64,000 nt of DNA from a bacterium HR17. GTDB taxonomy: Bacteria > Armatimonadota > Fervidibacteria > Fervidibacterales > Fervidibacteraceae. Made by a program: the position numbers and the translations under genes. The stretch covers positions 1-64,000 of the forward strand of contig BEHT01000016.1 of NCBI GenBank assembly GCA_002898575.1, read 5' to 3'. This document shows, piece by piece, positions 1 through 64,000 of this stretch (within the stretch, counting starts at the first letter, position 1; every line of letters begins with the position of its first letter). The notes below the pieces were generated by a model, which did not search any database, was not told the origin of the DNA, and was given only the letters and a program-made list of their open reading frames with translations.

Positions 1-1
1 T

Positions 2-28
2 CCGTCGGGGACGAGCCCCGACGCTACC
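2..28. repeat. Half copy of family B palindromic repeat
   Basis: The right arm of the family B element: CGTCGGGG, a short loop, then CCCCGACG, followed by GCTACC. It matches the right halves seen at 3659-3686 and 3736-3762. The left arm is either outside the window or absent. Confidence 0.8.
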
Positions 29-64
29 AATTACTGTTCCGACCGATGCTACACTTCCTTACGG

Positions 65-250
65 TGGTTCATCCAATTTCGCGACGAGGTGCGGAGGCTC
101 ATTTTGACTGAAGATGTGCTGGCGCTGCCGAGCAAGGTTGACCGACTGGTTGATGCGGTTCGGGAACTGGCGGACACCCAGCACCAGCAGGCGGAACAAA
201 TCCGTGCCTTAGCCGAAGCCCGGCAGCGAACGGAAGAGCGGTTGGAAGTT
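65..250 (+). pseudogene. Fragment of a coiled-coil DUF3782-like protein, cut by a repeat array
   Basis: The open frame reads FRDEVRRLILTEDVLALP, then KVDRLVDAVRELADTQ and a Q/E/R-rich heptad stretch ending in RTEERLE. This resembles the N-terminal coiled-coil part of DUF3782/PD-(D/E)XK-type proteins, which are common in thermophiles; that match is from memory. The frame runs into the family A repeat array at position 251 and continues only as repeat translation, so the nuclease-like C-terminal part is missing. No convincing start with a ribosome binding site is visible; the first possible GTG is at 89. I read this as a truncated remnant rather than a working gene. Confidence 0.45.
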
Positions 251-655
251 CGGAGGGCGGCTCTCCTGAGCCGCCGTCAAAGACACATCGGCGCATCGGA
301 GATGCGCCCTCCGAACCTCGGAGGGCGGCTCTCCTGAGCCGCCGTCAAAGACACATCGGCGCATCGGAGATGCGCCCTCCGAACCTCGGAGGGTGGCTCT
401 CTTGAGCCGCCGTCAAAGACACATCGGCGCATCGGAGATGCGCCCTCCGAACCTCGGAGGGTGGCTCTCTTGAGCCGCCGTCAAAGACACATCGGCGCAT
501 CGGAGATGCGCCCTCCGAACCTCGGAGGGTGGCTCTCTTGAGCCGCCGTCAAAGACACATCGGCGCATCGGAGATGCGCCCTCCGAACCTCGGAGGGCGG
601 CTCTCTTGAGCCGCCGAAAAGCAAGCGGCGCGTCAAAAGACGCGCCCTCCGAGGC
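251..655. repeat. Family A repeat array: five 68-bp tandem copies plus a diverged sixth
   Basis: Copies start at 251, 319, 387, 455, 523 and 591, an exact 68-bp period. Each unit has a left hairpin (GGCGGCTC, 4-nt loop, GAGCCGCC), a spacer, a right hairpin (GGCGCATC, GGA, GATGCGCC) and a basal inverted repeat TCGGAG/CTCCGA enclosing both. Copies 3-5 share a T in the left arm and a C-to-T change in the loop, so they probably arose by local amplification. The sixth copy has a different spacer and a G-type right arm (GGCGCGTC). The array separates two unrelated gene fragments. Confidence 0.95.
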
Positions 656-1145
656 ATTGCTGAAGGTGCATGTGGATGATATTGAGGCTGCATTAAAGGA
701 GTTATCTCGCGTTGCGAAGAAGGGCTGCATCATCGTACCACACTGGACTTTTGAAGGACTCTGGAACAAGGACTACCATCTTTGGCTCATCAGCGAACGA
801 AATGGGCGAATGGTCTTTCGGCGTAAATGCCGGCTGTTTGATATGCACACTGCTGAATTCCGCGACCGTGCAAAACAACTTTTCTGGCGGCTTTATAGTC
901 ATCATCGTGAGGTCTTTGAAGTCCGTTACGAATGGGAAGGACAAATCACCTACGAAATCATTCGCTGTGGCTGTCCTGACTTCGTGCCTCAGCATACTGC
1001 CAGCGTTGATGCCACTTGCTCCAAACCCATCCCATTAAAGGGGCGCATCAAACGCTGGGGACGCATCGCTGTGACGAGGATGCTGCGCTGGGTCTGGATG
1101 AAGTTAGGTTGGCTGCCCAAATACACTGCACCGCAGAGGCGCTGA
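656..1145 (+). pseudogene. C-terminal remnant of a class I SAM-dependent methyltransferase
   Basis: The frame starts inside the repeat array (an in-frame start lies at 606), but real protein-like sequence begins near 656. It reads VHVDDIEAALKELSRVAKKG followed by IIVPHWTFEG. This is like the motif after the fourth beta strand in Methyltransf_11-type enzymes of polysaccharide loci, where it is often followed by an H-x-W segment (here YHLWLIS). The N-terminal SAM-binding GxGxG part is missing, replaced by the family A array. About 160 residues remain. The element appears to have inserted into, or recombined across, this gene, leaving a broken copy. A short rescued protein starting in the repeat is possible but unlikely to bind SAM. 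Confidence 0.5.
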
Positions 1146-1204
1146 GAACGCAGGGAAAATTCAAGAACTCAGTGTCCTCTGCAGCGCCGTGGTGAAAAAA
1201 CGAG

Positions 1205-3559
1205 ATGCCCAAAGTCCTTGTCATCTTCCGAGACGACGATTTATGTGCGTGGAGTGACCCCACGCATGAGGACCGACTGCTCCAGTTGTTCAACGAACAC
1301 GGTGTGCCGGTGACCTTAGGGGTTGTCCCAAGGGTGCGGGGTTGGCGCTTGGATGAGAACCGCGCTGTCTTGCGGTTGTTGGAACGCGCTCAAGCCGACG
1401 GGCATGAATTAGCATTGCACGGCTTGGAGCATGACCACCATGAATTTGAACGGCTGCCAATAGATGAATTACGCCGTCGCTTGGATGAAGGGCAACGGCT
1501 GTTGCGGAGTTGGTTCGGGGAGCCCGCAACGACCTTCATCCCACCAGGCAACGCATGGAAGCCCGACCTTTTGAGGTGCCTTGCGGACAACGGTGTGCAA
1601 GTCCTTTCGGCGGGTGTGCCCTTCGTGCCTGTCCCAACCGGTGGCGACGACCATTCCCCAGTGGTCGTAGACGCAGTGACGCGGTTCATGTTTGCCCCGC
1701 TGATCGGGCTTGTGCGCCGCCTCGCTGAGGCGTCGTCAGATCACCCCGTTCCGTTGGTCATCTACTTCCATTCGTGGGAGTTGCGCCGGCGCGTCCACTG
1801 GGAACGGTTGGCGATGGTGCTGCGAGCGGTGACGGAGACCCCTGGCGTCGTGGCGGTGACTTTCACAGAGGCGACGCGCCGGTTTCCGACGGTGTTGAAA
1901 GCGTGGATGGCTTGGCGCCAAGACCCCTCGCGGGTGCAACAGTTCAACTGCCTTTTTCGCCATCGTCTTTTTTACAATGCCCGTATGCTGCATCGGTATT
2001 GGCGTGACTGGCGGAGCCGCGGCTTTCCCGTCCCGTCGCTGGAGCGCTGGCTTGTGGACGCCTTTGAGGCTGCCCTTACGGGAGATCTGGAACGGCTCAG
2101 GGCACTGATTGCACAACCGACCCGTTGGTTCCTCGGCGGCGCTATGTCCGAGGCAGTCGCCAACTTATTGGGGTGGACTCCGTTGGTCACAGTGGGTTGT
2201 GTTAAACACTTCGTTCGTCCAGAGCCGCCGAGCAAAATGGAGGACGCATTCCAAGTTCTGAATAGGACATCGCCGATGCCCTCTATCACAGCGCCTGTCA
2301 ACCCCGGCAAGCCAGTGGATGTCACGAACCGTTTCGTTCTCTATTTATCCTTTGACCGCAATATCGTCAGTGAGCATGCTGCGATGACCGCAAAGGCGTT
2401 GGCGCGGCGGGGGTGGAAGGTTGTCCTCGCTCACTCGCAGGGGGCGGTTTGGAACGCTATTCCGCAAGGGGTGCAGCAATGGCATGTCGGTGACGGAAGC
2501 CGCAATTGGCGCAGTATCTGGCACGAGCAGCGAGAGATGGCACAACTCATTGCCCGGTGGCACCCGCCTATCGTTTACGCCCGCCAGCATTGGCAGGGGT
2601 TGCTCCCGCCGTCGGTCGCCCAGCGGCACGGCGTCCCCTACATCGCTGAGTTCAACGGTCTGCGCCACCGAGGTGTCCTCGCTCGTTATCCCCGCTCATT
2701 AAAAGGCTATCTTATTCGGCGACTGGAGCGTTGGTGTGTCCAGTGGTCCACTGCAGTGGTCGTTCCCTCAATGTCGTTAGCCCGTCGCATCGCCCAACTT
2801 GCTGGCGACCGCGCTGAAATTTACAACCTCACTGCGCTTGCGCCGCATGGGACTTTACGCGTGCCGAATCATGCCCTTCCCGTCTTCGTCATCCCCAATG
2901 GCATTGACCCCGAGATTTTCCGCCCCATTCCACAAGAAGATGCTCGTCGGCAGTTGGGCTTGCCGACGGATGGGCTTTATGTCGCTTACACGGGCAGTTT
3001 GCATCACTGGCAAGGCGTGGATGTGTTGTTGCACGCCTTCACCCGCTTGGTCACCCGATATCCCCACTGCCGATTGCTCATCGTCGGCGGTCAGGATGAA
3101 CCTAACAAAGATGTCTACCGTCAACTTGCCCATGCCTTAGGTATTCTGAGCCACACCACTTTTGTCCCGTTCGTGCCCTACGAACACAGCGCCCTTTACA
3201 TCGCTGCGGCGGATGTGTGCGTTGCGCCTTATGTGGCGAGTTATTGTGAACACGGTGGCGGTTCACCATTGAAACTGTATGCTTATCTGTCTTGCGGTCG
3301 TCCTGTCGTTTTGTCCGACTTGGGTGAGTTTGTGGACGCCGATGTGGTGCGAAACAATCAGGCAGGGCTTTTAGTTCCGCCCGGTGACCCTGAGGCGCTG
3401 GCAAAGGCGTTGGCAACCTTGCTATCCGAACCGGCGTTGCGTGACGAAATGGGGCGACGGGGGCGTGAGGCTATCTTGAACGGCTACACATGGGACCACA
3501 ACGCCCAACGAATTGAACAAACTCTTGAGTGGGCGATGTCGTTGAAAGGCAGCAGTTAA
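1205..3559 (+). CDS. Polysaccharide deacetylase-like / GT4 glycosyltransferase fusion protein
   Basis: 784 residues in two parts. Residues 1-215 look like a NodB/DUF2334-type deacetylase: FRDDD at 8-12 and HGLEHDHH at 72-79 fit metal-binding Asp and His residues, and PPGNAWKPD follows near 115-125. A linker of about 150 residues leads to a GT-B fold from about 375 (LYLSFDRNIVSEHAAMTAKAL) to the end, with FVIPNGIDPEIFRP and the C-terminal SPLKLYAYLSCGRPVVLSD. In most GT4 enzymes the second Glu of the EX7E motif sits where this protein has Ala (KLYAYLS), so donor binding may be altered. Expected role: modification or assembly of a cell-surface glycan in the cytoplasm. It opens the glycan locus and has no close upstream operon partner. 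Confidence 0.8.
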   Translation: MPKVLVIFRDDDLCAWSDPTHEDRLLQLFNEHGVPVTLGVVPRVRGWRLDENRAVLRLLERAQADGHELALHGLEHDHHEFERLPIDELRRRLDEGQRLLRSWFGEPATTFIPPGNAWKPDLLRCLADNGVQVLSAGVPFVPVPTGGDDHSPVVVDAVTRFMFAPLIGLVRRLAEASSDHPVPLVIYFHSWELRRRVHWERLAMVLRAVTETPGVVAVTFTEATRRFPTVLKAWMAWRQDPSRVQQFNCLFRHRLFYNARMLHRYWRDWRSRGFPVPSLERWLVDAFEAALTGDLERLRALIAQPTRWFLGGAMSEAVANLLGWTPLVTVGCVKHFVRPEPPSKMEDAFQVLNRTSPMPSITAPVNPGKPVDVTNRFVLYLSFDRNIVSEHAAMTAKALARRGWKVVLAHSQGAVWNAIPQGVQQWHVGDGSRNWRSIWHEQREMAQLIARWHPPIVYARQHWQGLLPPSVAQRHGVPYIAEFNGLRHRGVLARYPRSLKGYLIRRLERWCVQWSTAVVVPSMSLARRIAQLAGDRAEIYNLTALAPHGTLRVPNHALPVFVIPNGIDPEIFRPIPQEDARRQLGLPTDGLYVAYTGSLHHWQGVDVLLHAFTRLVTRYPHCRLLIVGGQDEPNKDVYRQLAHALGILSHTTFVPFVPYEHSALYIAAADVCVAPYVASYCEHGGGSPLKLYAYLSCGRPVVLSDLGEFVDADVVRNNQAGLLVPPGDPEALAKALATLLSEPALRDEMGRRGREAILNGYTWDHNAQRIEQTLEWAMSLKGSS

Positions 3560-3585
3560 TTTCCGTGTCTTGGTCAGTCGTGTCA

Positions 3586-4167
3586 CCCCTTGCGAGCGAC
3601 GGTTGTTAGAAAATCCAAAACAAAGTAGCGTCGTCCCTTGTTGACGACGGCAGTTACATCCGTCGGGGATAAACCCCGACGCTACCGATGAATTGAGGTA
3701 GCGTCGTCCCTCGTGGACGACGGCAGTTCAAAGGACCGTCGGGGACAAGCCCCGACGCTACCGAAATAACGACGACAGGTTAGAACCCAAATGGTCGCGT
3801 CGCCCCTTGTGGGTGACGGCAGTAGACCAAACTCGGTCGCGTCGCCCCTTGCGGGCGACGACTGTTAAAAACCTCAAATCAGTAGCGTTGCCTCTTGCGG
3901 GTGATGGCAGTTTAACAGTCGTCGGGGACAAGCCCTGACACTACGCAAATGGTGGTGACAAGGGTTTGAGATCTTCTTGTGTGTTGAACAATGGGGTTTG
4001 TTCGGAGGGCGGCTCTCTTGAGCCGCCGAAAAGTGGCAAGAAAACCACAAGGGCGTGGCAGGAGACACGCCCTCCGAGGGACGAAGGAAATTGCAACTTC
4101 CAAAGTCGTCCCTTGCAAGCGACGGCAGTTTAACGATCGTCGGGGTCAAGCCCCGACGCTACCGAAA
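3586..4167. repeat. Family B repeat cluster with one family A element; left copy of a long direct repeat
   Basis: Complete family B elements lie at 3625-3686 and 3697-3762, followed by several half copies to about 3960, a family A element at about 4012-4078, and a final B half ending at 4164. Segments 3586-3752 and 3931-4143 recur almost identically at 4924-5090 and 5086-5298. This first copy carries 183 extra bases, made of further half copies. No gene is visible here. Confidence 0.9.
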
Positions 4168-4336
4168 TAACGGCGACGGCGAGTCTTGATGGAAGGTGTC
4201 TTGGATGCCAAAATGGCGGATGACTGTTGAGGTTCAGGTCGGTGAAAATTTTATTGACAGTTGACGGATAAAACGGGCAAAGGGAAAAAACAAAGGTAAT
4301 CAACTGCCGGTGCCCACTAACATTTAGGCAAGTCAA

Positions 4337-4597
4337 ATGGGGATGAGGCGCCAATTACCTAAGGACGCAAAGGTGACTGACTATTTTCGGACGAGTGTGC
4401 TTGTCCGACGCCCTTACTTGCGATGGGATTGGATTGAATGGGTTTTAAAGTCACCTGTCCGAACGGAAGTGCAGCCTAACGGACGCATTCGCTTTTGGGG
4501 CTTCATTCCCGAGGTCGGTAAATATTTGCGGGTCGTGACAGAACCTGACGGTGAGACAGTGCACAACGCCTTTTTTGACCGGCGTTTTAAGCCGTAA
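4337..4597 (+). CDS. Small protein paired with a DUF2283 gene, possible toxin partner
   Basis: 86 residues, ATG at 4337 (a second ATG at 4343), weak ribosome binding site. The core reads VLKSPVRTEVQPNGRIRFWG, then GKYLRVVTEPDGETVHNAFFDRRF. This short beta-rich layout resembles DUF4258/BrnT-like small proteins that are often encoded next to DUF2283 proteins and are suspected toxins of type II systems. That is inference from layout; I cannot name a family with certainty. The next gene starts 22 bases downstream and is probably co-transcribed. The pair is a self-contained cassette bracketed by direct repeats of about 380 bp. Confidence 0.65.
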   Translation: MGMRRQLPKDAKVTDYFRTSVLVRRPYLRWDWIEWVLKSPVRTEVQPNGRIRFWGFIPEVGKYLRVVTEPDGETVHNAFFDRRFKP

Positions 4598-4618
4598 CGA
4601 TAGAAGAGGTGATGCAGC

Positions 4619-4858
4619 GTGACCCTTCACTACGACCCAACGACCGACATGTTGGTCATCGTGTTCAAAGACAAACCCAGCACTGAGTCGGAAGAAATTG
4701 CACCGGGCATTGTCTTAGATGTTGACGAGAACGGCAATATCGTCGGCATGGAAATTGAAGATGCGACCCAACGGGTAGACCTAAGCCGCTTAGAAATTGC
4801 CCATTTGCCTCTGACCAATTTGGTCGTCCGCCAAGCCCCTGTCACATCAGGGCGATAG
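4619..4858 (+). CDS. DUF2283 domain protein, possible antitoxin partner
   Basis: 79 residues, GTG start preceded by AGAGGTG. The sequence has the DUF2283 pattern: LHYDPTTDMLVIVF at the start, then EEIAPGIVLDVDENGNIVG, MEIEDATQRV and a short Leu-rich end. DUF2283 proteins are small beta-strand/helix proteins of unknown biochemical role, frequently next to small DUF4258-like genes, which has led to the proposal that they act as antitoxins. Family assignment is strong from the sequence; the antitoxin role is inference from the neighbour at 4337. Confidence 0.8.
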   Translation: MTLHYDPTTDMLVIVFKDKPSTESEEIAPGIVLDVDENGNIVGMEIEDATQRVDLSRLEIAHLPLTNLVVRQAPVTSGR

Positions 4859-4914
4859 GCAGACAAGGGGCTGACGCTCGCCAATCAAGACAATTAGATG
4901 GTCAGGGAAACTCG

Positions 4915-5314
4915 GTCGCGTCGCCCCTTGCGAGCGACGGTTGTTAGAAAATCCAAAACAAAGTAGCGTCGTCCCTTGTTGACGACGGCAGTTACATCCG
5001 TCGGGGATAAACCCCGACGCTACCGATGAATTGAGGTAGCGTCGTCCCTCGTGGACGACGGCAGTTCAAAGGACCGTCGGGGACAAGCCCTGACGCTACG
5101 CAAATGGTGGTGACAAGGGTTTGAGATCTTCTTGTGTGTTGAACAATGGGGTTTGTTCGGAGGGCGGCTCTCTTGAGCCGCCGAAAAGTGGCAAGAAAAC
5201 CACAAGGGCGTGGCAGGAGACACGCCCTCCGAGGGACGAAGGAAATTGCAACTTCCAAAGTCGTCCCTTGCAAGCGACGGCAGTTTAACGATCGTCGGAG
5301 ACAAGCCCCGACGC
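4915..5314. repeat. Family B/A repeat cluster; right copy of the direct repeat around the DUF2283 cassette
   Basis: Positions 4924-5090 equal 3586-3752 and 5086-5298 equal 3931-4143, with only a single base difference seen (5095 versus 3940). It contains two family B elements, a family A element at about 5156-5233 and a closing B half. The A element keeps the same left flank (TGTTGAACAATGGGG) found in the other copy and, slightly changed, before the array at 21528. No coding sequence is visible from 4859 to 5395. Confidence 0.9.
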
Positions 5315-5395
5315 TCTCAGTGAATTGAAGGTTTTATGGGCGATAGTTACTCAATGAATAGGCGCACCCTCCGAGGCAACTATTTTCAGGGGTGA

Positions 5396-6718
5396 ATGGC
5401 TGTGAGGCTCTTCTACATCAACTACGCCGATTTGTCTGTCGCTTACGGCGCGACAGTGTGCATCGTTGAATTAGCGAAATCGCTCGTCAAGCAAGGGCAT
5501 GAAGTTACCGTCATTGTCCCATCGTTCCCCAGAGATCGCTCATCTTGTGACGGGCATCACGACTTTGAGGTCATCTATGTTCCCAATTGGGACATTCGCT
5601 TCCTTCGCAAAATCTGGTTCTATTGGGCGTTGATCATTTGGGTCACGATTTTGGCGCTCCGCAAAAGACCCGACATTTTGTATTGGGGCGAAATGACCTA
5701 CACGATCACGCCTTACTTGGTCAGCAAACTGACAGGAATCCCCTACGCCATCATCGCGCACGGGTTTGCGCCCGATGAATTGCGCGTCGCCCGGTGGCGA
5801 ATGGCGTTGGTCCGATGGTGTCAAAAGGTTTACTTTGGAAACGCCGACGCCATCGTCACCGTCACCCGCAAAATCGCCGAGCGCATCCACGAAGTCTACG
5901 GAGTCCCTTGGGAACGGCTGCATCCCATTGAGAACGGCGTGAACTTAGAACGGTTCAAACCGATGGACAAATTTGAGGCGCGACGGAAGTTGGGTTTACC
6001 TGAAACAGGTTACACCTACATCGGTTGGGTCGGCTACTTCTTCCCGTGGTCGGGTGTGGAAACCCTGCTGCACGCTGCCAAGCAGGTGTTGGCGGAAGTG
6101 CCCCATGCGCGGTTCATCATTGTCGGGCACGGCGTATGGGGCACACATTTGAGCGACCTCGCCCAAGCGCTGGGCTTGAAGGTCCATCTGGTGAAGCCCC
6201 TCAACAACGCGTCGTCACACTTGCCTAGCGTGCCGCTGCCTGACCCAGCGACATGGCAAGTTTGCTTCACCGGCGAAGTAGCCAACGAACTGGTGCCCGT
6301 GTTCATCAACGCGTGGGACATCGCAACAGCCCCTTACCCTGGCGGGCGCAACGAAAAGAGCGGTGGCTCGTCCATGAAAATCCGCGAGTATTTCGGCTGC
6401 GGCGTTCCGGTCGTCACGACGGATGTCGCAGGCATCGGGACACGGTGGTTGGTGGGCATGGGCGACAACGGAGAAGCGGCGACGCAGCGAGAGAGCGGCA
6501 CAGGGCGCGGAAAACCAATGGTGGGCGAGCGGGGAGTCGTCGTCCCGCCGGATGACCCGGACGCCTTCGCCGCAGGGTTGATGGTCCTGCTGCGCGATAG
6601 CGCACTGCGCCAGCAGATGGGACACAACGCCCGCCGTTTCGCTGAAACTCATTGCAGTTGGGACGAAGTGGCGAGGCAAACAGTGAAAGCCTTTGGGGGT
6701 GTGATGCGTAAGATATGA
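5396..6718 (+). CDS. Glycosyltransferase family 4 (GT-B fold)
   Basis: 440 residues, ATG start. Residues 5-40 (FYINYADLSVAYGATVCIVE) form the N-terminal Rossmann start with the usual small-residue loop. IENGVNLERFKPMD near 178-191 opens the C-terminal donor domain. NEKSGGSSMKIREYFGCGVPVV at about 318-339 carries the conserved Glu residues of the nucleotide-sugar site, so this enzyme looks catalytically intact. Between TDVAGIGTR and GVVVPPDDP there is an extra Gly/Arg/Glu-rich stretch of about 30 residues not usual for the family. Likely transfers a sugar to a lipid-linked or surface glycan at the cytoplasmic face of the membrane. Stands alone after a repeat block, followed 51 bases later by a PEP-CTERM gene. 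Confidence 0.88.
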   Translation: MAVRLFYINYADLSVAYGATVCIVELAKSLVKQGHEVTVIVPSFPRDRSSCDGHHDFEVIYVPNWDIRFLRKIWFYWALIIWVTILALRKRPDILYWGEMTYTITPYLVSKLTGIPYAIIAHGFAPDELRVARWRMALVRWCQKVYFGNADAIVTVTRKIAERIHEVYGVPWERLHPIENGVNLERFKPMDKFEARRKLGLPETGYTYIGWVGYFFPWSGVETLLHAAKQVLAEVPHARFIIVGHGVWGTHLSDLAQALGLKVHLVKPLNNASSHLPSVPLPDPATWQVCFTGEVANELVPVFINAWDIATAPYPGGRNEKSGGSSMKIREYFGCGVPVVTTDVAGIGTRWLVGMGDNGEAATQRESGTGRGKPMVGERGVVVPPDDPDAFAAGLMVLLRDSALRQQMGHNARRFAETHCSWDEVARQTVKAFGGVMRKI

Positions 6719-6769
6719 TGGGCGCGCCAACTGAGCGCGGCGCAAATTTGTGAAAGGGAGGTGCGTTGA

Positions 6770-7837
6770 ATGCGGCGCAGTCAGTGGCTGTGGTGCGTCG
6801 GTCTGTTGATGGTGTTGACAGCGGGGGCTACAGTGCCCGTTACAGCCGCGCCGATTCACCCAGGACACATTTTTGTCGCTTACGACAGCAGCAACATCGG
6901 CGTCTTCGCCAGCACGGTCTCATTGACCGGTCACCATGTGACGACAATTGACTGCATCACTCCTTACAGTTTCGGGGCATCTGCAGCTGTAGACGGCGGC
7001 GGGGGTGTCGCGTTGGACGAGTGGGGCAATTTGTATGTGACGACAAGCAACGACGGGTCAGGCAAACTGGGCATTGTCAAGGTCAATGCCGACGGCTCGT
7101 TGGCGTTCCGAAGGAGTTACGAGCGTGGGGCGGGCAAGGACCTGCCGAGCAGCGTCACAGATTTTCGGTCTCTAGCCATCCACGACGGTCGGATTTATGT
7201 CGCCACGAACAGCGGCGTCCGCGTCTTTGACGCTGCTACAGGGGCGCGCCTCAGCGGCGCTGACTTTGGGGGAAATTTTGCCTTTCGTGACCTCGTTTTT
7301 GACAGGCAGGGCAACCTTTATGCCCTCCGGGAATCTCCTACCGGCACCGCCGTTATTCACCGCTGGGGAGCCGGTAACCTGACGGGTTCTGGGACCGTTT
7401 TATTCAGTGCGTCCGGCAACACTGACCCCCGAGCGTTGGCGGTGGATGAGCAGGGGCATATCTACTTCACGGCGAACCCATCGGGCGCCCGCGTCGTGCG
7501 CAAGTATAAGTCTGACGGTGCTTTGTTGGCGACTTATAACGCCCCCATCACCACCGGGGTGCTCATCGGCTTGGACTACGACCCGGGAACGCAACGGCTC
7601 TTTGTCAGCCATACAGCCGCGGGCATCGGGCAAATTTTGTGGGTCGACCGCAACGCCCCATCAGGGACGACGATGACGGCTTTTGGTCCTAACAACCTCA
7701 ACGGTGTTCGGTGGCTCGCTGTTTACCCGACGCCAGAGCCTACTGCAAACGCTTTGGTCATGATTGGATTTGGCATAGCGATGGTTGCGCACCAGTGGCG
7801 TGTCCGACGGCGCCGGCGACAACGGTATATCGTGTGA
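6770..7837 (+). CDS. Secreted PEP-CTERM beta-propeller protein
   Basis: 355 residues, ATG behind AAGGGAGGTG. A Sec signal peptide covers about residues 1-28 (RRSQWLW, then a Leu/Val core ending VTAAP). The body has repeating blades of the type GVALDEWGNLYVTT, LVFDRQGNLYALRE and LAVDEQGHIYFTA, typical of NHL/SMP-30-like beta-propellers. The C-terminus is TPEPTANALVMIGFGIAMVA followed by an Arg cluster: a PEP motif, one transmembrane helix and basic residues, the sorting signal cut by exosortases. Such proteins are exported with exopolysaccharide, which fits the surrounding glycosyltransferases. No exosortase gene is in this window. Ligand or function unknown. Confidence 0.85.
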   Translation: MRRSQWLWCVGLLMVLTAGATVPVTAAPIHPGHIFVAYDSSNIGVFASTVSLTGHHVTTIDCITPYSFGASAAVDGGGGVALDEWGNLYVTTSNDGSGKLGIVKVNADGSLAFRRSYERGAGKDLPSSVTDFRSLAIHDGRIYVATNSGVRVFDAATGARLSGADFGGNFAFRDLVFDRQGNLYALRESPTGTAVIHRWGAGNLTGSGTVLFSASGNTDPRALAVDEQGHIYFTANPSGARVVRKYKSDGALLATYNAPITTGVLIGLDYDPGTQRLFVSHTAAGIGQILWVDRNAPSGTTMTAFGPNNLNGVRWLAVYPTPEPTANALVMIGFGIAMVAHQWRVRRRRRQRYIV

Positions 7838-7893
7838 AGATGCCGTCAATTTGTGCGTCGGCTTTGAACTTTCTGCGCGAGGACGATGGTCAC

Positions 7894-9108
7894 ATGCTGA
7901 CCCAACGGATAAAGGCTTTGTCGCGTGGGCACCTTCTGACGATAGTGTTTCTCGTTGCCCTTGCCCTGCGCTTGGCGTTCCTTACGACCAAGCCGTTTGC
8001 GTGGACGCATCAACTGCAAGCCGGCGACGAACCGCTGTATCATGGTGTCGCAGCCAGTTTGACGCAAGGGAAAGGCTACACTCTCAACGGGGAGCCGACG
8101 GCACGCTATGGACCAGGCTATGTGATTTTTATCGCCGCTCTTTACCGTCTTTTGGGGATTTCGCCGCCGGCGGCTCGGGTCGGCAACGCCCTTCTCGGCA
8201 GCCTTTTGTGCGCCCTCATCGCATGGTGGGCGATACAGTTGTGGGGCAACAGAGCGGGGCTTGGGGCAGGGCTTGCCGCTACCGTCTATTACCCGTTCGT
8301 TCAACTGCCTCCATATCTGCTGACGGAAAACCTTTACCTACCGCTCTTCGTCGCCGCTATGATGGTGACTTGGCTATTGTGCGCCGACCGCGCTCGCAAT
8401 GAGCCGGTGGTTAAAGGCGCTTTGGCTGGCACGCTGTGGGGCGTTGCCGCGTTGACCCGCTCTATCGCTTTACCCATCGCGCTCCTTTCAAGCCTTTGGC
8501 TCGGTTTTCGCCGACAGTGGATGCACGCGCTGCTTGCTATCACTTCCCTCATCGCTGTCCTGACGCCTTGGACATTGCGCAATTACAGCGTTTTTGCTGC
8601 CTTTGTGCCGTTGCAACTCTCCGCCGGACACGATTTCTATCTCGCTTTTGGTCCGCCAGGAACCGAGCCCAAAGTTTTGGGGCATTGGAACTGGGGCAGT
8701 GATGTTCAAAGACCGCAAATCCCCAAGGGGCTTTCGCCCGTTGAGCGCGACCGGTGGTTGCAACGAAAGGCATGGGAGCACATAAAGTCCGACCCGATGA
8801 GTGCCATCATCAAGCGCATCCCGCGCAAACTCGCCAACTTGTTGGTGCCCTTCTATGGCCCTGCCAGTTTGCCCAATAAAGTGCTGTCAACGCTGTGCTA
8901 CCTTGCCCTGCTACTGCTTTCTATCCCTGCGTTGGTGCGTTCATGGCGGTCAAAAGACGCAAAGGAGCGAACTTTCACCGAATTGGTTTTGTTGGTCATT
9001 TTGTTCACCGTTACCTTCCACGCCATTTTCTACGGCGTCGTCAGATACCGTTACCCAATTGATGCACTTCTTTTGGTCGCCGTGGGGAAATGGATGGCAA
9101 AATGTTAA
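7894..9108 (+). CDS. Multi-spanning glycosyltransferase, GT39/ArnT-like
   Basis: About 404 residues from ATG 7894, chosen for the GCGAGGA sequence upstream; an in-frame ATG at 7840 would add 18 residues. The first hydrophobic helix (LLTIVFLVALALRLAF) is followed by an extracytoplasmic acidic loop (LQAGDEPLYHGVA), the usual site of the catalytic Asp/Glu in GT-C enzymes, and then many transmembrane segments. It probably transfers a sugar from a polyprenyl-phosphate donor outside the membrane. Its 3' end (about 9034-9104) is duplicated downstream at 9909-9975, so the toxin-antitoxin pair that follows lies between the two copies. Confidence 0.8.
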   Translation: MLTQRIKALSRGHLLTIVFLVALALRLAFLTTKPFAWTHQLQAGDEPLYHGVAASLTQGKGYTLNGEPTARYGPGYVIFIAALYRLLGISPPAARVGNALLGSLLCALIAWWAIQLWGNRAGLGAGLAATVYYPFVQLPPYLLTENLYLPLFVAAMMVTWLLCADRARNEPVVKGALAGTLWGVAALTRSIALPIALLSSLWLGFRRQWMHALLAITSLIAVLTPWTLRNYSVFAAFVPLQLSAGHDFYLAFGPPGTEPKVLGHWNWGSDVQRPQIPKGLSPVERDRWLQRKAWEHIKSDPMSAIIKRIPRKLANLLVPFYGPASLPNKVLSTLCYLALLLLSIPALVRSWRSKDAKERTFTELVLLVILFTVTFHAIFYGVVRYRYPIDALLLVAVGKWMAKC

Positions 9109-9136
9109 GAGAATCCTTTTCAGCGAGGTGAAAGGT

Positions 9137-9385
9137 ATGCCATCGGTTTTAGAAAAGTTAGAGACGCTTGCTCGCCTTACTGACCAAGACGTCACCCTCC
9201 TGCTGGCGAGGGCGTTGGAACTTGGCATAGAGCATCTTTGGGTGCAAATGCACCTTGACCTTTACTTGCGTGGGCAGATTTCCCGTGAACAAGCCATCCA
9301 AGCCGTCGGAGCCGAGTGGGTAGAGCGTGCCGAACGGGCAAGGGAGGCGGTTTTAGAAGATGTCCGATGGGGGTTGGGGTTGTGA
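9137..9385 (+). CDS. Small antitoxin-like protein of a PIN-domain pair
   Basis: 82 residues, ATG at 9137 behind GAGGTGAAAGG. The C-terminal half LYLRGQISREQAIQAVGAE, then WVERAERAREAVLEDVRWGL, resembles the helical UPF0175-like or related small antitoxins found before DUF3368 PIN genes. Its stop codon overlaps the GTG start of the toxin gene at 9382 (GTGA), so the two are translationally coupled. Role expected: binding and neutralising the PIN nuclease and repressing the pair's own promoter. Exact family uncertain. Confidence 0.7.
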   Translation: MPSVLEKLETLARLTDQDVTLLLARALELGIEHLWVQMHLDLYLRGQISREQAIQAVGAEWVERAERAREAVLEDVRWGLGL

Positions 9386-9888
9386 GCCTTTCAGCGGTCA
9401 GCAACGCAGGTCCGTTCATCCACCTCCACCAAATCGGGTTTTTAGAATTGCTGGCAATATTTGACTGCTTGGTGACTTCAGAACAGGTCGTAAAAGAAGT
9501 CACAATGCCGGGAAGAGTGCCTGAGAATTGCATAAACACTTTGGCAAATTTGGTAATCCATCCCGTTACCTTGATGGACATTTTTGACCTGCGTGGTCAG
9601 TTGGTGGGTTTTGATTTGCAGGAAGGTGAGTTAAGCGGTTTATATCTGTGCCGCCAATTGAACATTACCCTTTTCTTGACTGATGACTTAGAAGCCCGTC
9701 GGGCAGCAAAGTTTTTGGGAATGGAACCTCATGGCAGTGTCGGCATCATAGCGCTCGCTTACCACGAAGGTAAACTTACCATGCCTCAAACAAAAGAAGC
9801 CCTATATGCCTTGCTTAACAAAAGCACCTTGTTCCTGACACCTGCCATCGTAGAGCAAGCCATCCAACTTTTGGAGCAATCAACTTAA
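9382..9888 (+). CDS. PIN-like (DUF3368) toxin
   Basis: 168 residues from GTG 9382; an ATG at 9367 is possible but overlaps more. VSNAGPFIHLHQIGFLELL at the N-terminus is the DUF3368 version of the PIN start, where the usual Asp is replaced by Ser-Asn. Conserved Glu (SEQVVKEV), EGELSGLYL and LTDDLEARRAAKFLG complete the acidic site expected for a metal-dependent RNase, followed by HGSVGIIALAYHEGKL. Typical toxin length. Co-expressed with the gene before it. No other toxin-antitoxin component is nearby, and the whole module sits inside a duplicated piece of the neighbouring glycosyltransferase gene. Confidence 0.8.
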   Translation: MSLSAVSNAGPFIHLHQIGFLELLAIFDCLVTSEQVVKEVTMPGRVPENCINTLANLVIHPVTLMDIFDLRGQLVGFDLQEGELSGLYLCRQLNITLFLTDDLEARRAAKFLGMEPHGSVGIIALAYHEGKLTMPQTKEALYALLNKSTLFLTPAIVEQAIQLLEQST

Positions 9889-9908
9889 CGAGTATCACAA
9901 TGCCTAAA

Positions 9909-9978
9909 GCGTCGTCCGTTACCGTTACCCGATTGATGCACTTCTTTTGGTCGCCGTGGGGAAATGAATGGCAAAAAG
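9909..9978 (+). repeat. Duplicated 3' end of the upstream GT39-like gene
   Basis: This stretch repeats about 9034-9104 with few differences. It reads YRYPIDALLLVAVGK in the same frame and then stops (TGA), where the intact gene continues with WMAKC. The direct repeat of roughly 65-70 bases flanks the PIN toxin-antitoxin pair. Confidence 0.85.
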
Positions 9979-9982
9979 GGAT

Positions 9983-10020
9983 GAATAAAGTAGCGTCGCC
10001 CCTTGCGGGCGACGGTTGTT
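9983..10020. repeat. Half copy of family B repeat
   Basis: GTAGCGTCGCCCCTTGCGGG and the following GCGACGG form the left hairpin arm of family B; the right arm is missing. It ends just before the ribosome binding site of the next gene (start 10042). Confidence 0.8.
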
Positions 10021-10041
10021 GAAAGCAAAGGGGGAAGTGAA

Positions 10042-11286
10042 GTGGCGACGATAAAGGGGCGCCCATTCGTTTCACTGGTGGCTGTCGCTCTCTCGTTGTT
10101 CCTCATTGCGACTACTGCTAAACTGACGATGGGCAAAGGTAAGGCGTTGTTCGTAAGCGATGGCTTCTACTACTATGCCTACACCGTTTCGTTAATGCTG
10201 GATAGGGATTTGGACTTTAGCAATCAGTATCAGTTCAATAGGGGGCGTGGTAATCCGGCATTTGCTTACATCGTGCCTGAGACGGGGCGCCCGGCCAATC
10301 AGTATGGTATCGGCTTAGGTCTGCTTTGGCTTCCTGCCTTTGCTGCTACTCATTTAGTCGCTTTAATGCTAAAGGCGTTAGGTTTGCCTTTGTCCGCGAG
10401 CGGTTACGAACTTTACTACGAACTGCCCACGTATCTTTGGAGTTTCCTTTTGGGCTTGGCTGGGATGTATTTGCTTTATCGTCTGCTCACTGAACTTTTT
10501 GAGCATCGCTATGCTTTCTGGGCGACAATTGGGATAATGTTTGGGACAGCATTGAGCAACTACGCGTTCCTCCATGCCAACATGTCCCACTGGGTTTCCG
10601 CTGCTTGTTCAGTTGCATACCTTTACGCCGTCTATCGCGTTTATCGGCAACCTTCAGATGTTCATTGGTGGTTAATTTCAGGGGCTGCTTTGGGATTAGC
10701 AGCAATGGTGCGGTATCAAAATGCCGCCTTAGGGGTCTTGCTTGTTGGACTTCTGTGGCAACTCTTGCGGGAGCAAAAATGGCGTAATTTGGTCGTCGGG
10801 TTAACCGCTCATGTCTTTGCCGCAGTCGCTATTTTCTTGCCTCAAATTTTCGCTTGGCAGGCAATCTATGGTGAGTCAATAACCAACCCATATGGCAGTT
10901 ATGTTCGTTGGCTTACCCCCAATTTCAGTTACATCGCTTGGCTTTATGCCTACTCGCCACTGCTGCTTTTAGCGACTTGGGGGTTCTTTAGGCAGTTCCC
11001 ACCCACAGTTCCGATGACTTTTTTAGTTTCTGTTACCTTAGCGCTGTTGGTTCAACTTTATGTCAATTGCGCCTTGCCTGAAGTAGGCGGCTATGGCGTC
11101 CGCCGCATGACGGATTTCTTCCCTTATTTCGGCGTCGCTTTAGCAAACGCTTTGAGAGTTTTGGATGAGCTGGTGAAGAAGCAAATTAGCCCAATCACAA
11201 CCTTCAGTGCGGTCGGCGTGAACTGGCTGCTTATCGCTGGCTTTTACTTGCGTCAATTGCTTTCTGGCGGTCGCTTCCACTTTTGA
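10042..11286 (+). CDS. Polytopic membrane glycosyltransferase-like protein
   Basis: 414 residues from GTG 10042, preceded by AAGGGGGAAG; the open frame upstream is repeat sequence. About ten hydrophobic segments are visible. After the first helix comes GKGKALFVSDGFYYYAYT, an acidic extracytoplasmic loop, and then NQYGIGLGLLWLPAF, a layout shared with GT-C transferases and PMT/ArnT-like proteins of unknown acceptor. It looks similar in plan to the gene at 7894 but not closely related in sequence. It probably extends or decorates the surface glycan. By eye its third positions look more A/T-rich than those of later genes, a possible sign of transfer, not calculated. Confidence 0.7.
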   Translation: MATIKGRPFVSLVAVALSLFLIATTAKLTMGKGKALFVSDGFYYYAYTVSLMLDRDLDFSNQYQFNRGRGNPAFAYIVPETGRPANQYGIGLGLLWLPAFAATHLVALMLKALGLPLSASGYELYYELPTYLWSFLLGLAGMYLLYRLLTELFEHRYAFWATIGIMFGTALSNYAFLHANMSHWVSAACSVAYLYAVYRVYRQPSDVHWWLISGAALGLAAMVRYQNAALGVLLVGLLWQLLREQKWRNLVVGLTAHVFAAVAIFLPQIFAWQAIYGESITNPYGSYVRWLTPNFSYIAWLYAYSPLLLLATWGFFRQFPPTVPMTFLVSVTLALLVQLYVNCALPEVGGYGVRRMTDFFPYFGVALANALRVLDELVKKQISPITTFSAVGVNWLLIAGFYLRQLLSGGRFHF

Positions 11287-11296
11287 GTTCAAAGAC

Positions 11297-11344
11297 CGTC
11301 GGGGACAAGTTTAAACGACCGTCGGGGACAAGCCCCGACGCTAC
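11297..11344. repeat. Two right halves of family B repeat
   Basis: Two consecutive GACCGTCGGGGACAAG-type arms, the second complete with CCCCGACGCTACC. They fill most of the gap between the membrane protein ending at 11286 and the GT2 gene. Confidence 0.85.
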
Positions 11345-11376
11345 CGAAATAACGTCAACGGTCGGAGGTGTCTCCA

Positions 11377-12600
11377 ATGGTGCAGAAAGTTCAAACTGCC
11401 GCGGAGTCAGCGTCAGGGATTTTCCAACCCGAAGTCTCCATCGTCATCCCTTGCCTGAACGAGGAAAACAGCATTGGCATTGTGGTTGAGAAGGCGCGGC
11501 AGGCAATTGAAATGATGGGCGTTTCTGGCGAGGTCGTTGTTGCCGACAACGGTTCTACCGACCGTTCCGTTGAAATTGCCCTTTCAAAGGGGGCGCGGGT
11601 CGTCCATGTCCCTCAGAAGGGCTACGGCAGTGCCCTGCGAGGTGGAATTGAAGCGGCGAGGGGCAAAATCATCGTCATCGGCGACGCCGACGACAGTTAT
11701 GACTTTTTGGAAGCGCCGAAATTGATGGCAAAAATCAAGGAAGGCTACGATTTGGTCGTCGGCTCGCGGTTCAAGGGATGCATTTTGCCCGGCGCGATGC
11801 CTTGGACGAGCAAAATCGGCAACCCCATCATGACTACAACTTTCAACCTTCTCTTTCGGGTCAAAACCAGCGATTCCCAAAGCGGTATGAGAGCATTCAC
11901 CAAAGAAGCCTACCAAAAGATGCAACTTCACGCGACAGGCATGGAGTTTGCGTCGGAAATGCTGATCAAGGCGGGCAAGGCGAAACTGAAAGTCACTGAG
12001 GTGCCCATAACTTTGCATCCTGACAAACGCGGTCGCCCGCCTCACTTGCGCCCTATTCGGGACGGCTGGCGCCACTTGAAACTGATGCTTACATACAGCC
12101 CGACGGTGCTCTTTTTGGTGCCTGGCTTAGCGCTGATGCTTTTAGGCTTGTTGCTGATGGGCATTCACCTTTTGGCTCCCATGGACAAACCCCTTTGGCT
12201 TTTCGGAAAACTCCGCATGGACTTTCACTGGGCAATAGTCGGCAGCCTGCTAACGCTGACAGGCTACCAAGTCATCACTGCTCACTTCATGGCGAAAATT
12301 TACTCTGTCACCCACCGATTTCAGGAAGAGGACCGCATCCTCCAATACGGTTTCCGTTATTTGAACGCCGAACGGATGTTGCTGTTGAGTCTGATCGCAA
12401 TCGCCATCGGCTTGGCGATGGACGGTTGGGTATTTTGGGATTGGGTGCGCCGCGGGTATCACGGATTGGTATCAGGGCACACCCGCTTGGTCATCTTCGG
12501 CTCCACACTCATCGCTTTGGGCATTCAGAACTTTTTCAACGCCTTCTTGTTCAGCATCCTGAGCGAGGGCTACCGGCAAAACCGAACTTTGCGTAGTTGA
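11377..12600 (+). CDS. Family 2 glycosyltransferase, dolichyl-phosphate-type, with C-terminal membrane segments
   Basis: 407 residues from ATG 11377, which sits six bases after GGAGGTG. Residues 20-240 are a GT-A domain: VSIVIPCLNEENSIGIVVE, VVVADNGSTDRSVE, then IVIGDADDSYDF (the metal-binding DAD) and the acceptor motif SGMRAFTKEAY. From about residue 245 four hydrophobic helices follow, as in DPM1/GtrB-like enzymes with a membrane tail. Expected role: moving a sugar from a nucleotide donor onto polyprenyl phosphate, making the donor used by the two GT-C type enzymes upstream. Confidence 0.9.
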   Translation: MVQKVQTAAESASGIFQPEVSIVIPCLNEENSIGIVVEKARQAIEMMGVSGEVVVADNGSTDRSVEIALSKGARVVHVPQKGYGSALRGGIEAARGKIIVIGDADDSYDFLEAPKLMAKIKEGYDLVVGSRFKGCILPGAMPWTSKIGNPIMTTTFNLLFRVKTSDSQSGMRAFTKEAYQKMQLHATGMEFASEMLIKAGKAKLKVTEVPITLHPDKRGRPPHLRPIRDGWRHLKLMLTYSPTVLFLVPGLALMLLGLLLMGIHLLAPMDKPLWLFGKLRMDFHWAIVGSLLTLTGYQVITAHFMAKIYSVTHRFQEEDRILQYGFRYLNAERMLLLSLIAIAIGLAMDGWVFWDWVRRGYHGLVSGHTRLVIFGSTLIALGIQNFFNAFLFSILSEGYRQNRTLRS

Positions 12601-12651
12601 GGAGTGAGAATCTCTCCTAAACCGAAAAAGTTCTAGAGGTGTCTCCTGTAT

Positions 12652-13248
12652 ATGAGTCTTGGCTGGCTTGGAGTCTTGAGCATCGCCGTAACTGCTTTCC
12701 TTGACGCGGCGTTGGTGCCCATTTCCGTTCAGGCGCTGCTGGTCGGTGCCGCACTCGCCTACCCTCAGTGGGCATGGATGCTTGTCGGTGTTTACGCTTT
12801 GGCTTCAGCGGCAGGTTCGTGCGTCGGGTATTCGTTGGGACGCTACGGGCTTGCGACGCCTTTGTTGAGACGGTTTCCTCCTGAAAAGGTGAAGCAAGCC
12901 CAAACGCAAATGCGCCGTTACGGTCCGTTCATCGTGGCGTTGGGCGGGACGACACCGCTGCCCTTTCCGCTGTTCACCATCGCTGCTGGGATGTTTCGGG
13001 TTTCTTTGCCCTTATTGCTGCTGGCGGTTAGCATCGGACGGGGCGCGAAAGCAGTTCTATTCGTTTTCGTCAGCGCCCACATTGGGCGTCCGGTGTTAGA
13101 CCAAACCGTTAAACACCATTCAGGTCTGATTATCGGTGTGGCAGTCTTGGTGGCATTGGTAGGGACATGGTTGGGCTGGCGCTCTTGGCAAAAGAAGGTA
13201 GCGTCGCCCCTTACGGGCGACGGTCGTTTAAACGACCGTCGGGGATAA
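12652..13248 (+). CDS. VTT/DedA-like (SNARE-associated) membrane protein with repeat-derived tail
   Basis: 198 residues. Five or so hydrophobic segments; the central part GYSLGRYGL, then RRYGPFIVALGGTTPLPFPL, fits the VTT (DedA/YqaA) family of lipid or polyprenyl-lipid transport proteins. YqaA-like members are small, as here. The last residues VASPLTGDGRLNDRRG are not family sequence: they are the translation of a family B palindrome starting at 13197, which also supplies the stop codon. The natural end was therefore probably replaced by the repeat. Located within the glycan locus, so a role in recycling the lipid carrier is possible but unproven. Confidence 0.8.
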   Translation: MSLGWLGVLSIAVTAFLDAALVPISVQALLVGAALAYPQWAWMLVGVYALASAAGSCVGYSLGRYGLATPLLRRFPPEKVKQAQTQMRRYGPFIVALGGTTPLPFPLFTIAAGMFRVSLPLLLLAVSIGRGAKAVLFVFVSAHIGRPVLDQTVKHHSGLIIGVAVLVALVGTWLGWRSWQKKVASPLTGDGRLNDRRG

Positions 13249-13305
13249 ACCCTGACGCTACCGATGAGTTGAAGGTGTAGCGTCGCCTCTTGTGGATAGC
13301 GGCTG
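13197..13305. repeat. Complete family B element plus a half copy
   Basis: 13197-13262 is a full 66-bp element with left arm GTCGCCCC/GGGCGAC, the palindromic spacer GTTTAAAC, right arm GTCGGGG/CCCTGAC (one mismatch) and outer GGTAGC/GCTACC. A degraded left half follows at 13278-13305. The first 52 bases are inside the coding frame of the gene ending at 13248. Confidence 0.9.
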
Positions 13306-13329
13306 TTCAGACGACTTTACGGTTCGGAG

Positions 13330-13731
13330 ATGACCATCCATGACCCCCGTCAACAAATTTTTGCCATCGCAGCGAGCATCGTCATCGTTTTGTTGGTGTT
13401 TGAACTCGTTCGGCGCAAGCGGCTTAGGGAAGAATACACTTGGTTGTGGATGCTCAGTGCCGCAACGATTTTCCTCATCACCGTCTGTTATGACCTGTTA
13501 GTTGCCGTCACGAGGCTGATTGGTGCTGTCCTACCGACAACGACTATCTTTTTGTTCGGCATCCTGTTCCTCTACCTGATTAGCCTTCACTACGCCGTCA
13601 AGATGACCGCCTTGCGCGAACAGGTCAAAAACCTTGCTCAAGGCTATGCGTTGTTGGAGGCGGAATTGAGGGAGCAGGGACGGCAGGATGACGGGATAAC
13701 GAGACGGCAGGACGATAGGACAGAAAAATAA
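13330..13731 (+). CDS. DUF2304 family membrane protein
   Basis: 133 residues. Three hydrophobic helices (FAIAASIVIVLLVFELV, then a Trp/Ala-rich helix, then TIFLFGILFLYLISLHYA) followed by a helical cytoplasmic tail (ALREQVKNLAQGYALLEAEL). This is the DUF2304 pattern, small proteins commonly encoded next to GT2 glycosyltransferases in surface polysaccharide loci; their biochemical role is unknown. The final 15 residues (REQGRQDDGITRRQDDRTEK) come from a purine-rich GACGG-type simple repeat and look like a low-complexity extension. Confidence 0.82.
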   Translation: MTIHDPRQQIFAIAASIVIVLLVFELVRRKRLREEYTWLWMLSAATIFLITVCYDLLVAVTRLIGAVLPTTTIFLFGILFLYLISLHYAVKMTALREQVKNLAQGYALLEAELREQGRQDDGITRRQDDRTEK

Positions 13732-13756
13732 ACCGACGCGCCCGCCGAAGAGGAAA

Positions 13757-14059
13757 AACATCGGCGCATCAGGAGATGCGCCCTCCGAACCTCGGAGGGC
13801 GGCTCTCCTGAGCCGCCGTAATCGGCGCGTCAGGAAACTCTCGGAGGGCGGCTCTCTGAGCCGCCGAATGGCAGCGCGTTCCGAAAAGGAAAACATCGGC
13901 GCGTCGGGAGACGCGCCCTCCGAAGAAAGCGGCGCATCGGAGATGCGCCCTCCGAGGAGAAATCGGCGCGTCGGGAGACGCGCCCTCCGAACCTCGGAGG
14001 GCGGCTCTCCTGAGCCGCCGCCAAAAACAAGCGGCGCATCGGAGATGCGCCCTCCGAAG
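13757..14059. repeat. Family A repeat cluster
   Basis: Several complete and rearranged family A elements: left arms GGCGGCTC/GAGCCGCC at about 13797, 13850 and 13998, and right arms of two types (GGCGCATC or GGCGCGTC) at about 13764, 13903, 13932, 13964 and 14033. The segment around 13842-13920 is nearly the same as 21981-22060, so whole blocks have been copied between loci. No gene is visible between 13732 and 14106. Confidence 0.92.
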
Positions 14060-14106
14060 AAAGTGGCGTGTCCGGGAGATGCGTCTTACGAACAGAGGTG
14101 ACCTCT

Positions 14107-16005
14107 GTGTGTGGCATTTGCGGTTTCGTGAGTTTGCAGCCCGTTGACGGTGGCGAGCGTATTCTGCAGCGGATGGTAGAAACGCTTCGCCATCGCGGTC
14201 CAGATGGGTGTAATGTGTGTCGCGTAATGCGTAATGCTTACTTGGGACATACCCGCCTTGCCATCATTGACCTTTCGGAAGCGGGCAGGCAGCCGATGCC
14301 CAACGAGGACGGTTCTGTTTGGGTCACCTACAACGGCGAAATTTACAACTTCCTTGAATTGCGGGCTTTGTTGGAGCAAAAAGGGCATCAATTCCGCTCC
14401 CGCACCGACACCGAAGTCCTCGTCCACGCTTACGAGGAATGGGGCGATAGGTTCGTTCAGAGACTTAGGGGCATGTTTGCCTTCGGCATATGGGACGGGG
14501 GACGAGGGACGGGAGATGGGAAGTTGCTTTTGGTGCGGGATCGGCTCGGCGTCAAGCCGCTTTACTACGCCCATTTGCCTGACGGAACGATTGTGTTCGC
14601 TTCGGAACTGCAAGCGGTCTTGGAGCACCCTGAAGTCAGCGCCGAAATTGACCCCCTCGCCGTTGACGCTTATTTCGCCTACGGTTACATCCCAGCGCCC
14701 TTAACAATTTACAAGTCAGTGCGGAAGTTGCCACCTGCCCATTACCTCGTGTGGGAAAACGGTGAAATTCGTTTGCACCGTTACTGGCAGTTGGATTTCA
14801 CGCACAAGCGGAGCGAAAGCGAAGATGAACTTGCTGAGGAGTTGCGGGAGAGGTTGAAAGAAACCGTCAAGTTACACATGGTCAGTGATGTCCCGTTGGG
14901 TGCGTTTTTGAGTGGCGGGATGGATTCATCGTCCATCGTGGCGTTGATGGCGCAGGTGAGTGACCGCCCCGTCAAAACCTTCTCCATCGGCTTTGACGAT
15001 GACCGCTACGACGAGTTGCCCTACGCCCGCTTGATCGCCCAGCGTTACGGGACAGAGCACCACGAGTTCACTGTTGCCGCACCGACGGCGGCGTTGATGC
15101 CTGATTTGATCGGCTATTTCGGCGAACCGTTCGCTGACAGTTCGGCGTTGCCGACTTACATTGTTTCCAAGATGGCGCGGGGGCATGTCACGGTCGTGCT
15201 GTCGGGTGACGGTGGCGATGAGATTTTTGCCGGCTACGAGTGGACGCGAAGGGCACTGCTGTGGGGTAGGGGAGGAGCGGAACCGTCGCTGACGGCGGCG
15301 AAGCCGCGCCCCGTTGACCCCTGGCGCGAGGCGCTCATTCGGCACGGCACCGATTGGTGGCACCGATTGGTCAAGGCATGGCGGGACTTCCGGGCAGGTC
15401 CTATCGCGACCTTCCAGCGCCGGACTCGCACGCCGTTGCCCATCCGCCAGCTGCTTTACAGCGCTGACCTGCGGACGGCGTTAAACGGGCAAACAGCGGA
15501 CACCTTCCAAGACGCGTTGCTGCAGGCAGCGCCGGTGAGCGATTGGCGAGAGGCGTTGTTGTATGGCGACATGCTGTTATACTTGCCTGACGATTGCTTG
15601 ACGAAAGTGGACCGGATGAGCATGGCGGTAGCGTTGGAGGTGCGCCCGCCCTTGTTAGACCACATATTGGTGGAGTTTGCGGCGTCTTTGCCGTTTGAGA
15701 TGAAACTGCGGGGACGAACGACCAAGTATCTGCTGAAAAAGGCGATGACAAAGGACTTGCCATCCGAAACGATGCAGCAGCGCAAGCAAGGGTTCAGTGT
15801 CCCTGTCGCCAAATGGATGCAGGGGCAACTGGCGGAGGAGTTGTTGGCTTTGCTCAGCAAAAATGACCCGTTTGTGAACGGCGAGACGGTGCGGCAAATG
15901 GTTGAATGGCACCGCAGCGGCAAAGCCAACTTGGGTCATTTGCTCTGGCGGCTGTATGTTTGGGCGGTGTGGCAGCACCGAAGAGAAACCATCCGTCGGG
16001 GATGA
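14107..16005 (+). CDS. asnB: Asparagine synthase (glutamine-hydrolysing), surface-glycan type
   Basis: 632 residues. The GTG start at 14107 is fixed by the catalytic Cys directly after it (CGICGF), as the N-terminal glutaminase needs Cys at position 2; GAGGTGA lies six bases upstream. The glutaminase domain covers about 1-200 (RHRGPDG, HTRLAIIDLS, VTYNGEIYNF). The synthetase domain has the PPi loop SGGMDSSSI near 280 and VLSGDGGDEIFAGYEW. Two G-rich insertions interrupt it (DGGRGTGDGK and WGRGGAEPSLT). The last residues IRRG and the stop codon lie in a family B repeat half. Members in such loci usually amidate sugar acids rather than make free asparagine; here that is inference from position. 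Confidence 0.9.
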   Translation: MCGICGFVSLQPVDGGERILQRMVETLRHRGPDGCNVCRVMRNAYLGHTRLAIIDLSEAGRQPMPNEDGSVWVTYNGEIYNFLELRALLEQKGHQFRSRTDTEVLVHAYEEWGDRFVQRLRGMFAFGIWDGGRGTGDGKLLLVRDRLGVKPLYYAHLPDGTIVFASELQAVLEHPEVSAEIDPLAVDAYFAYGYIPAPLTIYKSVRKLPPAHYLVWENGEIRLHRYWQLDFTHKRSESEDELAEELRERLKETVKLHMVSDVPLGAFLSGGMDSSSIVALMAQVSDRPVKTFSIGFDDDRYDELPYARLIAQRYGTEHHEFTVAAPTAALMPDLIGYFGEPFADSSALPTYIVSKMARGHVTVVLSGDGGDEIFAGYEWTRRALLWGRGGAEPSLTAAKPRPVDPWREALIRHGTDWWHRLVKAWRDFRAGPIATFQRRTRTPLPIRQLLYSADLRTALNGQTADTFQDALLQAAPVSDWREALLYGDMLLYLPDDCLTKVDRMSMAVALEVRPPLLDHILVEFAASLPFEMKLRGRTTKYLLKKAMTKDLPSETMQQRKQGFSVPVAKWMQGQLAEELLALLSKNDPFVNGETVRQMVEWHRSGKANLGHLLWRLYVWAVWQHRRETIRRG

Positions 16006-16080
16006 ACCCTGACGCTACCGAATTCGGAGTGTTGTTAAAAAAATCCGTCGGTAGCGTCACCCTTTACGGGCGACGGCTGT
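15990..16080. repeat. Two inverted halves of family B repeat
   Basis: A right half (about 15991-16020, CGTCGGGG...CCCTGACGCTACC) overlaps the end of asnB and gives it its stop codon. A left half (about 16049-16080, GGTAGCGTCACCCTTTACGG...) follows 28 bases later. Confidence 0.85.
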
Positions 16081-16338
16081 GGAACAGCATGGCAGCGGTT
16101 CGGGCGCACTGCCCTTTAAACGACCGAAGTTCCGTTGCCAGCGCGCCGCACCCTTTCGGCGAGGGCGTTGCCCCGATGTCGCAGTGGGGGTAACAGTCCT
16201 ACCTTTCCAACCCCCCTCTAACGGTCGGGTTCATGCCCGGCTCCCCGATGGCACCCCTCAGTGCCCCGCAATCATGTCCCAAAATTTGAGCGGCTCAGCG
16301 CCGCAGCGAACGCTGTGTGAGTTCCCGAAGGGCGAGAG
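16081..16338. other. Intergenic region without a recognised feature
   Basis: About 260 bases between the repeat and the next gene. Short open frames here have no protein-like composition. Small GC-rich hairpins are possible (for example around GGTCGGGTTCATGCCCGGCT at 16225), but I see no riboswitch consensus and no clear promoter. Confidence 0.4.
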
Positions 16339-16341
16339 GTG

Positions 16342-17457
16342 ATGGGCGTGTATCGGTTTGCCTTTCTCGTGCACCCGTTGGATGTGAAACGCGATGTCGC
16401 CCGAAAGTATCCCATCGCCCAATGGTTGCCTGAAAGTTGGGTGGAAGCCCTCTTACGCTGCATGCGGGTGAAAGTGTTGGGCAAAATCACGGGTGTCCGA
16501 TCGCTGACAGGCGCCACGACGGAAGGTTGGCTGCTGGGCGTTCCGATGACGGCGCAGATGATGCGCGCTGACGAACGACGGGCGTTGGCGTTGCTTAAGG
16601 ACGCTTGCCGTCTCGCTGCCGACTTGGGAGCCCACATCGTCGGCTTAGGCGCTTACACCGCCATCGTCGGCAATAACGGTATGGAACTGCAAGAACAATC
16701 GCCCTTGCCCGTCACAACCGGCAACAGTTACACCACTTGGACAGCGGTGGAAGCGACGAAATTGGCTGCTGAAGCGATGGGCATTGAGTGGGAACGGGCA
16801 ACCGCTGCCGTCGTCGGCGCCACAGGCTCCATCGGGCGTGCTTGCGCGCATTTTTTGGCGTGCGGAGCGAAGGGGCAAGGGGTCACATTGCCGCCCGTTG
16901 CCCGCGTGACGCTGGTCGGGCGGGACCGCGAGCGGTTGGAGGCACTGCGAGCGGCGTTGAGCCCGCAGGCGGACACCGCAACGCGCGCGACGACCGACAT
17001 CGCAGATGGGCTGCGGGACGCTGACATCGTCATCACAGTGACGAGCGCAATGGACGCTGTCATTGAGCCAGACCACTTAAAGCCGGGTTGTGTCGTCTGC
17101 GATGTGGCGCGCCCGCGCGATGTGTCCGAGCGGGTGAAGCGGGAGCGAGACGATGTGCTGGTCATTGACGGCGGTGTCGTCCGAGTGCCGGGGGCGCCCT
17201 GTTGGGAGTTTTCCATTGGGCTGCCTTCTGACCGCACCCTCGCATGCGTTGCCGAGACAATGTTGTTGGCGTTGGAAGGGCGGCTGGAGCCCTTCACCTT
17301 GGGGCGAGAGATTCCGATAGAGCGGGTCGTGACCATCGCCGAAATGGCGGCGCGGCATGGGTTCGTCGTAGACGGGCTACGCAGTTTTGAACGGGTCTTG
17401 GACGCCGACGCCATCGCTCGCATCCGCCAGCGGGTCAAGGTGGTTGCCGAGCGATGA
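16342..17457 (+). CDS. Acyl-ACP reductase (AAR)-like NAD(P)-dependent oxidoreductase
   Basis: 371 residues, ATG 16342 behind GCGAGAGG. The layout matches long-chain acyl-ACP reductases of cyanobacteria: an N-terminal part ending in TTGNSYTTWTAVEATK, a Rossmann motif VVGATGSIGRACAHFL near 155-170, VTLVGRDRERLEAL, then HLKPGCVVCDVARPRDVSE. In AAR the Cys at the equivalent LKPPC position is the acyl-binding residue, and here it is kept (LKPGC). The end, LACVAETMLLALEG then ISxE-like IERVVTIAEMAARHGF, also parallels AAR. Predicted to reduce a fatty acyl thioester to an aldehyde, or a related semialdehyde reaction. No aldehyde deformylating oxygenase is nearby. Its stop overlaps the DUF2723 gene start (ATGA). 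Confidence 0.7.
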   Translation: MGVYRFAFLVHPLDVKRDVARKYPIAQWLPESWVEALLRCMRVKVLGKITGVRSLTGATTEGWLLGVPMTAQMMRADERRALALLKDACRLAADLGAHIVGLGAYTAIVGNNGMELQEQSPLPVTTGNSYTTWTAVEATKLAAEAMGIEWERATAAVVGATGSIGRACAHFLACGAKGQGVTLPPVARVTLVGRDRERLEALRAALSPQADTATRATTDIADGLRDADIVITVTSAMDAVIEPDHLKPGCVVCDVARPRDVSERVKRERDDVLVIDGGVVRVPGAPCWEFSIGLPSDRTLACVAETMLLALEGRLEPFTLGREIPIERVVTIAEMAARHGFVVDGLRSFERVLDADAIARIRQRVKVVAER

Positions 17458-19376
17458 CGCTGCGCGTCCCTTCCGTCGTCACCGCCTCTTGGCAGTCGCC
17501 GCAATGGCGATGGTGGGGTGGGTTAGCGCTGGCGGTCGGCATACCCTTTGCCGTTTACCTTCCGACCCTTTACCCCACTTATTGCTTTTTCGCCGACAGC
17601 GGCGACTTCATGGCGGCGGCAACGCTCCTGATGCCGCCCCACCCGACAGGCTACCCATGGTTTTGCCTGCTGAACAAGTTATTTGTGACGCTGCTGCCCG
17701 TCGGGACGGTTGTCTGGCGTTTCAGTTTGCTGACAGCACTGTTCGTGCCACTGACAGCGGGCGCCGCGTTTTTACTGGTAATGCACCTAACGAACAACGC
17801 CCTCGTGGCGCTGGCGACGGCGTGGACGCTGGCGTTTGGGCGGATGCTGTGGTTCAGTGCTGTGTCAACAGAGGTTTACAGTTCCAATCTGTTCCTGACG
17901 GTGCTGGCGTTGCTGGCGCTGGTGCGGTTCTGGCAGACAGGTGATAAGCGTTGGTTCTACACCGTCGGGCTGACGGTAGGGTTTGGAGCGGCGCACCATT
18001 TGACGCTGCCGCTCATGGCGCTAGGCGGGTTGATAGGGCTGTTAGTGGCACGGCGATGGGTGCCGCAGCGCCCGTCGCTGCGCGATTGGCTGATAGCAAC
18101 GCTGTTTGTCTGCTTACCCTTGACCTACTACGCTTACTTACCGCTGCGGGCGCCGAAGCCTTACGGAGCGCGCTACTGGCAAAACACGGGCGATGACCCG
18201 TCCAAATCGGTGCGGGATTTCGTCCGCTATGTGCTGGGGCAACGGTTCCGCTCTGCGATGGAGGCGCTTCCGGCGCACCAACGGGTGCAGCGGTTCGGCG
18301 AGTGGCTGGCGGCTGGCGTCCAGCAACACGGGGCGCTGTTCGTTTTGGGCATTGGGCTGGCGTGGTTGTTAGTTGTGAGGTATTGCGCCTTTTTCGCCGT
18401 CACGCTGGGGATGTGGCTGGCGCACATGGCGTTCTATCTCGGCTACGATGTGCCCGACATTGCCTACTTTTTCGTGCCCGCGTGGTCGGTGACGGTGCTG
18501 TGGGGTGGGTTAGTAAGCCACGATTTGATGAACTGGCTGCAGAAACGCGCTCCAGTGGTAGCGCTGGTCGTCGCGGGGTTGGCGCTGAGCAGCGCAGAAG
18601 TGGCTCTGCTGCACGCTTTGCCTTGGGTCTGGGGCGTGGACAAAGACCGAGGGCGTCGCTATTTAACCGCCGTGCTCCGAGATACACCCCGCAACGCCGC
18701 GTTGCTTGTCAGCATTGACGATACGATGTTCAATCTGTGGGCGTTACAAGCCATTGAAGAACGGCGGCGCGATGTGCGGGTCGTTTCGGTTTACGAGTGG
18801 CAGCCGACATTGCCGTTACAGCGCCCCGTCGCAACGACGACCGCTGACCTTTACCGATTTTTCAACCCGCAACCGTGGTTCGTTTACCCCGTCAGCCGCT
18901 GGGTGGCGCTGCTGAAAAGGGCACCGCCCGTCACAGCAGTGCGTTCCTGCCACGCTCATCGCAGCCCACAGCCTATCGTGCATCGGGCTCGGTTGCTGCC
19001 CCCCCCTGACGGTGTCCACATCGGTGGGCTGTTGGTGGCGGAGACGGAAGTGTGTGTGTCACAAGATGCAGCGGCGCTGGGCGGTTACCTTTGGCTGCTG
19101 GCACGGCGCCCCGTGAGCATCACCGACGCTAACGGTCCGCAAACGGGCATGTGGGCGTGGTGGTGGTTTTATCAACCCTTCACGCAGTTGCCCCCGGGAC
19201 GCTGGGTCGTGCGGATGACCGTGGGCTTGCCCGTCATCAGCACCATCGCGCCCGGCGAACTGGAGGTGCGGGGGCTGCCGGTGCTGGCATGGCAGGTGCC
19301 GCGTAACGCCGCCCAAATGCAAGGGTTGTGGCAAAAAGCGCGACGCCTCGGCGTCGTCACCGTGTGGGGGCGTTAA
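17454..19376 (+). CDS. DUF2723 polytopic membrane protein
   Basis: 640 residues. The ATG overlaps the previous stop, so translation is coupled. YCFFADSGDFMAAATLL followed by PPHPTGYPWFCLLNKLF is the DUF2723 signature: an acidic residue in the first periplasmic loop and a PHPTGYP motif, as in GT-C O-mannosyltransferase-like proteins. About ten transmembrane helices span residues 20-390; the remaining 250 residues form a soluble C-terminal domain, partly beta-rich. Likely a sugar transferase acting on exported proteins or lipids with a polyprenyl-linked donor. The coupling with an acyl-ACP-reductase-like enzyme is unusual and suggests a lipid-related acceptor. Confidence 0.85.
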   Translation: MTLRVPSVVTASWQSPQWRWWGGLALAVGIPFAVYLPTLYPTYCFFADSGDFMAAATLLMPPHPTGYPWFCLLNKLFVTLLPVGTVVWRFSLLTALFVPLTAGAAFLLVMHLTNNALVALATAWTLAFGRMLWFSAVSTEVYSSNLFLTVLALLALVRFWQTGDKRWFYTVGLTVGFGAAHHLTLPLMALGGLIGLLVARRWVPQRPSLRDWLIATLFVCLPLTYYAYLPLRAPKPYGARYWQNTGDDPSKSVRDFVRYVLGQRFRSAMEALPAHQRVQRFGEWLAAGVQQHGALFVLGIGLAWLLVVRYCAFFAVTLGMWLAHMAFYLGYDVPDIAYFFVPAWSVTVLWGGLVSHDLMNWLQKRAPVVALVVAGLALSSAEVALLHALPWVWGVDKDRGRRYLTAVLRDTPRNAALLVSIDDTMFNLWALQAIEERRRDVRVVSVYEWQPTLPLQRPVATTTADLYRFFNPQPWFVYPVSRWVALLKRAPPVTAVRSCHAHRSPQPIVHRARLLPPPDGVHIGGLLVAETEVCVSQDAAALGGYLWLLARRPVSITDANGPQTGMWAWWWFYQPFTQLPPGRWVVRMTVGLPVISTIAPGELEVRGLPVLAWQVPRNAAQMQGLWQKARRLGVVTVWGR

Positions 19377-19432
19377 GCGGGATTGAAACGCTGCCTTTTG
19401 CGATGGGGGAACCCAGCCGCCAGAAAACGGGC

Positions 19433-21394
19433 TCACATTCTGGGCACCCACACTGTCATCGGTCCTGCGCTTCGGTGCGCCCATGCGAAGTAGGGGATCG
19501 CTGTAAAGCGGACGGATTTGGTATGTTGGCGGACTGCACGCAGCGGTTGATACAGGTGCCCTGCCCATATTGATGGCTCTACTGCAACGCCATCGCCTTG
19601 CAAGGCGATGATGGGCAGCCCACCGATGGACATTGGGACGGGCTCCAGCGGGCGCTCCTCACACGCCGCAATGAACCACACATCGGCGTCAGGGTTGTCC
19701 GCTTGTTCCAAGCAGTAAACGAACGGACCACGCTGGAGAGCGATGCGTCCGGCGTTGGGCTCCACGAACGGATGACAAAGGAGCCACTCAGCGTTCATCG
19801 GCAGCGTTACGCCCACTGTGTCGCCGGGCTGCCATGGGCGCTGCAACTGGACGAAAGTTCCCCCTTGCACCTCCCGCCGTTCTGCCCTGTTGACTGTCAC
19901 CGTCGCCTTGGGACACCACACCGGCACCCGCAGGTGCAAGGTGAAGGTGATAGGGCGGGACGGTTCTATCTGCAGCGTGACTTCGCCATCCCAAGGGTAA
20001 TTCGTTTGTTGACGCAGGTGCACCGCCACGCCGTTGACGCTGACGGTCGCTTCACTGGCGGCGTAAAGGGTGACGAAAATCCCGTCGTCGGTGACGGCGT
20101 AAAGGAAACTGGGCACCATCGGAAGCAATCGGGCGATATTGGGCGGGCAACAAGCACACTCAAAATAGGGTTGCCGCCGATGATAGCCGCGATCCGCCAG
20201 CGGGTTGACATAAAAGTAGGACTTGCCGTCCAAGCCGATGCCCGCCAACGCTCCGTTAAACAGCGCCCGTTCTAACACATCCACAAACCGCGCCTCGCCT
20301 GTCAGTAAAAACATTCGCCATTGCCACAGGATGTTAGCGATGGCGGCACAAGTTTCGGCGTAGGCGCGCTCGTTGGGCAACTCGTAATCGCGTCCAAAGG
20401 CTTCCCCTTCGTGGCGTGCCCCGCAACCCCCTGTGACATACATCCGCTTCTCCGTCAAGTTGTGCCACATCCGTTGCAATGCGTTCATCAGTGCCGTGTC
20501 GCCAATTTCGGCGTAAAGGTCAGCGGCGCCTGCGTTCAAGTAGAGTGCCCGCACCGCGTGCCCCGTCACTTCGTCCAGTTCGCGCAAGGGTTTGTGGTCT
20601 TGGTGGTAAGGCGAGCCGCCGATGCGTTTGTGTCCCCGTACATCCACGAAAAATTGCGCCAACTCCAGATAGCGCCGCTCGCCTGTCTCGCGATAAAGTT
20701 CCACCAGCGCCATTTCAATTTCGGGGTGCCCGTCTGCCGCTTCCTTTTTGCCCCACCCGAACACCTGGGCGATATGGTCAGCAAATCGCCTAGCGACTTT
20801 GAGTAAACGCTCATCGCCTGTGACGCGATGATGGGCGATGGCGGCTTGGAACAAATGACCTGCGCAATATAGTTCGTGCATGTCCCGCAAGTTCGTCCAG
20901 CGTTGCGCTTTGCGCTCCAGCGAAAAATAGGTGTTTAGGTAGCCGTCAGCGTCCTGCGCCGCTTCAATTTCAGCGATCACACGGTCCATCAGTGCAGTGA
21001 CAGTGTCGTTAGGTTGCACCGCCAGCGACCACGCAGCCGCTTCCAACCACTTGTAAACATCGCTGTCGTTGAAATAAAGCCCACGAAACGCACCCCCGAC
21101 TTTGCCTGCGACGCGTCGGAAGTTATCAATGCGTCCCGTTTGCTCCATCAGGTCGTATTGCGTCGGCAGCGTGATGTCCTGCAAAGCGGACAAACGGGGT
21201 TGCCAAAAACCGTCACGCAACTTAACGGCACGGATGGGGACGGGACGCACCTTAGCGTGGGGGCTTTGGGTTGTGTCCACGACGATGCTGCGGTCGCGCA
21301 CGGTTATGCCACCTCCGTTCGCTCGTGGCGCCATGAGCCCGCTGACACTTAACGTCATCAGCCGCAAAAACCCTCGTCGTTTCATGCGCATCAC
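19433..21394 (-). CDS. GH127 family glycosidase (beta-L-arabinofuranosidase-like), Tat-exported
   Basis: 653 residues from GTG 21394, eight bases after AGGGTGAG; ATGs at 21391 and 21385 are alternatives. The N-terminus KRRGFLRLMTLSVSGLMAP is a twin-arginine signal. The (alpha/alpha)6 barrel of DUF1680/GH127 follows, with LRDGFWQPRLSAL at the start, YVTGGCGARHEGEAFG and the Zn/Cys site FECACCPPNIAR near 412-420. In characterised GH127 enzymes the first Cys of CCPPN is the nucleophile and neighbouring Glu/Cys bind zinc; all are kept here. Probably removes arabinofuranose or related sugars from plant polysaccharides. Transcribed alone, tail-to-tail with the DUF2723 gene. Confidence 0.92.
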   Translation of the reverse strand: MMRMKRRGFLRLMTLSVSGLMAPRANGGGITVRDRSIVVDTTQSPHAKVRPVPIRAVKLRDGFWQPRLSALQDITLPTQYDLMEQTGRIDNFRRVAGKVGGAFRGLYFNDSDVYKWLEAAAWSLAVQPNDTVTALMDRVIAEIEAAQDADGYLNTYFSLERKAQRWTNLRDMHELYCAGHLFQAAIAHHRVTGDERLLKVARRFADHIAQVFGWGKKEAADGHPEIEMALVELYRETGERRYLELAQFFVDVRGHKRIGGSPYHQDHKPLRELDEVTGHAVRALYLNAGAADLYAEIGDTALMNALQRMWHNLTEKRMYVTGGCGARHEGEAFGRDYELPNERAYAETCAAIANILWQWRMFLLTGEARFVDVLERALFNGALAGIGLDGKSYFYVNPLADRGYHRRQPYFECACCPPNIARLLPMVPSFLYAVTDDGIFVTLYAASEATVSVNGVAVHLRQQTNYPWDGEVTLQIEPSRPITFTLHLRVPVWCPKATVTVNRAERREVQGGTFVQLQRPWQPGDTVGVTLPMNAEWLLCHPFVEPNAGRIALQRGPFVYCLEQADNPDADVWFIAACEERPLEPVPMSIGGLPIIALQGDGVAVEPSIWAGHLYQPLRAVRQHTKSVRFTAIPYFAWAHRSAGPMTVWVPRM

Positions 21395-21527
21395 CCGCGC
21401 AACTCACCCTGACACGAGCCCGCTGCACTCCTCAATTTTGCCCCACGCTTTGCCCCTTCGTTTTTTTTTGAGGAACTACTTAGGCAGACACAAGGTCCAT
21501 TCTGTTGTGTTGAATAATGGTTTTGTT

Positions 21528-21794
21528 CGGAGGGCGGCTCTCTGAGCCGCCGAAAATCGCGGCGCGTCAGGAGACGCGCCCTCCGAAGGGAAAAACATTG
21601 GCGCATCGGGAGACGCGCCCTCCGAACCTCGGAGGGCGGCTCTCTGAGCCGCCGAAAATCGCGGCGCGTCAGGAGACGCGCCCTCCGAAGGGAAAAACAT
21701 TGGCGCATTGGGAGACGCGCTCTCCGAACCTCGGAGGGCGGCTCTCTTGAGCCGCCGAAAAAAGCGGCGCATCAGGAGATGCGCCCTCCGAGGT
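21528..21794. repeat. Family A repeat array, 102-bp period, left of tRNA-Gln
   Basis: Left arms start at 21528, 21630 and 21732, an exact 102-bp period. Each of the first two units carries one left arm and two right arms (GGCGCGTC and GGCGCATC types); the last has a single right arm closing at about 21791. The left flank (TGTTGAATAATGG) is close to that of the A elements at 3979 and 5136, so about 25 bases outside the stem belong to the mobile or copied unit. Confidence 0.93.
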
Positions 21795-21856
21795 GCTGCC
21801 AAGAGGGAAGTTCAACAAAAACAATAGAAGCGAGCAATTTGGGGGGTGAAAATGGC

Positions 21857-21928
21857 TGGGGCGCCTGGCTTCGAACCAGGGACCTCGGGATCCAAAGTCC
21901 CGCGCGCTACCAACTGCGCCACGCCCCA
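21857..21928 (-). tRNA. tRNA-Gln (anticodon TTG)
   Basis: On the minus strand: acceptor TGGGGCG pairs with CGCCCCA, D stem GCGC/GCGC, anticodon stem CGGGA/TCCCG with loop CTTTGGA (anticodon TTG), and T arm CCTGG-TTCGAAG-CCAGG. CCA is not encoded. It lies between two family A arrays and away from other tRNA genes. Confidence 0.95.
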
Positions 21929-21980
21929 GCGGCGCCGAAAGTTATAACACACCCTGCAGATTTTGTGAAGGCGCGTGGCT

Positions 21981-22320
21981 CTCGGAGGGCGGCTCTCTGA
22001 GCCGCCGAATGGCAGCGTGTTCCGAAGAGGAAAACATCGGCGCGTCAGGAGACGCGCCCTCCGAAGGGAAAAACATTGGCGCATCGGGAGACGCGCCCTC
22101 CGAACCTCGGAGGGCGGCTCTCTGAGCCGCCGAAAATCGGCGCGTCAGGAGCTCTCGGAGGGCGGCTCTCCTGAGCCGCCGAAAAAAGCGGCGCGTCAGG
22201 AGACGCGCCCTCCGAAGGGAAAAACATTGGCGCATCGGGAGACGCGCCCTCCGAACCTCGGAGGGCGGCTCTCTTGAGCCGCCGAAAAAAGCGGCGCGTC
22301 AGGAGACGCGCCCTCCGAGG
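21981..22320. repeat. Family A repeat array right of tRNA-Gln
   Basis: Left arms at about 21984, 22107, 22155 and 22259 with right arms of both types between them, including truncated forms (for example GGCGCGTCAGGAGCTCTCGG at about 22139, where one right arm ends early and runs straight into the next left arm). The opening block copies 13842-13920. The right edge CCCTCCGAGGTGCTGCC equals the edge of the array at 21783-21799. Confidence 0.92.
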
Positions 22321-22443
22321 TGCTGCCGAAAATTCAACAGACCACTGTGAAGGCGCCGTTGTCTCCCTCTTGACACCGCGCCCCTTGCGTATTAAACTCA
22401 AATTCCGACTGAAAAACTTAACTTTAAAAGAGGTGCATGTTCG

Positions 22444-22635
22444 GTGGGTTGGTTGGGGCACTTATTGGTGCTGTCAGTGAGCAGTGCGGTGGCGGGTTGG
22501 TTGGGCGCGCATTTGCACGGTGACGCATGGCGGGTGCTGGCAGCGATGGTCTTGTTCGCCACGGCGGGGCTAAGTCTGGGCAGCCTCGCCGATCGTGCGT
22601 TGCTCTGGCTAACCCGTTCCGTCAGGAGGGCTTGA
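22444..22635 (+). CDS. Small two-helix membrane protein
   Basis: 63 residues from GTG 22444; AGAGGTG lies about nine bases upstream. Two hydrophobic segments (LLVLSVSSAVAGWLGAHL and VLAAMVLFATAGLSLGSLA) and a basic C-terminus. It ends four bases before the TauE/SafE gene and is probably co-transcribed. No family recognised; it could be an accessory subunit of the exporter or an unrelated leader gene. The alternative ATG at 22438 gives only a 28-codon frame. Confidence 0.5.
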   Translation: MGWLGHLLVLSVSSAVAGWLGAHLHGDAWRVLAAMVLFATAGLSLGSLADRALLWLTRSVRRA

Positions 22636-22639
22636 AGTA

Positions 22640-23608
22640 ATGGAGCATTTCCTGTTACTTTGGTTGCTGGGGTTCATCGTGGGGGTTGTCGGGGGCTTTT
22701 TCGGGTTCGGCGGGTCGGCGATTGTCACACCCGCGCTGAACATCCTCGGCTACCCGATGCCCGTCGCCATCGGGACGGACTTGTTGCACATTTTTGGCAA
22801 ATCGCTGTCGGCGACCGCTAAACATCGCCAACTGGGGCACTTGGACGGGAAAGTGGCGGGGTTGCTGGCGTTGGGCACTGTTCCAGGCATGGAACTTGCG
22901 GCGCAACTGGTGCGTCATCTGGCACAAGCAGGCACGGTGGAGACGACTGTGCGGTGGGTGCAACTAACGGTATTGGCGATGTTGGCGGGCATTACCCTTT
23001 GGGAGACGCTGTCCGCCCGCAATGGACAACCTGTCCGTTGGCGCGGCATTCTGAGCCGTTTGCCCTTCCCGCCCTTTTTCCACAGCTCCGTTTCGCACCT
23101 ACAACGGGCATCGGTGTGGAGTTTCGTAGCGTTGGGGTTGGTGACAGGTTTCATGGCGGGCATCATGGGCGGTGGGGGTGGGTTTATCCGCGTGCCAGCG
23201 ATGATTTACCTGCTGGGTATCCCCACGAAGGTGGCTGTCGGCACCGACCTCGTGGAAGTGCTGCTGTCGGCGGGCTACGGCGCCTTCACCTACGGTTGCA
23301 AAGGTTTTTTGGACATGCCGACTGCACTGGTTATGTTGTTCGGCGGCGCATTGGGCGCCCGCTTGGGAGCGTGGGCGACTTTCTACGCACCCAGCCGTCA
23401 GTTGCGCGGATTGTTAGGGGCGTTACTGTTGGCATCAGCAGTCAGTGTGGCGTTAAAGCAATTGGGTGTCGGTGGAAAAGTGTTGCCCTTGGTGATTTTG
23501 TTCGGCGCGTCGTTGGGCATCACGGGGTTCGTGCTCAGCCTTCTGTGGCAGGGCGTCAAGCAGGCAAAAAGTGAACAGGCGTTAGCGATGTCCGCATCAC
23601 AACGGTAG
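22640..23608 (+). CDS. TauE/SafE family anion exporter
   Basis: 322 residues with eight hydrophobic segments in two similar halves. Each half has the Gly-rich family motif: GVVGGFFGFGGSAIVTPALN near 17-36 and FMAGIMGGGGGFIRVPAMIY near 172-191, each followed by PxxVAIGTDL/ PTKVAVGTDLVEV. Such proteins move sulfite, sulfoacetate, thiosulfate or related anions across the inner membrane, with direction and substrate varying by member. No sulfur metabolism gene is adjacent, so the substrate cannot be given; phosphate uptake genes follow about 300 bases downstream. Confidence 0.88.
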   Translation: MEHFLLLWLLGFIVGVVGGFFGFGGSAIVTPALNILGYPMPVAIGTDLLHIFGKSLSATAKHRQLGHLDGKVAGLLALGTVPGMELAAQLVRHLAQAGTVETTVRWVQLTVLAMLAGITLWETLSARNGQPVRWRGILSRLPFPPFFHSSVSHLQRASVWSFVALGLVTGFMAGIMGGGGGFIRVPAMIYLLGIPTKVAVGTDLVEVLLSAGYGAFTYGCKGFLDMPTALVMLFGGALGARLGAWATFYAPSRQLRGLLGALLLASAVSVALKQLGVGGKVLPLVILFGASLGITGFVLSLLWQGVKQAKSEQALAMSASQR

Positions 23609-23625
23609 TGGGGTTGGCAGAGAAG

Positions 23626-23655
23626 GGACAGGACGGAGGGCGGTCCGCCCTGTCC
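23626..23655. terminator. Nested hairpin after the TauE/SafE gene
   Basis: GGACAGG pairs with CCTGTCC around an inner GGGCGG/CCGCCC hairpin. It lies 18 bases after the stop codon at 23608. There is no T-tract on either side, so intrinsic termination is likely only if this organism tolerates T-poor terminators. Confidence 0.5.
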
Positions 23656-23657
23656 CC

Positions 23658-23830
23658 GTCGGGAGCCACGAAACGGCTTACCCATCCCAAGCCTAACGCT
23701 CCCGACCCTCTCTGTCAACCCCGACGACAACCCACTGGAGATGCGGTCACTGTCTTGCAGGCAGAGACCGCGAGGCTGAAAGAGCGTCGGCTCCGCCGCA
23801 CCCGTATCTCGGGGCGAGCCCACTGAGGAC
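23658..23830. other. Structured intergenic region before pstS, candidate RNA element
   Basis: GTCGGGAGC (23658-23666) pairs with GCTCCCGAC (23698-23706), enclosing GGCTT/AAGCC. Further on, GCGGTC and GACCGC (about 23737-23770) bracket a CTG...CAG stem, and GGCGAGCC-type pairs follow to about 23825. On the minus strand a TTGACA box, a 17-base spacer and TAGGCT lie just outside the first stem. It may be a leader RNA of the pst operon or a small RNA gene. It does not match any riboswitch consensus I know, and no Pho-box-like direct repeat is evident. Confidence 0.35.
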
Positions 23831-23908
23831 GCACTTGATTGGCTGCAGCGGGGCGCTGCCACGGCGGTTGGAGAGTTGCCGACAAATCCTGCAAGGAGGT
23901 GTATGCCG

Positions 23909-24868
23909 ATGCCTCGTTGGTGGAGCGTTGTCGCAGGTGCTGTTGCGCTAGCGCTACCCGCCATCGTCCAACGGGGCGAACCGGGGGCATCCCAAACCGA
24001 GCAAACCGTTCGCATCTCGGGGGCGTTTGCCCTTTACCCATTGACGGTGCGGTGGGCAGAGGAGTTTCGCAGAGAGGGCTTTAAGGCACGGTTTGATATT
24101 ACGGGCGGCGGCGCAGGCAAAGGTATCACGGACGCGTTGGCAGGTTTGGTGGACATCGGGATGGTTTCCCGCGAGCCGCACCCTGACGAACTGCGGAAAG
24201 GCGCGGTGTTCATCCCTGTCGCCAAAGACGCCGTCGTCGCCGTCGTCAACGCCCGCAACCCCGTGCGAACGCTCCTTTTACGCAAAGGCGTGTCCCGCGA
24301 AATTTTGCGGGATATCTGGGTGACCCAGCGCATCAAGACTTGGGGGCAAGTCGTCGGGACCAAGGACAATTCGCCCATCCACGCCTATACCCGCGCCGAT
24401 GCGGCAGGGGCGGCGGAAACTTGGGCGCAATTTTTGCTGGGTAAAACAGGGAAGCAGGAAGACCTTAAGGGCATCGCTGTTTCGGGTGACCCCGGTCTCG
24501 CCGATGCGGTGCGCCGCGACCCGTTGGGCATCGGCTACAACAACATCAACTACGCCTACAACCCGCGAACAGGCAAACCCTTTGGCGGGCTGTTGGTCGT
24601 CCCGTTGGATTTGAACGGCGATGGTAAGGTGGGCAAGGCGGAGAATTTTTATGCCACCCGCCAAGCGTTACTGAACGCCATCGCTGACGGGCGTTACCCA
24701 TCGCCCCCTGCCCGCACACTTTACTTCGTGACAAAGGGCAAACCGCACGGCGTTGTCGCCGAGTTCATCCGTTGGGCGCTGACGAAGGGACAAAGGTTTG
24801 CGTCCGACGCAGGTTATGTGCCGTTGTCACGGGCAGCAGTAACGGTCGCGTTGCGCCAGTTGCGGTGA
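23909..24868 (+). CDS. pstS: Phosphate ABC transporter substrate-binding protein
   Basis: 319 residues from ATG 23909 (ten bases after AGGAGG; ATG 23903 is also possible). A signal peptide covers about 1-30 (RWWSVVAGAVALALPA). The mature part has the PBP-like phosphate-binding signature: RISGAFALYPLTVRWAEEF, then DITGGGAGKGITDALAG and DIGMVSREP, then YTRADAAGAAETWAQFL. This corresponds to the PstS loops that hold the anion by Ser/Thr and Asp/Arg. First gene of pstSCAB, so expected to deliver phosphate to the membrane complex when it is scarce. Confidence 0.92.
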   Translation: MPRWWSVVAGAVALALPAIVQRGEPGASQTEQTVRISGAFALYPLTVRWAEEFRREGFKARFDITGGGAGKGITDALAGLVDIGMVSREPHPDELRKGAVFIPVAKDAVVAVVNARNPVRTLLLRKGVSREILRDIWVTQRIKTWGQVVGTKDNSPIHAYTRADAAGAAETWAQFLLGKTGKQEDLKGIAVSGDPGLADAVRRDPLGIGYNNINYAYNPRTGKPFGGLLVVPLDLNGDGKVGKAENFYATRQALLNAIADGRYPSPPARTLYFVTKGKPHGVVAEFIRWALTKGQRFASDAGYVPLSRAAVTVALRQLR

Positions 24869-24885
24869 CAGGGGGGTGAGGTGCG

Positions 24886-25803
24886 TTGCTGACCCGTTCT
24901 ACCAAAGAGCGATTGGCGACTTTGTGGGTGGGGATAGCAGGCGCCACGACCGTTCTGTTGGCGGCTGCGCTGTTCACCGCCTTGTTTGCCCGTGCGTTCC
25001 CCATCCTGCAGCGTTATCCGTTGACAGCGCTGCTGTTCGGAACGGTGTGGCAACCTGCCAAAGGGCTTTTTGGTTTCTACCCGTTTTTGCTCGGTTCGTT
25101 GTGGGTGACGCTGACGGCGATGGCAGTGGCGGTGCCCCTTTCGTTGTTGACGGCGATTTACTTGGCAGAGTATGCGCCTGCAACGGTGCGCCGAACGCTC
25201 AACCCGCTCATTGACTTGATGGCGAGCGTGCCGTCGGTCGTTTACGGCGTGTTCGGCGTGTCGGTGATTGTCCCCTGCGTCGGCAAACTGGCAACCTTTG
25301 TTCAGCAACATTTGCCCTTACTGGCGTCCGAAGCACCACCGACAGGTTACAGCGTGTTGGCAGCAGGGTTGGTGTTGGCGCTAATGGTGGCACCGACGAT
25401 CGTCGCCGTCGCCGAAGAAGTGTTGCGGAGCGTGCCGGTGAGTTTGCGCGAAGCGGCGTTGGCGCTGGGCGCGACGGCGTGGGAAACGACGCGGTTCGTG
25501 ACCATGCGAGCGGCGAGAGCGGGCATCATCGGCGCCGTTTTGCTGGGCTTCGCTCGTGCCCTCGGCGAAACGATGGCGGTGCTGATGGTCGTCGGCAATG
25601 TCCCGCGGGTGCCCCGTTCGTTTTTTGACCCGGCATACCCGCTTCCTGCGCTCATCGCCAACAACTACGGCGAAATGATGTCCATCCCCCTTTACGATGC
25701 TGCGTTGATGATGGCGGCGTTGTTGCTCCTTGTGTCTGCCGTTGCGTTTAACCTTGCCGCCCAACTCGTCTTGCGTTTAACCCAATCGGTAGGGCGCATG
25801 TGA
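24886..25803 (+). CDS. pstC: Phosphate ABC transporter permease PstC
   Basis: 305 residues from TTG 24886, preceded by GGGGGGTGAGGTG; no ATG is available near the N-terminus. Six transmembrane helices. The cytoplasmic EAA loop for ATPase contact reads SLREAALALGATAWETTRFV near 185-204, and ALGETMAVLMVVGNVPRVP is the PstC-specific segment after it. Pairs with PstA to form the channel. Second gene of the operon, 17 bases after pstS. Confidence 0.92.
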   Translation: MLTRSTKERLATLWVGIAGATTVLLAAALFTALFARAFPILQRYPLTALLFGTVWQPAKGLFGFYPFLLGSLWVTLTAMAVAVPLSLLTAIYLAEYAPATVRRTLNPLIDLMASVPSVVYGVFGVSVIVPCVGKLATFVQQHLPLLASEAPPTGYSVLAAGLVLALMVAPTIVAVAEEVLRSVPVSLREAALALGATAWETTRFVTMRAARAGIIGAVLLGFARALGETMAVLMVVGNVPRVPRSFFDPAYPLPALIANNYGEMMSIPLYDAALMMAALLLLVSAVAFNLAAQLVLRLTQSVGRM

Positions 25804-25857
25804 ATACGACGCCTAAGAGACTGGACGACATCAACGCGCCTTGCGCAGGTGGTGATC

Positions 25858-26712
25858 ATGCGCCGACGCTATTGGTGTGACCGTATCGCACGCATCGCGA
25901 TGGTGATGTCGGTGACAGGGTTGATCAGTTCATTGGGAGCGCTCATCGCCGTCGTGCTTGCCAAAGGTTGGCAAGCATTGGATTGGACGATGTTGGTGCG
26001 TCTGCCTTCAGGTAGTTACTACTTGACCGGCGAAGAGGGCGGTATCCTCAACGCCATCGTCGGCTCATCGTTGCTGGCGATCGGTGCGACACTGTTGGCG
26101 TTGCCGCTGGCGTTGCCTGTGGCGTTGTTGTTGCAGCCGGATTACGCAGGGCGCACGAGAGTCGCCGGCGCGTTGCGCATATTGCTGGATTCGCTGTGGG
26201 GCGTTCCGTCCATCGTTTACGGCGCCTGTGGGTTTGCGCTGATGGTGGCTTTGGGTTGGCGGGCATCACTGCTGGCTGGCATCGTGACCCTCGCTGGCGT
26301 CATCTTGCCCCTCATGGTGCGGGCGATGGACGAAGTCCTGCGGGCGGTGCCCAAACCGATGAAGGAAGCCGCTTACGCCCTCGGCTTGACGCGTTGGGAA
26401 ACGATGCGCTTTGTCGTCATTCGGCAAGCGTTGCCCGCTTTGGTGACGGTAGTGTTGCTGGCGTTCGGGCGGGCAATCGGCGACGCAGCGTCCGTGCTGT
26501 TCACAGCCGGCTACACCGACAACTTGCCCCGTTCGCTTTTTGACCCCGTTGCGTCGCTGCCGTTAGCGGTTTTCTTCCTGCTTAACTCGCCGTTTCCCGA
26601 GGTGCAACGCCAAGCCTACGCCGCCGCTACGGTGCTGCTGGTGTCGGTGTTGGTAATCAGCGGGAGCGCTCGGCTATTGGCACATCGGCTTTCCCGCTTT
26701 GTCGTGAGGTGA
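25858..26712 (+). CDS. pstA: Phosphate ABC transporter permease PstA
   Basis: 284 residues from ATG 25858 (GTG 25849 possible). Six transmembrane helices. YYLTGEEGGILNAIVGS is the family's periplasmic entry segment; the EAA loop reads PMKEAAYALGLTRWETMRFV near 166-185, followed by AFGRAIGDAASVLFTAGYTD. It forms the permease dimer with PstC. Located 54 bases after pstC and eight before pstB. Confidence 0.92.
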   Translation: MRRRYWCDRIARIAMVMSVTGLISSLGALIAVVLAKGWQALDWTMLVRLPSGSYYLTGEEGGILNAIVGSSLLAIGATLLALPLALPVALLLQPDYAGRTRVAGALRILLDSLWGVPSIVYGACGFALMVALGWRASLLAGIVTLAGVILPLMVRAMDEVLRAVPKPMKEAAYALGLTRWETMRFVVIRQALPALVTVVLLAFGRAIGDAASVLFTAGYTDNLPRSLFDPVASLPLAVFFLLNSPFPEVQRQAYAAATVLLVSVLVISGSARLLAHRLSRFVVR

Positions 26713-26719
26713 TCGGACA

Positions 26720-27472
26720 ATGCCGCACATCGTCGTCCGTAACTTGAGCGTCGCTTACGACGGGTATGTCGCCCTGCGCGATGTGACGGTGGAAATTCCT
26801 GACGGGCAAATCACTGTCGTGTTAGGACCGTCGGGCTGCGGCAAGACGACCTTTCTGCGCTGCCTCAATCGGCTGATTGACCTGACTGAGGGGGCGAAGG
26901 TGACGGGCGAGGTGCTGATTGATGGCGAGAACATTTTGGCGCCTGACGCCGATATCCTACGGTTGCGCAAAAAGATGGGCATGCTCCAGCAAAAGCCGAC
27001 GGTGCTGCCGATGTCCATCTACGACAACATCGCCTTTGGCGCCTGGCTGCACGGCGTTCGCGACAAAAGAGGGCTGGACGAAGTGGTGGAGCGTTGCTTG
27101 CGCATGGTGCATTTGTGGGACGAAGTGAAAGACCGGCTCAAAGCGCCCGCCACGCAATTGTCCATCGGGCAACAGCAGCGATTGTGCTTAGCCCGCTCGC
27201 TGGCGGTCGCCCCCGAAGTGTTGTTGTGCGACGAACCGACTTCCGCCTTAGACCCTATCAGCGCCCAACACATTGAAAACCTGTTCCGCCAGTTGAGGGG
27301 CACATACACCCTCATCATCGTCACCCACACGCTACGACAGGCGAAACGCCTGGCGGACTACGGGCTGTTCTTTTACATGGGCGAGTTGGTGGAACACGGG
27401 GCGGCAGCGGACATTTTCAGCGCCCCGCGTGACGAACGGACGCGGGCGTTTTTGGCGGGCGTTATCGGTTGA
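26720..27472 (+). CDS. pstB: Phosphate ABC transporter ATP-binding protein
   Basis: 250 residues, the usual PstB length. Walker A GPSGCGKTTFLRCLNRL at 35-51 (the CLNR after it is typical of PstB), Q-loop GMLQQKPTVLPMSIYDNIAFG, signature LSIGQQQRLCLARSLA near 148-163, Walker B VLLCDEPTSALDP near 167-179, and the His switch VTHTLRQAKRLADY. Drives phosphate import by ATP hydrolysis at the inner face. No phoU follows; instead the gene ends against a convergent luxE-like gene with an 11-base overlap. Confidence 0.95.
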   Translation: MPHIVVRNLSVAYDGYVALRDVTVEIPDGQITVVLGPSGCGKTTFLRCLNRLIDLTEGAKVTGEVLIDGENILAPDADILRLRKKMGMLQQKPTVLPMSIYDNIAFGAWLHGVRDKRGLDEVVERCLRMVHLWDEVKDRLKAPATQLSIGQQQRLCLARSLAVAPEVLLCDEPTSALDPISAQHIENLFRQLRGTYTLIIVTHTLRQAKRLADYGLFFYMGELVEHGAAADIFSAPRDERTRAFLAGVIG

Positions 27473-28616
27473 TTGACATCCCGCCCGACAGCAATTCGTC
27501 CACCAATACGGAGCAGCCCCGCAATTCGCTACCGTGGGCTCGTCCCAACAGGACAAAACCGTCGCCGACTTTGATGCCGACATCCTCCGTCAGCACTGCC
27601 ATGACCGAACCGCGGTTGGCAAGGTCGTAATGGCACAGCAATCCCCGTTCTCCCTCGGCGACCTCTTGAAGCGTTTCGGGGTGCACGACTTTTGTGCGCA
27701 CCCATGGCGGCGGCAAATGGTAGCGGGGCGATAAATGCGCGTTACGGGACGCAATCGCATCGGGCACGCAATAGGGTTGACCGACGACACCGTCGTAAAA
27801 CTGCGATGACAGTTCCGCCATGCCGTATTCGTTGACGCAGTGTTCGGGTGAGATTCCCAAGACGCGTTCGTAAAGGCGCAGCAGTTCGTCGCGGGCGACT
27901 TCGCGCGAGCGCCCTTTAAACCCGCCCGTGTCCATCAACCGGCTGCCTTCAGGCAACCGAAAGGTTGCGCCCGTTTGGGCACACCAGTCCAAAAAGTGCA
28001 CGAAGGAAAAGGAGGTGCCCAGCAACATCATGGGCGTGCCCTCCGCTTCTGCCTGCCGCAACCGCGCCGCCAACTCTTCTGCCAACAGTTTACCGCCCCG
28101 AATGAACCAACAATTGTCCTGCGCTCTGAACCCTGCAGCCCATTTGTTTGCGATGGTCAACAGCATATGCCCCAGCGATGAATAGGGCAACTCGTCAGGC
28201 GGTGGGAACAAAATGGCGGTGGGCATCGGGCGCCGTTCGGGTAACAAGTGGGGTTCAAACCAGCGGAGCACGGACGCTTCGTAAAGGCGCAAGTTGAAGA
28301 CGAAATGGCGGCTGCGAGCGGTTGCGCCGCGCGTCGTCCCGCTGGACAAAAAAATGGCTTGGGCTTGTTCAACAGGCTCGCATGCCAGAGGCAACACCTT
28401 GAACGCGTGCGTCGGAACGGGCGGAATCTGTGACCAATGGGTCACCGTCGCCGGCGTGACACCCCGTTGCTGGCACAGCGTTCGGTAAGGTGTATTGCGC
28501 TCAACCTGGTAGGCGAACACTTGAAGCGCCAGCGCGTTAAATGCCGCTTCGTCCCGTTCGCCGCGCTCTATGAACGCCAGAATCGCTGCGTCTAATTGGT
28601 CAGTTGCTGATGACAT
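27462..28616 (-). CDS. LuxE-like acyl-protein synthetase
   Basis: 384 residues from ATG 28616. It has the LuxE/acyl-protein synthetase plan of the adenylate-forming superfamily: an N-terminal helical part with FAYQVERNTPYRTLC, then PTHAFKVLPL, the substrate/AMP loop FLSSGTTRGATARSRH near 94-109, and the C-terminal CVNEYGMAELSSQFYD. In LuxE this enzyme activates a fatty acid as acyl-AMP and holds it on a Cys before a reductase takes it over. No luxC is adjacent, though an acyl-ACP-reductase-like gene lies 10 kb upstream. The substrate here could also be another carboxylic acid. Confidence 0.8.
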   Translation of the reverse strand: MSSATDQLDAAILAFIERGERDEAAFNALALQVFAYQVERNTPYRTLCQQRGVTPATVTHWSQIPPVPTHAFKVLPLACEPVEQAQAIFLSSGTTRGATARSRHFVFNLRLYEASVLRWFEPHLLPERRPMPTAILFPPPDELPYSSLGHMLLTIANKWAAGFRAQDNCWFIRGGKLLAEELAARLRQAEAEGTPMMLLGTSFSFVHFLDWCAQTGATFRLPEGSRLMDTGGFKGRSREVARDELLRLYERVLGISPEHCVNEYGMAELSSQFYDGVVGQPYCVPDAIASRNAHLSPRYHLPPPWVRTKVVHPETLQEVAEGERGLLCHYDLANRGSVMAVLTEDVGIKVGDGFVLLGRAHGSELRGCSVLVDELLSGGMSINR

Positions 28617-28670
28617 CGGCAGCACCACCGTGCACAGACCATCGGTTCAGACGCGTCCGTTTTGTTTGAA

Positions 28671-28686
28671 GTTGTAGCGCTACCAT
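28671..28686. promoter_or_regulatory. LacI-type operator candidate before the sialate O-acetylesterase
   Basis: GTAGCGCTAC (28674-28683) is a perfect 10-base palindrome with a central CG, inside TTGTAGCGCTACCATA. This resembles the TGGTAGCGCTACCA-type sites bound by sugar-responsive LacI-family repressors. A possible -10 box (CATAAT, 28684-28689) partly overlaps its right end, so binding could block the promoter. Confidence 0.45.
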
Positions 28687-28714
28687 AATTTGAGGCGCAA
28701 AGGAGGTTGGTGCG

Positions 28715-30241
28715 ATGGTGTTGCGTAAGACGGCGCTGTGGCTGTTGAGTGTCGTGTTGGTGGGGCAGGGGATGGGGCAAGTGCGGTTGCCCGCTCTGTT
28801 CACCGACCACGCCGTCGTGCAGCGGGACGCACCTATCCGCCTTTGGGGCACCGCTGCGCCTAACGAGACGGTCACTGTCACATTGGCGGGGCGCACCGCT
28901 ACGACAACCGCCGACAGCGGCGGGCGCTGGCAAGTGACCTTGCCGCCGCTACCCGCAGGCGGTCCGTTTGAGTTGTCGGTCAAAGGGCAGCAAAACGAAA
29001 TTGTCGTGCGGGATGTGTTGGTCGGCGAGGTATGGGTGGCGTCGGGGCAGTCCAACATGGAGTGGCCGGTAGCGTTAGCGATGAACGCCGAGCAAGAGAT
29101 CGCTCACGCCACTGACCCGCAAATCCGTTTGTTCCAGGTGCCCCATCGCGTCGCTGATGTGCCGCAGGAGGAAGTTGAAGGGGCATGGCAAGTGTGTGCA
29201 CCTGAAACGGTTAAAACCTTTTCGGCGGTTGCCTACTTTTTTGCCCGCGAACTGCGCCGTCATGTCAGGGTGCCTGTCGGCATCATTCAGTCCACATGGG
29301 GTGGCACACCTGCCGAGGCGTGGACGAGCCGAAGCGCACTGGAAAGCGACCCTCAGTTGCGCCCCCTCTTGGACAGGTGGCAAAAGGTGTTGGCAGACTA
29401 CCCTGAAGCCCAGAAGCGCTACGAAGAGCAGGTGCGCCGATGGCAAGAGGAGGCAGAGAAAGCCAAAGCGGAGGGCAAACCCGTCCCACCTCGTCCCCAC
29501 CCGCCGCTTGGTCCCGGTCACCCGCACGCGCCGTCGGGTTTGTTCAACGGCATGATTGCGCCGCTGACCAAGTTCGTCCTTCGCGGCGTCATCTGGTATC
29601 AGGGCGAGTCCAATGTCGGACGAGCCGCAGAGTATCGTCGGCTGTTCCCCACGATGATCACCGACTGGCGCAAGGTGTGGGGGCTTGGCGACCTTCCGTT
29701 TCTGTTCGTGCAACTGGCGAACTTCCTTGCCCCCAAGCCCGAACCCAGCGAGAGCGCATGGGCGGAGTTGCGCGAGGCGCAAACATTCGCCCTCAAGTTG
29801 CCTAACACGGGCATGGCGACCGCTGTCGACATCGGTGACGCTAACGACATTCACCCCCGCAATAAGCAAGAAGTCGGGCGGCGGTTGGCGCTGGTTGCCC
29901 GCGCCCTCGTTTACGGCGAGCATGTCGTTTATTCAGGTCCCGTTTACGAGCGGATGCAGGTGGAAGGTAACAAAGTGCGGCTATTTTTCCGCCATGTGGA
30001 CGGGGGCTTGGTGTGCAAAGGCGAAAAGTTGACCGGGTTTGCGATCGCGGGACCAAATGGCAAGTTCGTGTGGGCGGAAGCGGTCATTGACGGCGACACG
30101 GTCGTCGTTTGGAGCCCGCAGGTGGCGCAGCCTGCCGCTGTCCGTTACGCATGGGCGGATAACCCCGAAGTCAGCCTCTACAACCGCGAAGGGCTGCCCG
30201 CTGTGCCCTTCCGCACCGACGCTCCTTCCGATGACCCTTGA
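28715..30241 (+). CDS. Sialate O-acetylesterase-like SGNH hydrolase, secreted
   Basis: 508 residues, ATG behind AAAGGAGG. A signal peptide covers about 1-21 (ALWLLSVVLVGQGMG). An Ig-like N-terminal region (LFTDHAVVQRDAPIRLWG, typical of this family) precedes the catalytic domain: VWVASGQSNMEW near 105-116 carries the nucleophile Ser, GVIWYQGESNVGR near 291-303 is block III, and DANDIHPRNKQEVG near 376-389 gives the Asp/His pair. Removes acetyl groups from acetylated sugars; in polysaccharide degraders the substrate is often acetylated xylan or pectin rather than sialic acid. Single-gene transcription unit under a probable LacI-type site. Confidence 0.9.
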   Translation: MVLRKTALWLLSVVLVGQGMGQVRLPALFTDHAVVQRDAPIRLWGTAAPNETVTVTLAGRTATTTADSGGRWQVTLPPLPAGGPFELSVKGQQNEIVVRDVLVGEVWVASGQSNMEWPVALAMNAEQEIAHATDPQIRLFQVPHRVADVPQEEVEGAWQVCAPETVKTFSAVAYFFARELRRHVRVPVGIIQSTWGGTPAEAWTSRSALESDPQLRPLLDRWQKVLADYPEAQKRYEEQVRRWQEEAEKAKAEGKPVPPRPHPPLGPGHPHAPSGLFNGMIAPLTKFVLRGVIWYQGESNVGRAAEYRRLFPTMITDWRKVWGLGDLPFLFVQLANFLAPKPEPSESAWAELREAQTFALKLPNTGMATAVDIGDANDIHPRNKQEVGRRLALVARALVYGEHVVYSGPVYERMQVEGNKVRLFFRHVDGGLVCKGEKLTGFAIAGPNGKFVWAEAVIDGDTVVVWSPQVAQPAAVRYAWADNPEVSLYNREGLPAVPFRTDAPSDDP

Positions 30242-30317
30242 CGCTTTTCAGACAAGGCGCCAAAATTGCATATGCTAAAAATCCGATTGGACAACTCAAC
30301 AAAAGGAGGCGGTTACG

Positions 30318-31178
30318 ATGGCGGACTATGCGCGTCCTGATGTGTTGGTGACGACTGAGTGGGTTGCCCAGCATTTGGGTGACCCCGACATCCGCATCGT
30401 GGAGGTAGATGTGGACACCAGCGCTTACGAGGAAGGGCACATTCCCGGCGCCGTCGGCTGGAACTGGCAGAAGGACTTGTGGGACCCACTGCGGCGCGAC
30501 ATCGTCAGCAAGGAAGCCTTTGAAGAACTGTGCAGCCGGTCGGGCATTAGCAACGACACGACGGTCGTCCTTTACGGCGACAACAACAATTGGTTTGCGG
30601 CGTGGGCGTTTTGGCAATTCCGCATCTACGGACACGAAGAGAGCAAACTCAAACTGATGAACGGCGGGCGCAAAAAATGGATTGAGGAGGGACGCCCGCT
30701 GACGAAAGAGGTGCCGCAATATCCCCGCACCACTTACAAGGCAAAAGACCCCGACTACTCCATCCGAGCGTTCTACGAAGAGGTCGTCCAAGCGATCCAG
30801 GCAGGGGCGGTCAAATTGGTGGATGTGCGGTCGCCACAAGAGTATGTCGGCGAACTGTTGGCGCCACCGGGGTTACCCGAAGGTGTCCCGGTGCGTGGCG
30901 GGCACATTCCGAGCGCGGTCAATATCCCGTGGGCGCAAGCGGTCAACGAGGACGGCACCTTCAAGAGTTACGAGGAACTGCGGCAACTTTACGAGAGCAA
31001 AGGCATCACACCTGATAAACCTGTCATCGCCTACTGCCGTATCGGGGAGCGCTCTAGCCACACTTGGTTTGTGCTCAAGTATTTGCTGGGTTACCCCGTC
31101 GTCAAAAATTACGACGGCTCATGGTCAGAGTGGGCGAACCGTGTCGGCGCACCGGCTAAAGTCGGTCCCGAACCGTAA
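30318..31178 (+). CDS. Thiosulfate sulfurtransferase (two-domain rhodanese)
   Basis: 286 residues behind AAAAGGAGG. Two rhodanese domains: the first (about 10-125) has [17 protein letters not shown], where the active Cys is replaced by Asp, and is structural; the second (about 150-280) has the active loop [18 protein letters not shown] with Cys near residue 240. CRIGERS matches thiosulfate-preferring members (CRxGxR) rather than mercaptopyruvate ones (CGxGxT/S). Cytoplasmic, no signal. Transfers sulfane sulfur to cyanide or thiol acceptors. Transcribed alone and closed by a strong hairpin. Confidence 0.93.
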
Positions 31179-31191
31179 ACAGGTGGTCGGC

Positions 31192-31228
31192 AGCGTCTTT
31201 GGTGCCATCGCTTGGCGCCAAAGACGCT
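31192..31228 (+). terminator. Hairpin after the sulfurtransferase gene
   Basis: AGCGTCTTTGGTGCC (31192-31206) and GGCGCCAAAGACGCT (31214-31228) form a 15-bp stem with one G-T pair and a 7-base loop, 13 bases after the stop codon. There is no T-tract, so it is either a T-independent terminator or an mRNA stabiliser. Confidence 0.65.
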
Positions 31229-31605
31229 GTGCCCCATTGAACGACCTCGTCTGCCCTTTGGCGGAGCCGTTCGGCGATACGAGCGGAGTGTCTTTTTGAA
31301 CATCTCTTGGCAACCCCCGCAGCGGGGGAACACTTGGAAATTACGGCGTCAGTCATTGATGGGGCTATCGCGGGCACAAAGGTCGTTAGACGAGGTCGGG
31401 AAAGAAGGCACCTACGGCGCATCGTAGAAGCCGTTGTGAAAGGGCAAGGGCTCCAAAGGACGGTCAGGCACATCAAAATGTTCCATGAAAGAGGCAAGGA
31501 AACGTTGCGTTCGTGGGGTGCCCACGCCATAATGGCAGCAACCGACGCTGATGGGTGATGGGGCGACCTCAGCGCCGGCAATTTCCGCCGCCAGATGGGC
31601 GGCGA
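31229..31605. other. Non-coding stretch without a recognised feature
   Basis: Frames on both strands are open in places (31307-31558 plus, up to 31707 minus) but the translations lack hydrophobic cores or known motifs. A small CCCCCGC/GCGGGGG hairpin lies at about 31314-31329. It may be a decayed gene; I cannot identify a parent. Confidence 0.35.
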
Positions 31606-31621
31606 AAGGAGCGAAAAAGCA

Positions 31622-32473
31622 ATGTCCGTGCCAAAGGAAGCCGTAGAGACCGTTTGGGCGTTTTTTGACGCGCTCATGGAAGAAAACGATGCCGCCCTCA
31701 CCGCCACTTTAGCCCCTGAAAGTGACGCTGCACTCCTTTACGAGTTGTTCGGTGAAGCCGCCCTCTACGCTGCCTCCGCAGCGCTGCGCGGACCGTGTGT
31801 CGTGCGCCTGACCCGCGCGCTGGTTTTGGGGGATGATTTGTGGTTGGAAGGGGAACAGGTCACGCAGGACACGCGCGAAACGATCGGACATGTTGTTTTT
31901 CGGGTGCGTTCCGTTAACGGCGGTTGGCGTATCTCAGAGATTTTGCCGTGGCACTTGGAAGCGGTGCATTACCCCAGCGACCGTCCCGACCCGCAAAGCG
32001 ACATCGCCGTCGGCGTCTTCCTGACCTCCTACGGGTTACAGGTGGCGCCTACAGCGCAGTTGGACGGTGTGGAGCAAGTTCTCATCGGAACAATGCAGCA
32101 GGAATACTACCCGCTATCGTCCATTGCCCGTGCGGTGCGCATGTGGCGGGATTTCCGCAAAAACGGGGAATTGGCTGCCCACACCGAAGCGGCATGGGCG
32201 GCAGCGGTGCACCGGGCGATGGACCGTATGGTGTTGGTGGAAGAGCCGTTGGAGCAAATCGCCTTACTTTACGGTGTCCCGTTAGAGGGTGTCGCCGATG
32301 CCTACAACCGCTTGGTGCACCATCTGGGCTTGACCTTCTTTGACGCTCGTTACTCGCCAATGCCTGACCCCAGCGAACTGTTGCGCCAAGCGAAAGCCGC
32401 AGGGATGGAAGTTGACGAGTCAGCCATTCCACCCATCGCCAATCAGCCACTCCCTGAAGAAGTCGTCCGTTGA
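31622..32473 (+). CDS. Hypothetical protein with possible SnoaL/NTF2-like N-terminal domain
   Basis: 283 residues, ATG 31622 behind GAAAGGAGCG. The first 125 residues (VETVWAFFDALMEENDAALTA ... GHVVFRVRSVNGGWRISEIL) look like a SnoaL/NTF2-type ligand-binding or immunity-like fold: a helix with FF, then beta strands ending in WRI. The second half is helical (YYPLSSIARAVRMWRDFRKN, then EEPLEQIALLYGVPLEGVAD, which resembles a helix-turn-helix). No signal peptide or membrane segment. It is not recognised as a known family; a regulator combining a sensing domain and a DNA-binding helix is one possibility. The following glycosidase starts 57 bases later. Confidence 0.65.
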   Translation: MSVPKEAVETVWAFFDALMEENDAALTATLAPESDAALLYELFGEAALYAASAALRGPCVVRLTRALVLGDDLWLEGEQVTQDTRETIGHVVFRVRSVNGGWRISEILPWHLEAVHYPSDRPDPQSDIAVGVFLTSYGLQVAPTAQLDGVEQVLIGTMQQEYYPLSSIARAVRMWRDFRKNGELAAHTEAAWAAAVHRAMDRMVLVEEPLEQIALLYGVPLEGVADAYNRLVHHLGLTFFDARYSPMPDPSELLRQAKAAGMEVDESAIPPIANQPLPEEVVR

Positions 32474-32530
32474 CCCCGCACAGCGATGCCACTTACGCCT
32501 TGCCGAAATTTGGGGCTGAGGTGGAGGAGC

Positions 32531-34852
32531 ATGGGGAAATCGGCATTGACGATGCGGCTCCTGCTGCTTGCCCTGTTGTGGCTTTTGCTGCCGGCAGGCA
32601 ATGGCAACGGCAAGCAAGCAGCCCCACCTATTCGCCTGCAGGCGGTGGTGCCCAGCGCCGCGCAACTGCGCCGCTACGAGACCCTGACTGTTCGCCTTGA
32701 CCTTGATGCCCCTTACACCAACCCTTTTGACCCTGATGACATCCGCGTGGACGCCGAATTTGTGGCACCATCGGGCAGGCGCCTTCAAGTGGCGGGCTTT
32801 TTCACGCAGGACTTCGCTCGCCAGCCCAAAGATGGGCGAGAGCAACTGCAACCCGTCGGCAAACCTTACTTCGCCGTTCGCTTCACACCGACGGAGTTGG
32901 GCGTTTACCGCTACCGCATCACAGTGACGGGGCGCGGGGTAGGAGACGAGGGGCGACCGCACATCGCCTCCCGATGGTTTACGCTGCGGGTGGTGCCCAA
33001 CCCGCAGGCGAAAGGGTTTGTGCGGCGCGGCAAGTTTTGGCATTTGCGTTTTGACGACGGCACGCCCTTCGTCCCTATTGGCTTGAATGTCTGCTGGTCA
33101 TGGGGCAACGAAGTGGGCGCTTACGAGAAATGGTTCGCCGCCATGCGCCAAAACGGCGCGAACTTCGCCCGCATCTGGTTGGTGCGTTGGAACATGGGCT
33201 TGGAATGGACGCCGAACGACGGCAACGGCATGTACCAAGGGTTGGGCAAGTATGCGTTGGACAACGCGTGGCGCATTGACGAACTGCTGCGCATCGCCGA
33301 ACGCAACGGCGTTTACCTGATGTTGTGCTTGGGTTATCACGGCGAGTTAGCCGACCAGCGCCTTTACTTCGGCGAGCAAGCGTGGGACAAAAACCCTTAC
33401 AACCGCAAAAATGGTGGACCGTGCGATAAACCCGCCGACTTTTGGACACACCCTGACGCCAAACGCTTTTACAAGCAGCGCTTGCGCTACATCATCGCCC
33501 GCTACGCCCACAGCCCGCATGTTTTGGCGTTTGAGTTTTGGAACGAAGTCCACGCGCCGGCTGCATGGATCCAAGAGATGGCGCAATTCATGCGGCGGAT
33601 GGACCCTTACGGGCATTTGCTCACGACGACTTACGGTGACGATGCCGTTTGGCAGTTGCCCGAAATGGATTTCACACAAACGCATTGGTATGGCGACGGC
33701 AGCCAGCGAGACTGCGTGGCGACCGTCGTTCAACTCCACCGCCAGCATCTTGACAAATACCGCAAGCCATTTTTGCTGGGCGAATTCGGGATTGACTGGC
33801 GGACGCCCGACACCACTTACGACCCTCAAGGGAACGCGTTGCATTGGCACAACGGCATGTGGGCGTCGCTGATGAGCGGTGGGATGGGAACGGCGTGCGT
33901 GTGGTTTTGGGACAGCTATGTTGACCGCCTGAACTTGTGGCAGCAATTGCGCCCCATCGCTGACTTTGCCCGGTTAGTCGGCAACGCTTGGTTGCAAAAG
34001 TGGCGTCCGTTGCAATTCACCGACCCGCAAGTGCGCGAAACGCCAGACCCGCCTTTCGGCGACTTTTTGTTTGTGCCCACTTTAGGCTGGCAGCGCCCGA
34101 CGAGCGACACTTTCACCCTGCACCGCAACGGGCGCGTTGAAACCGATGGGGCAACGAGCGTTTTTCTCTTTTCACCCAGCAAACCTGACTTGTATCGCCC
34201 GCCGAAGTTCATCGTCGACTTTCCGCAAGACGGCGAGATGGCGTTGCGGGTGAACACCGTTTCATCGGGCGCGCTGCTCATCGTGCGGCTGGATGGCAAA
34301 GAAGTGTGGCGGCAACCGTTGCCCGAAGGCAATGAGCAAGTGGACGAGCAAGGGCGACGCTACCGCATGGGCAGTTACCGGGAACGGCGCTGGGACGGGC
34401 AATGGCAAAAGTGGGACTACATCTACGACCGTGAATTTCTCGTGCCTATCCCGCGCGGCAAGCACACCGTTGAAGTGGACAACCAAGGTGCGGATTGGTG
34501 CACGCTGTCTTACTTGCGTTTCTCGCCCTACCGTGACCGCCGCTTCGCCGAAGTGGACATCGTGGGGCTGCAAACGGACAGGATGGCGTTGGTGTGGGTG
34601 CACAATCAGCACAGCAACTTTCAGCAGGCGCGCGACCCCCATTTCCGCTTGGTGCCTATCAAAGGGCTGCAATTTGACATCCTCGGGTTGCAAGACGGGC
34701 GTTACCGTCTCGTTTTGTGGGATACATGGCGGGGTGGCATCGTCAAGGCGTGGCACGCTTTGGCGGTGCGTCGTCGTTTACCCGTGCAGTTGGATGCATT
34801 GGAACGGGATGTGGCACTGTGGGTTGCGCCGGCTGCCAGCCCGTCCCAGTAG
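32531..34852 (+). CDS. Secreted DUF5060 / clan GH-A glycoside hydrolase
   Basis: 773 residues from ATG 32531, behind GGTGGAGGAGC. Signal peptide about 1-28 (LTMRLLLLALLWLLLPAG). Residues 30-165 are an Ig-like DUF5060 region (YFAVRFTPTELGVYRYRITV), interrupted by a G-rich insertion GRGVGDEGRP. A TIM barrel follows: FVPIGLNVCWSW, the acid/base Glu in FEFWNEVHAP near 338, HWYGDG, and the nucleophile Glu in PFLLGEFGIDW near 417. This is the GH5/DUF4038 clan GH-A pattern. Two beta-rich modules (about 550-770, including LRVNTVSSGALLIVRLDGKE) follow and probably bind carbohydrate. Likely hydrolyses a plant polysaccharide outside the cell; family within GH-A uncertain. Confidence 0.88.
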   Translation: MGKSALTMRLLLLALLWLLLPAGNGNGKQAAPPIRLQAVVPSAAQLRRYETLTVRLDLDAPYTNPFDPDDIRVDAEFVAPSGRRLQVAGFFTQDFARQPKDGREQLQPVGKPYFAVRFTPTELGVYRYRITVTGRGVGDEGRPHIASRWFTLRVVPNPQAKGFVRRGKFWHLRFDDGTPFVPIGLNVCWSWGNEVGAYEKWFAAMRQNGANFARIWLVRWNMGLEWTPNDGNGMYQGLGKYALDNAWRIDELLRIAERNGVYLMLCLGYHGELADQRLYFGEQAWDKNPYNRKNGGPCDKPADFWTHPDAKRFYKQRLRYIIARYAHSPHVLAFEFWNEVHAPAAWIQEMAQFMRRMDPYGHLLTTTYGDDAVWQLPEMDFTQTHWYGDGSQRDCVATVVQLHRQHLDKYRKPFLLGEFGIDWRTPDTTYDPQGNALHWHNGMWASLMSGGMGTACVWFWDSYVDRLNLWQQLRPIADFARLVGNAWLQKWRPLQFTDPQVRETPDPPFGDFLFVPTLGWQRPTSDTFTLHRNGRVETDGATSVFLFSPSKPDLYRPPKFIVDFPQDGEMALRVNTVSSGALLIVRLDGKEVWRQPLPEGNEQVDEQGRRYRMGSYRERRWDGQWQKWDYIYDREFLVPIPRGKHTVEVDNQGADWCTLSYLRFSPYRDRRFAEVDIVGLQTDRMALVWVHNQHSNFQQARDPHFRLVPIKGLQFDILGLQDGRYRLVLWDTWRGGIVKAWHALAVRRRLPVQLDALERDVALWVAPAASPSQ

Positions 34853-34914
34853 GGACAAAGGACGCCCTATTCGCCCCGTAAACACGCTAAACTGCACGCC
34901 CTTTCGCAAACGCC

Positions 34915-36009
34915 TCACTGTGCCGCCACCGTTTGCGGCTCCGCTCCAACACTTGTCAGCCACCGCTGGATTTCTTTACGCCGAATCTCTGTCAGCAGTT
35001 CGTCCAAGTCGCCGTCCAAAATGTCCTTCAGGTTGTAGAGGGTGATGTCGTAGCGGTGGTCGGTGACACGGTTTTGGATGAAGTTGTAGGTGCGGTCTTT
35101 GTCGCTGCGGTCGCCCGATTTGATTTGCTGGCGGCGCTGGCGGTGCAACGCCGTCTCTTGCTCCTGCCGCTTCATCTCCAACAACCGCGTCCGCAAAATC
35201 CGCAGCGCCTTCATCCTGTTTTGGTGTTGGCTGCGTTCATCTTGGCACTCCACGACGATCCCTGTCGGCTTATGCCGGATGCGCACTGCCGTCTCGTTCT
35301 TTTGCATGTGTTGTCCGCCTGGTCCTGACGAGCGGAAAGTTTCCACCTCCAAATCGTCCTCACGCAGCTCCACCTCTGCCTCTTCGGCTTCGGGCAACAC
35401 GGCGACAGTCGCCGCGCTGGTGTGGATACGCCCTGACGATTCCGTGACGGGCACGCGTTGAACGCGATGGACACCGCTTTCGTAGCGGAGCAACTTCCAC
35501 GCGTCTTTGCCACTGATATGTAGGATGACTTCCTTGTAGCCACCTAACGCTGACGGGCTTTCGTAAACGATTTCAGCCTTCCACCCTTTGCGTTCGGCGT
35601 AGCGCAGATACATGCGGCACAAATCGCGGGCGAACAGCGCCGCTTCTTCGCCGCCGGTGCCCGCGCGAATTTCCATGACGAGGTCCTTGCCTTCGTTGGG
35701 GTCTTTGGGCATCAATGCTTCCGCCAGTTCGGCTTCCAGTGCCTCGCGCTGTGGGACAATTTCTGCCAATTCCTCTTGCGCCAGTTTGAGCAAACCCTCA
35801 TCGTTTTCTGCCGCCAAAATCTCGCGGGCTTGTCGTTCCCGTTCCAGCAGCCGCTTGTATTCGCGGTAGCGCTCCACGATGGGCAACAGTTCACCGTGAC
35901 GGCGCATCAGGGCTTGCAGCCGCGTAGAATCACGCGCCGTTTCGGGGTTTGCCAACTCCGCCTCTATCGCTTGTAATTCCTCTTCCAACGCGTTCAACTG
36001 TCGGTGCAT
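34915..36009 (-). CDS. prfA: Peptide chain release factor 1
   Basis: 364 residues, normal RF1 length. The stop-codon anticodon tripeptide is PVT in [17 protein letters not shown] near 187 (RF1 type, reads UAA/UAG), and the peptidyl hydrolysis motif GGQ is in [17 protein letters not shown] near 231. The N-terminal half is the coiled-coil domain 1. Third gene of an rpmE-DUF1385-prfA cluster, starting 20 bases after the DUF1385 stop. The usual partner prmC does not follow; the next gene is convergent. Confidence 0.97.
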
Positions 36010-36028
36010 AGCCCATCACGCTCGCCCC

Positions 36029-36928
36029 TTAAACTGGGTCACGGTATTGCTGGGCAGGTGTGTAAGCAACGGCAATGCCTTCCAAGCGCAAAAGTTCCTG
36101 CAAGGCGACCGCTGCCACTTCCAGTTGTCGGTCATCAGGTTCGCGGGTTGTCAGTTTTTGTAGCCAAAGACCGGGGATCGTTAGCCAGCGCCCCCAACGA
36201 CCTTGTGCGCCTAGCCGCAGCAACTCAAAACTCAACCCGGCTACGACGGGCAACATAGCAAGGCGCAAACACACGCCCTGCCACCCCCCGACAGGAAGAA
36301 ACGCGAAAAGAACGACCTTGACCAGCAACACAAATAGCAGGAACGCTGTGCCACATCGCGGATGCTCGGTCGGGAAGGGTTTTAACCCGCTGACCGTCAA
36401 CGGGGCGTTGTTTTCAAAGGCGTGGACGGCTTTGTGCTCAGCCCCGTGATAGGCAAACAACCGCTGTGCGTCGGGCAGGCGTCCAAGGAACCAAAGGTAA
36501 GCCCCGAAGAAAAACAGCCGAAGGAGCCCTTCCAGAAGGCTCAATTGCCACCGCGCCGTCGTCACCGCTGCGCCAGCCGCAACCCAATGGGGCAAAACGA
36601 CAAACAATCCTAACGCCAAAGCGAAGCCTGCAGCCGCCTGCCACGCAAACGCACGGGGTTCCGCCACCTTTTGGGCTTCGTTTGGCAACGCCATTTCTAA
36701 GGACAAGCGCATCGCGCGCAGCCCTAACGCCAAAGCGTCGTAAAGGGCAACAGCACCTCGCAGCAAAGGTAACCGCCAACAAGACGCCCGCTCTGTCAGT
36801 GGCTCGCTGTGCACAGCGATCGCGCCATCAGGGGACCGCACTGCGACAACACAATAGCGCGGGCTGCGGAGCATGACCCCTTCGTAGACCGCCTGCCCAC
36901 CTAAGGTCAAAGGCAACGGAGACACCAC
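36029..36928 (-). CDS. DUF1385 family membrane protein
   Basis: About 299 residues from GTG 36928, just after the rpmE stop at 36939; the open frame upstream is an rpmE shadow. The family start LTLGGQAVYEGVMLRSPRYC is near residue 6, followed by the first cytoplasmic domain, two or three transmembrane helices, the conserved AYHGAEHKAVHAFE near 159-172 and PTEHPRCGTAFLLFVLL near 190. Function unknown. DUF1385 between rpmE and prfA is a conserved order in several deep-branching and Gram-positive phyla. Confidence 0.93.
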   Translation of the reverse strand: MVSPLPLTLGGQAVYEGVMLRSPRYCVVAVRSPDGAIAVHSEPLTERASCWRLPLLRGAVALYDALALGLRAMRLSLEMALPNEAQKVAEPRAFAWQAAAGFALALGLFVVLPHWVAAGAAVTTARWQLSLLEGLLRLFFFGAYLWFLGRLPDAQRLFAYHGAEHKAVHAFENNAPLTVSGLKPFPTEHPRCGTAFLLFVLLVKVVLFAFLPVGGWQGVCLRLAMLPVVAGLSFELLRLGAQGRWGRWLTIPGLWLQKLTTREPDDRQLEVAAVALQELLRLEGIAVAYTPAQQYRDPV

Positions 36929-36938
36929 CTTCAAGAAG

Positions 36939-37205
36939 TCAGGAACGGCGACGGCGCGACCGTGTTTCCGTCTCAGCCGTTTGCGCCGTCCGTTGCTGAG
37001 CGATAGACCGACGGCGTTCAAACTTCTCAATGCGCCCCATCGTGTCCACGAACCGTCGTTCCGCCGATTGCCCTTGGTAGTAGGGGTGACAGGCGGAACA
37101 AACCTCAACATGGAGCACGGGCTTTGTGGAGCGGGTTTTCCATGTGTTGCCGCAGGCACAAACGACCGTGCACTCCACATATTCAGGGTGAATACCTGCC
37201 TTCAC
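36939..37205 (-). CDS. rpmE: 50S ribosomal protein L31 (bL31), zinc-binding type
   Basis: 88 residues from a GTG start that overlaps the previous stop (GTGA). [20 protein letters not shown] then [13 protein letters not shown]: the CxC...CxxC zinc ligands mark the C+ form of L31. [14 protein letters not shown] follows as usual. A basic extension ([19 protein letters not shown]) makes it longer than the 66-70 residues common elsewhere. Binds 23S rRNA and bridges the subunits. Confidence 0.96.
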
Positions 37206-37555
37206 GGAGCCTCGCCTCCTTCAGTTCCTGGTGGGTTCCAATGCGCCAACCAAACGGTCAAAAAGCCGATGGTTAAGGCGGTGCCGGCGCTAGCCAAGGT
37301 CAACCCGCGTGCGGTGCCAGGCGGAAGAAGAAACGCGCCGCCGACCAGCAGCCATCCGAACGCCAACACCCCCCAACCCCATCGGCACAACAGTATCGCT
37401 TCTCCGTGCCATGCGGTGCGAGCATACCACGCTGCAACTATCCAGCACGGAAGGGCAGAAGCCCCCTCATACACGCGGGGCGCCACCCATCCTGCCAAAT
37501 AGGCGACGGTGACAATAGCACCATACACCAAGATCGTGATCGTCAGCCTTTTCAC
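37202..37555 (-). CDS. Small polytopic membrane protein
   Basis: 117 residues from GTG 37555, preceded by GGAGGGAAAG. Four hydrophobic segments ([77 protein letters not shown]). No family recognised. It is translationally coupled to rpmE by a GTGA overlap, so it forms the first gene of the rpmE-DUF1385-prfA operon, downstream of tRNA-Ala. Confidence 0.65.
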
Positions 37556-37631
37556 GCTTTCCCTCCGCCCCGTGACAAGGAGTGACGCTGGGGCGTGGAC
37601 AGGCACCACTTGACTTTTGCGGTGGTCGTGG

Positions 37632-37703
37632 TGGAGCCGCCGGGATTTGAACCCGGGACCTCCTGAATGCCATTCAGGCGCGCTCCCACTGCGCCACGGC
37701 CCC
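37632..37703 (-). tRNA. tRNA-Ala (anticodon GGC)
   Basis: Minus strand: acceptor GGGGCCG pairs with CGGCTCC (one G-T), D stem GCGC/GCGC, anticodon stem CCTGA/TCAGG with loop ATGGCAT (anticodon GGC), T arm CCGGG-TTCAAAT-CCCGG and discriminator A. CCA not encoded. Identity is Ala. Confidence 0.95.
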
Positions 37704-37728
37704 ACCAATAGGATGGTAGGCAAGAATT

Positions 37729-38604
37729 TTAACACACGGATACCGAGAACGCCTGACGGTCCACCCAATAGGCTGCCAGCGCTTCGCGCCAATGGCGCAG
37801 GGGCGGCAACCCCGCAGACAGCAACCGCACGCTCACCAGCGCCGAAAAAGCAGGACGACGCGCTTTTTGTCCCAAGGTAGCGGTGTCAATCGGCTCTACG
37901 ACGACTTCCAAGCCTGCCAGTTCCAGCACGGCGACGGCGAATGTGTGCCACGAACAATGCCCGCTGTTGGCGATGTGATACAGCCCGAACTTTTCCGCAG
38001 CCGCCAAGCGAACCAGGTGCGCCGCCAAATCGCGGGCGTAAGTCGGGCTGGTCACTTGGTCAGCGACGACGCGCAACGGTGTGCCTGCGCGCGCTTGCGC
38101 TAAGATGCGTTCTATGAAATTGCCCCCTTTGGCACGGCTCCCTCGCAACCCGTAAAGTCCTGCGGTGCGGACAACGATATGGCGCGGGCAATACGCCCGC
38201 ACAAAAAACTCCCCCAGTAACTTCGTCGCCCCGTAAACGCTCAAGGGGCATGGGACATCCAACTCCGTGTAGGGGGCTCCTTTGCGCCCATCAAACACAT
38301 AATCGGTGCTGATGTGCACCAAAGTTGCGTCCAAGTCAGCGCACAGTCGTGCCAAGTAGAGCGCTGCCGCCGCGTTGACCCGCCACGCTTCTTCCGGCGC
38401 GTCTTCGGCATCGTCCACCCGCACAAACGCGGCGCAATTGAACACGACGCGCGGGCGCAAGCTCCGCAGTGTCACGGCGACGCGGGATACATCGGTGATG
38501 TCCAAATCGGCATGGGTCAACGCGGCGACGGTGTCAGGCGGCAGTTGCGCCACTACCGCGCTGCCCAGTTGTCCGTTGGCGCCCAAAACGACAAACTCCG
38601 GCAT
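37729..38604 (-). CDS. rmlD: dTDP-4-dehydrorhamnose reductase
   Basis: 291 residues. FVVLGANGQLGSAVVAQL at the N-terminus is the Rossmann GxxGxxG of RmlD; the catalytic triad is visible as HISTDYVFDG (Thr/Asp region) and SVYGATKLLGE (YxxxK), followed by HIVVRTAGLYG. Reduces dTDP-4-keto-rhamnose to dTDP-rhamnose with NADPH, giving the rhamnose donor for surface glycans. The other rml genes are not in this window. It lies seven bases after glnD on the same strand. Confidence 0.92.
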   Translation of the reverse strand: MPEFVVLGANGQLGSAVVAQLPPDTVAALTHADLDITDVSRVAVTLRSLRPRVVFNCAAFVRVDDAEDAPEEAWRVNAAAALYLARLCADLDATLVHISTDYVFDGRKGAPYTELDVPCPLSVYGATKLLGEFFVRAYCPRHIVVRTAGLYGLRGSRAKGGNFIERILAQARAGTPLRVVADQVTSPTYARDLAAHLVRLAAAEKFGLYHIANSGHCSWHTFAVAVLELAGLEVVVEPIDTATLGQKARRPAFSALVSVRLLSAGLPPLRHWREALAAYWVDRQAFSVSVC

Positions 38605-38610
38605 CGCACC

Positions 38611-41217
38611 TCACCCTAAGCGTTCCCACAACTGACGCGTTAGGCTCTCCACAAGCTCGTCTGGCACCTTGCCGCTGCCTTTGCGGACGACATAAAACGC
38701 GTCTTCGGCTGTCTCCCGCCAAGTCACAATTTTTGCCGTTTGAATATCTAACCCCAAAGCAGCGATCTCACGGGTAAGCCGATAGAGCAACCCTTTGCGG
38801 TCGCGGGCAACGATGTGGACGACCGTGTGGGACTCCGAGATGTCGTTGCGCATGGTAATCGCGCGCACCTGCACGGGGACGCTGATCGGCTTGCCGCACC
38901 GCTGCAGTAACTCCTCCACTGTTGTGCGGTTCGTCAATACCGCTAAGATGGCATCGCGCACGCGGCGCGCCCGTTCCGCACTCAGCGGACGACCGTCGCT
39001 GGTAACCCAGAGTGTATCCAGCACAAGGGTCGGATGCCCCGGCAGGGTAAAAACGCGCGCCGTGCGAATGTCCGCGTCGCAAGCGAACAGCGCGCCGGCA
39101 ATTTTGCTCAACATTCCTGGCTGCGGGTCATCGGGCGCACAGATAACGATTTCGGTGAAACCGCTTTCGGAGTCCGTCAAGACCTCTACAGACGGCGCAC
39201 CGGTTTGGCGGACTTGCTGGACAAGGCGACAATGAATGGCGATGGTGCGTAGCGGTGTGCTCAGCAAGTAGCCTGGCGGCATCGCCTCGCAGAAGGCTTG
39301 AATGTCTGCCTCGCTGACTTCTTGCAAGGCGCGGCGCAGTTCGTGGGCACGGCTGCGCGTCAACGCTGCCAGAGGCGCTCGGGTGCCTTCTCGCTCCTGC
39401 AGCACATGCAGGGCGCCGAAGTAAAGGTCCAACACCATGCGCTCTTCCACTTCAGTAAAAGTTTGTTCGCTGACGCTGCGGGCATCGGCAAATGAATGCA
39501 AGAGCAACATTTTGAGAAACCCTTCGTCGCCGACGATGTCGGCGACGGTGCGCAAAGTGTCGGGCGCAAAGACATCCCGCAGCCGCGCCGTGGACAATAA
39601 GACAAGGTGGTAGCGCACCAACCGTTCCACCAATTCAATGCGGTCTTCCGCCAAGCCCAACCGTTCGCCGATGCGCCGCACCAACTCAACGCCCGCCTCT
39701 TCGTGCTCCGGCTCGGAAACCGCTTTGCCCAAATCGTGAAGGAACGCGGCGAGGAACAAAGCGGTTTCATCCGTCACACCTGCCCATACATCCATCCACG
39801 GAAACTCGCCCCGCTGTGCCGCTTCCCGCAGCCGGTGGAGTTCCTGAACGGTCGCCATCAAATGTTCGCCGACGGTGAACCGGTGGGCGGCGTTGGACGG
39901 GACATAAAACGCTGCCTGATGCCATTCGGGCAAATAAGCCGCTAACACGCCCGTCTGCGCCATCAGCCGCAACACTGTGCCGAAGGGTGCATCGCCGTCG
40001 CCTGTCAGCACAGTGAGGAACGCCTGCGCTGCCTCCGGTGCAGTTTGCGCTTGCCCCGCTGCAGCGGCGTGAAGGGTCAGCCAGCGCAGCAGGTCACTGC
40101 TAGGCGGCAAGTCGTAGCGTTGCATCAACTCAAAGGCTTTCAACAGCCGTGTCGGCGCTGGAGTCAACTCGGTGACCGTCAATTCGCCGTTCAACCTTAT
40201 AAACCCCTCACCTAACGGGAGGGGCATTTCAGCGGTGACGCGCCGCGCGAATTGAAACGCCCGGTGCAGCGCGTCCATCGCTTCAAACAATCGGCGGTGG
40301 AACGCCCGCACGGCGCCCTCTTCGCCGGGCACGCCCGTTCTGCCAAACTCCCGCGCGTCCCACTCCAAGGCGATGCGGTGGTGATACTCCCGCAGCAACA
40401 CTTCCTGCCGTCGTTGCGCCGTTAGGTGGAGCCAGTTGCGAACGCGCAGGAGAAAATCGTAGCCGCTTTGAAAGGCACGAAATTGCTCCGGCGGCAAAAC
40501 CTCTGCCAGCGACGCCCATGCCTGCTGGGTGGGGATGCGGTGGGCAGCCGCCAGCATCCAAAGAGCCGTTTGCCCATCGCGGAGCCCCCCCGCGCCTTCC
40601 TTAAGGTGCGGCTCCGCGACCAACGGCGTGGCGTGGGTGCGCTGGTAAGCGGCGAACCGTTCCCGTTCACGATCGCGCAGAAAACGCAACACATCCAATT
40701 GCTCTGTCAACATTTGCTGCACCCGTCGGGCAAGGGGTGCGTAACCGGCGACGAACCGCGCGTCTAACAACGCCGCTTGCGTTTGCGAATCCAACGACGC
40801 CAAATCGCTCAGCGGACGGTAGCCGTAGCCGATTTTCAAGTCTGTGTTGTCCATGAAGACGGTGACGAGCAGGCGGAAGCATTCCCGCAACAACGCGTCG
40901 GTGAAGGGGTCGTCTTCTTCCAGCGGGACGAACGCGATGTCCAAGTCTGAGAAGGGTGCCAACTCTTGCCGCCCGTAACTGCCCGTCGCCAACAGGACAA
41001 CTTCACTGTGATCGGGGATGTAATGCTGGCTGGCTTTCTCCATCGCGCGTTCGCGGGCGAGAGCGTAGATCGCGCGCACGAACTGGTCCAACGCCCCGCT
41101 GATGCTTTGCGAAAACGCCCGACCGGTCACGCTGTCTGGCGGGGTTTGAAGCACGCGCTGTCGCCAAGTTTTCACCTCTGCGATGAGCGCGTTCACGCGT
41201 TCTTGCCAATTAGACAT
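38611..41217 (-). CDS. glnD: P-II uridylyltransferase / uridylyl-removing enzyme GlnD
   Basis: 868 residues from ATG 41217, the first start with family-like sequence; GGAGGG lies 14 bases upstream. Domains in order: nucleotidyltransferase (ATGSYGRQELAPFSDLD near 78-94), GlnD-UR helical region, HD domain (LFLAAFLHDLGKAVSEPEH near 480-500), and two ACT domains (ICAPDDPQPGMLSKIAGALF near 705; IVARDRKGLLYRLTREIAAL near 805). It adds UMP to P-II when glutamine is low and removes it when glutamine, sensed by ACT, is high. The substrate P-II gene is immediately upstream in the same operon. A short PLPLGEG stretch (encoded by a small palindrome near 40212-40229) looks inserted between domains. Confidence 0.93.
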   Translation of the reverse strand: MSNWQERVNALIAEVKTWRQRVLQTPPDSVTGRAFSQSISGALDQFVRAIYALARERAMEKASQHYIPDHSEVVLLATGSYGRQELAPFSDLDIAFVPLEEDDPFTDALLRECFRLLVTVFMDNTDLKIGYGYRPLSDLASLDSQTQAALLDARFVAGYAPLARRVQQMLTEQLDVLRFLRDRERERFAAYQRTHATPLVAEPHLKEGAGGLRDGQTALWMLAAAHRIPTQQAWASLAEVLPPEQFRAFQSGYDFLLRVRNWLHLTAQRRQEVLLREYHHRIALEWDAREFGRTGVPGEEGAVRAFHRRLFEAMDALHRAFQFARRVTAEMPLPLGEGFIRLNGELTVTELTPAPTRLLKAFELMQRYDLPPSSDLLRWLTLHAAAAGQAQTAPEAAQAFLTVLTGDGDAPFGTVLRLMAQTGVLAAYLPEWHQAAFYVPSNAAHRFTVGEHLMATVQELHRLREAAQRGEFPWMDVWAGVTDETALFLAAFLHDLGKAVSEPEHEEAGVELVRRIGERLGLAEDRIELVERLVRYHLVLLSTARLRDVFAPDTLRTVADIVGDEGFLKMLLLHSFADARSVSEQTFTEVEERMVLDLYFGALHVLQEREGTRAPLAALTRSRAHELRRALQEVSEADIQAFCEAMPPGYLLSTPLRTIAIHCRLVQQVRQTGAPSVEVLTDSESGFTEIVICAPDDPQPGMLSKIAGALFACDADIRTARVFTLPGHPTLVLDTLWVTSDGRPLSAERARRVRDAILAVLTNRTTVEELLQRCGKPISVPVQVRAITMRNDISESHTVVHIVARDRKGLLYRLTREIAALGLDIQTAKIVTWRETAEDAFYVVRKGSGKVPDELVESLTRQLWERLG

Positions 41218-41242
41218 CGGCAGCCAAGTGTCCCTCCTGTCA

Positions 41243-42822
<1,580 letters not shown>

Positions 42823-42946
42823 CGCAATTCACCCAACGGTTGTGCCCGCCACGCAAATTTTGCCAGATGTCCGTCCTTGACGGTGCGGTGTCGGTGCCGG
42901 ATAATTCACGCGTTAACGCCAGCGCGTCAAATCGGAGGTGGGGACG

Positions 42947-43789
42947 GTGAAGTTGGGGTTCGTCGCCTTCCCGCGTCCGCCCGAAGAGTATGTCGCTTTT
43001 GCCGTAGACAACGGCTTCGCCCATTTGGAGATTGACTTGTTCAGCCCGGCACAATGGGTGGAGCGGTTCCACCAGGCGCGTATCGCCGCTTTGCGACACC
43101 AACTGGACAGCGCGGGGCTAACAGCCAGTTTCCACGCTGCGTATGTCCTGAACCTCGCCGACTACTTGCCCGAAACGCGCGCGGCGGCGGTGCGCTATGT
43201 GGAGCGGGTGCTCCATGTCGCCCACGCCTTAGGTGCCCAATGGGTGACCGTTCACCCCGGCTACGGCGTCGGCATCCCCACCTTATCGTGGGTGCGCGAT
43301 TTAGCCTTAGACTGCCTGCGATGGTCATTGGAGCGGTTGCTGCCTATCGCCGAACGGCTTCAAGTGCGACTGGCGTTGGAAAACATCAACCCTGCCCCAC
43401 CAGGCAGTGAAATCGTGTTCTTGCTGGATAGCCCCAACGAGATGGCGCAAATCCTGCGCGAATTTGCTTCACCCATGCTGGCGGTCTGTTTGGATGTCGG
43501 GCACGCCGCTGTCGCAGATGGTTTTGCGGCTTACTGGGCGGTCGCCGGTGACCGCTGTGTCGGACTCCATGTGCACGACAACGACGGCCGTGACGACCTG
43601 CACCAAGTGCCCGGCGAGGGCGTGATTGATTGGCAGGGAATCGTCGCCGTTTTGAAACGCGCAGCGTTCGCCGGGGCGATTTGTGTGGAACTATATGACG
43701 ACGCCGACAAAATCGCTGCCAAACGCTATCTGGAGCGCCTGATAGGGCTTGTTGACACGCGGAGCGGCAGCGGCTATCCTGATAGGTGA
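42947..43789 (+). CDS. Sugar phosphate isomerase/epimerase-like TIM-barrel protein
   Basis: 280 residues from GTG 42947, ten bases after GGAGG; an upstream GTG at 42938 is inside the ribosome binding site. KLGFVAFPRPPEEYVAFAVD, TASFHAAYVLNLAD, WVTVHPGYG, VRLALENINPAPPG and LAVCLDVGHAAV follow the metal-binding strands of the AP-endonuclease-2/xylose-isomerase-like family (Glu, Asp, His ligands), with CVGLHVHDNDGRDDLHQVPGEG at the end. Reaction not assignable: members include tagatose epimerases, inosose dehydratases and endonuclease IV. Divergent from the kinase operon, and ends within the start region of nfeD. Confidence 0.82.
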   Translation: MKLGFVAFPRPPEEYVAFAVDNGFAHLEIDLFSPAQWVERFHQARIAALRHQLDSAGLTASFHAAYVLNLADYLPETRAAAVRYVERVLHVAHALGAQWVTVHPGYGVGIPTLSWVRDLALDCLRWSLERLLPIAERLQVRLALENINPAPPGSEIVFLLDSPNEMAQILREFASPMLAVCLDVGHAAVADGFAAYWAVAGDRCVGLHVHDNDGRDDLHQVPGEGVIDWQGIVAVLKRAAFAGAICVELYDDADKIAAKRYLERLIGLVDTRSGSGYPDR

Positions 43790-43821
43790 CACAGCATCGC
43801 AGCGAAGGTAGGCGATCAACG

Positions 43822-45165
43822 ATGCGTTGGTTCGTCGCTTGGGTCGTTGCCGTCGTCGTGAGCGTCGCACCTGCTCAATCGCCTCGTCCCCATGTTTGTT
43901 ACGCCGTCGTGCAGGATGTCATCGTTAACCCAGCGCTCAAGGATTTTTTGCGGCGGGCAATAGAAACGGCGAAGCAGGACAACGCCTCTTGCTTGGTCGT
44001 GCAAATCACGACGCCAGGCGGCATGGTAGACGCGATGCAAGAGATTGTGCGGCTCTTTTTGCAATCGCCGGTGCCGGTGATCACCTTTGTCGCCCCCATC
44101 GCCGGCAACGCCGACTCAGCCGGGGCGTTTATCGTGATGGCGGGGCACATCGCCGCGATGGCGCCCGGCTCGCGCATCGGCGCCGCGCATCCGGTGTTCC
44201 TGCCGATGGGTGGGGGCAGCGAGCAGGGTCCGTCGGAGTCGGAACGCATTATGATGGAGAAAGTGACCCAAGCGATCGCCGCCACGATCAAAGCCATCGC
44301 CGAACTGCGCGGGCGCAACGCTAAAGTCGCCGAACGCATGGTCCGCGAAAGCCTCTCGTTGACCGCGCGCGAAGCCGCAGAGCAGGGCATCGTGGACCTC
44401 GTCGCCGATGACCTGAGCGATTTGCTCCGCAAGGTTGACGGACGCTCCGTCCGTACCGCTGCGGGCGTGCGCACTTTGCACACCAAGGGCGCAGACATCC
44501 ACGAAATCCGCATGACCCCTAAAGAGACCTTTTTGCACTTTCTGTCCAACCCCAACATCACTTACTTGCTGCTGCTGATAGCCATGTTCGGTTTCATCAT
44601 GGAGATTTACAACCCCGGCGCCATCTTGCCTATCACCCTCGGCGTCATCGCCTTTCTGTTGTTCTTGTATTCGTCCACGCTGTTGCCGGTCAGCGTCGTC
44701 GGCGTTTTGCTTATCGCGGCGGCGGCGGCGTTTTTCATCGCTGAGTTATTCGTGACCAGTCACGGCGTCTTGGCGGGCGCGGGCATCGTAGCGCTGTTGC
44801 TGGGCGGTTACATGCTGTTCCCAGAATCCAGTGAGGTGCCTAACTTTTACGCCCGCCGCCTGCGGGTCGCTCCCGCTACCCTTGTCGGCGCCGGTTTGAT
44901 CGTCGGTGGGTTACTGGTGGCGATGGTGGTCGCCATCGTTCGCGGGCAGCGCCGCAAACCGGTCGTCGGTCAAGAGTGGCTCATCGGGCAAGTCGGCGAA
45001 GCCCGCACCGACCTCAACCCAACGGGCACCGTCTTTGTCGCCGGTAGCTGGTGGACAGCAGAGGCTGTGGACGGCAATGTTAAAGCGGGCGAAACTGTAG
45101 AGGTCGTCGCCGTGGAAGGGTTGCGTTTGAAGGTTCGTCGTAAATCTGACGCTTTGAAGGAGTGA
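43822..45165 (+). CDS. NfeD-family membrane-bound serine protease
   Basis: 447 residues from ATG 43822. Signal peptide about 1-20. The ClpP-like domain follows: LVVQITTPGGMVDAMQEIV, FVAPIAGNADSAGAFIVMAG with the nucleophile Ser near 98, and RIMMEKVTQAI with the likely general base Lys near 146, as in the archaeal 1510-N protease (Ser-Lys dyad). Four or five transmembrane helices and a C-terminal OB-fold (NfeD) domain from about 390 (GQVGEARTDLNPTGTVFVAG) complete the long form. Such proteases are reported to cut the hydrophobic end of stomatin-like proteins; the slipin gene is seven bases downstream. Confidence 0.93.
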   Translation: MRWFVAWVVAVVVSVAPAQSPRPHVCYAVVQDVIVNPALKDFLRRAIETAKQDNASCLVVQITTPGGMVDAMQEIVRLFLQSPVPVITFVAPIAGNADSAGAFIVMAGHIAAMAPGSRIGAAHPVFLPMGGGSEQGPSESERIMMEKVTQAIAATIKAIAELRGRNAKVAERMVRESLSLTAREAAEQGIVDLVADDLSDLLRKVDGRSVRTAAGVRTLHTKGADIHEIRMTPKETFLHFLSNPNITYLLLLIAMFGFIMEIYNPGAILPITLGVIAFLLFLYSSTLLPVSVVGVLLIAAAAAFFIAELFVTSHGVLAGAGIVALLLGGYMLFPESSEVPNFYARRLRVAPATLVGAGLIVGGLLVAMVVAIVRGQRRKPVVGQEWLIGQVGEARTDLNPTGTVFVAGSWWTAEAVDGNVKAGETVEVVAVEGLRLKVRRKSDALKE

Positions 45166-45172
45166 GCGGGGT

Positions 45173-45982
45173 ATGGAAGCGTTGATACAACTGTTCATGC
45201 AGTTGGGCGCTTTAATCGTCGTGGCGATCATCTTGTTGGTATCACAGTCGGTGCGTATCGTTCAGGAATGGGAGCGGGGCGTCGTCCTTCGGCTAGGAAA
45301 ATTCAACCGCGTCCTGTCGCCCGGCATTCAGTTCATCATCCCGGTCATTGAGCGGGTCATTAAGGTGGACTTGCGCGTTTTCGTCGTGGATGTGCCCAAG
45401 CAGGAAATCATCACCAAAGACAATGTGACCGTCAAGGTCAACGCTGTCGTTTACTTTCGGGTGATGGACCCAGCAGCGGCGCTCATCCGCGTGGAAAACT
45501 ACCTTTACGCCACGCAGCAGGTCGCCCAGACAACTTTGCGGGATGTCGTCGGCCAAAGCGAACTGGACGAACTTTTGGCGCACCGCGAGGAGCTCAACCA
45601 ACGCCTGCAACGCATCATCGACGCGGCGACAGACCCTTGGGGCATCAAAGTGGATATGGTCGCTATCAAGGATGTGGAACTGCCTGACGCGATGAAACGG
45701 GCAATGGCGCGACAGGCGGAAGCAGAACGCGAGCGGCGGGCAAAGGTCATCCACGCGCAGGGCGAATACCAAGCGGCGGAAACATTGGCGCAAGCGGCAG
45801 AAATTATGGGGCGCCATCCTGGCTCGCTACAGTTGCGCTTCCTCCAAACGCTGACCGAAGTCGCGACGGAGCGCAGCACGATCGTCGTCATGCCCGTTCC
45901 CATTGATGTCCTGGCAGCGTTCATGACGGACCGCCGAGCAGCGGCGTTGCCGTCCCAGCCGGCGACAGGTGGCAAGGAGTGA
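45173..45982 (+). CDS. Slipin (stomatin/prohibitin, SPFH domain) membrane protein
   Basis: 269 residues, ATG behind GGAGTGAGCGGGG. One N-terminal transmembrane helix (LGALIVVAIILLVSQSV), then the SPFH domain: VVLRLGKFNRVLSPGIQFIIP, VDVPKQEIITKDNVTVKVNA and LRDVVGQSELDELLAHREEL. A coiled coil (AMARQAEAERERRAKVIHAQ) and a short hydrophobic C-terminal segment (IVVMPVPIDVLAAF) follow. Forms membrane microdomains, with the NfeD protease as operon partner. Confidence 0.94.
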   Translation: MEALIQLFMQLGALIVVAIILLVSQSVRIVQEWERGVVLRLGKFNRVLSPGIQFIIPVIERVIKVDLRVFVVDVPKQEIITKDNVTVKVNAVVYFRVMDPAAALIRVENYLYATQQVAQTTLRDVVGQSELDELLAHREELNQRLQRIIDAATDPWGIKVDMVAIKDVELPDAMKRAMARQAEAERERRAKVIHAQGEYQAAETLAQAAEIMGRHPGSLQLRFLQTLTEVATERSTIVVMPVPIDVLAAFMTDRRAAALPSQPATGGKE

Positions 45983-46061
45983 CCTTTTTGCGAAATACTT
46001 AAAAGCGGTCTACCCCGACCGCAGTGGGTGTTTGTGACGCCTTGAAAGAGGTGAACACACC

Positions 46062-46460
46062 GTGTGGCGTCCACAGACGAAGGAAGCTGTCTTGCGGGAA
46101 GTGCGCATCCGTGAATGGCGGGCGCGTCTGTGGCACAAGGTCAAGACAGCGGCGAGAAGGGTGTTGAAAAGCGTCGCTGCCACTTGTGTGGCAGTCGTCT
46201 GTCAACTGCGTGCGTGGAGTGCCGCCACCGCGCATGAGGTGGAACTCAACCGCAGGCTCAGCCAACGCTACGATAAGTTGTTGCGGTTGGGGGAACAGGC
46301 TTACGCCCTGTATCGGTCGGGCAACCGCTCTTTCGAGGTGTTGGTGCCTCTGTGCGAGGAAATCGCGCGGCTTGAAGGGGCTTTGGAAAGCACCCGCACT
46401 CAACCGCTCGTTGTCGTCACGGATGACCGTCCAGCAACACAACCGGCGACGGGGTCTTAA
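46062..46460 (+). CDS. Hypothetical basic helical protein
   Basis: 132 residues from GTG 46062 (AGAGGTG upstream). The N-terminus is strongly basic (VLREVRIREWRARLWHKVKT), then an Ala/Val-rich helix (VAATCVAVVCQLRAW) that may be amphipathic, and ELNRRLSQRYDKLLRLGEQAY onwards is predicted helix. The last 20 residues are low complexity. No family recognised. Lies between slipin and another unknown gene on the same strand, so it could belong to that operon. Confidence 0.6.
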   Translation: MWRPQTKEAVLREVRIREWRARLWHKVKTAARRVLKSVAATCVAVVCQLRAWSAATAHEVELNRRLSQRYDKLLRLGEQAYALYRSGNRSFEVLVPLCEEIARLEGALESTRTQPLVVVTDDRPATQPATGS

Positions 46461-46484
46461 GTCCACGAAGGAGGGCAGGTGCTA

Positions 46485-46982
46485 ATGGGGCGATTAGCCG
46501 AGGAGGCGCAAAAGCAACTGATCGCCACCCTGGCGCCTTACATGGGCAAAGTCACTTTCGGGAACCTGCGCTTTCAAGTGTCGGAATGGACTGAGGGCGA
46601 CCGCAGTTACACGAATATCGCGATTGTTTACGAAACGCCCGGCAGTTCCACGAACCAACTGAACATTTTAGTGGACGAGACGGAAGGGGTTATCACTTTC
46701 GTGGACGGCGACGAGGAGCGACGGACGACCAACCTTGAGGAAGTGCTGCACTTTGTGGAGAGTGCGGTGCGCACCATTCCCGAACGGCGCATGGAGCGCC
46801 TCAGAGAGACGATCCGACTTTGGGCGCGGCAAGGTAAAAGTAAAGCCGAAGTGCTGGCAGAACTCAATCGCCTGCTGCGGGCTGACTTGCTGGGCGGTAG
46901 TATCACCCACACCGAGTTGAAAGCCAGCATCCAATATTGCTTGCAGCTGTTCAATGTGTTGCCGTCGGGGCAAAACGTGTGA
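46485..46982 (+). CDS. Hypothetical alpha/beta protein
   Basis: 165 residues from ATG 46485 (AAGGAGGG upstream; GTG 46479 possible). The first half has beta-type alternation (VTFGNLRFQVSEWTEGDRSY, then IAIVYETPGSSTNQLNILVD, then GVITFVDGDEERR); the second half is helical with ERLRETIRLWARQGKSKAEV. No signal peptide and no motif known to me. Its stop overlaps the start of the pcm-like gene (GTGTGA), implying co-translation. Confidence 0.65.
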   Translation: MGRLAEEAQKQLIATLAPYMGKVTFGNLRFQVSEWTEGDRSYTNIAIVYETPGSSTNQLNILVDETEGVITFVDGDEERRTTNLEEVLHFVESAVRTIPERRMERLRETIRLWARQGKSKAEVLAELNRLLRADLLGGSITHTELKASIQYCLQLFNVLPSGQNV

Positions 46983-47737
46983 ACCTTTCTTCCCCTGAGG
47001 CGAAACCCATGGAGCGATGGTTCGCCGCGCGTTGGGATAACGGTAAACCACCCAAAGATGTGGAGACCCGCCTCGCTCAGTTGCGGGCAGCGATGGTGGA
47101 ACACCAGTTGCGCCGGCGTGGGATTCGCGATGAACGCGTGTTATCCGCTTTTTTGAAAGTGCCCCGTCACCGCTTCGTGCGCCCGCAAGACCGATGGCAG
47201 GCGTATGAAGACCACCCTTTGCCCATCGGCTACGGGCAAACGATTTCGCAACCTTACATCGTGGCGTTGATGACCGAACTGTTGGAGTTGCGAGGCGACG
47301 AACGCGTGTTGGAAATCGGGACAGGGTCGGGTTACCAAGCCGCCATCTTGGCGGAGTTAGCCCGCGAAGTGATCACTGTGGAGCGCATCCCCGAACTGGC
47401 GCACCGTGCCCAACAGGTCTTAGCCGAGTTGGGTTACACCAATGTGACGGTGGTGGTTGGCGATGGGTCATTGGGGGTGCCAGAGCACGCACCCTTTGAC
47501 GCCATCGTCGTGACAGCAGCCGCCCCGCACCCCCCAAAACCGTTGCTCCATCAACTTAAAGACGGAGGGCGTCTGGTCATCCCGATCGGTGACCGCCACA
47601 TCCAGGAATTGGTTCGGTTCGTCCGGCGCGGTGACGAATGGCAACAAGAGCGGTACGGACCGTGCCTCTTCGTCCCCCTCATCGGCAAAGAAAGTTGGCG
47701 CGGCAGCGACAGTGAGGGAGGATTGGAGACCCTGTGA
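46979..47737 (+). CDS. pcm: Protein-L-isoaspartate O-methyltransferase
   Basis: 252 residues from GTG 46979; ATG 47009 is a plausible shorter start. The PCMT pattern is clear: MVEHQLRRRGIRDERVLSAF, VPRHRFVRPQDRWQAYEDHPLP, IGYGQTISQPYIVALMTELL, the SAM loop RVLEIGTGSGYQAAILAEL, VERIPELAHRAQQVL, GDGSLGVPEHAPFDAIVVTA and GGRLVIPIG. Methylates isoaspartyl residues in aged proteins to start their repair, a common need in thermophiles. Slightly longer than the usual 210-220 residues because of the N-terminal extension. Confidence 0.93.
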   Translation: MNLSSPEAKPMERWFAARWDNGKPPKDVETRLAQLRAAMVEHQLRRRGIRDERVLSAFLKVPRHRFVRPQDRWQAYEDHPLPIGYGQTISQPYIVALMTELLELRGDERVLEIGTGSGYQAAILAELAREVITVERIPELAHRAQQVLAELGYTNVTVVVGDGSLGVPEHAPFDAIVVTAAAPHPPKPLLHQLKDGGRLVIPIGDRHIQELVRFVRRGDEWQQERYGPCLFVPLIGKESWRGSDSEGGLETL

Positions 47738-47762
47738 GCGCAATGTAAATGGCGGTTACGCT

Positions 47763-48719
47763 ATGAGCGCTACGCGTCGGTGGGAAACGGTATTGCTGAT
47801 CGTCAACCCACACGCCGGTGGTGGTAAAGGACGGCGTTGGGCTGCGCGTTTAGAAGCCGCTTTGCGGCAGCGTTTCGCCCGCGTGCGCACGGTCTTGACA
47901 GAGAAATCCGGCAGCGCTGCCGAGGCAGTCGCTCGCTACGACGCTGAGTTGGTCGTTGTAGCCGGTGGTGACGGGGTTTTCCACGACGCCATCAATGGGG
48001 CGATGCAGACTCGTCGGTCGCTCCCGTTCATTTTGGTGCCCATCGGGACGGGCAATGTCCTCGCATCTAACCTCGGCATTCCCAAAGACCCGTTGCGGGC
48101 GTTAGCCGCGTCTTTGGACGGTCAGTTGTGTCCGTTGGACTTGGGACAAGCCCACGACCGCTTCTTTCACTGCAGTTTGGGTATCGGGTTGGACGCGTAT
48201 GTGGTTGCTCAGATGGAAGCGGAGCGTGCCAGCCAGGTCAAACGCCTGCTGGGCAAAGTCGCTTATCTCCTTGCCGCGTTGCGCCACAGCGTGCGTTACG
48301 AGTGGTCTCATGTCCGCATAGAAGCGGAATTGGCGGATGGCTGTGAGGCATGCTGGGAACGCGATGCGTGGTTGGTGTTGGTGACCAATGTGGCGGACTA
48401 CGGTGGTGTCAACATTGCCCCTGATGCCCGCCCTGACGACGGAGCGTTGGATTTGGTCGTTTTGCCCGCCCACAGCAAGGTGGATTACTTCCGTTTCGGG
48501 GTGCTAGGTTGGTTGGGATGGCATCTGCGCCATCCTGAAGTCGTCGTCCGTCCAATTCGGCGTGCTCGCATCGTGTCCGCTCCCCCTGTCCCGACCCAGT
48601 TGGACGGGGAACCGGCGCCGACCACACCGGTGGATGTTCAGGTGGTGCCCCGTGCCCTGACCGTTTTGCTACCCCGCACGCCTTTGCGAGCGCAACACCG
48701 CGTGGCTTCAACGCTCTAA
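47763..48719 (+). CDS. Diacylglycerol kinase family lipid kinase
   Basis: 318 residues from ATG 47763. LLIVNPHAGGGKGRRWA near 11-27 and VVVAGGDGVFHDAINGAM near 61-78 are the nucleotide-binding motifs of the DAGK catalytic domain; LPFILVPIGTGNVLASNLGI follows. The C-terminal beta-sandwich contains CSLGIGLDAYVVAQME and APDARPDDGALDLVVLPAHS, as in DgkB/YegS-like kinases. Phosphorylates diacylglycerol or a similar lipid at the inner membrane. Starts 25 bases after pcm; an SRPBCC gene follows. Confidence 0.9.
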   Translation: MSATRRWETVLLIVNPHAGGGKGRRWAARLEAALRQRFARVRTVLTEKSGSAAEAVARYDAELVVVAGGDGVFHDAINGAMQTRRSLPFILVPIGTGNVLASNLGIPKDPLRALAASLDGQLCPLDLGQAHDRFFHCSLGIGLDAYVVAQMEAERASQVKRLLGKVAYLLAALRHSVRYEWSHVRIEAELADGCEACWERDAWLVLVTNVADYGGVNIAPDARPDDGALDLVVLPAHSKVDYFRFGVLGWLGWHLRHPEVVVRPIRRARIVSAPPVPTQLDGEPAPTTPVDVQVVPRALTVLLPRTPLRAQHRVASTL

Positions 48720-48735
48720 CAAGATGGAAGGGGCG

Positions 48736-49194
48736 ATGAAAATGCCCGAAACGATCGTGCTGAGGCAGATCGTCCGCGCGCCGATTGCGCGGGTCTATGC
48801 GGTCGCCAAGCAAATAGAGCGGTTCCCTGAATGGCTGGATTATGTGACCGCCGTTCGGGTCCGTGACCGTAGCCCCGACGGACGCGTGGTGCTCAGCGAA
48901 TGGGAAGCGACGGTGCCGATGTTGGGTTTAACCGCACGATGGGTGGAGCGGGACGAATGGGATGACACCCAACAGGTGTGCCGGTTTGCCCTCGTAGAGG
49001 GCGATTTGGATCGCTACGAAGGCGTTTGGGAATTTGAGGAGCACCCAGACGGCACGCAAATGTGTTTGACGATCACTTACGATTACCGTGTGCCTGTCGG
49101 CGGTGCCCTCGTCCAGCAACTCGTCCGCAAAATCGTGGAGCAGATGGGACAAAAGTTGTTGGCAGGCATCGCCCGTGCCGCCGAGCACAACTGA
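48736..49194 (+). CDS. SRPBCC (polyketide cyclase/RatA-like) family protein
   Basis: 152 residues from ATG 48736 (ATG 48724 possible). The fold markers are IVRAPIARVYAVAKQIERFPEW at the N-terminus, alternating beta strands, and a long C-terminal helix (VQQLVRKIVEQMGQKLLAGI). It binds a hydrophobic ligand in START/SRPBCC proteins; the closest types by look are coenzyme Q-binding Coq10/RatA-like members. Role unknown. Immediately downstream of the lipid kinase and upstream of the ribosomal promoter. Confidence 0.8.
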   Translation: MKMPETIVLRQIVRAPIARVYAVAKQIERFPEWLDYVTAVRVRDRSPDGRVVLSEWEATVPMLGLTARWVERDEWDDTQQVCRFALVEGDLDRYEGVWEFEEHPDGTQMCLTITYDYRVPVGGALVQQLVRKIVEQMGQKLLAGIARAAEHN

Positions 49195-49216
49195 CTAAAG
49201 TAAGCGTGTTATAATA
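49191..49216 (+). promoter_or_regulatory. Extended -10 promoter before rpsF
   Basis: TGTTATAAT (TG then TATAAT at 49210-49215) lies 55 bases before the rpsF start. The -35 region (around CTGACT 49191-49196) is poor and closely spaced, as is common for extended -10 promoters. It lies just after the SRPBCC stop codon. Confidence 0.6.
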
Positions 49217-49269
49217 GCCGTGCCATGATTTGGTCATCCTTGCACCAAAGCAAGGCAGGAGGGACAGTC

Positions 49270-49740
49270 ATGAACGAAACTGAGCAAAAGGTCACCGAGA
49301 CCGCACAGGACGAACCGCGCACTGCCGAAGCGACGGCGGCTGTGCCAGCGCCCGCTGAAGCGGTGCCGCCGACGGAATTGGAGATAGCGGAATCGCCCGC
49401 GCCCGTCCCCTCAGTTCCATCCGAACGCCCCAAAACGCCCCCAAAAGGGAGCCGCAGTTATGAACTTATCTTCCTCGTGGATGCCGGGTTGCCGAAAGGG
49501 GACTTGAACGGGTTGATTGAGAAGTTGCAAACTTTCATAGAACAGCGCGACGGCGCCGTGGAAAATGTCCGCGTGTCGGATGTCCGTCGGCTCGCTTACG
49601 AGATCAAAAAGCGCACGCATGGCGTCTATGTCGTCGTTAACTTCTGGATCCAGCCGGCGCACATTGCGGAGTTGGAGCGCATGCTGCGTTTGGATGACCG
49701 TGTCCTGAGGCACATGGTCATTCTCACTCGGGCATCCTGA
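49270..49740 (+). CDS. rpsF: 30S ribosomal protein S6 (bS6) with long N-terminal extension
   Basis: 156 residues, ATG behind AGGAGGGACAG. The S6 fold occupies residues 63-156: YELIFLVDAGLPKGDLNGLI, VRVSDVRRLAYEIKKRTHGV and YVVVNFWIQPAHIAELERML. The first 60 residues are a Glu/Ala/Pro-rich disordered extension (AEATAAVPAPAEAVPPTELE), absent from the 95-100 residue S6 of most bacteria. Binds 16S rRNA with S18, encoded two genes downstream. First gene of the rpsF-ssb-rpsR operon. Confidence 0.95.
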   Translation: MNETEQKVTETAQDEPRTAEATAAVPAPAEAVPPTELEIAESPAPVPSVPSERPKTPPKGSRSYELIFLVDAGLPKGDLNGLIEKLQTFIEQRDGAVENVRVSDVRRLAYEIKKRTHGVYVVVNFWIQPAHIAELERMLRLDDRVLRHMVILTRAS

Positions 49741-49805
49741 CGGAAACATTGATGCCATCGGGAACGCAGCGTCGCGTGGCGGACTCATCAGAGAGGTGAC
49801 GCCCC

Positions 49806-50285
49806 TTGTTCAATCGTGTAATTCTTGTCGGGCGCTTGGTCGCAGACCCTGAAGTGCGTTACACCCCCGATGGCATCCCCATTGCCTCTTTTCGGTTGGC
49901 AGTGGACCGACCGACCCGGCGGGGCACGGAACGGCAGACAGACTTCATCCGCATCGTGACCTTCCGCCGTCTGGCGGAGTTCGCCCAGAATTACCTGACG
50001 AAGGGGCGCCTCGTCCTGGTGGAAGGGCGCTTGCAGGTCAATAGTTACACTGACCGCATGGGGCAACGCCGCACCGCTGTTGATGTTATCGCATTTACAG
50101 TTCAGTTTATGGACCGCAAACCGGAGGGCGTCGCACCGACAGCGGCGTCTGCGGTTGCCGGCACATCGTTTCCGGCGCCAATAGAGCCCGATGCTCTCCC
50201 CGAACAAGATGTGCCGATTGACGAAGTAGTGCTGGACGAATTGCCTCTCCCTGACGAGGAAGGAAGCGAAGAGTTTCCGTTCTGA
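49806..50285 (+). CDS. ssb: Single-stranded DNA-binding protein
   Basis: 159 residues from TTG 49806, preceded by AGAGGTGACG. The OB fold is plain: FNRVILVGRLVADPEVRYTP, IPIASFRLAVDRP, DFIRIVTFRRLAEFAQNYL and KGRLVLVEGRLQVNSYTD. A disordered acidic linker ends in EEFPF, the tail that recruits partner proteins (DDIPF in E. coli). Protects single-stranded DNA in replication and repair. Its place between rpsF and rpsR is a classic order. Confidence 0.97.
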   Translation: MFNRVILVGRLVADPEVRYTPDGIPIASFRLAVDRPTRRGTERQTDFIRIVTFRRLAEFAQNYLTKGRLVLVEGRLQVNSYTDRMGQRRTAVDVIAFTVQFMDRKPEGVAPTAASAVAGTSFPAPIEPDALPEQDVPIDEVVLDELPLPDEEGSEEFPF

Positions 50286-50319
50286 CCGCCAAAAACCAAA
50301 TTGACAAGGAGGCTGCGAG

Positions 50320-50553
50320 GTGAAACGCCCGATGACGGCGCGTCGCAAAAAGAAAAAGCGCTGCCAATGGTGCATGGAAGGCATCCGCTACATTGACTAC
50401 AAGAGCGTTAGCCGGTTGCAACGCTTCATGGACAGCAAGGGCAAAATCCTGCCCCGGCGCCAGACGGGCAACTGCGCCCGCCACCAACGCCAATTGGCGG
50501 TCGCCATCAAGCGGGCGCGCACCATGGGGTTACTGCCTTTCGTTGTCTACTGA
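50320..50553 (+). CDS. rpsR: 30S ribosomal protein S18 (bS18)
   Basis: 77 residues from GTG 50320 behind [46 protein letters not shown] and [21 protein letters not shown] are typical S18. CQWC plus the following Cys suggest the zinc-binding (C+) form. Pairs with S6 on the platform of the small subunit. Last gene of the operon; convergent with the IorA-like gene. Confidence 0.97.
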
Positions 50554-50573
50554 TGACCAGGCGCGGGAGGCGG

Positions 50574-52268
50574 TTACTCGCCGACGATTTTACCATCTGT
50601 TTTCTGCGGGCGTAATCCGTGCGCCGTCCAAACGGGCACGAAGGGGCACGGCTCCCGCACAACAAGTGCTCGCACCCCATCGCCGTAGTCCAGTAGCCAT
50701 CGCACTGCGTCCCTCAGCGCTGCCGTGTCAAAGGATGAAACGACACGCGTCGGGACGCCGGCAGCGGTCAAAAGGGCTTCCATACGCAAGGATGGGGTAA
50801 AGTTGCCCGTCGCGTCAAACCCGCTGCCGAGGTGGGGCTGCCCCCCTGTGAACGCCGCCCCGCCGTTGTCGGCGACGATGACCGCCATCGGCGCCTGCCA
50901 ACAGACCGCGTTGAGGATGCCCAGCAGTGCCCCGTGAAAAAAGTCGCTGTCGCCGACCAAGGCGATGTAACGCCGCTGCGGGTCGCGCTCCAATTTCGCC
51001 AACGCCGCGATGAAGTTGACGGCACCGCCCATACTGTGCTTGATGCGCACCAACTCATAAGGTGCCCCGATGGCGACGATGGAGCAGCCAGGGTCCGACG
51101 CGACGACTGGCTCTACCCCCAACTGCTGGCACGCCGCCACCAAGGCGTCCAGCAACGGTGGGTAGGGGCAACCGTCGCAAAACCGCAGGGTGAATCCCTG
51201 TGGGCGCTGCGGGTCGGGCAGCGCTGCCACTGCGTCGGCGGGCACTTCGCTGAACGCCTGCAACGCCACGCCGATACGCCGTAGCGTCAACTCCCCTTCG
51301 CGGGGCAACTCGCCCGTCAATTTGCCCCGCACGGCACATGGTAACCGTGCTTCATGCGCCAACGCTTTCAATTGCATCTCCACCAACGGCTCGCCATCTT
51401 CCACGACCAGCGCGACAGTAGCGCCCGCGAGGGCGCTCAGCAACCAATTGCGCGGCAGCGGATGGGTCGTCGCCAACGCCACGCAGCGCAACGGTGGCAG
51501 AAACGGTTGCAACGCTGCCAGCACCTGGCGCACCTTTGTCGCGCAAAAGCCGACACCGATGACGGCGATGCTGCCATCGCCTGTTGCGGCGTTTAGCGGG
51601 CTGGTGTCCCACACACTTTGCAGGCGCCGCACTTTTTCGTGCAGCGCGGCGTGCAGCGTTACAGCGTTGCCACCTGACGCGATGGACGGCAGCGATGGGC
51701 GTTGCGGGGTGGTGACCGGCGACAACCCCGCGACAGGCTCGTCCCTTTCTTCGTTGGCGGTGGCGAAGGCTTTGGTGAACCGCACGATGACGGGCAAGGC
51801 AAACGCCGCTGCGATTTGGAACGCCGTGTGCATCGTTTGCGCCGCTTCGCTCACGCTCACTGGCTCCAGCAGCGGCAATTCGCTCATGAGTGCCAGCCAC
51901 CGCGTGTCCTGCTCGTTCTGCGAGTGCCACGCCGACGGGTCGTCGCCCAGGGCGATGACCAGTGGTGTCGGCACGCCCGTCAGGTTCACCGTCATCAAGG
52001 CGTCTAGCAGGACATTGCCGCCGACGCTTTTTACGCACACCAACGCCGGTTGCCCCGCCAGCGTGGCACCGATGGCGAGTTCTAAAGCGACCTTTTCGTT
52101 AGCCGCCCAATGGAACGACGGTGCATTGTTCGGTTGGCTGGCGGCGAGCGTTTGGAGTGCGGCAAAAAGTCCTTTGCTGGGCGTGCCAGGGTAGCCTGTC
52201 ACGAACCGAACGCCGGCGCACCAGGCACCCCACGCCAGCGCTTCTTCGCCCGTCATCAAACGCCCCAT
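50574..52268 (-). CDS. Indolepyruvate ferredoxin oxidoreductase alpha-like protein lacking the ferredoxin domain
   Basis: 564 residues. The N-terminal pyrimidine-binding domain has LMTGEEALAWGAWCAGV, VTGYPGTPSKG and VKSVGGNVLLDALMTVNLTG. The C-terminal TPP-binding domain has RFCDGCPYPPLLDALV, SIVAIGAPYELVRIKHSMGG, GDSDFFHGALLGILNAV and VADNGGAAFTGGQPHLGSG. This is the IorA plan. Known IorA proteins end in a two-cluster ferredoxin domain with CxxCxxC motifs; here the protein stops at the end of the TPP part (RPQKTDGKIVGE), and no IorB gene is adjacent. It may use a separate ferredoxin or a different 2-keto acid. Confidence 0.83.
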   Translation of the reverse strand: MGRLMTGEEALAWGAWCAGVRFVTGYPGTPSKGLFAALQTLAASQPNNAPSFHWAANEKVALELAIGATLAGQPALVCVKSVGGNVLLDALMTVNLTGVPTPLVIALGDDPSAWHSQNEQDTRWLALMSELPLLEPVSVSEAAQTMHTAFQIAAAFALPVIVRFTKAFATANEERDEPVAGLSPVTTPQRPSLPSIASGGNAVTLHAALHEKVRRLQSVWDTSPLNAATGDGSIAVIGVGFCATKVRQVLAALQPFLPPLRCVALATTHPLPRNWLLSALAGATVALVVEDGEPLVEMQLKALAHEARLPCAVRGKLTGELPREGELTLRRIGVALQAFSEVPADAVAALPDPQRPQGFTLRFCDGCPYPPLLDALVAACQQLGVEPVVASDPGCSIVAIGAPYELVRIKHSMGGAVNFIAALAKLERDPQRRYIALVGDSDFFHGALLGILNAVCWQAPMAVIVADNGGAAFTGGQPHLGSGFDATGNFTPSLRMEALLTAAGVPTRVVSSFDTAALRDAVRWLLDYGDGVRALVVREPCPFVPVWTAHGLRPQKTDGKIVGE

Positions 52269-52348
52269 GAGCCGATCGCCTCCGGCAGCAAGTTGTAGCG
52301 TCGGCGGGACGCTCTTGCCACAGTGTTGGGGGTAGGGGTGACCTACCG

Positions 52349-53083
52349 ATGGAGTTGCGGGGCAAAGTCGCGTTAGTCACCGGTGCCGCCAAGCGATTGG
52401 GGCGCGCTATCGCGTTGGCGTTAGGCGAACGGGGCGCTCATGTCGCCGTCCACTACCGCTCTTCAGAACGCGAGGCAATGGAAACCGCCGGGGCACTGCA
52501 AACCTTGGGCGTTCGGGCGCTGCCTTTCCGCGCTGACCTGACCGATGAAGCGCAAGTGCAAATGATGATGCGCGAAGTCGCGACAGCGTTTGGTGGGTTG
52601 GACATCCTCGTCAACAACGCCGCTGTCTTTGAGCGCACGCCCTTTGACCAACTGACCGCCGCCCAGTGGCGAACGACGCTGGAAAGCAACCTGACCAGCG
52701 TGTTTTTGTGCTGTCGCTACGCCGCCGAATGGCTGCGGCAAGGCGACGGGGGTGTCATCGTGAACATCAGCGACACCGCCGCGTTGCGCCCTTGGACAGA
52801 GTTTTTGCCCTACTGTGTCGCCAAAGCGGGCGTTCTTGTCCTCACGCAGGGGTTGGCGAAAGCGTTGGCGCCGCAAGTGCGGGTCAACTGCGTCGCGTTA
52901 GGCACTGTTTTGCCGCCTGAAAACATGGACGCCGATGTATGGCGCGCCACAATGAGCGCCAAAACGCTGCTGGGGCGGTTGGGCACGCCCGATGAAGTCG
53001 TGCAAGCCGTCCTGTTTTGCATCGCTTGCGATTACCTGACGGGCGCCGTCATTCCACTGGACGGCGGTCGGTTTTTGCGATAG
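52349..53083 (+). CDS. Short-chain dehydrogenase/reductase, FabG/pteridine-reductase-like
   Basis: 244 residues. KVALVTGAAKRLGRAIALAL is the NAD(P) motif (TGxxxRxG); HYRSSEREA after the second strand, with Arg/Ser, suggests NADPH preference. LVNNAAVFERTPF, VNISDTAALRPWTEFLPY and YCVAKAGVLVLTQG give the Asn-Ser-Tyr-Lys site (serine replaced by Thr/Asp neighbours, IVNISDTA). The end is LTGAVIPLDGGRFLR. TGAAKRLG and NNAAVFERTPF are also seen in pteridine reductases, so the substrate is open. Head-to-head with the IorA-like gene. Confidence 0.85.
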   Translation: MELRGKVALVTGAAKRLGRAIALALGERGAHVAVHYRSSEREAMETAGALQTLGVRALPFRADLTDEAQVQMMMREVATAFGGLDILVNNAAVFERTPFDQLTAAQWRTTLESNLTSVFLCCRYAAEWLRQGDGGVIVNISDTAALRPWTEFLPYCVAKAGVLVLTQGLAKALAPQVRVNCVALGTVLPPENMDADVWRATMSAKTLLGRLGTPDEVVQAVLFCIACDYLTGAVIPLDGGRFLR

Positions 53084-53118
53084 CATCAAAGGCACAAAAT
53101 TGCGTCGGGGGTGAAACG

Positions 53119-54006
53119 ATGGGTTGGACACGACGGGCGTTTCTGGCACATTTGATGGGTTGGACAAGTGCCGCGACCCTCGGACATCTCGCTTGGGCGG
53201 AGCCAACGGTGCGGTCGGCGACGGACTCAGTGCCGCTGGGTAACACGGGGTTGCGGGCGTCGCTGGTCGGTTTGGGCACGGGCATGAAAGGCTGGATGCG
53301 CCAATCCAACCACACGCGAATGGGCAAACCAGCCTTCATCCGCCTCATCCGCCACGCTTACGAGCGGGGCATCAACTTCTTTGATGTCGCCGACCTTTAC
53401 GGCACCCACACCTTTTTGCGGGACGCGCTGCAAGGCATTCCCCGCGATAAGGTCGTCATCCAGACCAAAATCTGGTTTCAACCGCGCGGGTTGCCTGAAA
53501 CGGTCACCAGCGCCCGACAGGCGCTAGACCGCTTTCGGCTGGAACTGGACACCGATTACTTAGACATCGTCTTGCTGCATTGCACGACCAGCCCCAATTG
53601 GCTGGACGAACTGAAGGCGATGCGGGATGAACTGGAAGAAGCCCGGCAACGCGGGATCCTCAAAGCCCATGGCACTTCGTGTCACAGTTGGGACGCATTG
53701 CAAGCGGCGCTACAATCCGACTGGGTGCAGGTGCAACTTGCCCGCATCAACCACAAAGGCACCCGTATGGACGGCGCGCCTGAACGGGTCGCCGAACTGC
53801 TGCGGGCGATGCGGGCGAAAGGCAAAGCGGTCATCGGCATGAAAATCTTCGGTGAGGGCACTTTCCAAACGCCGCAAGAGCGCGAAGCCAGCCTGCGGTT
53901 TGTCTTGACCCAACGCTGCGTGGATACCTTCATCATCGGCTTTGAACGCCCCGAGGAAGTGGACGAAACACTGGACACCGTCAACCGGTTGCTTCAGGCG
54001 GGTTGA
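53119..54006 (+). CDS. Tat-exported aldo/keto reductase
   Basis: 295 residues from ATG 53119. The N-terminus WTRRAFLAHLMGWTSAATLG is a twin-arginine signal. The AKR barrel follows: LGNTGLRASLVGLGTGMKGW, FFDVADLYGTHTFLRDAL (Asp and catalytic Tyr), VVIQTKIWFQPRGLP (Lys), LDIVLLHCTTSPNWLDELK (His) and KAHGTSCHSWDALQAAL. An exported NADPH enzyme is unusual, but such Tat-AKR proteins of unknown role are frequent in Planctomycetes and Armatimonadota. No C-terminal 4Fe-4S cluster Cys residues. Confidence 0.87.
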   Translation: MGWTRRAFLAHLMGWTSAATLGHLAWAEPTVRSATDSVPLGNTGLRASLVGLGTGMKGWMRQSNHTRMGKPAFIRLIRHAYERGINFFDVADLYGTHTFLRDALQGIPRDKVVIQTKIWFQPRGLPETVTSARQALDRFRLELDTDYLDIVLLHCTTSPNWLDELKAMRDELEEARQRGILKAHGTSCHSWDALQAALQSDWVQVQLARINHKGTRMDGAPERVAELLRAMRAKGKAVIGMKIFGEGTFQTPQEREASLRFVLTQRCVDTFIIGFERPEEVDETLDTVNRLLQAG

Positions 54007-54013
54007 AGCGGGC

Positions 54014-55306
54014 TCAAAAACGGTAGCGTTGACGGGCGCGGTGCGCCCATGCGGTCTCTGTCTGCGCCGCCAACGCGCGGTCGGTCGCCCATCGCGGCGC
54101 CAGTTCCATCACTTCTGCCTCGCTCACGGGCGGTCGGCAGACCCGTTGGTGGAAGCGTGCCGCTGCCTTGCCGCTGATGACCCATCGCCGCCACGCCGCT
54201 TGCAGTTCGCGGTGGGCATCAACGAGGAAAGCGCCGAGTAAACTGTTGAGGACATCAATGCGGGCGTTGCCCTTGCGGGAATCGTAGCGAAACCCGACGG
54301 GAAAGCGGAACGGGTTGACCCTCACGACGGCGCGTCCGCCCAATTGGGCGTAGAGATGGGGCAACACGCTCATGCGGGCTAAGGTGAAATGGCGTGGTCC
54401 GCCTGCCGCTCCAACGGGCAGAAGCCATAACCGTTGCCCTTCCTCCGAGAGCACGAATTCCAAAAAAGCCTTGGCGACGGACAAATTGGGAGCGCCCTTG
54501 AGCACGGCGATGGCGTCGGGGTTGATGACCGTGAGTCGGCGCGGATAGATGAAGCCCAATTTGTCGCCGCCGACCTGCGCGATTTTGGACCAGCCGTAAA
54601 AGTCAATGCACGGCGCCGCTGCGATTTCGCCGATACTGACATCGGTGACCGGCTCTTCGGAGCCGGGCGTAACCCGTTTAGCGTTAGCGAACAGGTGCGT
54701 CAGCACCTCCCAACCTTTTTCCCAGCCGTAAGCCTGCAAAATGATTTCACACATCATGTGGGCGCTACCGCTGCGGCGCGGGTCAGGCAGTTCCATCCAG
54801 CCGAACCAAACGGGGTCACCCAAATCGTCCCAAGCGCGGGGCGTCGGCATCTGACGCAACCGCAGGATGGCTTTGTTGAACAGGATGCCAAACCCCGACA
54901 CAGCAGCACCATACCAGTGCCCTTGCGGGTCGTAAAGCGGAAAGCCGGCGATCGTTTGGGGCAACCGACGGAGCACGGAGGGCGCCAATTTCACGGGCTG
55001 CAGCAAGCCGTCCCGTTGCAGTTGCACATACGGGTCAACACCCCCGCCCCAAAAGACATCCACGCCGATGCCGTTGGGCGACGCTTTGAAACTGGTGCGG
55101 ATGAACCGCAAAATTGCCATCGTCCCGCCGACATCCAGCCATTGCAGCGCTACGGTGCGCCCGAAGCGGCGGCGGTAGTGGGTTTTGAAGGCAGCGTCAA
55201 ACTCAATGCGGATGCCCTCCCAATGGGGCGAGACGAGCACCAAGCGGTCTTGGGCGCAGACGGGCGCCACTGCCGCCAGAACCAACAGCCATGTGATGTT
55301 GCGCAT
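54014..55306 (-). CDS. ABC transporter substrate-binding protein, iron(III)/AfuA-like, orphan
   Basis: 430 residues from ATG 55306, eight bases after GGGGTGG. Signal peptide about 1-19 (ITWLLVLAAVAPVCAQ). A type II periplasmic binding fold: LVLVSPHWEGIRIEFDAAFK, VDVFWGGGVDPYVQLQRDGL, GWMELPDPRRSGSAHMMCEI and FIYPRRLTVINPDAIAVLKG. GFILFN-like and P-D-P-R-R-S-G motifs are typical of FbpA/AfuA-type proteins for iron or spermidine-like ligands. No permease or ATPase genes are adjacent. It diverges from a DtxR regulator 81 bases away, which points to metal uptake. Confidence 0.82.
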   Translation of the reverse strand: MRNITWLLVLAAVAPVCAQDRLVLVSPHWEGIRIEFDAAFKTHYRRRFGRTVALQWLDVGGTMAILRFIRTSFKASPNGIGVDVFWGGGVDPYVQLQRDGLLQPVKLAPSVLRRLPQTIAGFPLYDPQGHWYGAAVSGFGILFNKAILRLRQMPTPRAWDDLGDPVWFGWMELPDPRRSGSAHMMCEIILQAYGWEKGWEVLTHLFANAKRVTPGSEEPVTDVSIGEIAAAPCIDFYGWSKIAQVGGDKLGFIYPRRLTVINPDAIAVLKGAPNLSVAKAFLEFVLSEEGQRLWLLPVGAAGGPRHFTLARMSVLPHLYAQLGGRAVVRVNPFRFPVGFRYDSRKGNARIDVLNSLLGAFLVDAHRELQAAWRRWVISGKAAARFHQRVCRPPVSEAEVMELAPRWATDRALAAQTETAWAHRARQRYRF

Positions 55307-55387
55307 CGTCAAAACCACCCCGCAAGTGTCGGTCGCACAATGATTGTGACACACGCAAAGGCACCGACTTTCGGAGGCGACTGGACG

Positions 55388-56035
55388 ATGACCCTCAGCC
55401 GAGAAGCGGAGCATGTTTTGGAACTGTTTTGGCTGCAGGTCAAGGAAGGGAGCCAGCCACCTTACTTGCCCCAATTGGAGGCGTCGCTGACCGACGGGGC
55501 GTTGGCAGAGCTGGCGGAACACGGTTTGATTGAACGGCATAACGGTGGCTGGCAGTTGACTTCAACGGGTGAGCAAGTCGCCAAAAGCGTGTTGCGCCGG
55601 CGGCGGTTGGCAGAACGGTTGCTCGCCGATTTACTACAGACTTCCGGGCACCTGCTGGACGAAGCCGCTTGCAGCATGGAACACATCTTGCACGAAGGCT
55701 TAGAGGAAGCCGTTTGCACCTTGCTGGGTCACCCTCGCTATTGCCCGCACGGCGGCGAAATTCCGCCCGGCAAATGCTGTGAAGAAGCCCGCCGCACGGG
55801 CATTCGGTTGATTGTCCCGCTGTCCGAGATGAAGCCGGGCGAAATCGGACGCATCGCCTACTTGCAGATGCGCGATGCCCCGCAGATGCAAAAATTGATG
55901 GCGATGGGCATTCTGCCCGGAGAACCCATCCGGTTGTTGCGGCGCTTTCCGTCCTTCGTCTTTGAAGTCCGCCACACGCAATATGCGGTGGACACTGACA
56001 TCGCTGACGGCATCTATGTGCGCCTGACGGCATGA
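55388..56035 (+). CDS. DtxR/MntR family metal-dependent regulator with FeoA-like C-terminal domain
   Basis: 215 residues from ATG 55388 (GGAGG ten bases upstream; ATG 55340 possible). The winged-helix N-terminus spans about 1-65 (LTDGALAELAEHGLIERHNG). The metal-binding dimer domain has CSMEHILHEGLEEAV and HPRYCPHGGEIPPGKCCEEA, where Cys, Glu and His are the usual ligands. The SH3-like FeoA domain covers about 140-215 (LSEMKPGEIGRIAYLQMRD, LMAMGILPGEPIRLLRRFP). With Fe(II) or Mn(II) it would bind operators, most simply those of the divergent solute-binding gene. Confidence 0.92.
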   Translation: MTLSREAEHVLELFWLQVKEGSQPPYLPQLEASLTDGALAELAEHGLIERHNGGWQLTSTGEQVAKSVLRRRRLAERLLADLLQTSGHLLDEAACSMEHILHEGLEEAVCTLLGHPRYCPHGGEIPPGKCCEEARRTGIRLIVPLSEMKPGEIGRIAYLQMRDAPQMQKLMAMGILPGEPIRLLRRFPSFVFEVRHTQYAVDTDIADGIYVRLTA

Positions 56036-56179
56036 GGCGCGGTGGGGACATTCGCTGACGCTTCCGTCGTCCAAAGAGCGACCGTCCGTCGCTTGCGGCT
56101 CAAAAGTCATCTGCTGGCAGGAGGGCGCCAACGCTGTCCGTCATCGCTCCCGCACAAAGGGCGCGTAAAAAGGTTGTCC

Positions 56180-57709
56180 TTAACGCGCGGTTGCCAAATG
56201 CCCGCCTGTTGCATAGAGCATGATGTGGTCTTCGGGTGTTGTAGGCGGCAGTTCAGCGGCGATGTGCCCCTGATGCATGACAAGGATGCGGTCGGCTAAC
56301 GCCAGCACTTCGGGTAACTCTGACGAGGCGAATAAAACTGCCACGCCCTCCTCGTGCGCGAGGCGACGGATGAAACGATACAACTCCGCCCGTGCCCCGA
56401 CATCCACACCCCGCGTCGGTTCGTCCAGCAGCAACACTTTGGGCTTGACCAACAGCCAGCGGCTCAGCAGCACCTTCTGTTGATTGCCGCCCGACAGGTG
56501 GGCGACGGGCATATAAGGCATCGGCGGTTGGATGTTGAGGCGTTCGTAAGCGTGCCAGATGGCTTGCTCTTCCGCGTTCCGCTGCACCCATTGAAACCGC
56601 GAGAACAGCGGCAACGCTGCCAGTGAAATGTTGTGTCCGGCCGTCATCGTCAAGATGAGCCCCGTCGTCTTGCGGTCTTCTGTCACCAGACCGATGCCGG
56701 CGTTGATGGCGTCTATCGGCGACCGAAACCGCACCGCGCGCCCGTTCAACCGCACTTCGCCGCTCACGATAACCCCCGGCGACGCGCCAAACAGCGTCAA
56801 CAGCAATTCCGACCGCCCTGCGCCGAGCAGCCCGAAAATCCCGACGATCTCCCCTTGTCGCAGCGTCAGCGTGACACCATCCAGCAACCGCTTTTGCGGG
56901 TTTTCGGCGTCCACGACGGTCAGGTTGCGCACTTCCAGCACAATTGGTCGGTCGGAAACGACAAGGGGTTCGGCGGCGCTTTCCTCTACTTCACGCCCGA
57001 CCATCATCGCCACGATTTGGCGCGGGTCCGTTTCGCTGACGCGCGTCGTTCCGACCTTGCGTCCGTCCCGCAAGACCGTGATGCGGTCGCAAATGGTGAA
57101 CACCTCGCGCAACCGATGGGACACATACAGCACCGTCGTCCCTTGCGCTTTGAGGCGGCGAATGATGTCGTAAAGTTTCTGCGTCTCGGCTTCGGTCAAC
57201 GCAGAGGTCGGTTCGTCCATGATGAGGATGCGGGCGTGCTGGGCGAGGGCTTTGGCGATTTCCACCAGTTGCTGCTTGCCGACGGGCAATTCCCGCACTT
57301 TAGCGGCAGGGTCAATGGTCGGGTCCAACAGCGCCAGCACTTGCGCGGCGTCTTGGTGCATCCGCCGAAAATCCACCAACCCTAAAAACCTCGTCGGTTC
57401 GCGCCCGAGGAAAATGTTTTCGGCGACCGTCATGTCAGGCACGAGGTTGAGTTCCTGATAGATGACAGCGATGCCTGCCCCTTGCGCGTCTTTGGGCGAA
57501 CGGATGTTGACGGGTTTGCCGTCTAAGAGGATCGTGCCTTCGTAGTCGCTGTAGGCACCCCCCAGGATTTTCATCAGCGTGGACTTGCCTGCCCCGTTTT
57601 GCCCGACGATGGCGTGGACTTCCCCCCGCTCGGCGCTGAAGTCCACTTTGTCCAGCGCCAGCACGCCGGGGAAGCGTTTGGTGATGCCGCGCATTTCCAA
57701 AAACGCCAT
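56180..57709 (-). CDS. Sugar ABC transporter ATP-binding protein, RbsA/MglA type, orphan
   Basis: 509 residues with two ABC domains. First: Walker A GQNGAGKSTLMKILGG near 35-50, signature VGKQQLVEIAKALA, Walker B LIMDEPTSALTEAE. Second (from about 255): degenerate Walker A GLLGAGRSELLLTLFG, signature LSGGNQQKVLLSRWLL, Walker B LLLDEPTRGVDVG. This is the CUT2 plan for ribose, galactose, xylose and other monosaccharides. The permease and binding-protein genes are not in the window; ymdB lies seven bases upstream. The gene may serve a permease encoded elsewhere. Confidence 0.93.
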   Translation of the reverse strand: MAFLEMRGITKRFPGVLALDKVDFSAERGEVHAIVGQNGAGKSTLMKILGGAYSDYEGTILLDGKPVNIRSPKDAQGAGIAVIYQELNLVPDMTVAENIFLGREPTRFLGLVDFRRMHQDAAQVLALLDPTIDPAAKVRELPVGKQQLVEIAKALAQHARILIMDEPTSALTEAETQKLYDIIRRLKAQGTTVLYVSHRLREVFTICDRITVLRDGRKVGTTRVSETDPRQIVAMMVGREVEESAAEPLVVSDRPIVLEVRNLTVVDAENPQKRLLDGVTLTLRQGEIVGIFGLLGAGRSELLLTLFGASPGVIVSGEVRLNGRAVRFRSPIDAINAGIGLVTEDRKTTGLILTMTAGHNISLAALPLFSRFQWVQRNAEEQAIWHAYERLNIQPPMPYMPVAHLSGGNQQKVLLSRWLLVKPKVLLLDEPTRGVDVGARAELYRFIRRLAHEEGVAVLFASSELPEVLALADRILVMHQGHIAAELPPTTPEDHIMLYATGGHLATAR

Positions 57710-57715
57710 CCGCCA

Positions 57716-58525
57716 TCACTCCTGCCCGTCGCTTTCGCGAACGATGCGTCGGATCGCGACCGCTCTACCCGTTTGCGCGTCCGCTTCCACCAAGACGGCG
57801 CAAAGCCCTGCCCGTCCCGTCGCCACTTCAAAACGGGCGGGCAACTTGGTCGTGAAGTGATAAAGCACTTCGTTAACGCGCATGCCGATAACACTGTTGA
57901 TGGCTCCCACCATCCCGACATCGGTGATGAACGCCGTGCCGTTGGGCAAGAGGCGCTCGTCAGCGGTTTGGACATGGGTGTGAGTGCCCAAGACCGCCGT
58001 TACGCGCCCATCGGCGTAAAAGCCAAAGGCTTGTTTTTCGCTGGTCGCTTCGGCATGAAAGTCCACGACAACCAGTGGGGTCGGCGGATGCAGTTGCTCA
58101 AGGACGGCGTCCAGCGTGCGAAACGGGCAGTCCAAGACAGGCTTCATGAACACTTGCCCCATGATGTTGATGACGGCGATGTGCGCCTTACCCCCTTTTA
58201 GGGGCAACACGAGCCATCCGCAGCCGGGCGCATCGGGCGGGAAGTTAGCAGGACGCAAAACGCGATGTTCCCGCGTCAGCAGTTGCAACGCTTCTTTTTG
58301 CTGCCAGACATGGTTGCCCGTCGTGATGCAATCAGCGCCGGCAGCAAACAGCTCCTGCGCCGTCGCTTCCGTGATACCCATCCCGCCAGCGGCGTTTTCG
58401 CCGTTGACGATGACGCAATCGGGCGAAAGTTCCTTGCGCAGTGCGGGCAACAACGCGGCGAGCGCCCGACGCCCCGTCCGCCCGACGACATCGCCGACGA
58501 ACAGAATGCGCACCGTTTCCGCCAC
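57716..58525 (-). CDS. YmdB family metallophosphoesterase
   Basis: 269 residues. RILFVGDVVGRTGRRALAAL, CVIVNGENAAGGMGITEATA, CITTGNHVWQQKEALQLL and VTAVLGTHTHVQTADERLLP are the metal-binding motifs (D, E/N, H) of the TIGR00282/YmdB family. In Bacillus and Deinococcus this enzyme cleaves cyclic nucleotides or 2',3'-cyclic phosphates and affects motility and biofilm choice. Cytoplasmic. Seven bases before the RbsA-type gene on the same strand. Confidence 0.94.
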   Translation of the reverse strand: MAETVRILFVGDVVGRTGRRALAALLPALRKELSPDCVIVNGENAAGGMGITEATAQELFAAGADCITTGNHVWQQKEALQLLTREHRVLRPANFPPDAPGCGWLVLPLKGGKAHIAVINIMGQVFMKPVLDCPFRTLDAVLEQLHPPTPLVVVDFHAEATSEKQAFGFYADGRVTAVLGTHTHVQTADERLLPNGTAFITDVGMVGAINSVIGMRVNEVLYHFTTKLPARFEVATGRAGLCAVLVEADAQTGRAVAIRRIVRESDGQE

Positions 58526-58620
58526 ACAAAAAACTCCTTTCCGCTTGATTCGTCCGTTAGGTCGCAGCGGGCTATGCCCCTACAAAATTGCCGCAGTCGC
58601 TGCCAGAACGACGCAGTCAG

Positions 58621-59193
58621 TCAACTCATCGGCGGCGCGGGCGGGACAGGCAACCACCAACCGTAAGCCGCCATCGCTGTCGCTGTTACACCCAACAGCA
58701 CCGCCACACCGTAGAGCCATTTGCGCCGCGTCAGGGCGCTGACGGCGAGGAACGAAAAACTCATCCCAAACAGCGCATCGCCCCGGTCAAACCAGTCATC
58801 CTTCGCGTTCAGCACTTCCAGCCGTTTGCGCCATTGTTGCGCCCACCTTTGCGTCTGCGCTTTGCGTTGACGATACTTTGCCGACTGATGGGCGTAAGCG
58901 TTCAAGCGGGCGCGCCATTGGGCTGTCGCCCCGTTGCGCTCTGCCCAAAGGCGCACCTGGTCAACTTGCAACTCAAACAGGTGCTCCTTGACGCTGCTGG
59001 CTTGATACCACAGCCACGCGTCCACCCATTGCTGGTTGTCGGCGATAATTTCCTGCACGATGTTATCGTCCACGATTTTCGCCAGCGTCATGATAGCGGC
59101 GAAAATCGCCAGCGTCATGGCGATGGCGCGGTTGAGCCAATCACGAGGCGGCTCTTGCACCTGCTCCTGCAGCTCATCCAGCACTTCGTCCAT
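58621..59193 (-). CDS. DUF4337 family membrane protein
   Basis: 190 residues. An N-terminal transmembrane helix (WLNRAIAMTLAIFAAIMTLA), a middle helical stretch with ADNQQWVDAWLWYQASSVKE and EHLFELQ that defines DUF4337, a basic coiled region, and two C-terminal helices (SFSFLAVSAL and LYGVAVLLGVTATAMAAYGW). Function unknown; the family is common in bacteria with large genomes. Monocistronic by spacing. Confidence 0.85.
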   Translation of the reverse strand: MDEVLDELQEQVQEPPRDWLNRAIAMTLAIFAAIMTLAKIVDDNIVQEIIADNQQWVDAWLWYQASSVKEHLFELQVDQVRLWAERNGATAQWRARLNAYAHQSAKYRQRKAQTQRWAQQWRKRLEVLNAKDDWFDRGDALFGMSFSFLAVSALTRRKWLYGVAVLLGVTATAMAAYGWWLPVPPAPPMS

Positions 59194-59306
59194 CGGCGTT
59201 CCCCCTTCGGCAAAAAATCAAACTACACAGTGGTCCACCTGCGTTGGGAGCACCGATGGATAAAGCGCAAACAGGGCACAAACAGTTCGTCCGCTAAAAG
59301 CGGCAT

Positions 59307-59924
59307 TTACCGTCCAACGGCGTGCGTCCAGTTGAGGTCCACGAAAACGCCTTGCTCGTCGTCGCGGGCATTGGGACGCAAAAATGCCACTGTCAGCGCC
59401 AAGTTTTCTGACAAACTCCATTGCAGTCCGATGGCGAAAAAGTTGCCCCGCCCTGCGATGAAGTCGCTTTGGAGGGTGCAGCGTTGGGTCAATTGCCATT
59501 CAATGCCGCCCATCGCTCGGTCGCGTTCGTCGTTTGTCCACCCAAGATGCCATCGCACCCGCCCTGCTCGGTGGCTGACAGTCAAATAAGGTTGCTCACC
59601 GAAACTGCGGACACCCACATTTTCCACGCCGTAAGCGATTGACCACCGTGATGAGCGCCACAAGCGCAGGCTGAAGTTAGGCGTGACGATGACGCGGCGG
59701 TTCAACCGCACATCCGCACCGACGGTCAGCCAATGCGTCAGCCCAAACCGCCAAGTCGTCAGCACCAGTGTTTCAGGCGAACACAGTCGCCGTCCGGTGT
59801 CTAACTCCCCATCAACGCTGAGTGTCCCTTTGGGCAGGACATCACCTGTCGGGACGGAAATCAGCCCTTGCCCGGACACGGGTTGCCCCATCAGCAGCAT
59901 TACGGCGACGATCACCCATCGCAC
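59307..59924 (-). CDS. Putative secreted beta-barrel or beta-rich protein
   Basis: About 205 residues from GTG 59924, four bases after the DedA stop. Signal peptide about 1-21 (WVIVAVMLLMGQPVSGQG). The rest alternates in the pattern of beta strands: GTLSVDGELDTG, RFGLTHWLTVGADVRLNRRV, PNFSLRLWRSSRWSIAYGVE, FFAIGLQWSLSENLALTVAF, ending in VDLNWTHAVGR. This looks like a small outer-membrane barrel or a periplasmic porin-like protein (8-10 strands). No known family by eye. Operon with dedA. Confidence 0.6.
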   Translation of the reverse strand: MRWVIVAVMLLMGQPVSGQGLISVPTGDVLPKGTLSVDGELDTGRRLCSPETLVLTTWRFGLTHWLTVGADVRLNRRVIVTPNFSLRLWRSSRWSIAYGVENVGVRSFGEQPYLTVSHRAGRVRWHLGWTNDERDRAMGGIEWQLTQRCTLQSDFIAGRGNFFAIGLQWSLSENLALTVAFLRPNARDDEQGVFVDLNWTHAVGR

Positions 59925-59928
59925 CTCG

Positions 59929-60546
59929 TCAACGCACCTCCGCTTTGTGCCGCTCCTTCCACCATTCCCGCAAGATGGGCAAAACGGACAGCAAAACGAC
60001 GATGCCGATAACGATGTGCAGGTAGCGGTCAATGTGGGGGATGAGGTTGCCCAGGGTGTAACCTGTCAGCGTTGTGCTGAGCACCCAAATGATGCCGCCG
60101 ACGATGTTATAGGTGACAAAAGTGCGGTAGTCCATCCGCGCCGCGCCGGCGATAGCAGGCGCAAAGGTGCGGACGATGGGGACGAAGCGGGCAAGGACAA
60201 TCGTTTTTGCCCCGTGCTTTTCGTAAAAGGCATGTGCTCGTTCCAAATGGGGACGAAAGCGCTCGTAGCGGTTCATCAGCGCCATCCCCGCACGGTAACC
60301 GATGGCGTAGTTGACTTGGTCGCCGATGATAGCGGCGAGGATGGTCAGCGGGATGAGCCAACGCAAATCCAAGTAGCCTGCCGCTGCCATGATGCCCGCC
60401 GTCACCAATAGCGAATCGCCGGGCAAAAAGAAACCGATGAACAGCCCTGTCTCCACGAAGACGATGACCACGATGCCCGTCAGACCACCCCAACGGATGA
60501 GCGCTTCCACATCCAGAAGCCGCTGAAAAAATTCGGTGATGGACAA
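59929..60546 (-). CDS. DedA family membrane protein
   Basis: 205 residues from TTG 60546, preceded by GGAGGG. FVETGLFIGFFLPGDSLLVT near 30-49 carries the [F/Y]xxR-free first half with its E...PGD motif, and VLARFVPIVRTFAPAIAGAA near 117-136 the R-x-x-P-x-x-R motif, both hallmarks of DedA proteins. These are thought to flip undecaprenyl-phosphate or phosphatidyl lipids with proton coupling. An overlapping-type arrangement with the beta-rich gene suggests a common envelope task. Confidence 0.92.
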   Translation of the reverse strand: MSITEFFQRLLDVEALIRWGGLTGIVVIVFVETGLFIGFFLPGDSLLVTAGIMAAAGYLDLRWLIPLTILAAIIGDQVNYAIGYRAGMALMNRYERFRPHLERAHAFYEKHGAKTIVLARFVPIVRTFAPAIAGAARMDYRTFVTYNIVGGIIWVLSTTLTGYTLGNLIPHIDRYLHIVIGIVVLLSVLPILREWWKERHKAEVR

Positions 60547-60724
60547 CGGTTCTACCCTCCTTCCCGACGCGGCGTCGCCCTTGATTTTGGCACTGGGCTG
60601 TCCCTTTAGGGACGGGCGCTGCGCCCGTGTTCTTCGGACGGCACCTTGCTGAGAGCAGATGCGGCGATGCTAAACTTGAAGGCGCATGGCTCGCAGGTGA
60701 CCCTTCCCAAAGGTGGTGATGAGT

Positions 60725-61903
60725 ATGCGGGCAATCGCGTGTCTGGGCGCGTTGGCAGCCGTCATTGCGCTTGTCGGTTGTCGCAAACCCGAAAGCGATG
60801 TCATCAAGGTCGGGCATTTCGCGTCCATGACAGGACCGACAGCGACGTTCGGTCAATCCACTGACAAGGGCATTCGGCTGGCAATAGATGAAATCAACAA
60901 GCAAGGCGGTGTGCTAGGCAAAAAGATTGTCGTCATCACGGAAGACGACGCAGGCAAGACGGAAGAAGCCGCCGCCGCTGTCCAAAAACTCATCACCCGC
61001 GATCGCGTGGTTGCCGTTTTGGGAGAAGTCGCCAGTTCCCGCAGCATCGTCGGTGGCAACATCTGCGAGAGCGCAGGCATCCCGATGATTAGCCCTGCGT
61101 CCACCAACCCGAAAGTGACGCAAGGCAAAAAGTGGGTCTTTCGGATTTGCTTCGTGGATACTTTTCAGGGAGCGGCGATGGCACGCTTTTGCTTTGAGCA
61201 CTTGAAAGCCCGCACCGCCGCTATTCTCAAGGACCGCAAAAACGAATACAGCGTCGGCTTGGCGGAGTTTTTCGCCAAAACTTTTGAGCAACTGGGCGGA
61301 CGCATCGTCGCCGACGAAAACTACCAAGAGGGCGATGTGGACTTCAAGCCTCAACTGGCGAAAATCAAAGCCGCCGACCCCGATGTGCTGTTTGTGCCCG
61401 GCTACTACACCGAGTGCGGGTTAATTTTGAAGCAAGCGCGCCGCGACTTGGGCATGAACCTGCCTGTTACGGGCGGCGACGGGTGGGACTCTGCCAGCCT
61501 CATTCAGGAAATTCGGGGCGATTTGGAGGGGCAGGGCGTTTATTTCGGCAACCACTTCTCGCCCTTCGAGCAGCGCCCCGAAGTGCAGGAGTTCGTCAAG
61601 AAGTTCAAGGAGCGCTACGGTGAGTTGCCCGATGCGATGGCAGCGTTGGGTTACGATGCTGCTCGCATCTTGGTCGACGCCATCCGCCGGGCGGGCAGCA
61701 CTGACCCCGCTAAAATCCGCGACGCCCTTGAGCAAACGAAGGACTTTCCCGGCGTGACAGGGCGCATCACCATTGACGAACACCACAACGCCCAAAAACC
61801 TTTGCTTGTCTTGCGCATCAGGGACGGTAAGACGCAAGTCGTCGCCACCATCCCGCCGATGGAGGTGGAAGTGCGCCCCGCCCGCGCCCCACGGACGCGG
61901 TGA
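60725..61903 (+). CDS. livJ: Branched-chain amino acid ABC transporter substrate-binding lipoprotein
   Basis: 392 residues from ATG 60725 (ATG 60719 and GTG 60713 possible). The signal ends in ALVGC (lipobox), so the mature protein is lipid-anchored at Cys 17 or so. IKVGHFASMTGPTATFGQST, DKGIRLAIDEINKQGGVLGK, VITEDDAGKTEEAAAAVQKL and IPMISPASTNPKVTQGK follow the LivK/LivJ (PBP1) pattern, with ITIDEHHNAQKPLLVLRI at the end. Binds a branched-chain or related amino acid outside and hands it to the permease pair encoded next. No Leu-type leader regulation is visible. Confidence 0.9.
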   Translation: MRAIACLGALAAVIALVGCRKPESDVIKVGHFASMTGPTATFGQSTDKGIRLAIDEINKQGGVLGKKIVVITEDDAGKTEEAAAAVQKLITRDRVVAVLGEVASSRSIVGGNICESAGIPMISPASTNPKVTQGKKWVFRICFVDTFQGAAMARFCFEHLKARTAAILKDRKNEYSVGLAEFFAKTFEQLGGRIVADENYQEGDVDFKPQLAKIKAADPDVLFVPGYYTECGLILKQARRDLGMNLPVTGGDGWDSASLIQEIRGDLEGQGVYFGNHFSPFEQRPEVQEFVKKFKERYGELPDAMAALGYDAARILVDAIRRAGSTDPAKIRDALEQTKDFPGVTGRITIDEHHNAQKPLLVLRIRDGKTQVVATIPPMEVEVRPARAPRTR

Positions 61904-61945
61904 CGGACGGGTAAAATCCACGCCGATGCGACGGTGAACGCTGAC

Positions 61946-62857
61946 ATGGACGGGACGCAATGGTTGCAACTGTTCGTGTTGGGTATTGCCTTGGGCAGCA
62001 TCTACGCGCTGATCGCGCTGGGTTACTCAATGGTCTACGGCGTGCTGCGGCTCATCAACTTCGCCCACGGCGACATCATCATGGTCGGCGCGTTCGTCGG
62101 CTACTTCGTCGCCAAAGCGCCCGTCGTGGAAACGCTACCGTTGCCGCTGCGGTTTGCTATCGTCTTCGCCGCGGCGATGCTGGCGTGCGCGGCGCTGGGC
62201 GTGACGATTGAGCGTTGCGCTTATCGCCCCATCCGCCACCAACCCCGCTTGACAGCCCTTATCACCGCTATCGGTGTTTCCCTTTTTTTGGAGTATGGCG
62301 GGCAAGTCATCTTGGGCGCGACGCCTCGGCAAGATCTGCCCGCATGGCTGACGGCACAAACGCCCCTCTTGCGCTTGGGGGCTGTGCAACTTACTGACAA
62401 GCAGTTGCTCGTCCTCGGCGGTTCGTTGGCGTTACTGGCGTTGATGCGGTTCATCGTGTTCAACACATTGCTGGGCAAAGCGATGCGGGCGATCGCTCAG
62501 GACATCACAGCGGCTTACCTCGTTGGGATCAATGTCAACCGCGTTATCGCCATGACTTTTGCGATAGGTTCGGCGCTGGCGGCGGCAGCGGGCGTGATGT
62601 TGGCGATGAGTTATCCCAAAATTGACCCGCTGATGGGGCTGATGCCGGGCATCAAAGCCTTTGTCGCAGCGGTGCTGGGTGGCATCGGCGATTTGCCCGG
62701 CGCGGTGTTGGGCGGGTTCGTGTTGGGCTTGGCGGAGACTTTTGTGGGCTACTTTGCCTCGGGACTGCGCGACGCCGTCGCGTTTGCCGTCCTCATCCTC
62801 ATCCTGCTGTTCAAGCCGACAGGCTTGCTGGGCAAAGGGATGGTGGAGAAGGTGTGA
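61946..62857 (+). CDS. livH: Branched-chain amino acid ABC transporter permease LivH
   Basis: 303 residues from ATG 61946 (GTG 61934 possible). About eight transmembrane helices. GSIYALIALGYSMVYGVLRL, INFAHGDIIMVGAFVGYF and LRLGAVQLTDKQLLVLGG are typical of LivH; LLGKAMRAIAQDITAAYLVG (the EAA-like coupling loop) and LPGAVLGGFVLGLAETFVGY follow. Transfers the amino acid with LivM. 42 bases after livJ; its stop overlaps the next gene's GTG (GTGA). Confidence 0.93.
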   Translation: MDGTQWLQLFVLGIALGSIYALIALGYSMVYGVLRLINFAHGDIIMVGAFVGYFVAKAPVVETLPLPLRFAIVFAAAMLACAALGVTIERCAYRPIRHQPRLTALITAIGVSLFLEYGGQVILGATPRQDLPAWLTAQTPLLRLGAVQLTDKQLLVLGGSLALLALMRFIVFNTLLGKAMRAIAQDITAAYLVGINVNRVIAMTFAIGSALAAAAGVMLAMSYPKIDPLMGLMPGIKAFVAAVLGGIGDLPGAVLGGFVLGLAETFVGYFASGLRDAVAFAVLILILLFKPTGLLGKGMVEKV

Positions 62858-64000
62858 GGACAAGCAAGTTGACGCTCGCTGCCCTCGCAGTGGGGGTGTC
62901 CCTTTGGCTACTGGACCGCATTTTTGTGGCGTGGTTGGACCCCTACGCCTTCTATCTGCTGCGGTTGGTCGGCATCAATGTGATGCTGGCAGTCAGCCTC
63001 AACCTCATCATGGGCTTTACAGGACAATTCTCGTTGGGGCACGCTGGCTTCATGGCGGTCGGCGCTTACACCGCTGCTGCGACCAGCAAATGGCTTGTCG
63101 CTCAGATGCCTGCTGCTGTCCAGCAACCCGCTGTGCAACCTTTCATCTTTTTGGCGATGACGCTGTTGGGCGGCACCGTCGCAGCTATCGCAGGGCTAAT
63201 CGTCGGTTTGCCGACGCTGCGATTGCGTGGCGACTATTTGGCGATCGCGACTTTGGGCTTCGGGGAGATCATTCGGGTCATGTTTGTCAACTTGGAGGTT
63301 GTCGGCGGGGCACGGGGCTTGACGGACATCCCCGCTTTGGGCGAGGTGCCTTTTGCCAGCCACTTCCTTTGGGTCGCCCTTTGGGCGGCAGCGACCGTTT
63401 GGGTCATTTACCGCCTCGTCCGCTGCACGCGGGGCATCGCTTTCCAATGCATCCGCGAAGACGAACTGGCTGCCGCGTGCGTCGGCATCAACACGACCTA
63501 CTACAAGGTGCTGGCGTTTGTCATCGGGGCATTTTTTGCGGGCGTCGCGGGCGCGCTGTTTGCCCACGACCCCAGCCAGCGCTATATCAACCCCGACACT
63601 TTCAAGTTTATGAAGTCCATTGAAGCCGTCGTCATGGTCATCGTCGGCGGCATGGGGAGCCTGACGGGCTCGGTCTTCGCAGCGGGCGTTTTGACAGCCT
63701 TGCCTGAACTGCTCCGTTCCATCGGCGAATACCGCATGGTGCTTTACGCCCTTCTGCTCATCGTCATGATGTTGGTGCGCCCGCAAGGGTTATTGGGCAG
63801 TTGGGAGTTGACCTGGCGTCGTCGCAGAGAAATGCCCCTTGAACCTCTGCCCGCCAAAGCGCCGAGAGCGTCGGCGGGCAGCGACGCTGTCCTCCTGCAG
63901 TTGCGCAATTGCACGATGCAGTTCGGCGGTTTAGTGGCGGTGCGCGATTTTCACCTGCAATTGCGGGACGGCGAGTTGGTGGGGCTCATCGGTCCAAACG
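62854..64000 (+). CDS. livM: LivM permease fused in frame to LivG ATP-binding domain, cut by window end
   Basis: The frame from GTG 62854 has no stop up to the window end (382 codons). Residues 1-315 are LivM: GINVMLAVSLNLIMGFTGQF, SLGHAGFMAVGAYTAAATSK, LRLRGDYLAIATLGFGEIIR and GLTDIPALGEV, ending MVLYALLLIVMMLVRPQGLL. A linker (about 320-345, basic and Pro/Ala-rich) leads to LQLRNCTMQFGGLVAVRDFH and LVGLIGPN, the start of a LivG-type ABC domain up to the Walker A. In most bacteria livM and livG are separate genes. The rest of the ATPase lies beyond the window. Coupled to livH by a GTGA overlap. Confidence 0.9.
   Translation, partial: MRTSKLTLAALAVGVSLWLLDRIFVAWLDPYAFYLLRLVGINVMLAVSLNLIMGFTGQFSLGHAGFMAVGAYTAAATSKWLVAQMPAAVQQPAVQPFIFLAMTLLGGTVAAIAGLIVGLPTLRLRGDYLAIATLGFGEIIRVMFVNLEVVGGARGLTDIPALGEVPFASHFLWVALWAAATVWVIYRLVRCTRGIAFQCIREDELAAACVGINTTYYKVLAFVIGAFFAGVAGALFAHDPSQRYINPDTFKFMKSIEAVVMVIVGGMGSLTGSVFAAGVLTALPELLRSIGEYRMVLYALLLIVMMLVRPQGLLGSWELTWRRRREMPLEPLPAKAPRASAGSDAVLLQLRNCTMQFGGLVAVRDFHLQLRDGELVGLIGPN

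Follow-up and report, generated by a model that had tools for sequence, protein, structure and literature searches.

Three described systems lie closest to the enzyme analyzed here, i.e., cyanobacterial AAR, the N-terminal reductase domain of PigE and the TAD of the carmabin pathway. PigE unites this type of reductase with a class-III aminotransferase, and it acts on a substrate other than a membrane acyl chain. We know of no agreed role for AAR-family enzymes outside cyanobacteria. Here, we describe an AAR-family enzyme, encoded in a stretch of 64,000 nucleotides (the window), that is a core gene of a whole phylum; co-occurrence, operon structure and gene fusion link it to a family of proteins covered by no Pfam or NCBIfam model. 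Building on the observed family, motifs, fold, co-occurrence, adjacency and fusion, we suggest, with a probability of about 0.65, that an NADPH-dependent reductase of the AAR type and a partner with an AAR fold together provide an aldehyde for a membrane lipid. A vague annotation is thereby turned into a testable two-protein complex, which, if the explanation is true, would be a novel fatty-aldehyde-forming complex of an active AAR subunit and an AAR-fold subunit with a rebuilt active site.

The gene at 16342-17457 (plus strand) encodes an AAR/PigE-N-type acyl-thioester reductase of 371 aa from its ATG; an alternative GTG start lies at 16339. Because a homologue (E≤1e-20) is present in 271 of the 291 genomes of the window's phylum, and in 190 of the 194 good ones, this ORF is not a chance reading frame. 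Several findings uphold the proposal of the first-pass annotation that its product is AAR-like and support its membership of the AAR superfamily (AAR/PigE-N/TAD fold). First, PF01488 (Shikimate_DH; 1.8e-10) is the sole Pfam family above cut-off, and NCBIfam ranks PigE (NF053554; 1.6e-65) first and AAR (TIGR04058; 4.6e-33) second, followed by glutamyl-tRNA reductase at 8.9e-9. The score of 222 bits for PigE, against a curated cut-off of 850, comes from the reductase part only, the class-III aminotransferase domain being absent, and the 114.9 bits for AAR lie below the cyanobacterial equivalog cut-off of 449.7. Second, phmmer searches of the PDB return PigE (4ppm) at 3.4e-44 and AAR (6jzq) at 2.5e-25; judged by sequence, the nearest characterized protein is the PigE reductase domain and not cyanobacterial AAR. 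Third, the AlphaFold model (pLDDT 94.4) has the AAR fold over the whole chain, with Z 37.4, rmsd 2.5, 321 aligned residues and 30% identity to AAR 6jzu, and a Foldseek match to the AAR fold at 7.7e-24. The Pfam match taken by itself would favor a relative of shikimate dehydrogenase or glutamyl-tRNA reductase, the very placement that the first-pass annotation had named as speaking against AAR. However, the Z-scores to the best shikimate dehydrogenase and to glutamyl-tRNA reductase are 14.8 and 14.3, far below that to AAR, and with the NCBIfam ranking this leaves such a relationship a negligible chance.

Both active-site elements of the superfamily are present. In the NADPH-binding GxxGxxG motif, here GATGSIG (residues 159-165; 16816-16836, plus strand), the three Gly residues are kept in 97/97 reductase family rows (67+14+16) and in 6jzq; among PigE-type rows, the third Gly position is kept in one of four. 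C302, in the context TLACVAE (codon 17245-17247, plus strand), aligns with the catalytic C294 of cyanobacterial AAR in the phmmer alignment with 6jzq and is a Cys in 67/67 homologues and in 97/97 family rows. The equivalent Cys is present in three of the four PigE-type rows, i.e., the three that are readable there. The available part of PMC8187606 describes C294 as strictly conserved among AAR homologues. The key Cys had been placed earlier in LKPGC (residue 250; codon 17089-17091, plus strand), but this position is not conserved, with Cys in 4 and Ala in 60 of the 67 homologues, and we rejected it as the catalytic residue. On its fold and motifs, the window protein is predicted, with high confidence, to be an aldehyde-forming reductase.

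The general partner of this reductase is a family of ~306-aa proteins and not the DUF2723 protein encoded downstream. In the window's genome, the partner gene lies on another contig (L100:8815-9735, contig C9, plus strand). First, the partner is found in 273/291 phylum genomes and in 192/194 good ones; the reductase is absent from 20 of the 291 genomes, the partner from 18, and both from 11. Second, the partner gene adjoins the reductase gene in 32 of 67 loci (at −1 in 29, at +1 in 3), with four-base overlaps in L034, L046, L048, L049, L085 and L089. Third, among 301 Chloroflexota genomes, the partner occurs in 48, the reductase in 53 and both in 46 (Fisher 3e-44, kinship ignored), the reductase being without the partner in seven and the partner without the reductase in two. 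Fourth, the two proteins are fused in 27 of these 301 genomes, and all 16 fusion ORFs that were retrieved were verified to hold both in one ORF; without the fused genomes, the counts are 19/7/2/246 (Fisher 1.5e-21, kinship likewise ignored). In a quick tree, the 16 fused reductases share one branch (95) and the window protein groups with its family (99), whereas AAR_6jzq, L143, L145 and L037 have long, doubtful branches. The PigE-type L156 (partial domain match) was left out of the tree, and the truncated partner of L051 (241 aa) out of A1. Neighborhoods were derived from a plain ORF scan and not a gene finder, ORFs overlapping better-supported ones were dropped, and many of the neighborhoods end at contig ends. 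Dus-like, CoaX-like, LysS-like and UbiA-like housekeeping neighbors (clusters 2, 3, 4 and 7), named by reading their sequences, form the wider context. A plasmid search with the reductase returned 16 records, and in 12 of these the matched region carries the annotation of a class-III aminotransferase; the same search with the partner returned zero matches. Altogether, we consider it highly likely that the reductase acts with this partner, and we infer that the two form a heteromer.

The partner model (pLDDT 94.8) has an AAR-like fold over the whole chain. Compared to AAR, it gives Z 13.9 and rmsd 4.4 with 251 of 306 residues aligned, and its best nine structural matches are AAR or the related TAD (Z 12.4-13.9), with glutamate dehydrogenases next at 10.7; Foldseek places malic enzyme first and AAR second. 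A profile-profile comparison of partner and reductase found no homology (probability 0.6%) and, therefore, the idea that the two are paralogues rests on the fold of the partner model. By our own reading of the equivalent columns, a Cys at the position of C302 is found in 0/64 partners, which have Asn, Asp or Ala instead, and the NADPH glycine motif in 0/64, the middle Gly being Asp, Glu or Asn. The equivalence of C302 and N266 was read from the helix start and the motif, not from a printed structural alignment. Because the Cys and the glycine motif are missing, the partner most likely serves as a subunit without catalysis of its own (or with a different one) and, going by its model, is probably a pseudo-reductase. 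This family is probably the one that carries the annotation 'quinate 5-dehydrogenase' in genomes of Deinococcus and Thermus (deino9.00587), and its tie to Deinococcota depends on this identification. For deino9.00587 'quinate 5-dehydrogenase', a table in PMC9425974 gives 33/33.

An AAR fold with a catalytic Cys could point to the alkane pathway of cyanobacteria. The first-pass annotation had noted that no deformylating oxygenase accompanies the reductase, and this proved true of the entire phylum: PF11266 has no match in any of the 291 genomes, including that of the window, while the Synechococcus elongatus control was matched. With the score far under the AAR cut-off as well, we rejected an alkane pathway as extremely improbable. 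The LuxE-like gene described 10 kb away is indeed present (27462-28628, minus strand; PF04443, 1.2e-17). We judged it to lie outside the unit and rejected a link to the reductase, the LuxE cluster being found in 2 of 67 loci.

The gene directly downstream (17454-19376, plus strand) encodes a DUF2723/TMEM260-like GT-C membrane protein of 640 aa that matches PF11028 at 3.4e-18 (66.5 bits; gathering score, 24.2) and is the only such match in its genome. PF11028, formerly DUF2723, is now named 'TMEM260-like', and we know of no established function for its bacterial members. The reported four-base overlap with the reductase gene is real: ATGA at 17454-17457 (plus strand) holds the stop and the start. 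An identical overlap is found in L040 (G061), from another genus of the same family, where the orthologue matches PF11028 at 3e-19. The interpretation of reductase and DUF2723 protein as a glycosylation pair is, however, unsupported as a core function. DUF2723 is at +1 of the reductase in 2 of 67 loci, i.e., the window and this other genus, a count in which the locus of a third family member is interrupted by a contig end, and DUF2723 was rejected as the general partner on this count. A dedicated two-gene unit, in which the DUF2723 enzyme glycosylates a fatty-aldehyde-derived acceptor, would fit the retention of the overlap in two genera, the presence of a GT-C gene of another family (PMT_2) at +1 in L085 and L086 and near the partner gene in the window's genome (L100:6090-7544), and the glycosylation of the alkylamine lipids of Thermus and Deinococcus (as described in the parts available of PMC3398001 and PMC3035268). 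Nevertheless, we regard it as very unlikely given its confinement to one family, compared to a reductase found in nearly all phylum genomes, and the different neighbors in Chloroflexota, in which a hexapeptide transferase precedes the reductase and the partner is followed by an NTP transferase and a PAP2 phosphatase. Given the PMT_2 genes in L085 and L086, a recurrent loose tie of the reductase with GT-C enzymes may exist.

We suggest, by homology, that an acyl chain delivered by acyl-ACP (or acyl-CoA) would become bound to C302 in thioester linkage and that NADPH held by GATGSIG would allow release of a fatty aldehyde. The partner would bind the reductase, ACP or the product. The aldehyde would then enter a membrane lipid and not an alkane, a role that we consider probable. 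As our leading guess, with the odds somewhat against it, the product could be a long-chain alkylamine, as in the N-glyceroyl-alkylamine phosphoglycolipids of Deinococcota; in the window's family, the downstream GT-C gene may glycosylate such a lipid as an add-on. Lipids of Deinococcota and Moorella contain N-glyceroyl alkylamine according to the available parts of PMC3398001, PMC3035268 and PMC13274423 (Table 1). This lipid class has been known from Deinococcus since 1985 (cited in PMC3398001); to go by a title cited in PMC13274423, a 2025 report has it as dominant in the lipidomes of several Bacillota. The literature searched yielded no paper that treats the genes for its biosynthesis and no lipid data showing alkylamines in the window's phylum. 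The PigE family matches 14/14 control genomes, in our view through its aminotransferase half; because it does not discriminate, TIGR04058 (E≤1e-12) was used instead and matches three of the 14, i.e., S. elongatus, Thermus composti and Deinobacterium chartae; alkylamine lipids are made by relatives of the latter two. No conserved aminotransferase adjoining the reductase was seen among the annotated neighbors in the 67 loci; L143 (G441) is a fusion of the two in the order opposite to that in PigE. If the product is an alkylamine, reductase and partner become gene candidates for this lipid class. More tentative still, and on balance doubtful, is the broader proposal that reductase and pseudo-reductase together provide the first enzyme, so far missing, for making N-glyceroyl-alkylamine phosphoglycolipids in Deinococcota and in some Bacillota, with the same or a sister aldehyde-derived membrane lipid in nearly the whole of the window's phylum, probably Armatimonadota, and in part of Chloroflexota.

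Two other fates of the thioester were weighed. In the first, the aldehyde would be reduced further to a fatty alcohol that enters wax esters or other lipids derived from alcohols. This would suit Chloroflexota, whose genomes bear the fused form and which include Chloroflexus and Roseiflexus, both producers of wax esters, another kind of aldehyde product (available part of PMC4400912). This reading does not match the Deinococcota lipids, and wax ester synthase/DGAT (PF03007) was found in 0/291 phylum genomes, a count for which the control genomes were likewise without a match; we consider it unlikely. Alternatively, the substrate could be another thioester, as for PigE or the carmabin TAD, and the resulting small aldehyde would go into a cofactor or a secondary metabolite. 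PigE as the closest characterized sequence and TAD as an equal structural match would agree with this, but near-universal, single-copy presence throughout the phylum is unlike secondary metabolism and no biosynthetic cluster is evident in the 67 loci, and we find this possibility quite improbable. A fatty aldehyde destined for a membrane lipid is the reading that we prefer.

In comparison with the known systems, the downstream protein is a member of the TMEM260-like/DUF2723 family by the Pfam cut-off, and its coupling to the reductase is observed only within the window's family of genomes. The reductase shares the whole-chain fold, the catalytic Cys and GxxGxxG with cyanobacterial AAR (TIGR04058; 6jzq, 6jzu and 6jzy) but differs from it in score (115 of 450 bits), in having no ADO and in having an AAR-fold partner to which it is sometimes fused. 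The PigE reductase domain (NF053554; 4ppm) is its closest characterized sequence and has the same Cys in the readable rows, except that the window protein stands alone without the class-III aminotransferase domain. Finally, its model has the same fold as the carmabin-pathway TAD (9e4s, 9e4u, 9e50 and 9e56; Z 36.8, 18% identity), which, in contrast to the reductase, belongs to a much larger protein, as its residue numbers of ~1926-2309 indicate.

Here, we identify a probable two-protein reductase that is found across the phylum of HR17 (Armatimonadota) and includes an unannotated subunit with the acyl-ACP reductase (AAR) fold. This is a stronger finding than the pairing of a reductase gene with a DUF2723 gene in the window.

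The first ORF of that pair (16342-17457, + strand; 371 aa, with an alternative GTG start at 16339) encodes a reductase of the AAR superfamily. In NCBIfam, the top matches are PigE at 1.6e-65 and long-chain acyl-ACP reductase at 4.6e-33, each far under its own cut-off, and the sole Pfam model above cut-off is Shikimate_DH, which covers the Rossmann part. In a phmmer search of the PDB, it matched PigE at 3.4e-44 and AAR at 2.5e-25. The AlphaFold model (pLDDT 94.4; 67 sequences) superimposes on AAR 6jzu with Z 37.4 (rmsd 2.5, 321 residues), whereas the best shikimate dehydrogenase reached Z 14.8 and glutamyl-tRNA reductase Z 14.3. The AAR-type enzyme proposed in the first-pass annotation is real, and its fold is much closer to AAR than to the latter two families, which were named there as the alternative. 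The cysteine singled out there, that of LKPGC, is the wrong one: this position is Cys in 4 of the 67 sequences of alignment A2 and Ala in 60, while C302, within TLACVAE, lies opposite the catalytic C294 of AAR in the alignment with 6jzq. C294 is described as the strictly conserved residue of AAR (PMC8187606). All 97 family rows examined, made up of the 67 in A2, another 14 reductases from Chloroflexota and 16 fused ones, have C302, E305 and the three GATGSIG glycines.

A reductase homolog (E ≤ 1e-20) is present in 271 of the 291 genomes of the phylum, including 190 of the 194 with completeness of at least 90% and contamination of at most 5%, and nearly always once; it is therefore a core gene of the phylum rather than an exotic acquisition. 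The absence of an accompanying aldehyde-deformylating oxygenase holds throughout, with PF11266 in 0 of 291 genomes and a positive Synechococcus elongatus control.

The reductase ORF and the DUF2723 membrane protein ORF (17454-19376, + strand; 640 aa; PF11028) do share the four bases ATGA. We compared 67 neighborhoods, i.e., 60 fetched loci of the phylum, six from contigs of other genomes, and the window. DUF2723 directly follows the reductase in two, the window and a locus from another genus of the same family (L040) with the same four-base overlap; the locus of a third family member (L039) is truncated by the end of its contig. At position +1, L085 and L086 carry a PMT_2 gene from a different cluster than DUF2723. 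The neighbor found most often is a protein of ∼306 aa without annotation; it directly precedes the reductase (−1) in 29 of 67 neighborhoods, directly follows it (+1) in three and lies elsewhere within the locus in four, and four-base overlaps occur at six loci. We think that DUF2723, seen after the reductase in one family, is the wrong partner. Upstream in the window, 1205-16005 is a dense glycan/envelope region with two GT4-type transferases, a GT2, a VTT-domain protein, DUF2304, two PMT-like GT-C proteins, of which one scores under the Pfam cut-off, and an asparagine-synthase-like amidotransferase near the XrtA/PEP-CTERM type (TIGR03108, 643 of 817 bits). A LuxE-family gene at 27462-28628 (− strand) has no evident tie to the reductase; L084 carries another.

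Searched up to E = 1, neither Pfam nor NCBIfam gave a match to the ∼306-aa partner, and a PDB sequence search returned nothing meaningful. Within the phylum, 273 of 291 genomes encode it, as do 192 of the 194 that pass the completeness and contamination limits given above; in HR17, it lies on a different contig (C9; L099, L100:8815-9735, + strand). Upstream of it (L100:7744-8831, + strand), a pair of ORFs that overlap in different frames and match no Pfam model look like a single broken or frameshifted membrane protein; the 3′ end of the second contains the partner ATG (L100:8815). Among the six reductase-bearing genomes outside the 60 fetched loci, five have the partner, which was not found in the Omnitrophica genome. 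In the latter genome, one long ORF (L037:5274-6857, + strand) joins a polyketide-cyclase-like domain ahead of an AAR-type reductase. In 301 genomes of Chloroflexota, the phylum of Thermoflexus, the partner occurs in 48, the reductase in 53 and both in 46, with seven having only the reductase and two only the partner (Fisher 3e-44, kinship ignored). In 27 of these genomes, a single ORF of roughly 685-875 aa encodes both as a fusion; without them, the table is 19/7/2/246 and the value 1.5e-21, again ignoring kinship. The partner comes first in 16 of 16 fetched fused ORFs (15 genomes); L117 (G414) and L148 (G462) both carry the fused protein, with two copies in G462. Where the two are separate in Chloroflexota, the reductase is often found behind a hexapeptide transferase, and downstream of the partner there is often a MobA-like NTP transferase with a PAP2 phosphatase. 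Such surroundings would fit a role in envelope or lipid synthesis. Some Chloroflexota genomes have a second, diverged partner copy away from the first (L126 in G351, L129 in G301), adjoining an MBL-fold hydrolase and, as named from sequence reading, MFS-like and alpha/beta hydrolase-like genes.

The nine best structural matches of the partner model (pLDDT 94.8; 36 sequences) are AAR and the related TAD (Z 12.4-13.9; 6jzy: Z 13.9, rmsd 4.4, 251 aligned, 14% identity), followed by glutamate dehydrogenases (Z 10.7); Foldseek placed malic enzyme first and AAR second. Profile-profile comparison found no relation between partner and reductase, so their relation rests on fold. Read side by side, partner SFGTNVMEGVL falls on reductase TAYACMSETM, each opening the same helix, and VSAVDRFG on VVGATGSIG. 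By this reading, the Cys equivalent in 64 partners is Asn (48), Asp (11) or Ala (5), and the middle glycine is Asp, Glu or Asn. We read the partner as a pseudo-reductase subunit whose pocket has been rebuilt. It may have a different activity, because its own residues K95, D126, R127 and N266 are strongly kept in unfused forms.

The reductase likely forms an aldehyde for a membrane lipid. At 1e-12, the AAR family model (TIGR04058) has matches in three of 14 control genomes: S. elongatus and the Deinococcota Thermus composti and Deinobacterium chartae. The partner family may be the one annotated as "quinate 5-dehydrogenase." A family so annotated is reported in 33 of 33 of a Deinococcus set and also in Thermus (PMC9425974). 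Thermus and Deinococcus are described as making phosphoglycolipids with N-glyceroyl alkylamine (PMC3398001; PMC3035268), and Table 1 of PMC13274423 gives N-glyceroyl alkylamines for Moorella thermoacetica. An aldehyde could instead lead to a wax ester, as reported for Chloroflexus and Roseiflexus (PMC4400912); however, WS/DGAT (PF03007) was found in 0 of 291 genomes of the HR17 phylum in a search in which no control gave a match either. Counting against an alkylamine, none of the reductase neighbors annotated in this phylum was an aminotransferase, and we regard the alkylamine as a reasonable guess. In annotated PigE fusions, such a reductase is joined to a class-III aminotransferase. A Chloroflexota-set genome, G441, in which no partner was found at E ≤ 1e-20, encodes the two in reversed order, with the aminotransferase (aa 31-424) preceding the AAR-type reductase (L143:4018-6564, + strand). 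This joining, in PigE and in G441, is what an amine product would need.
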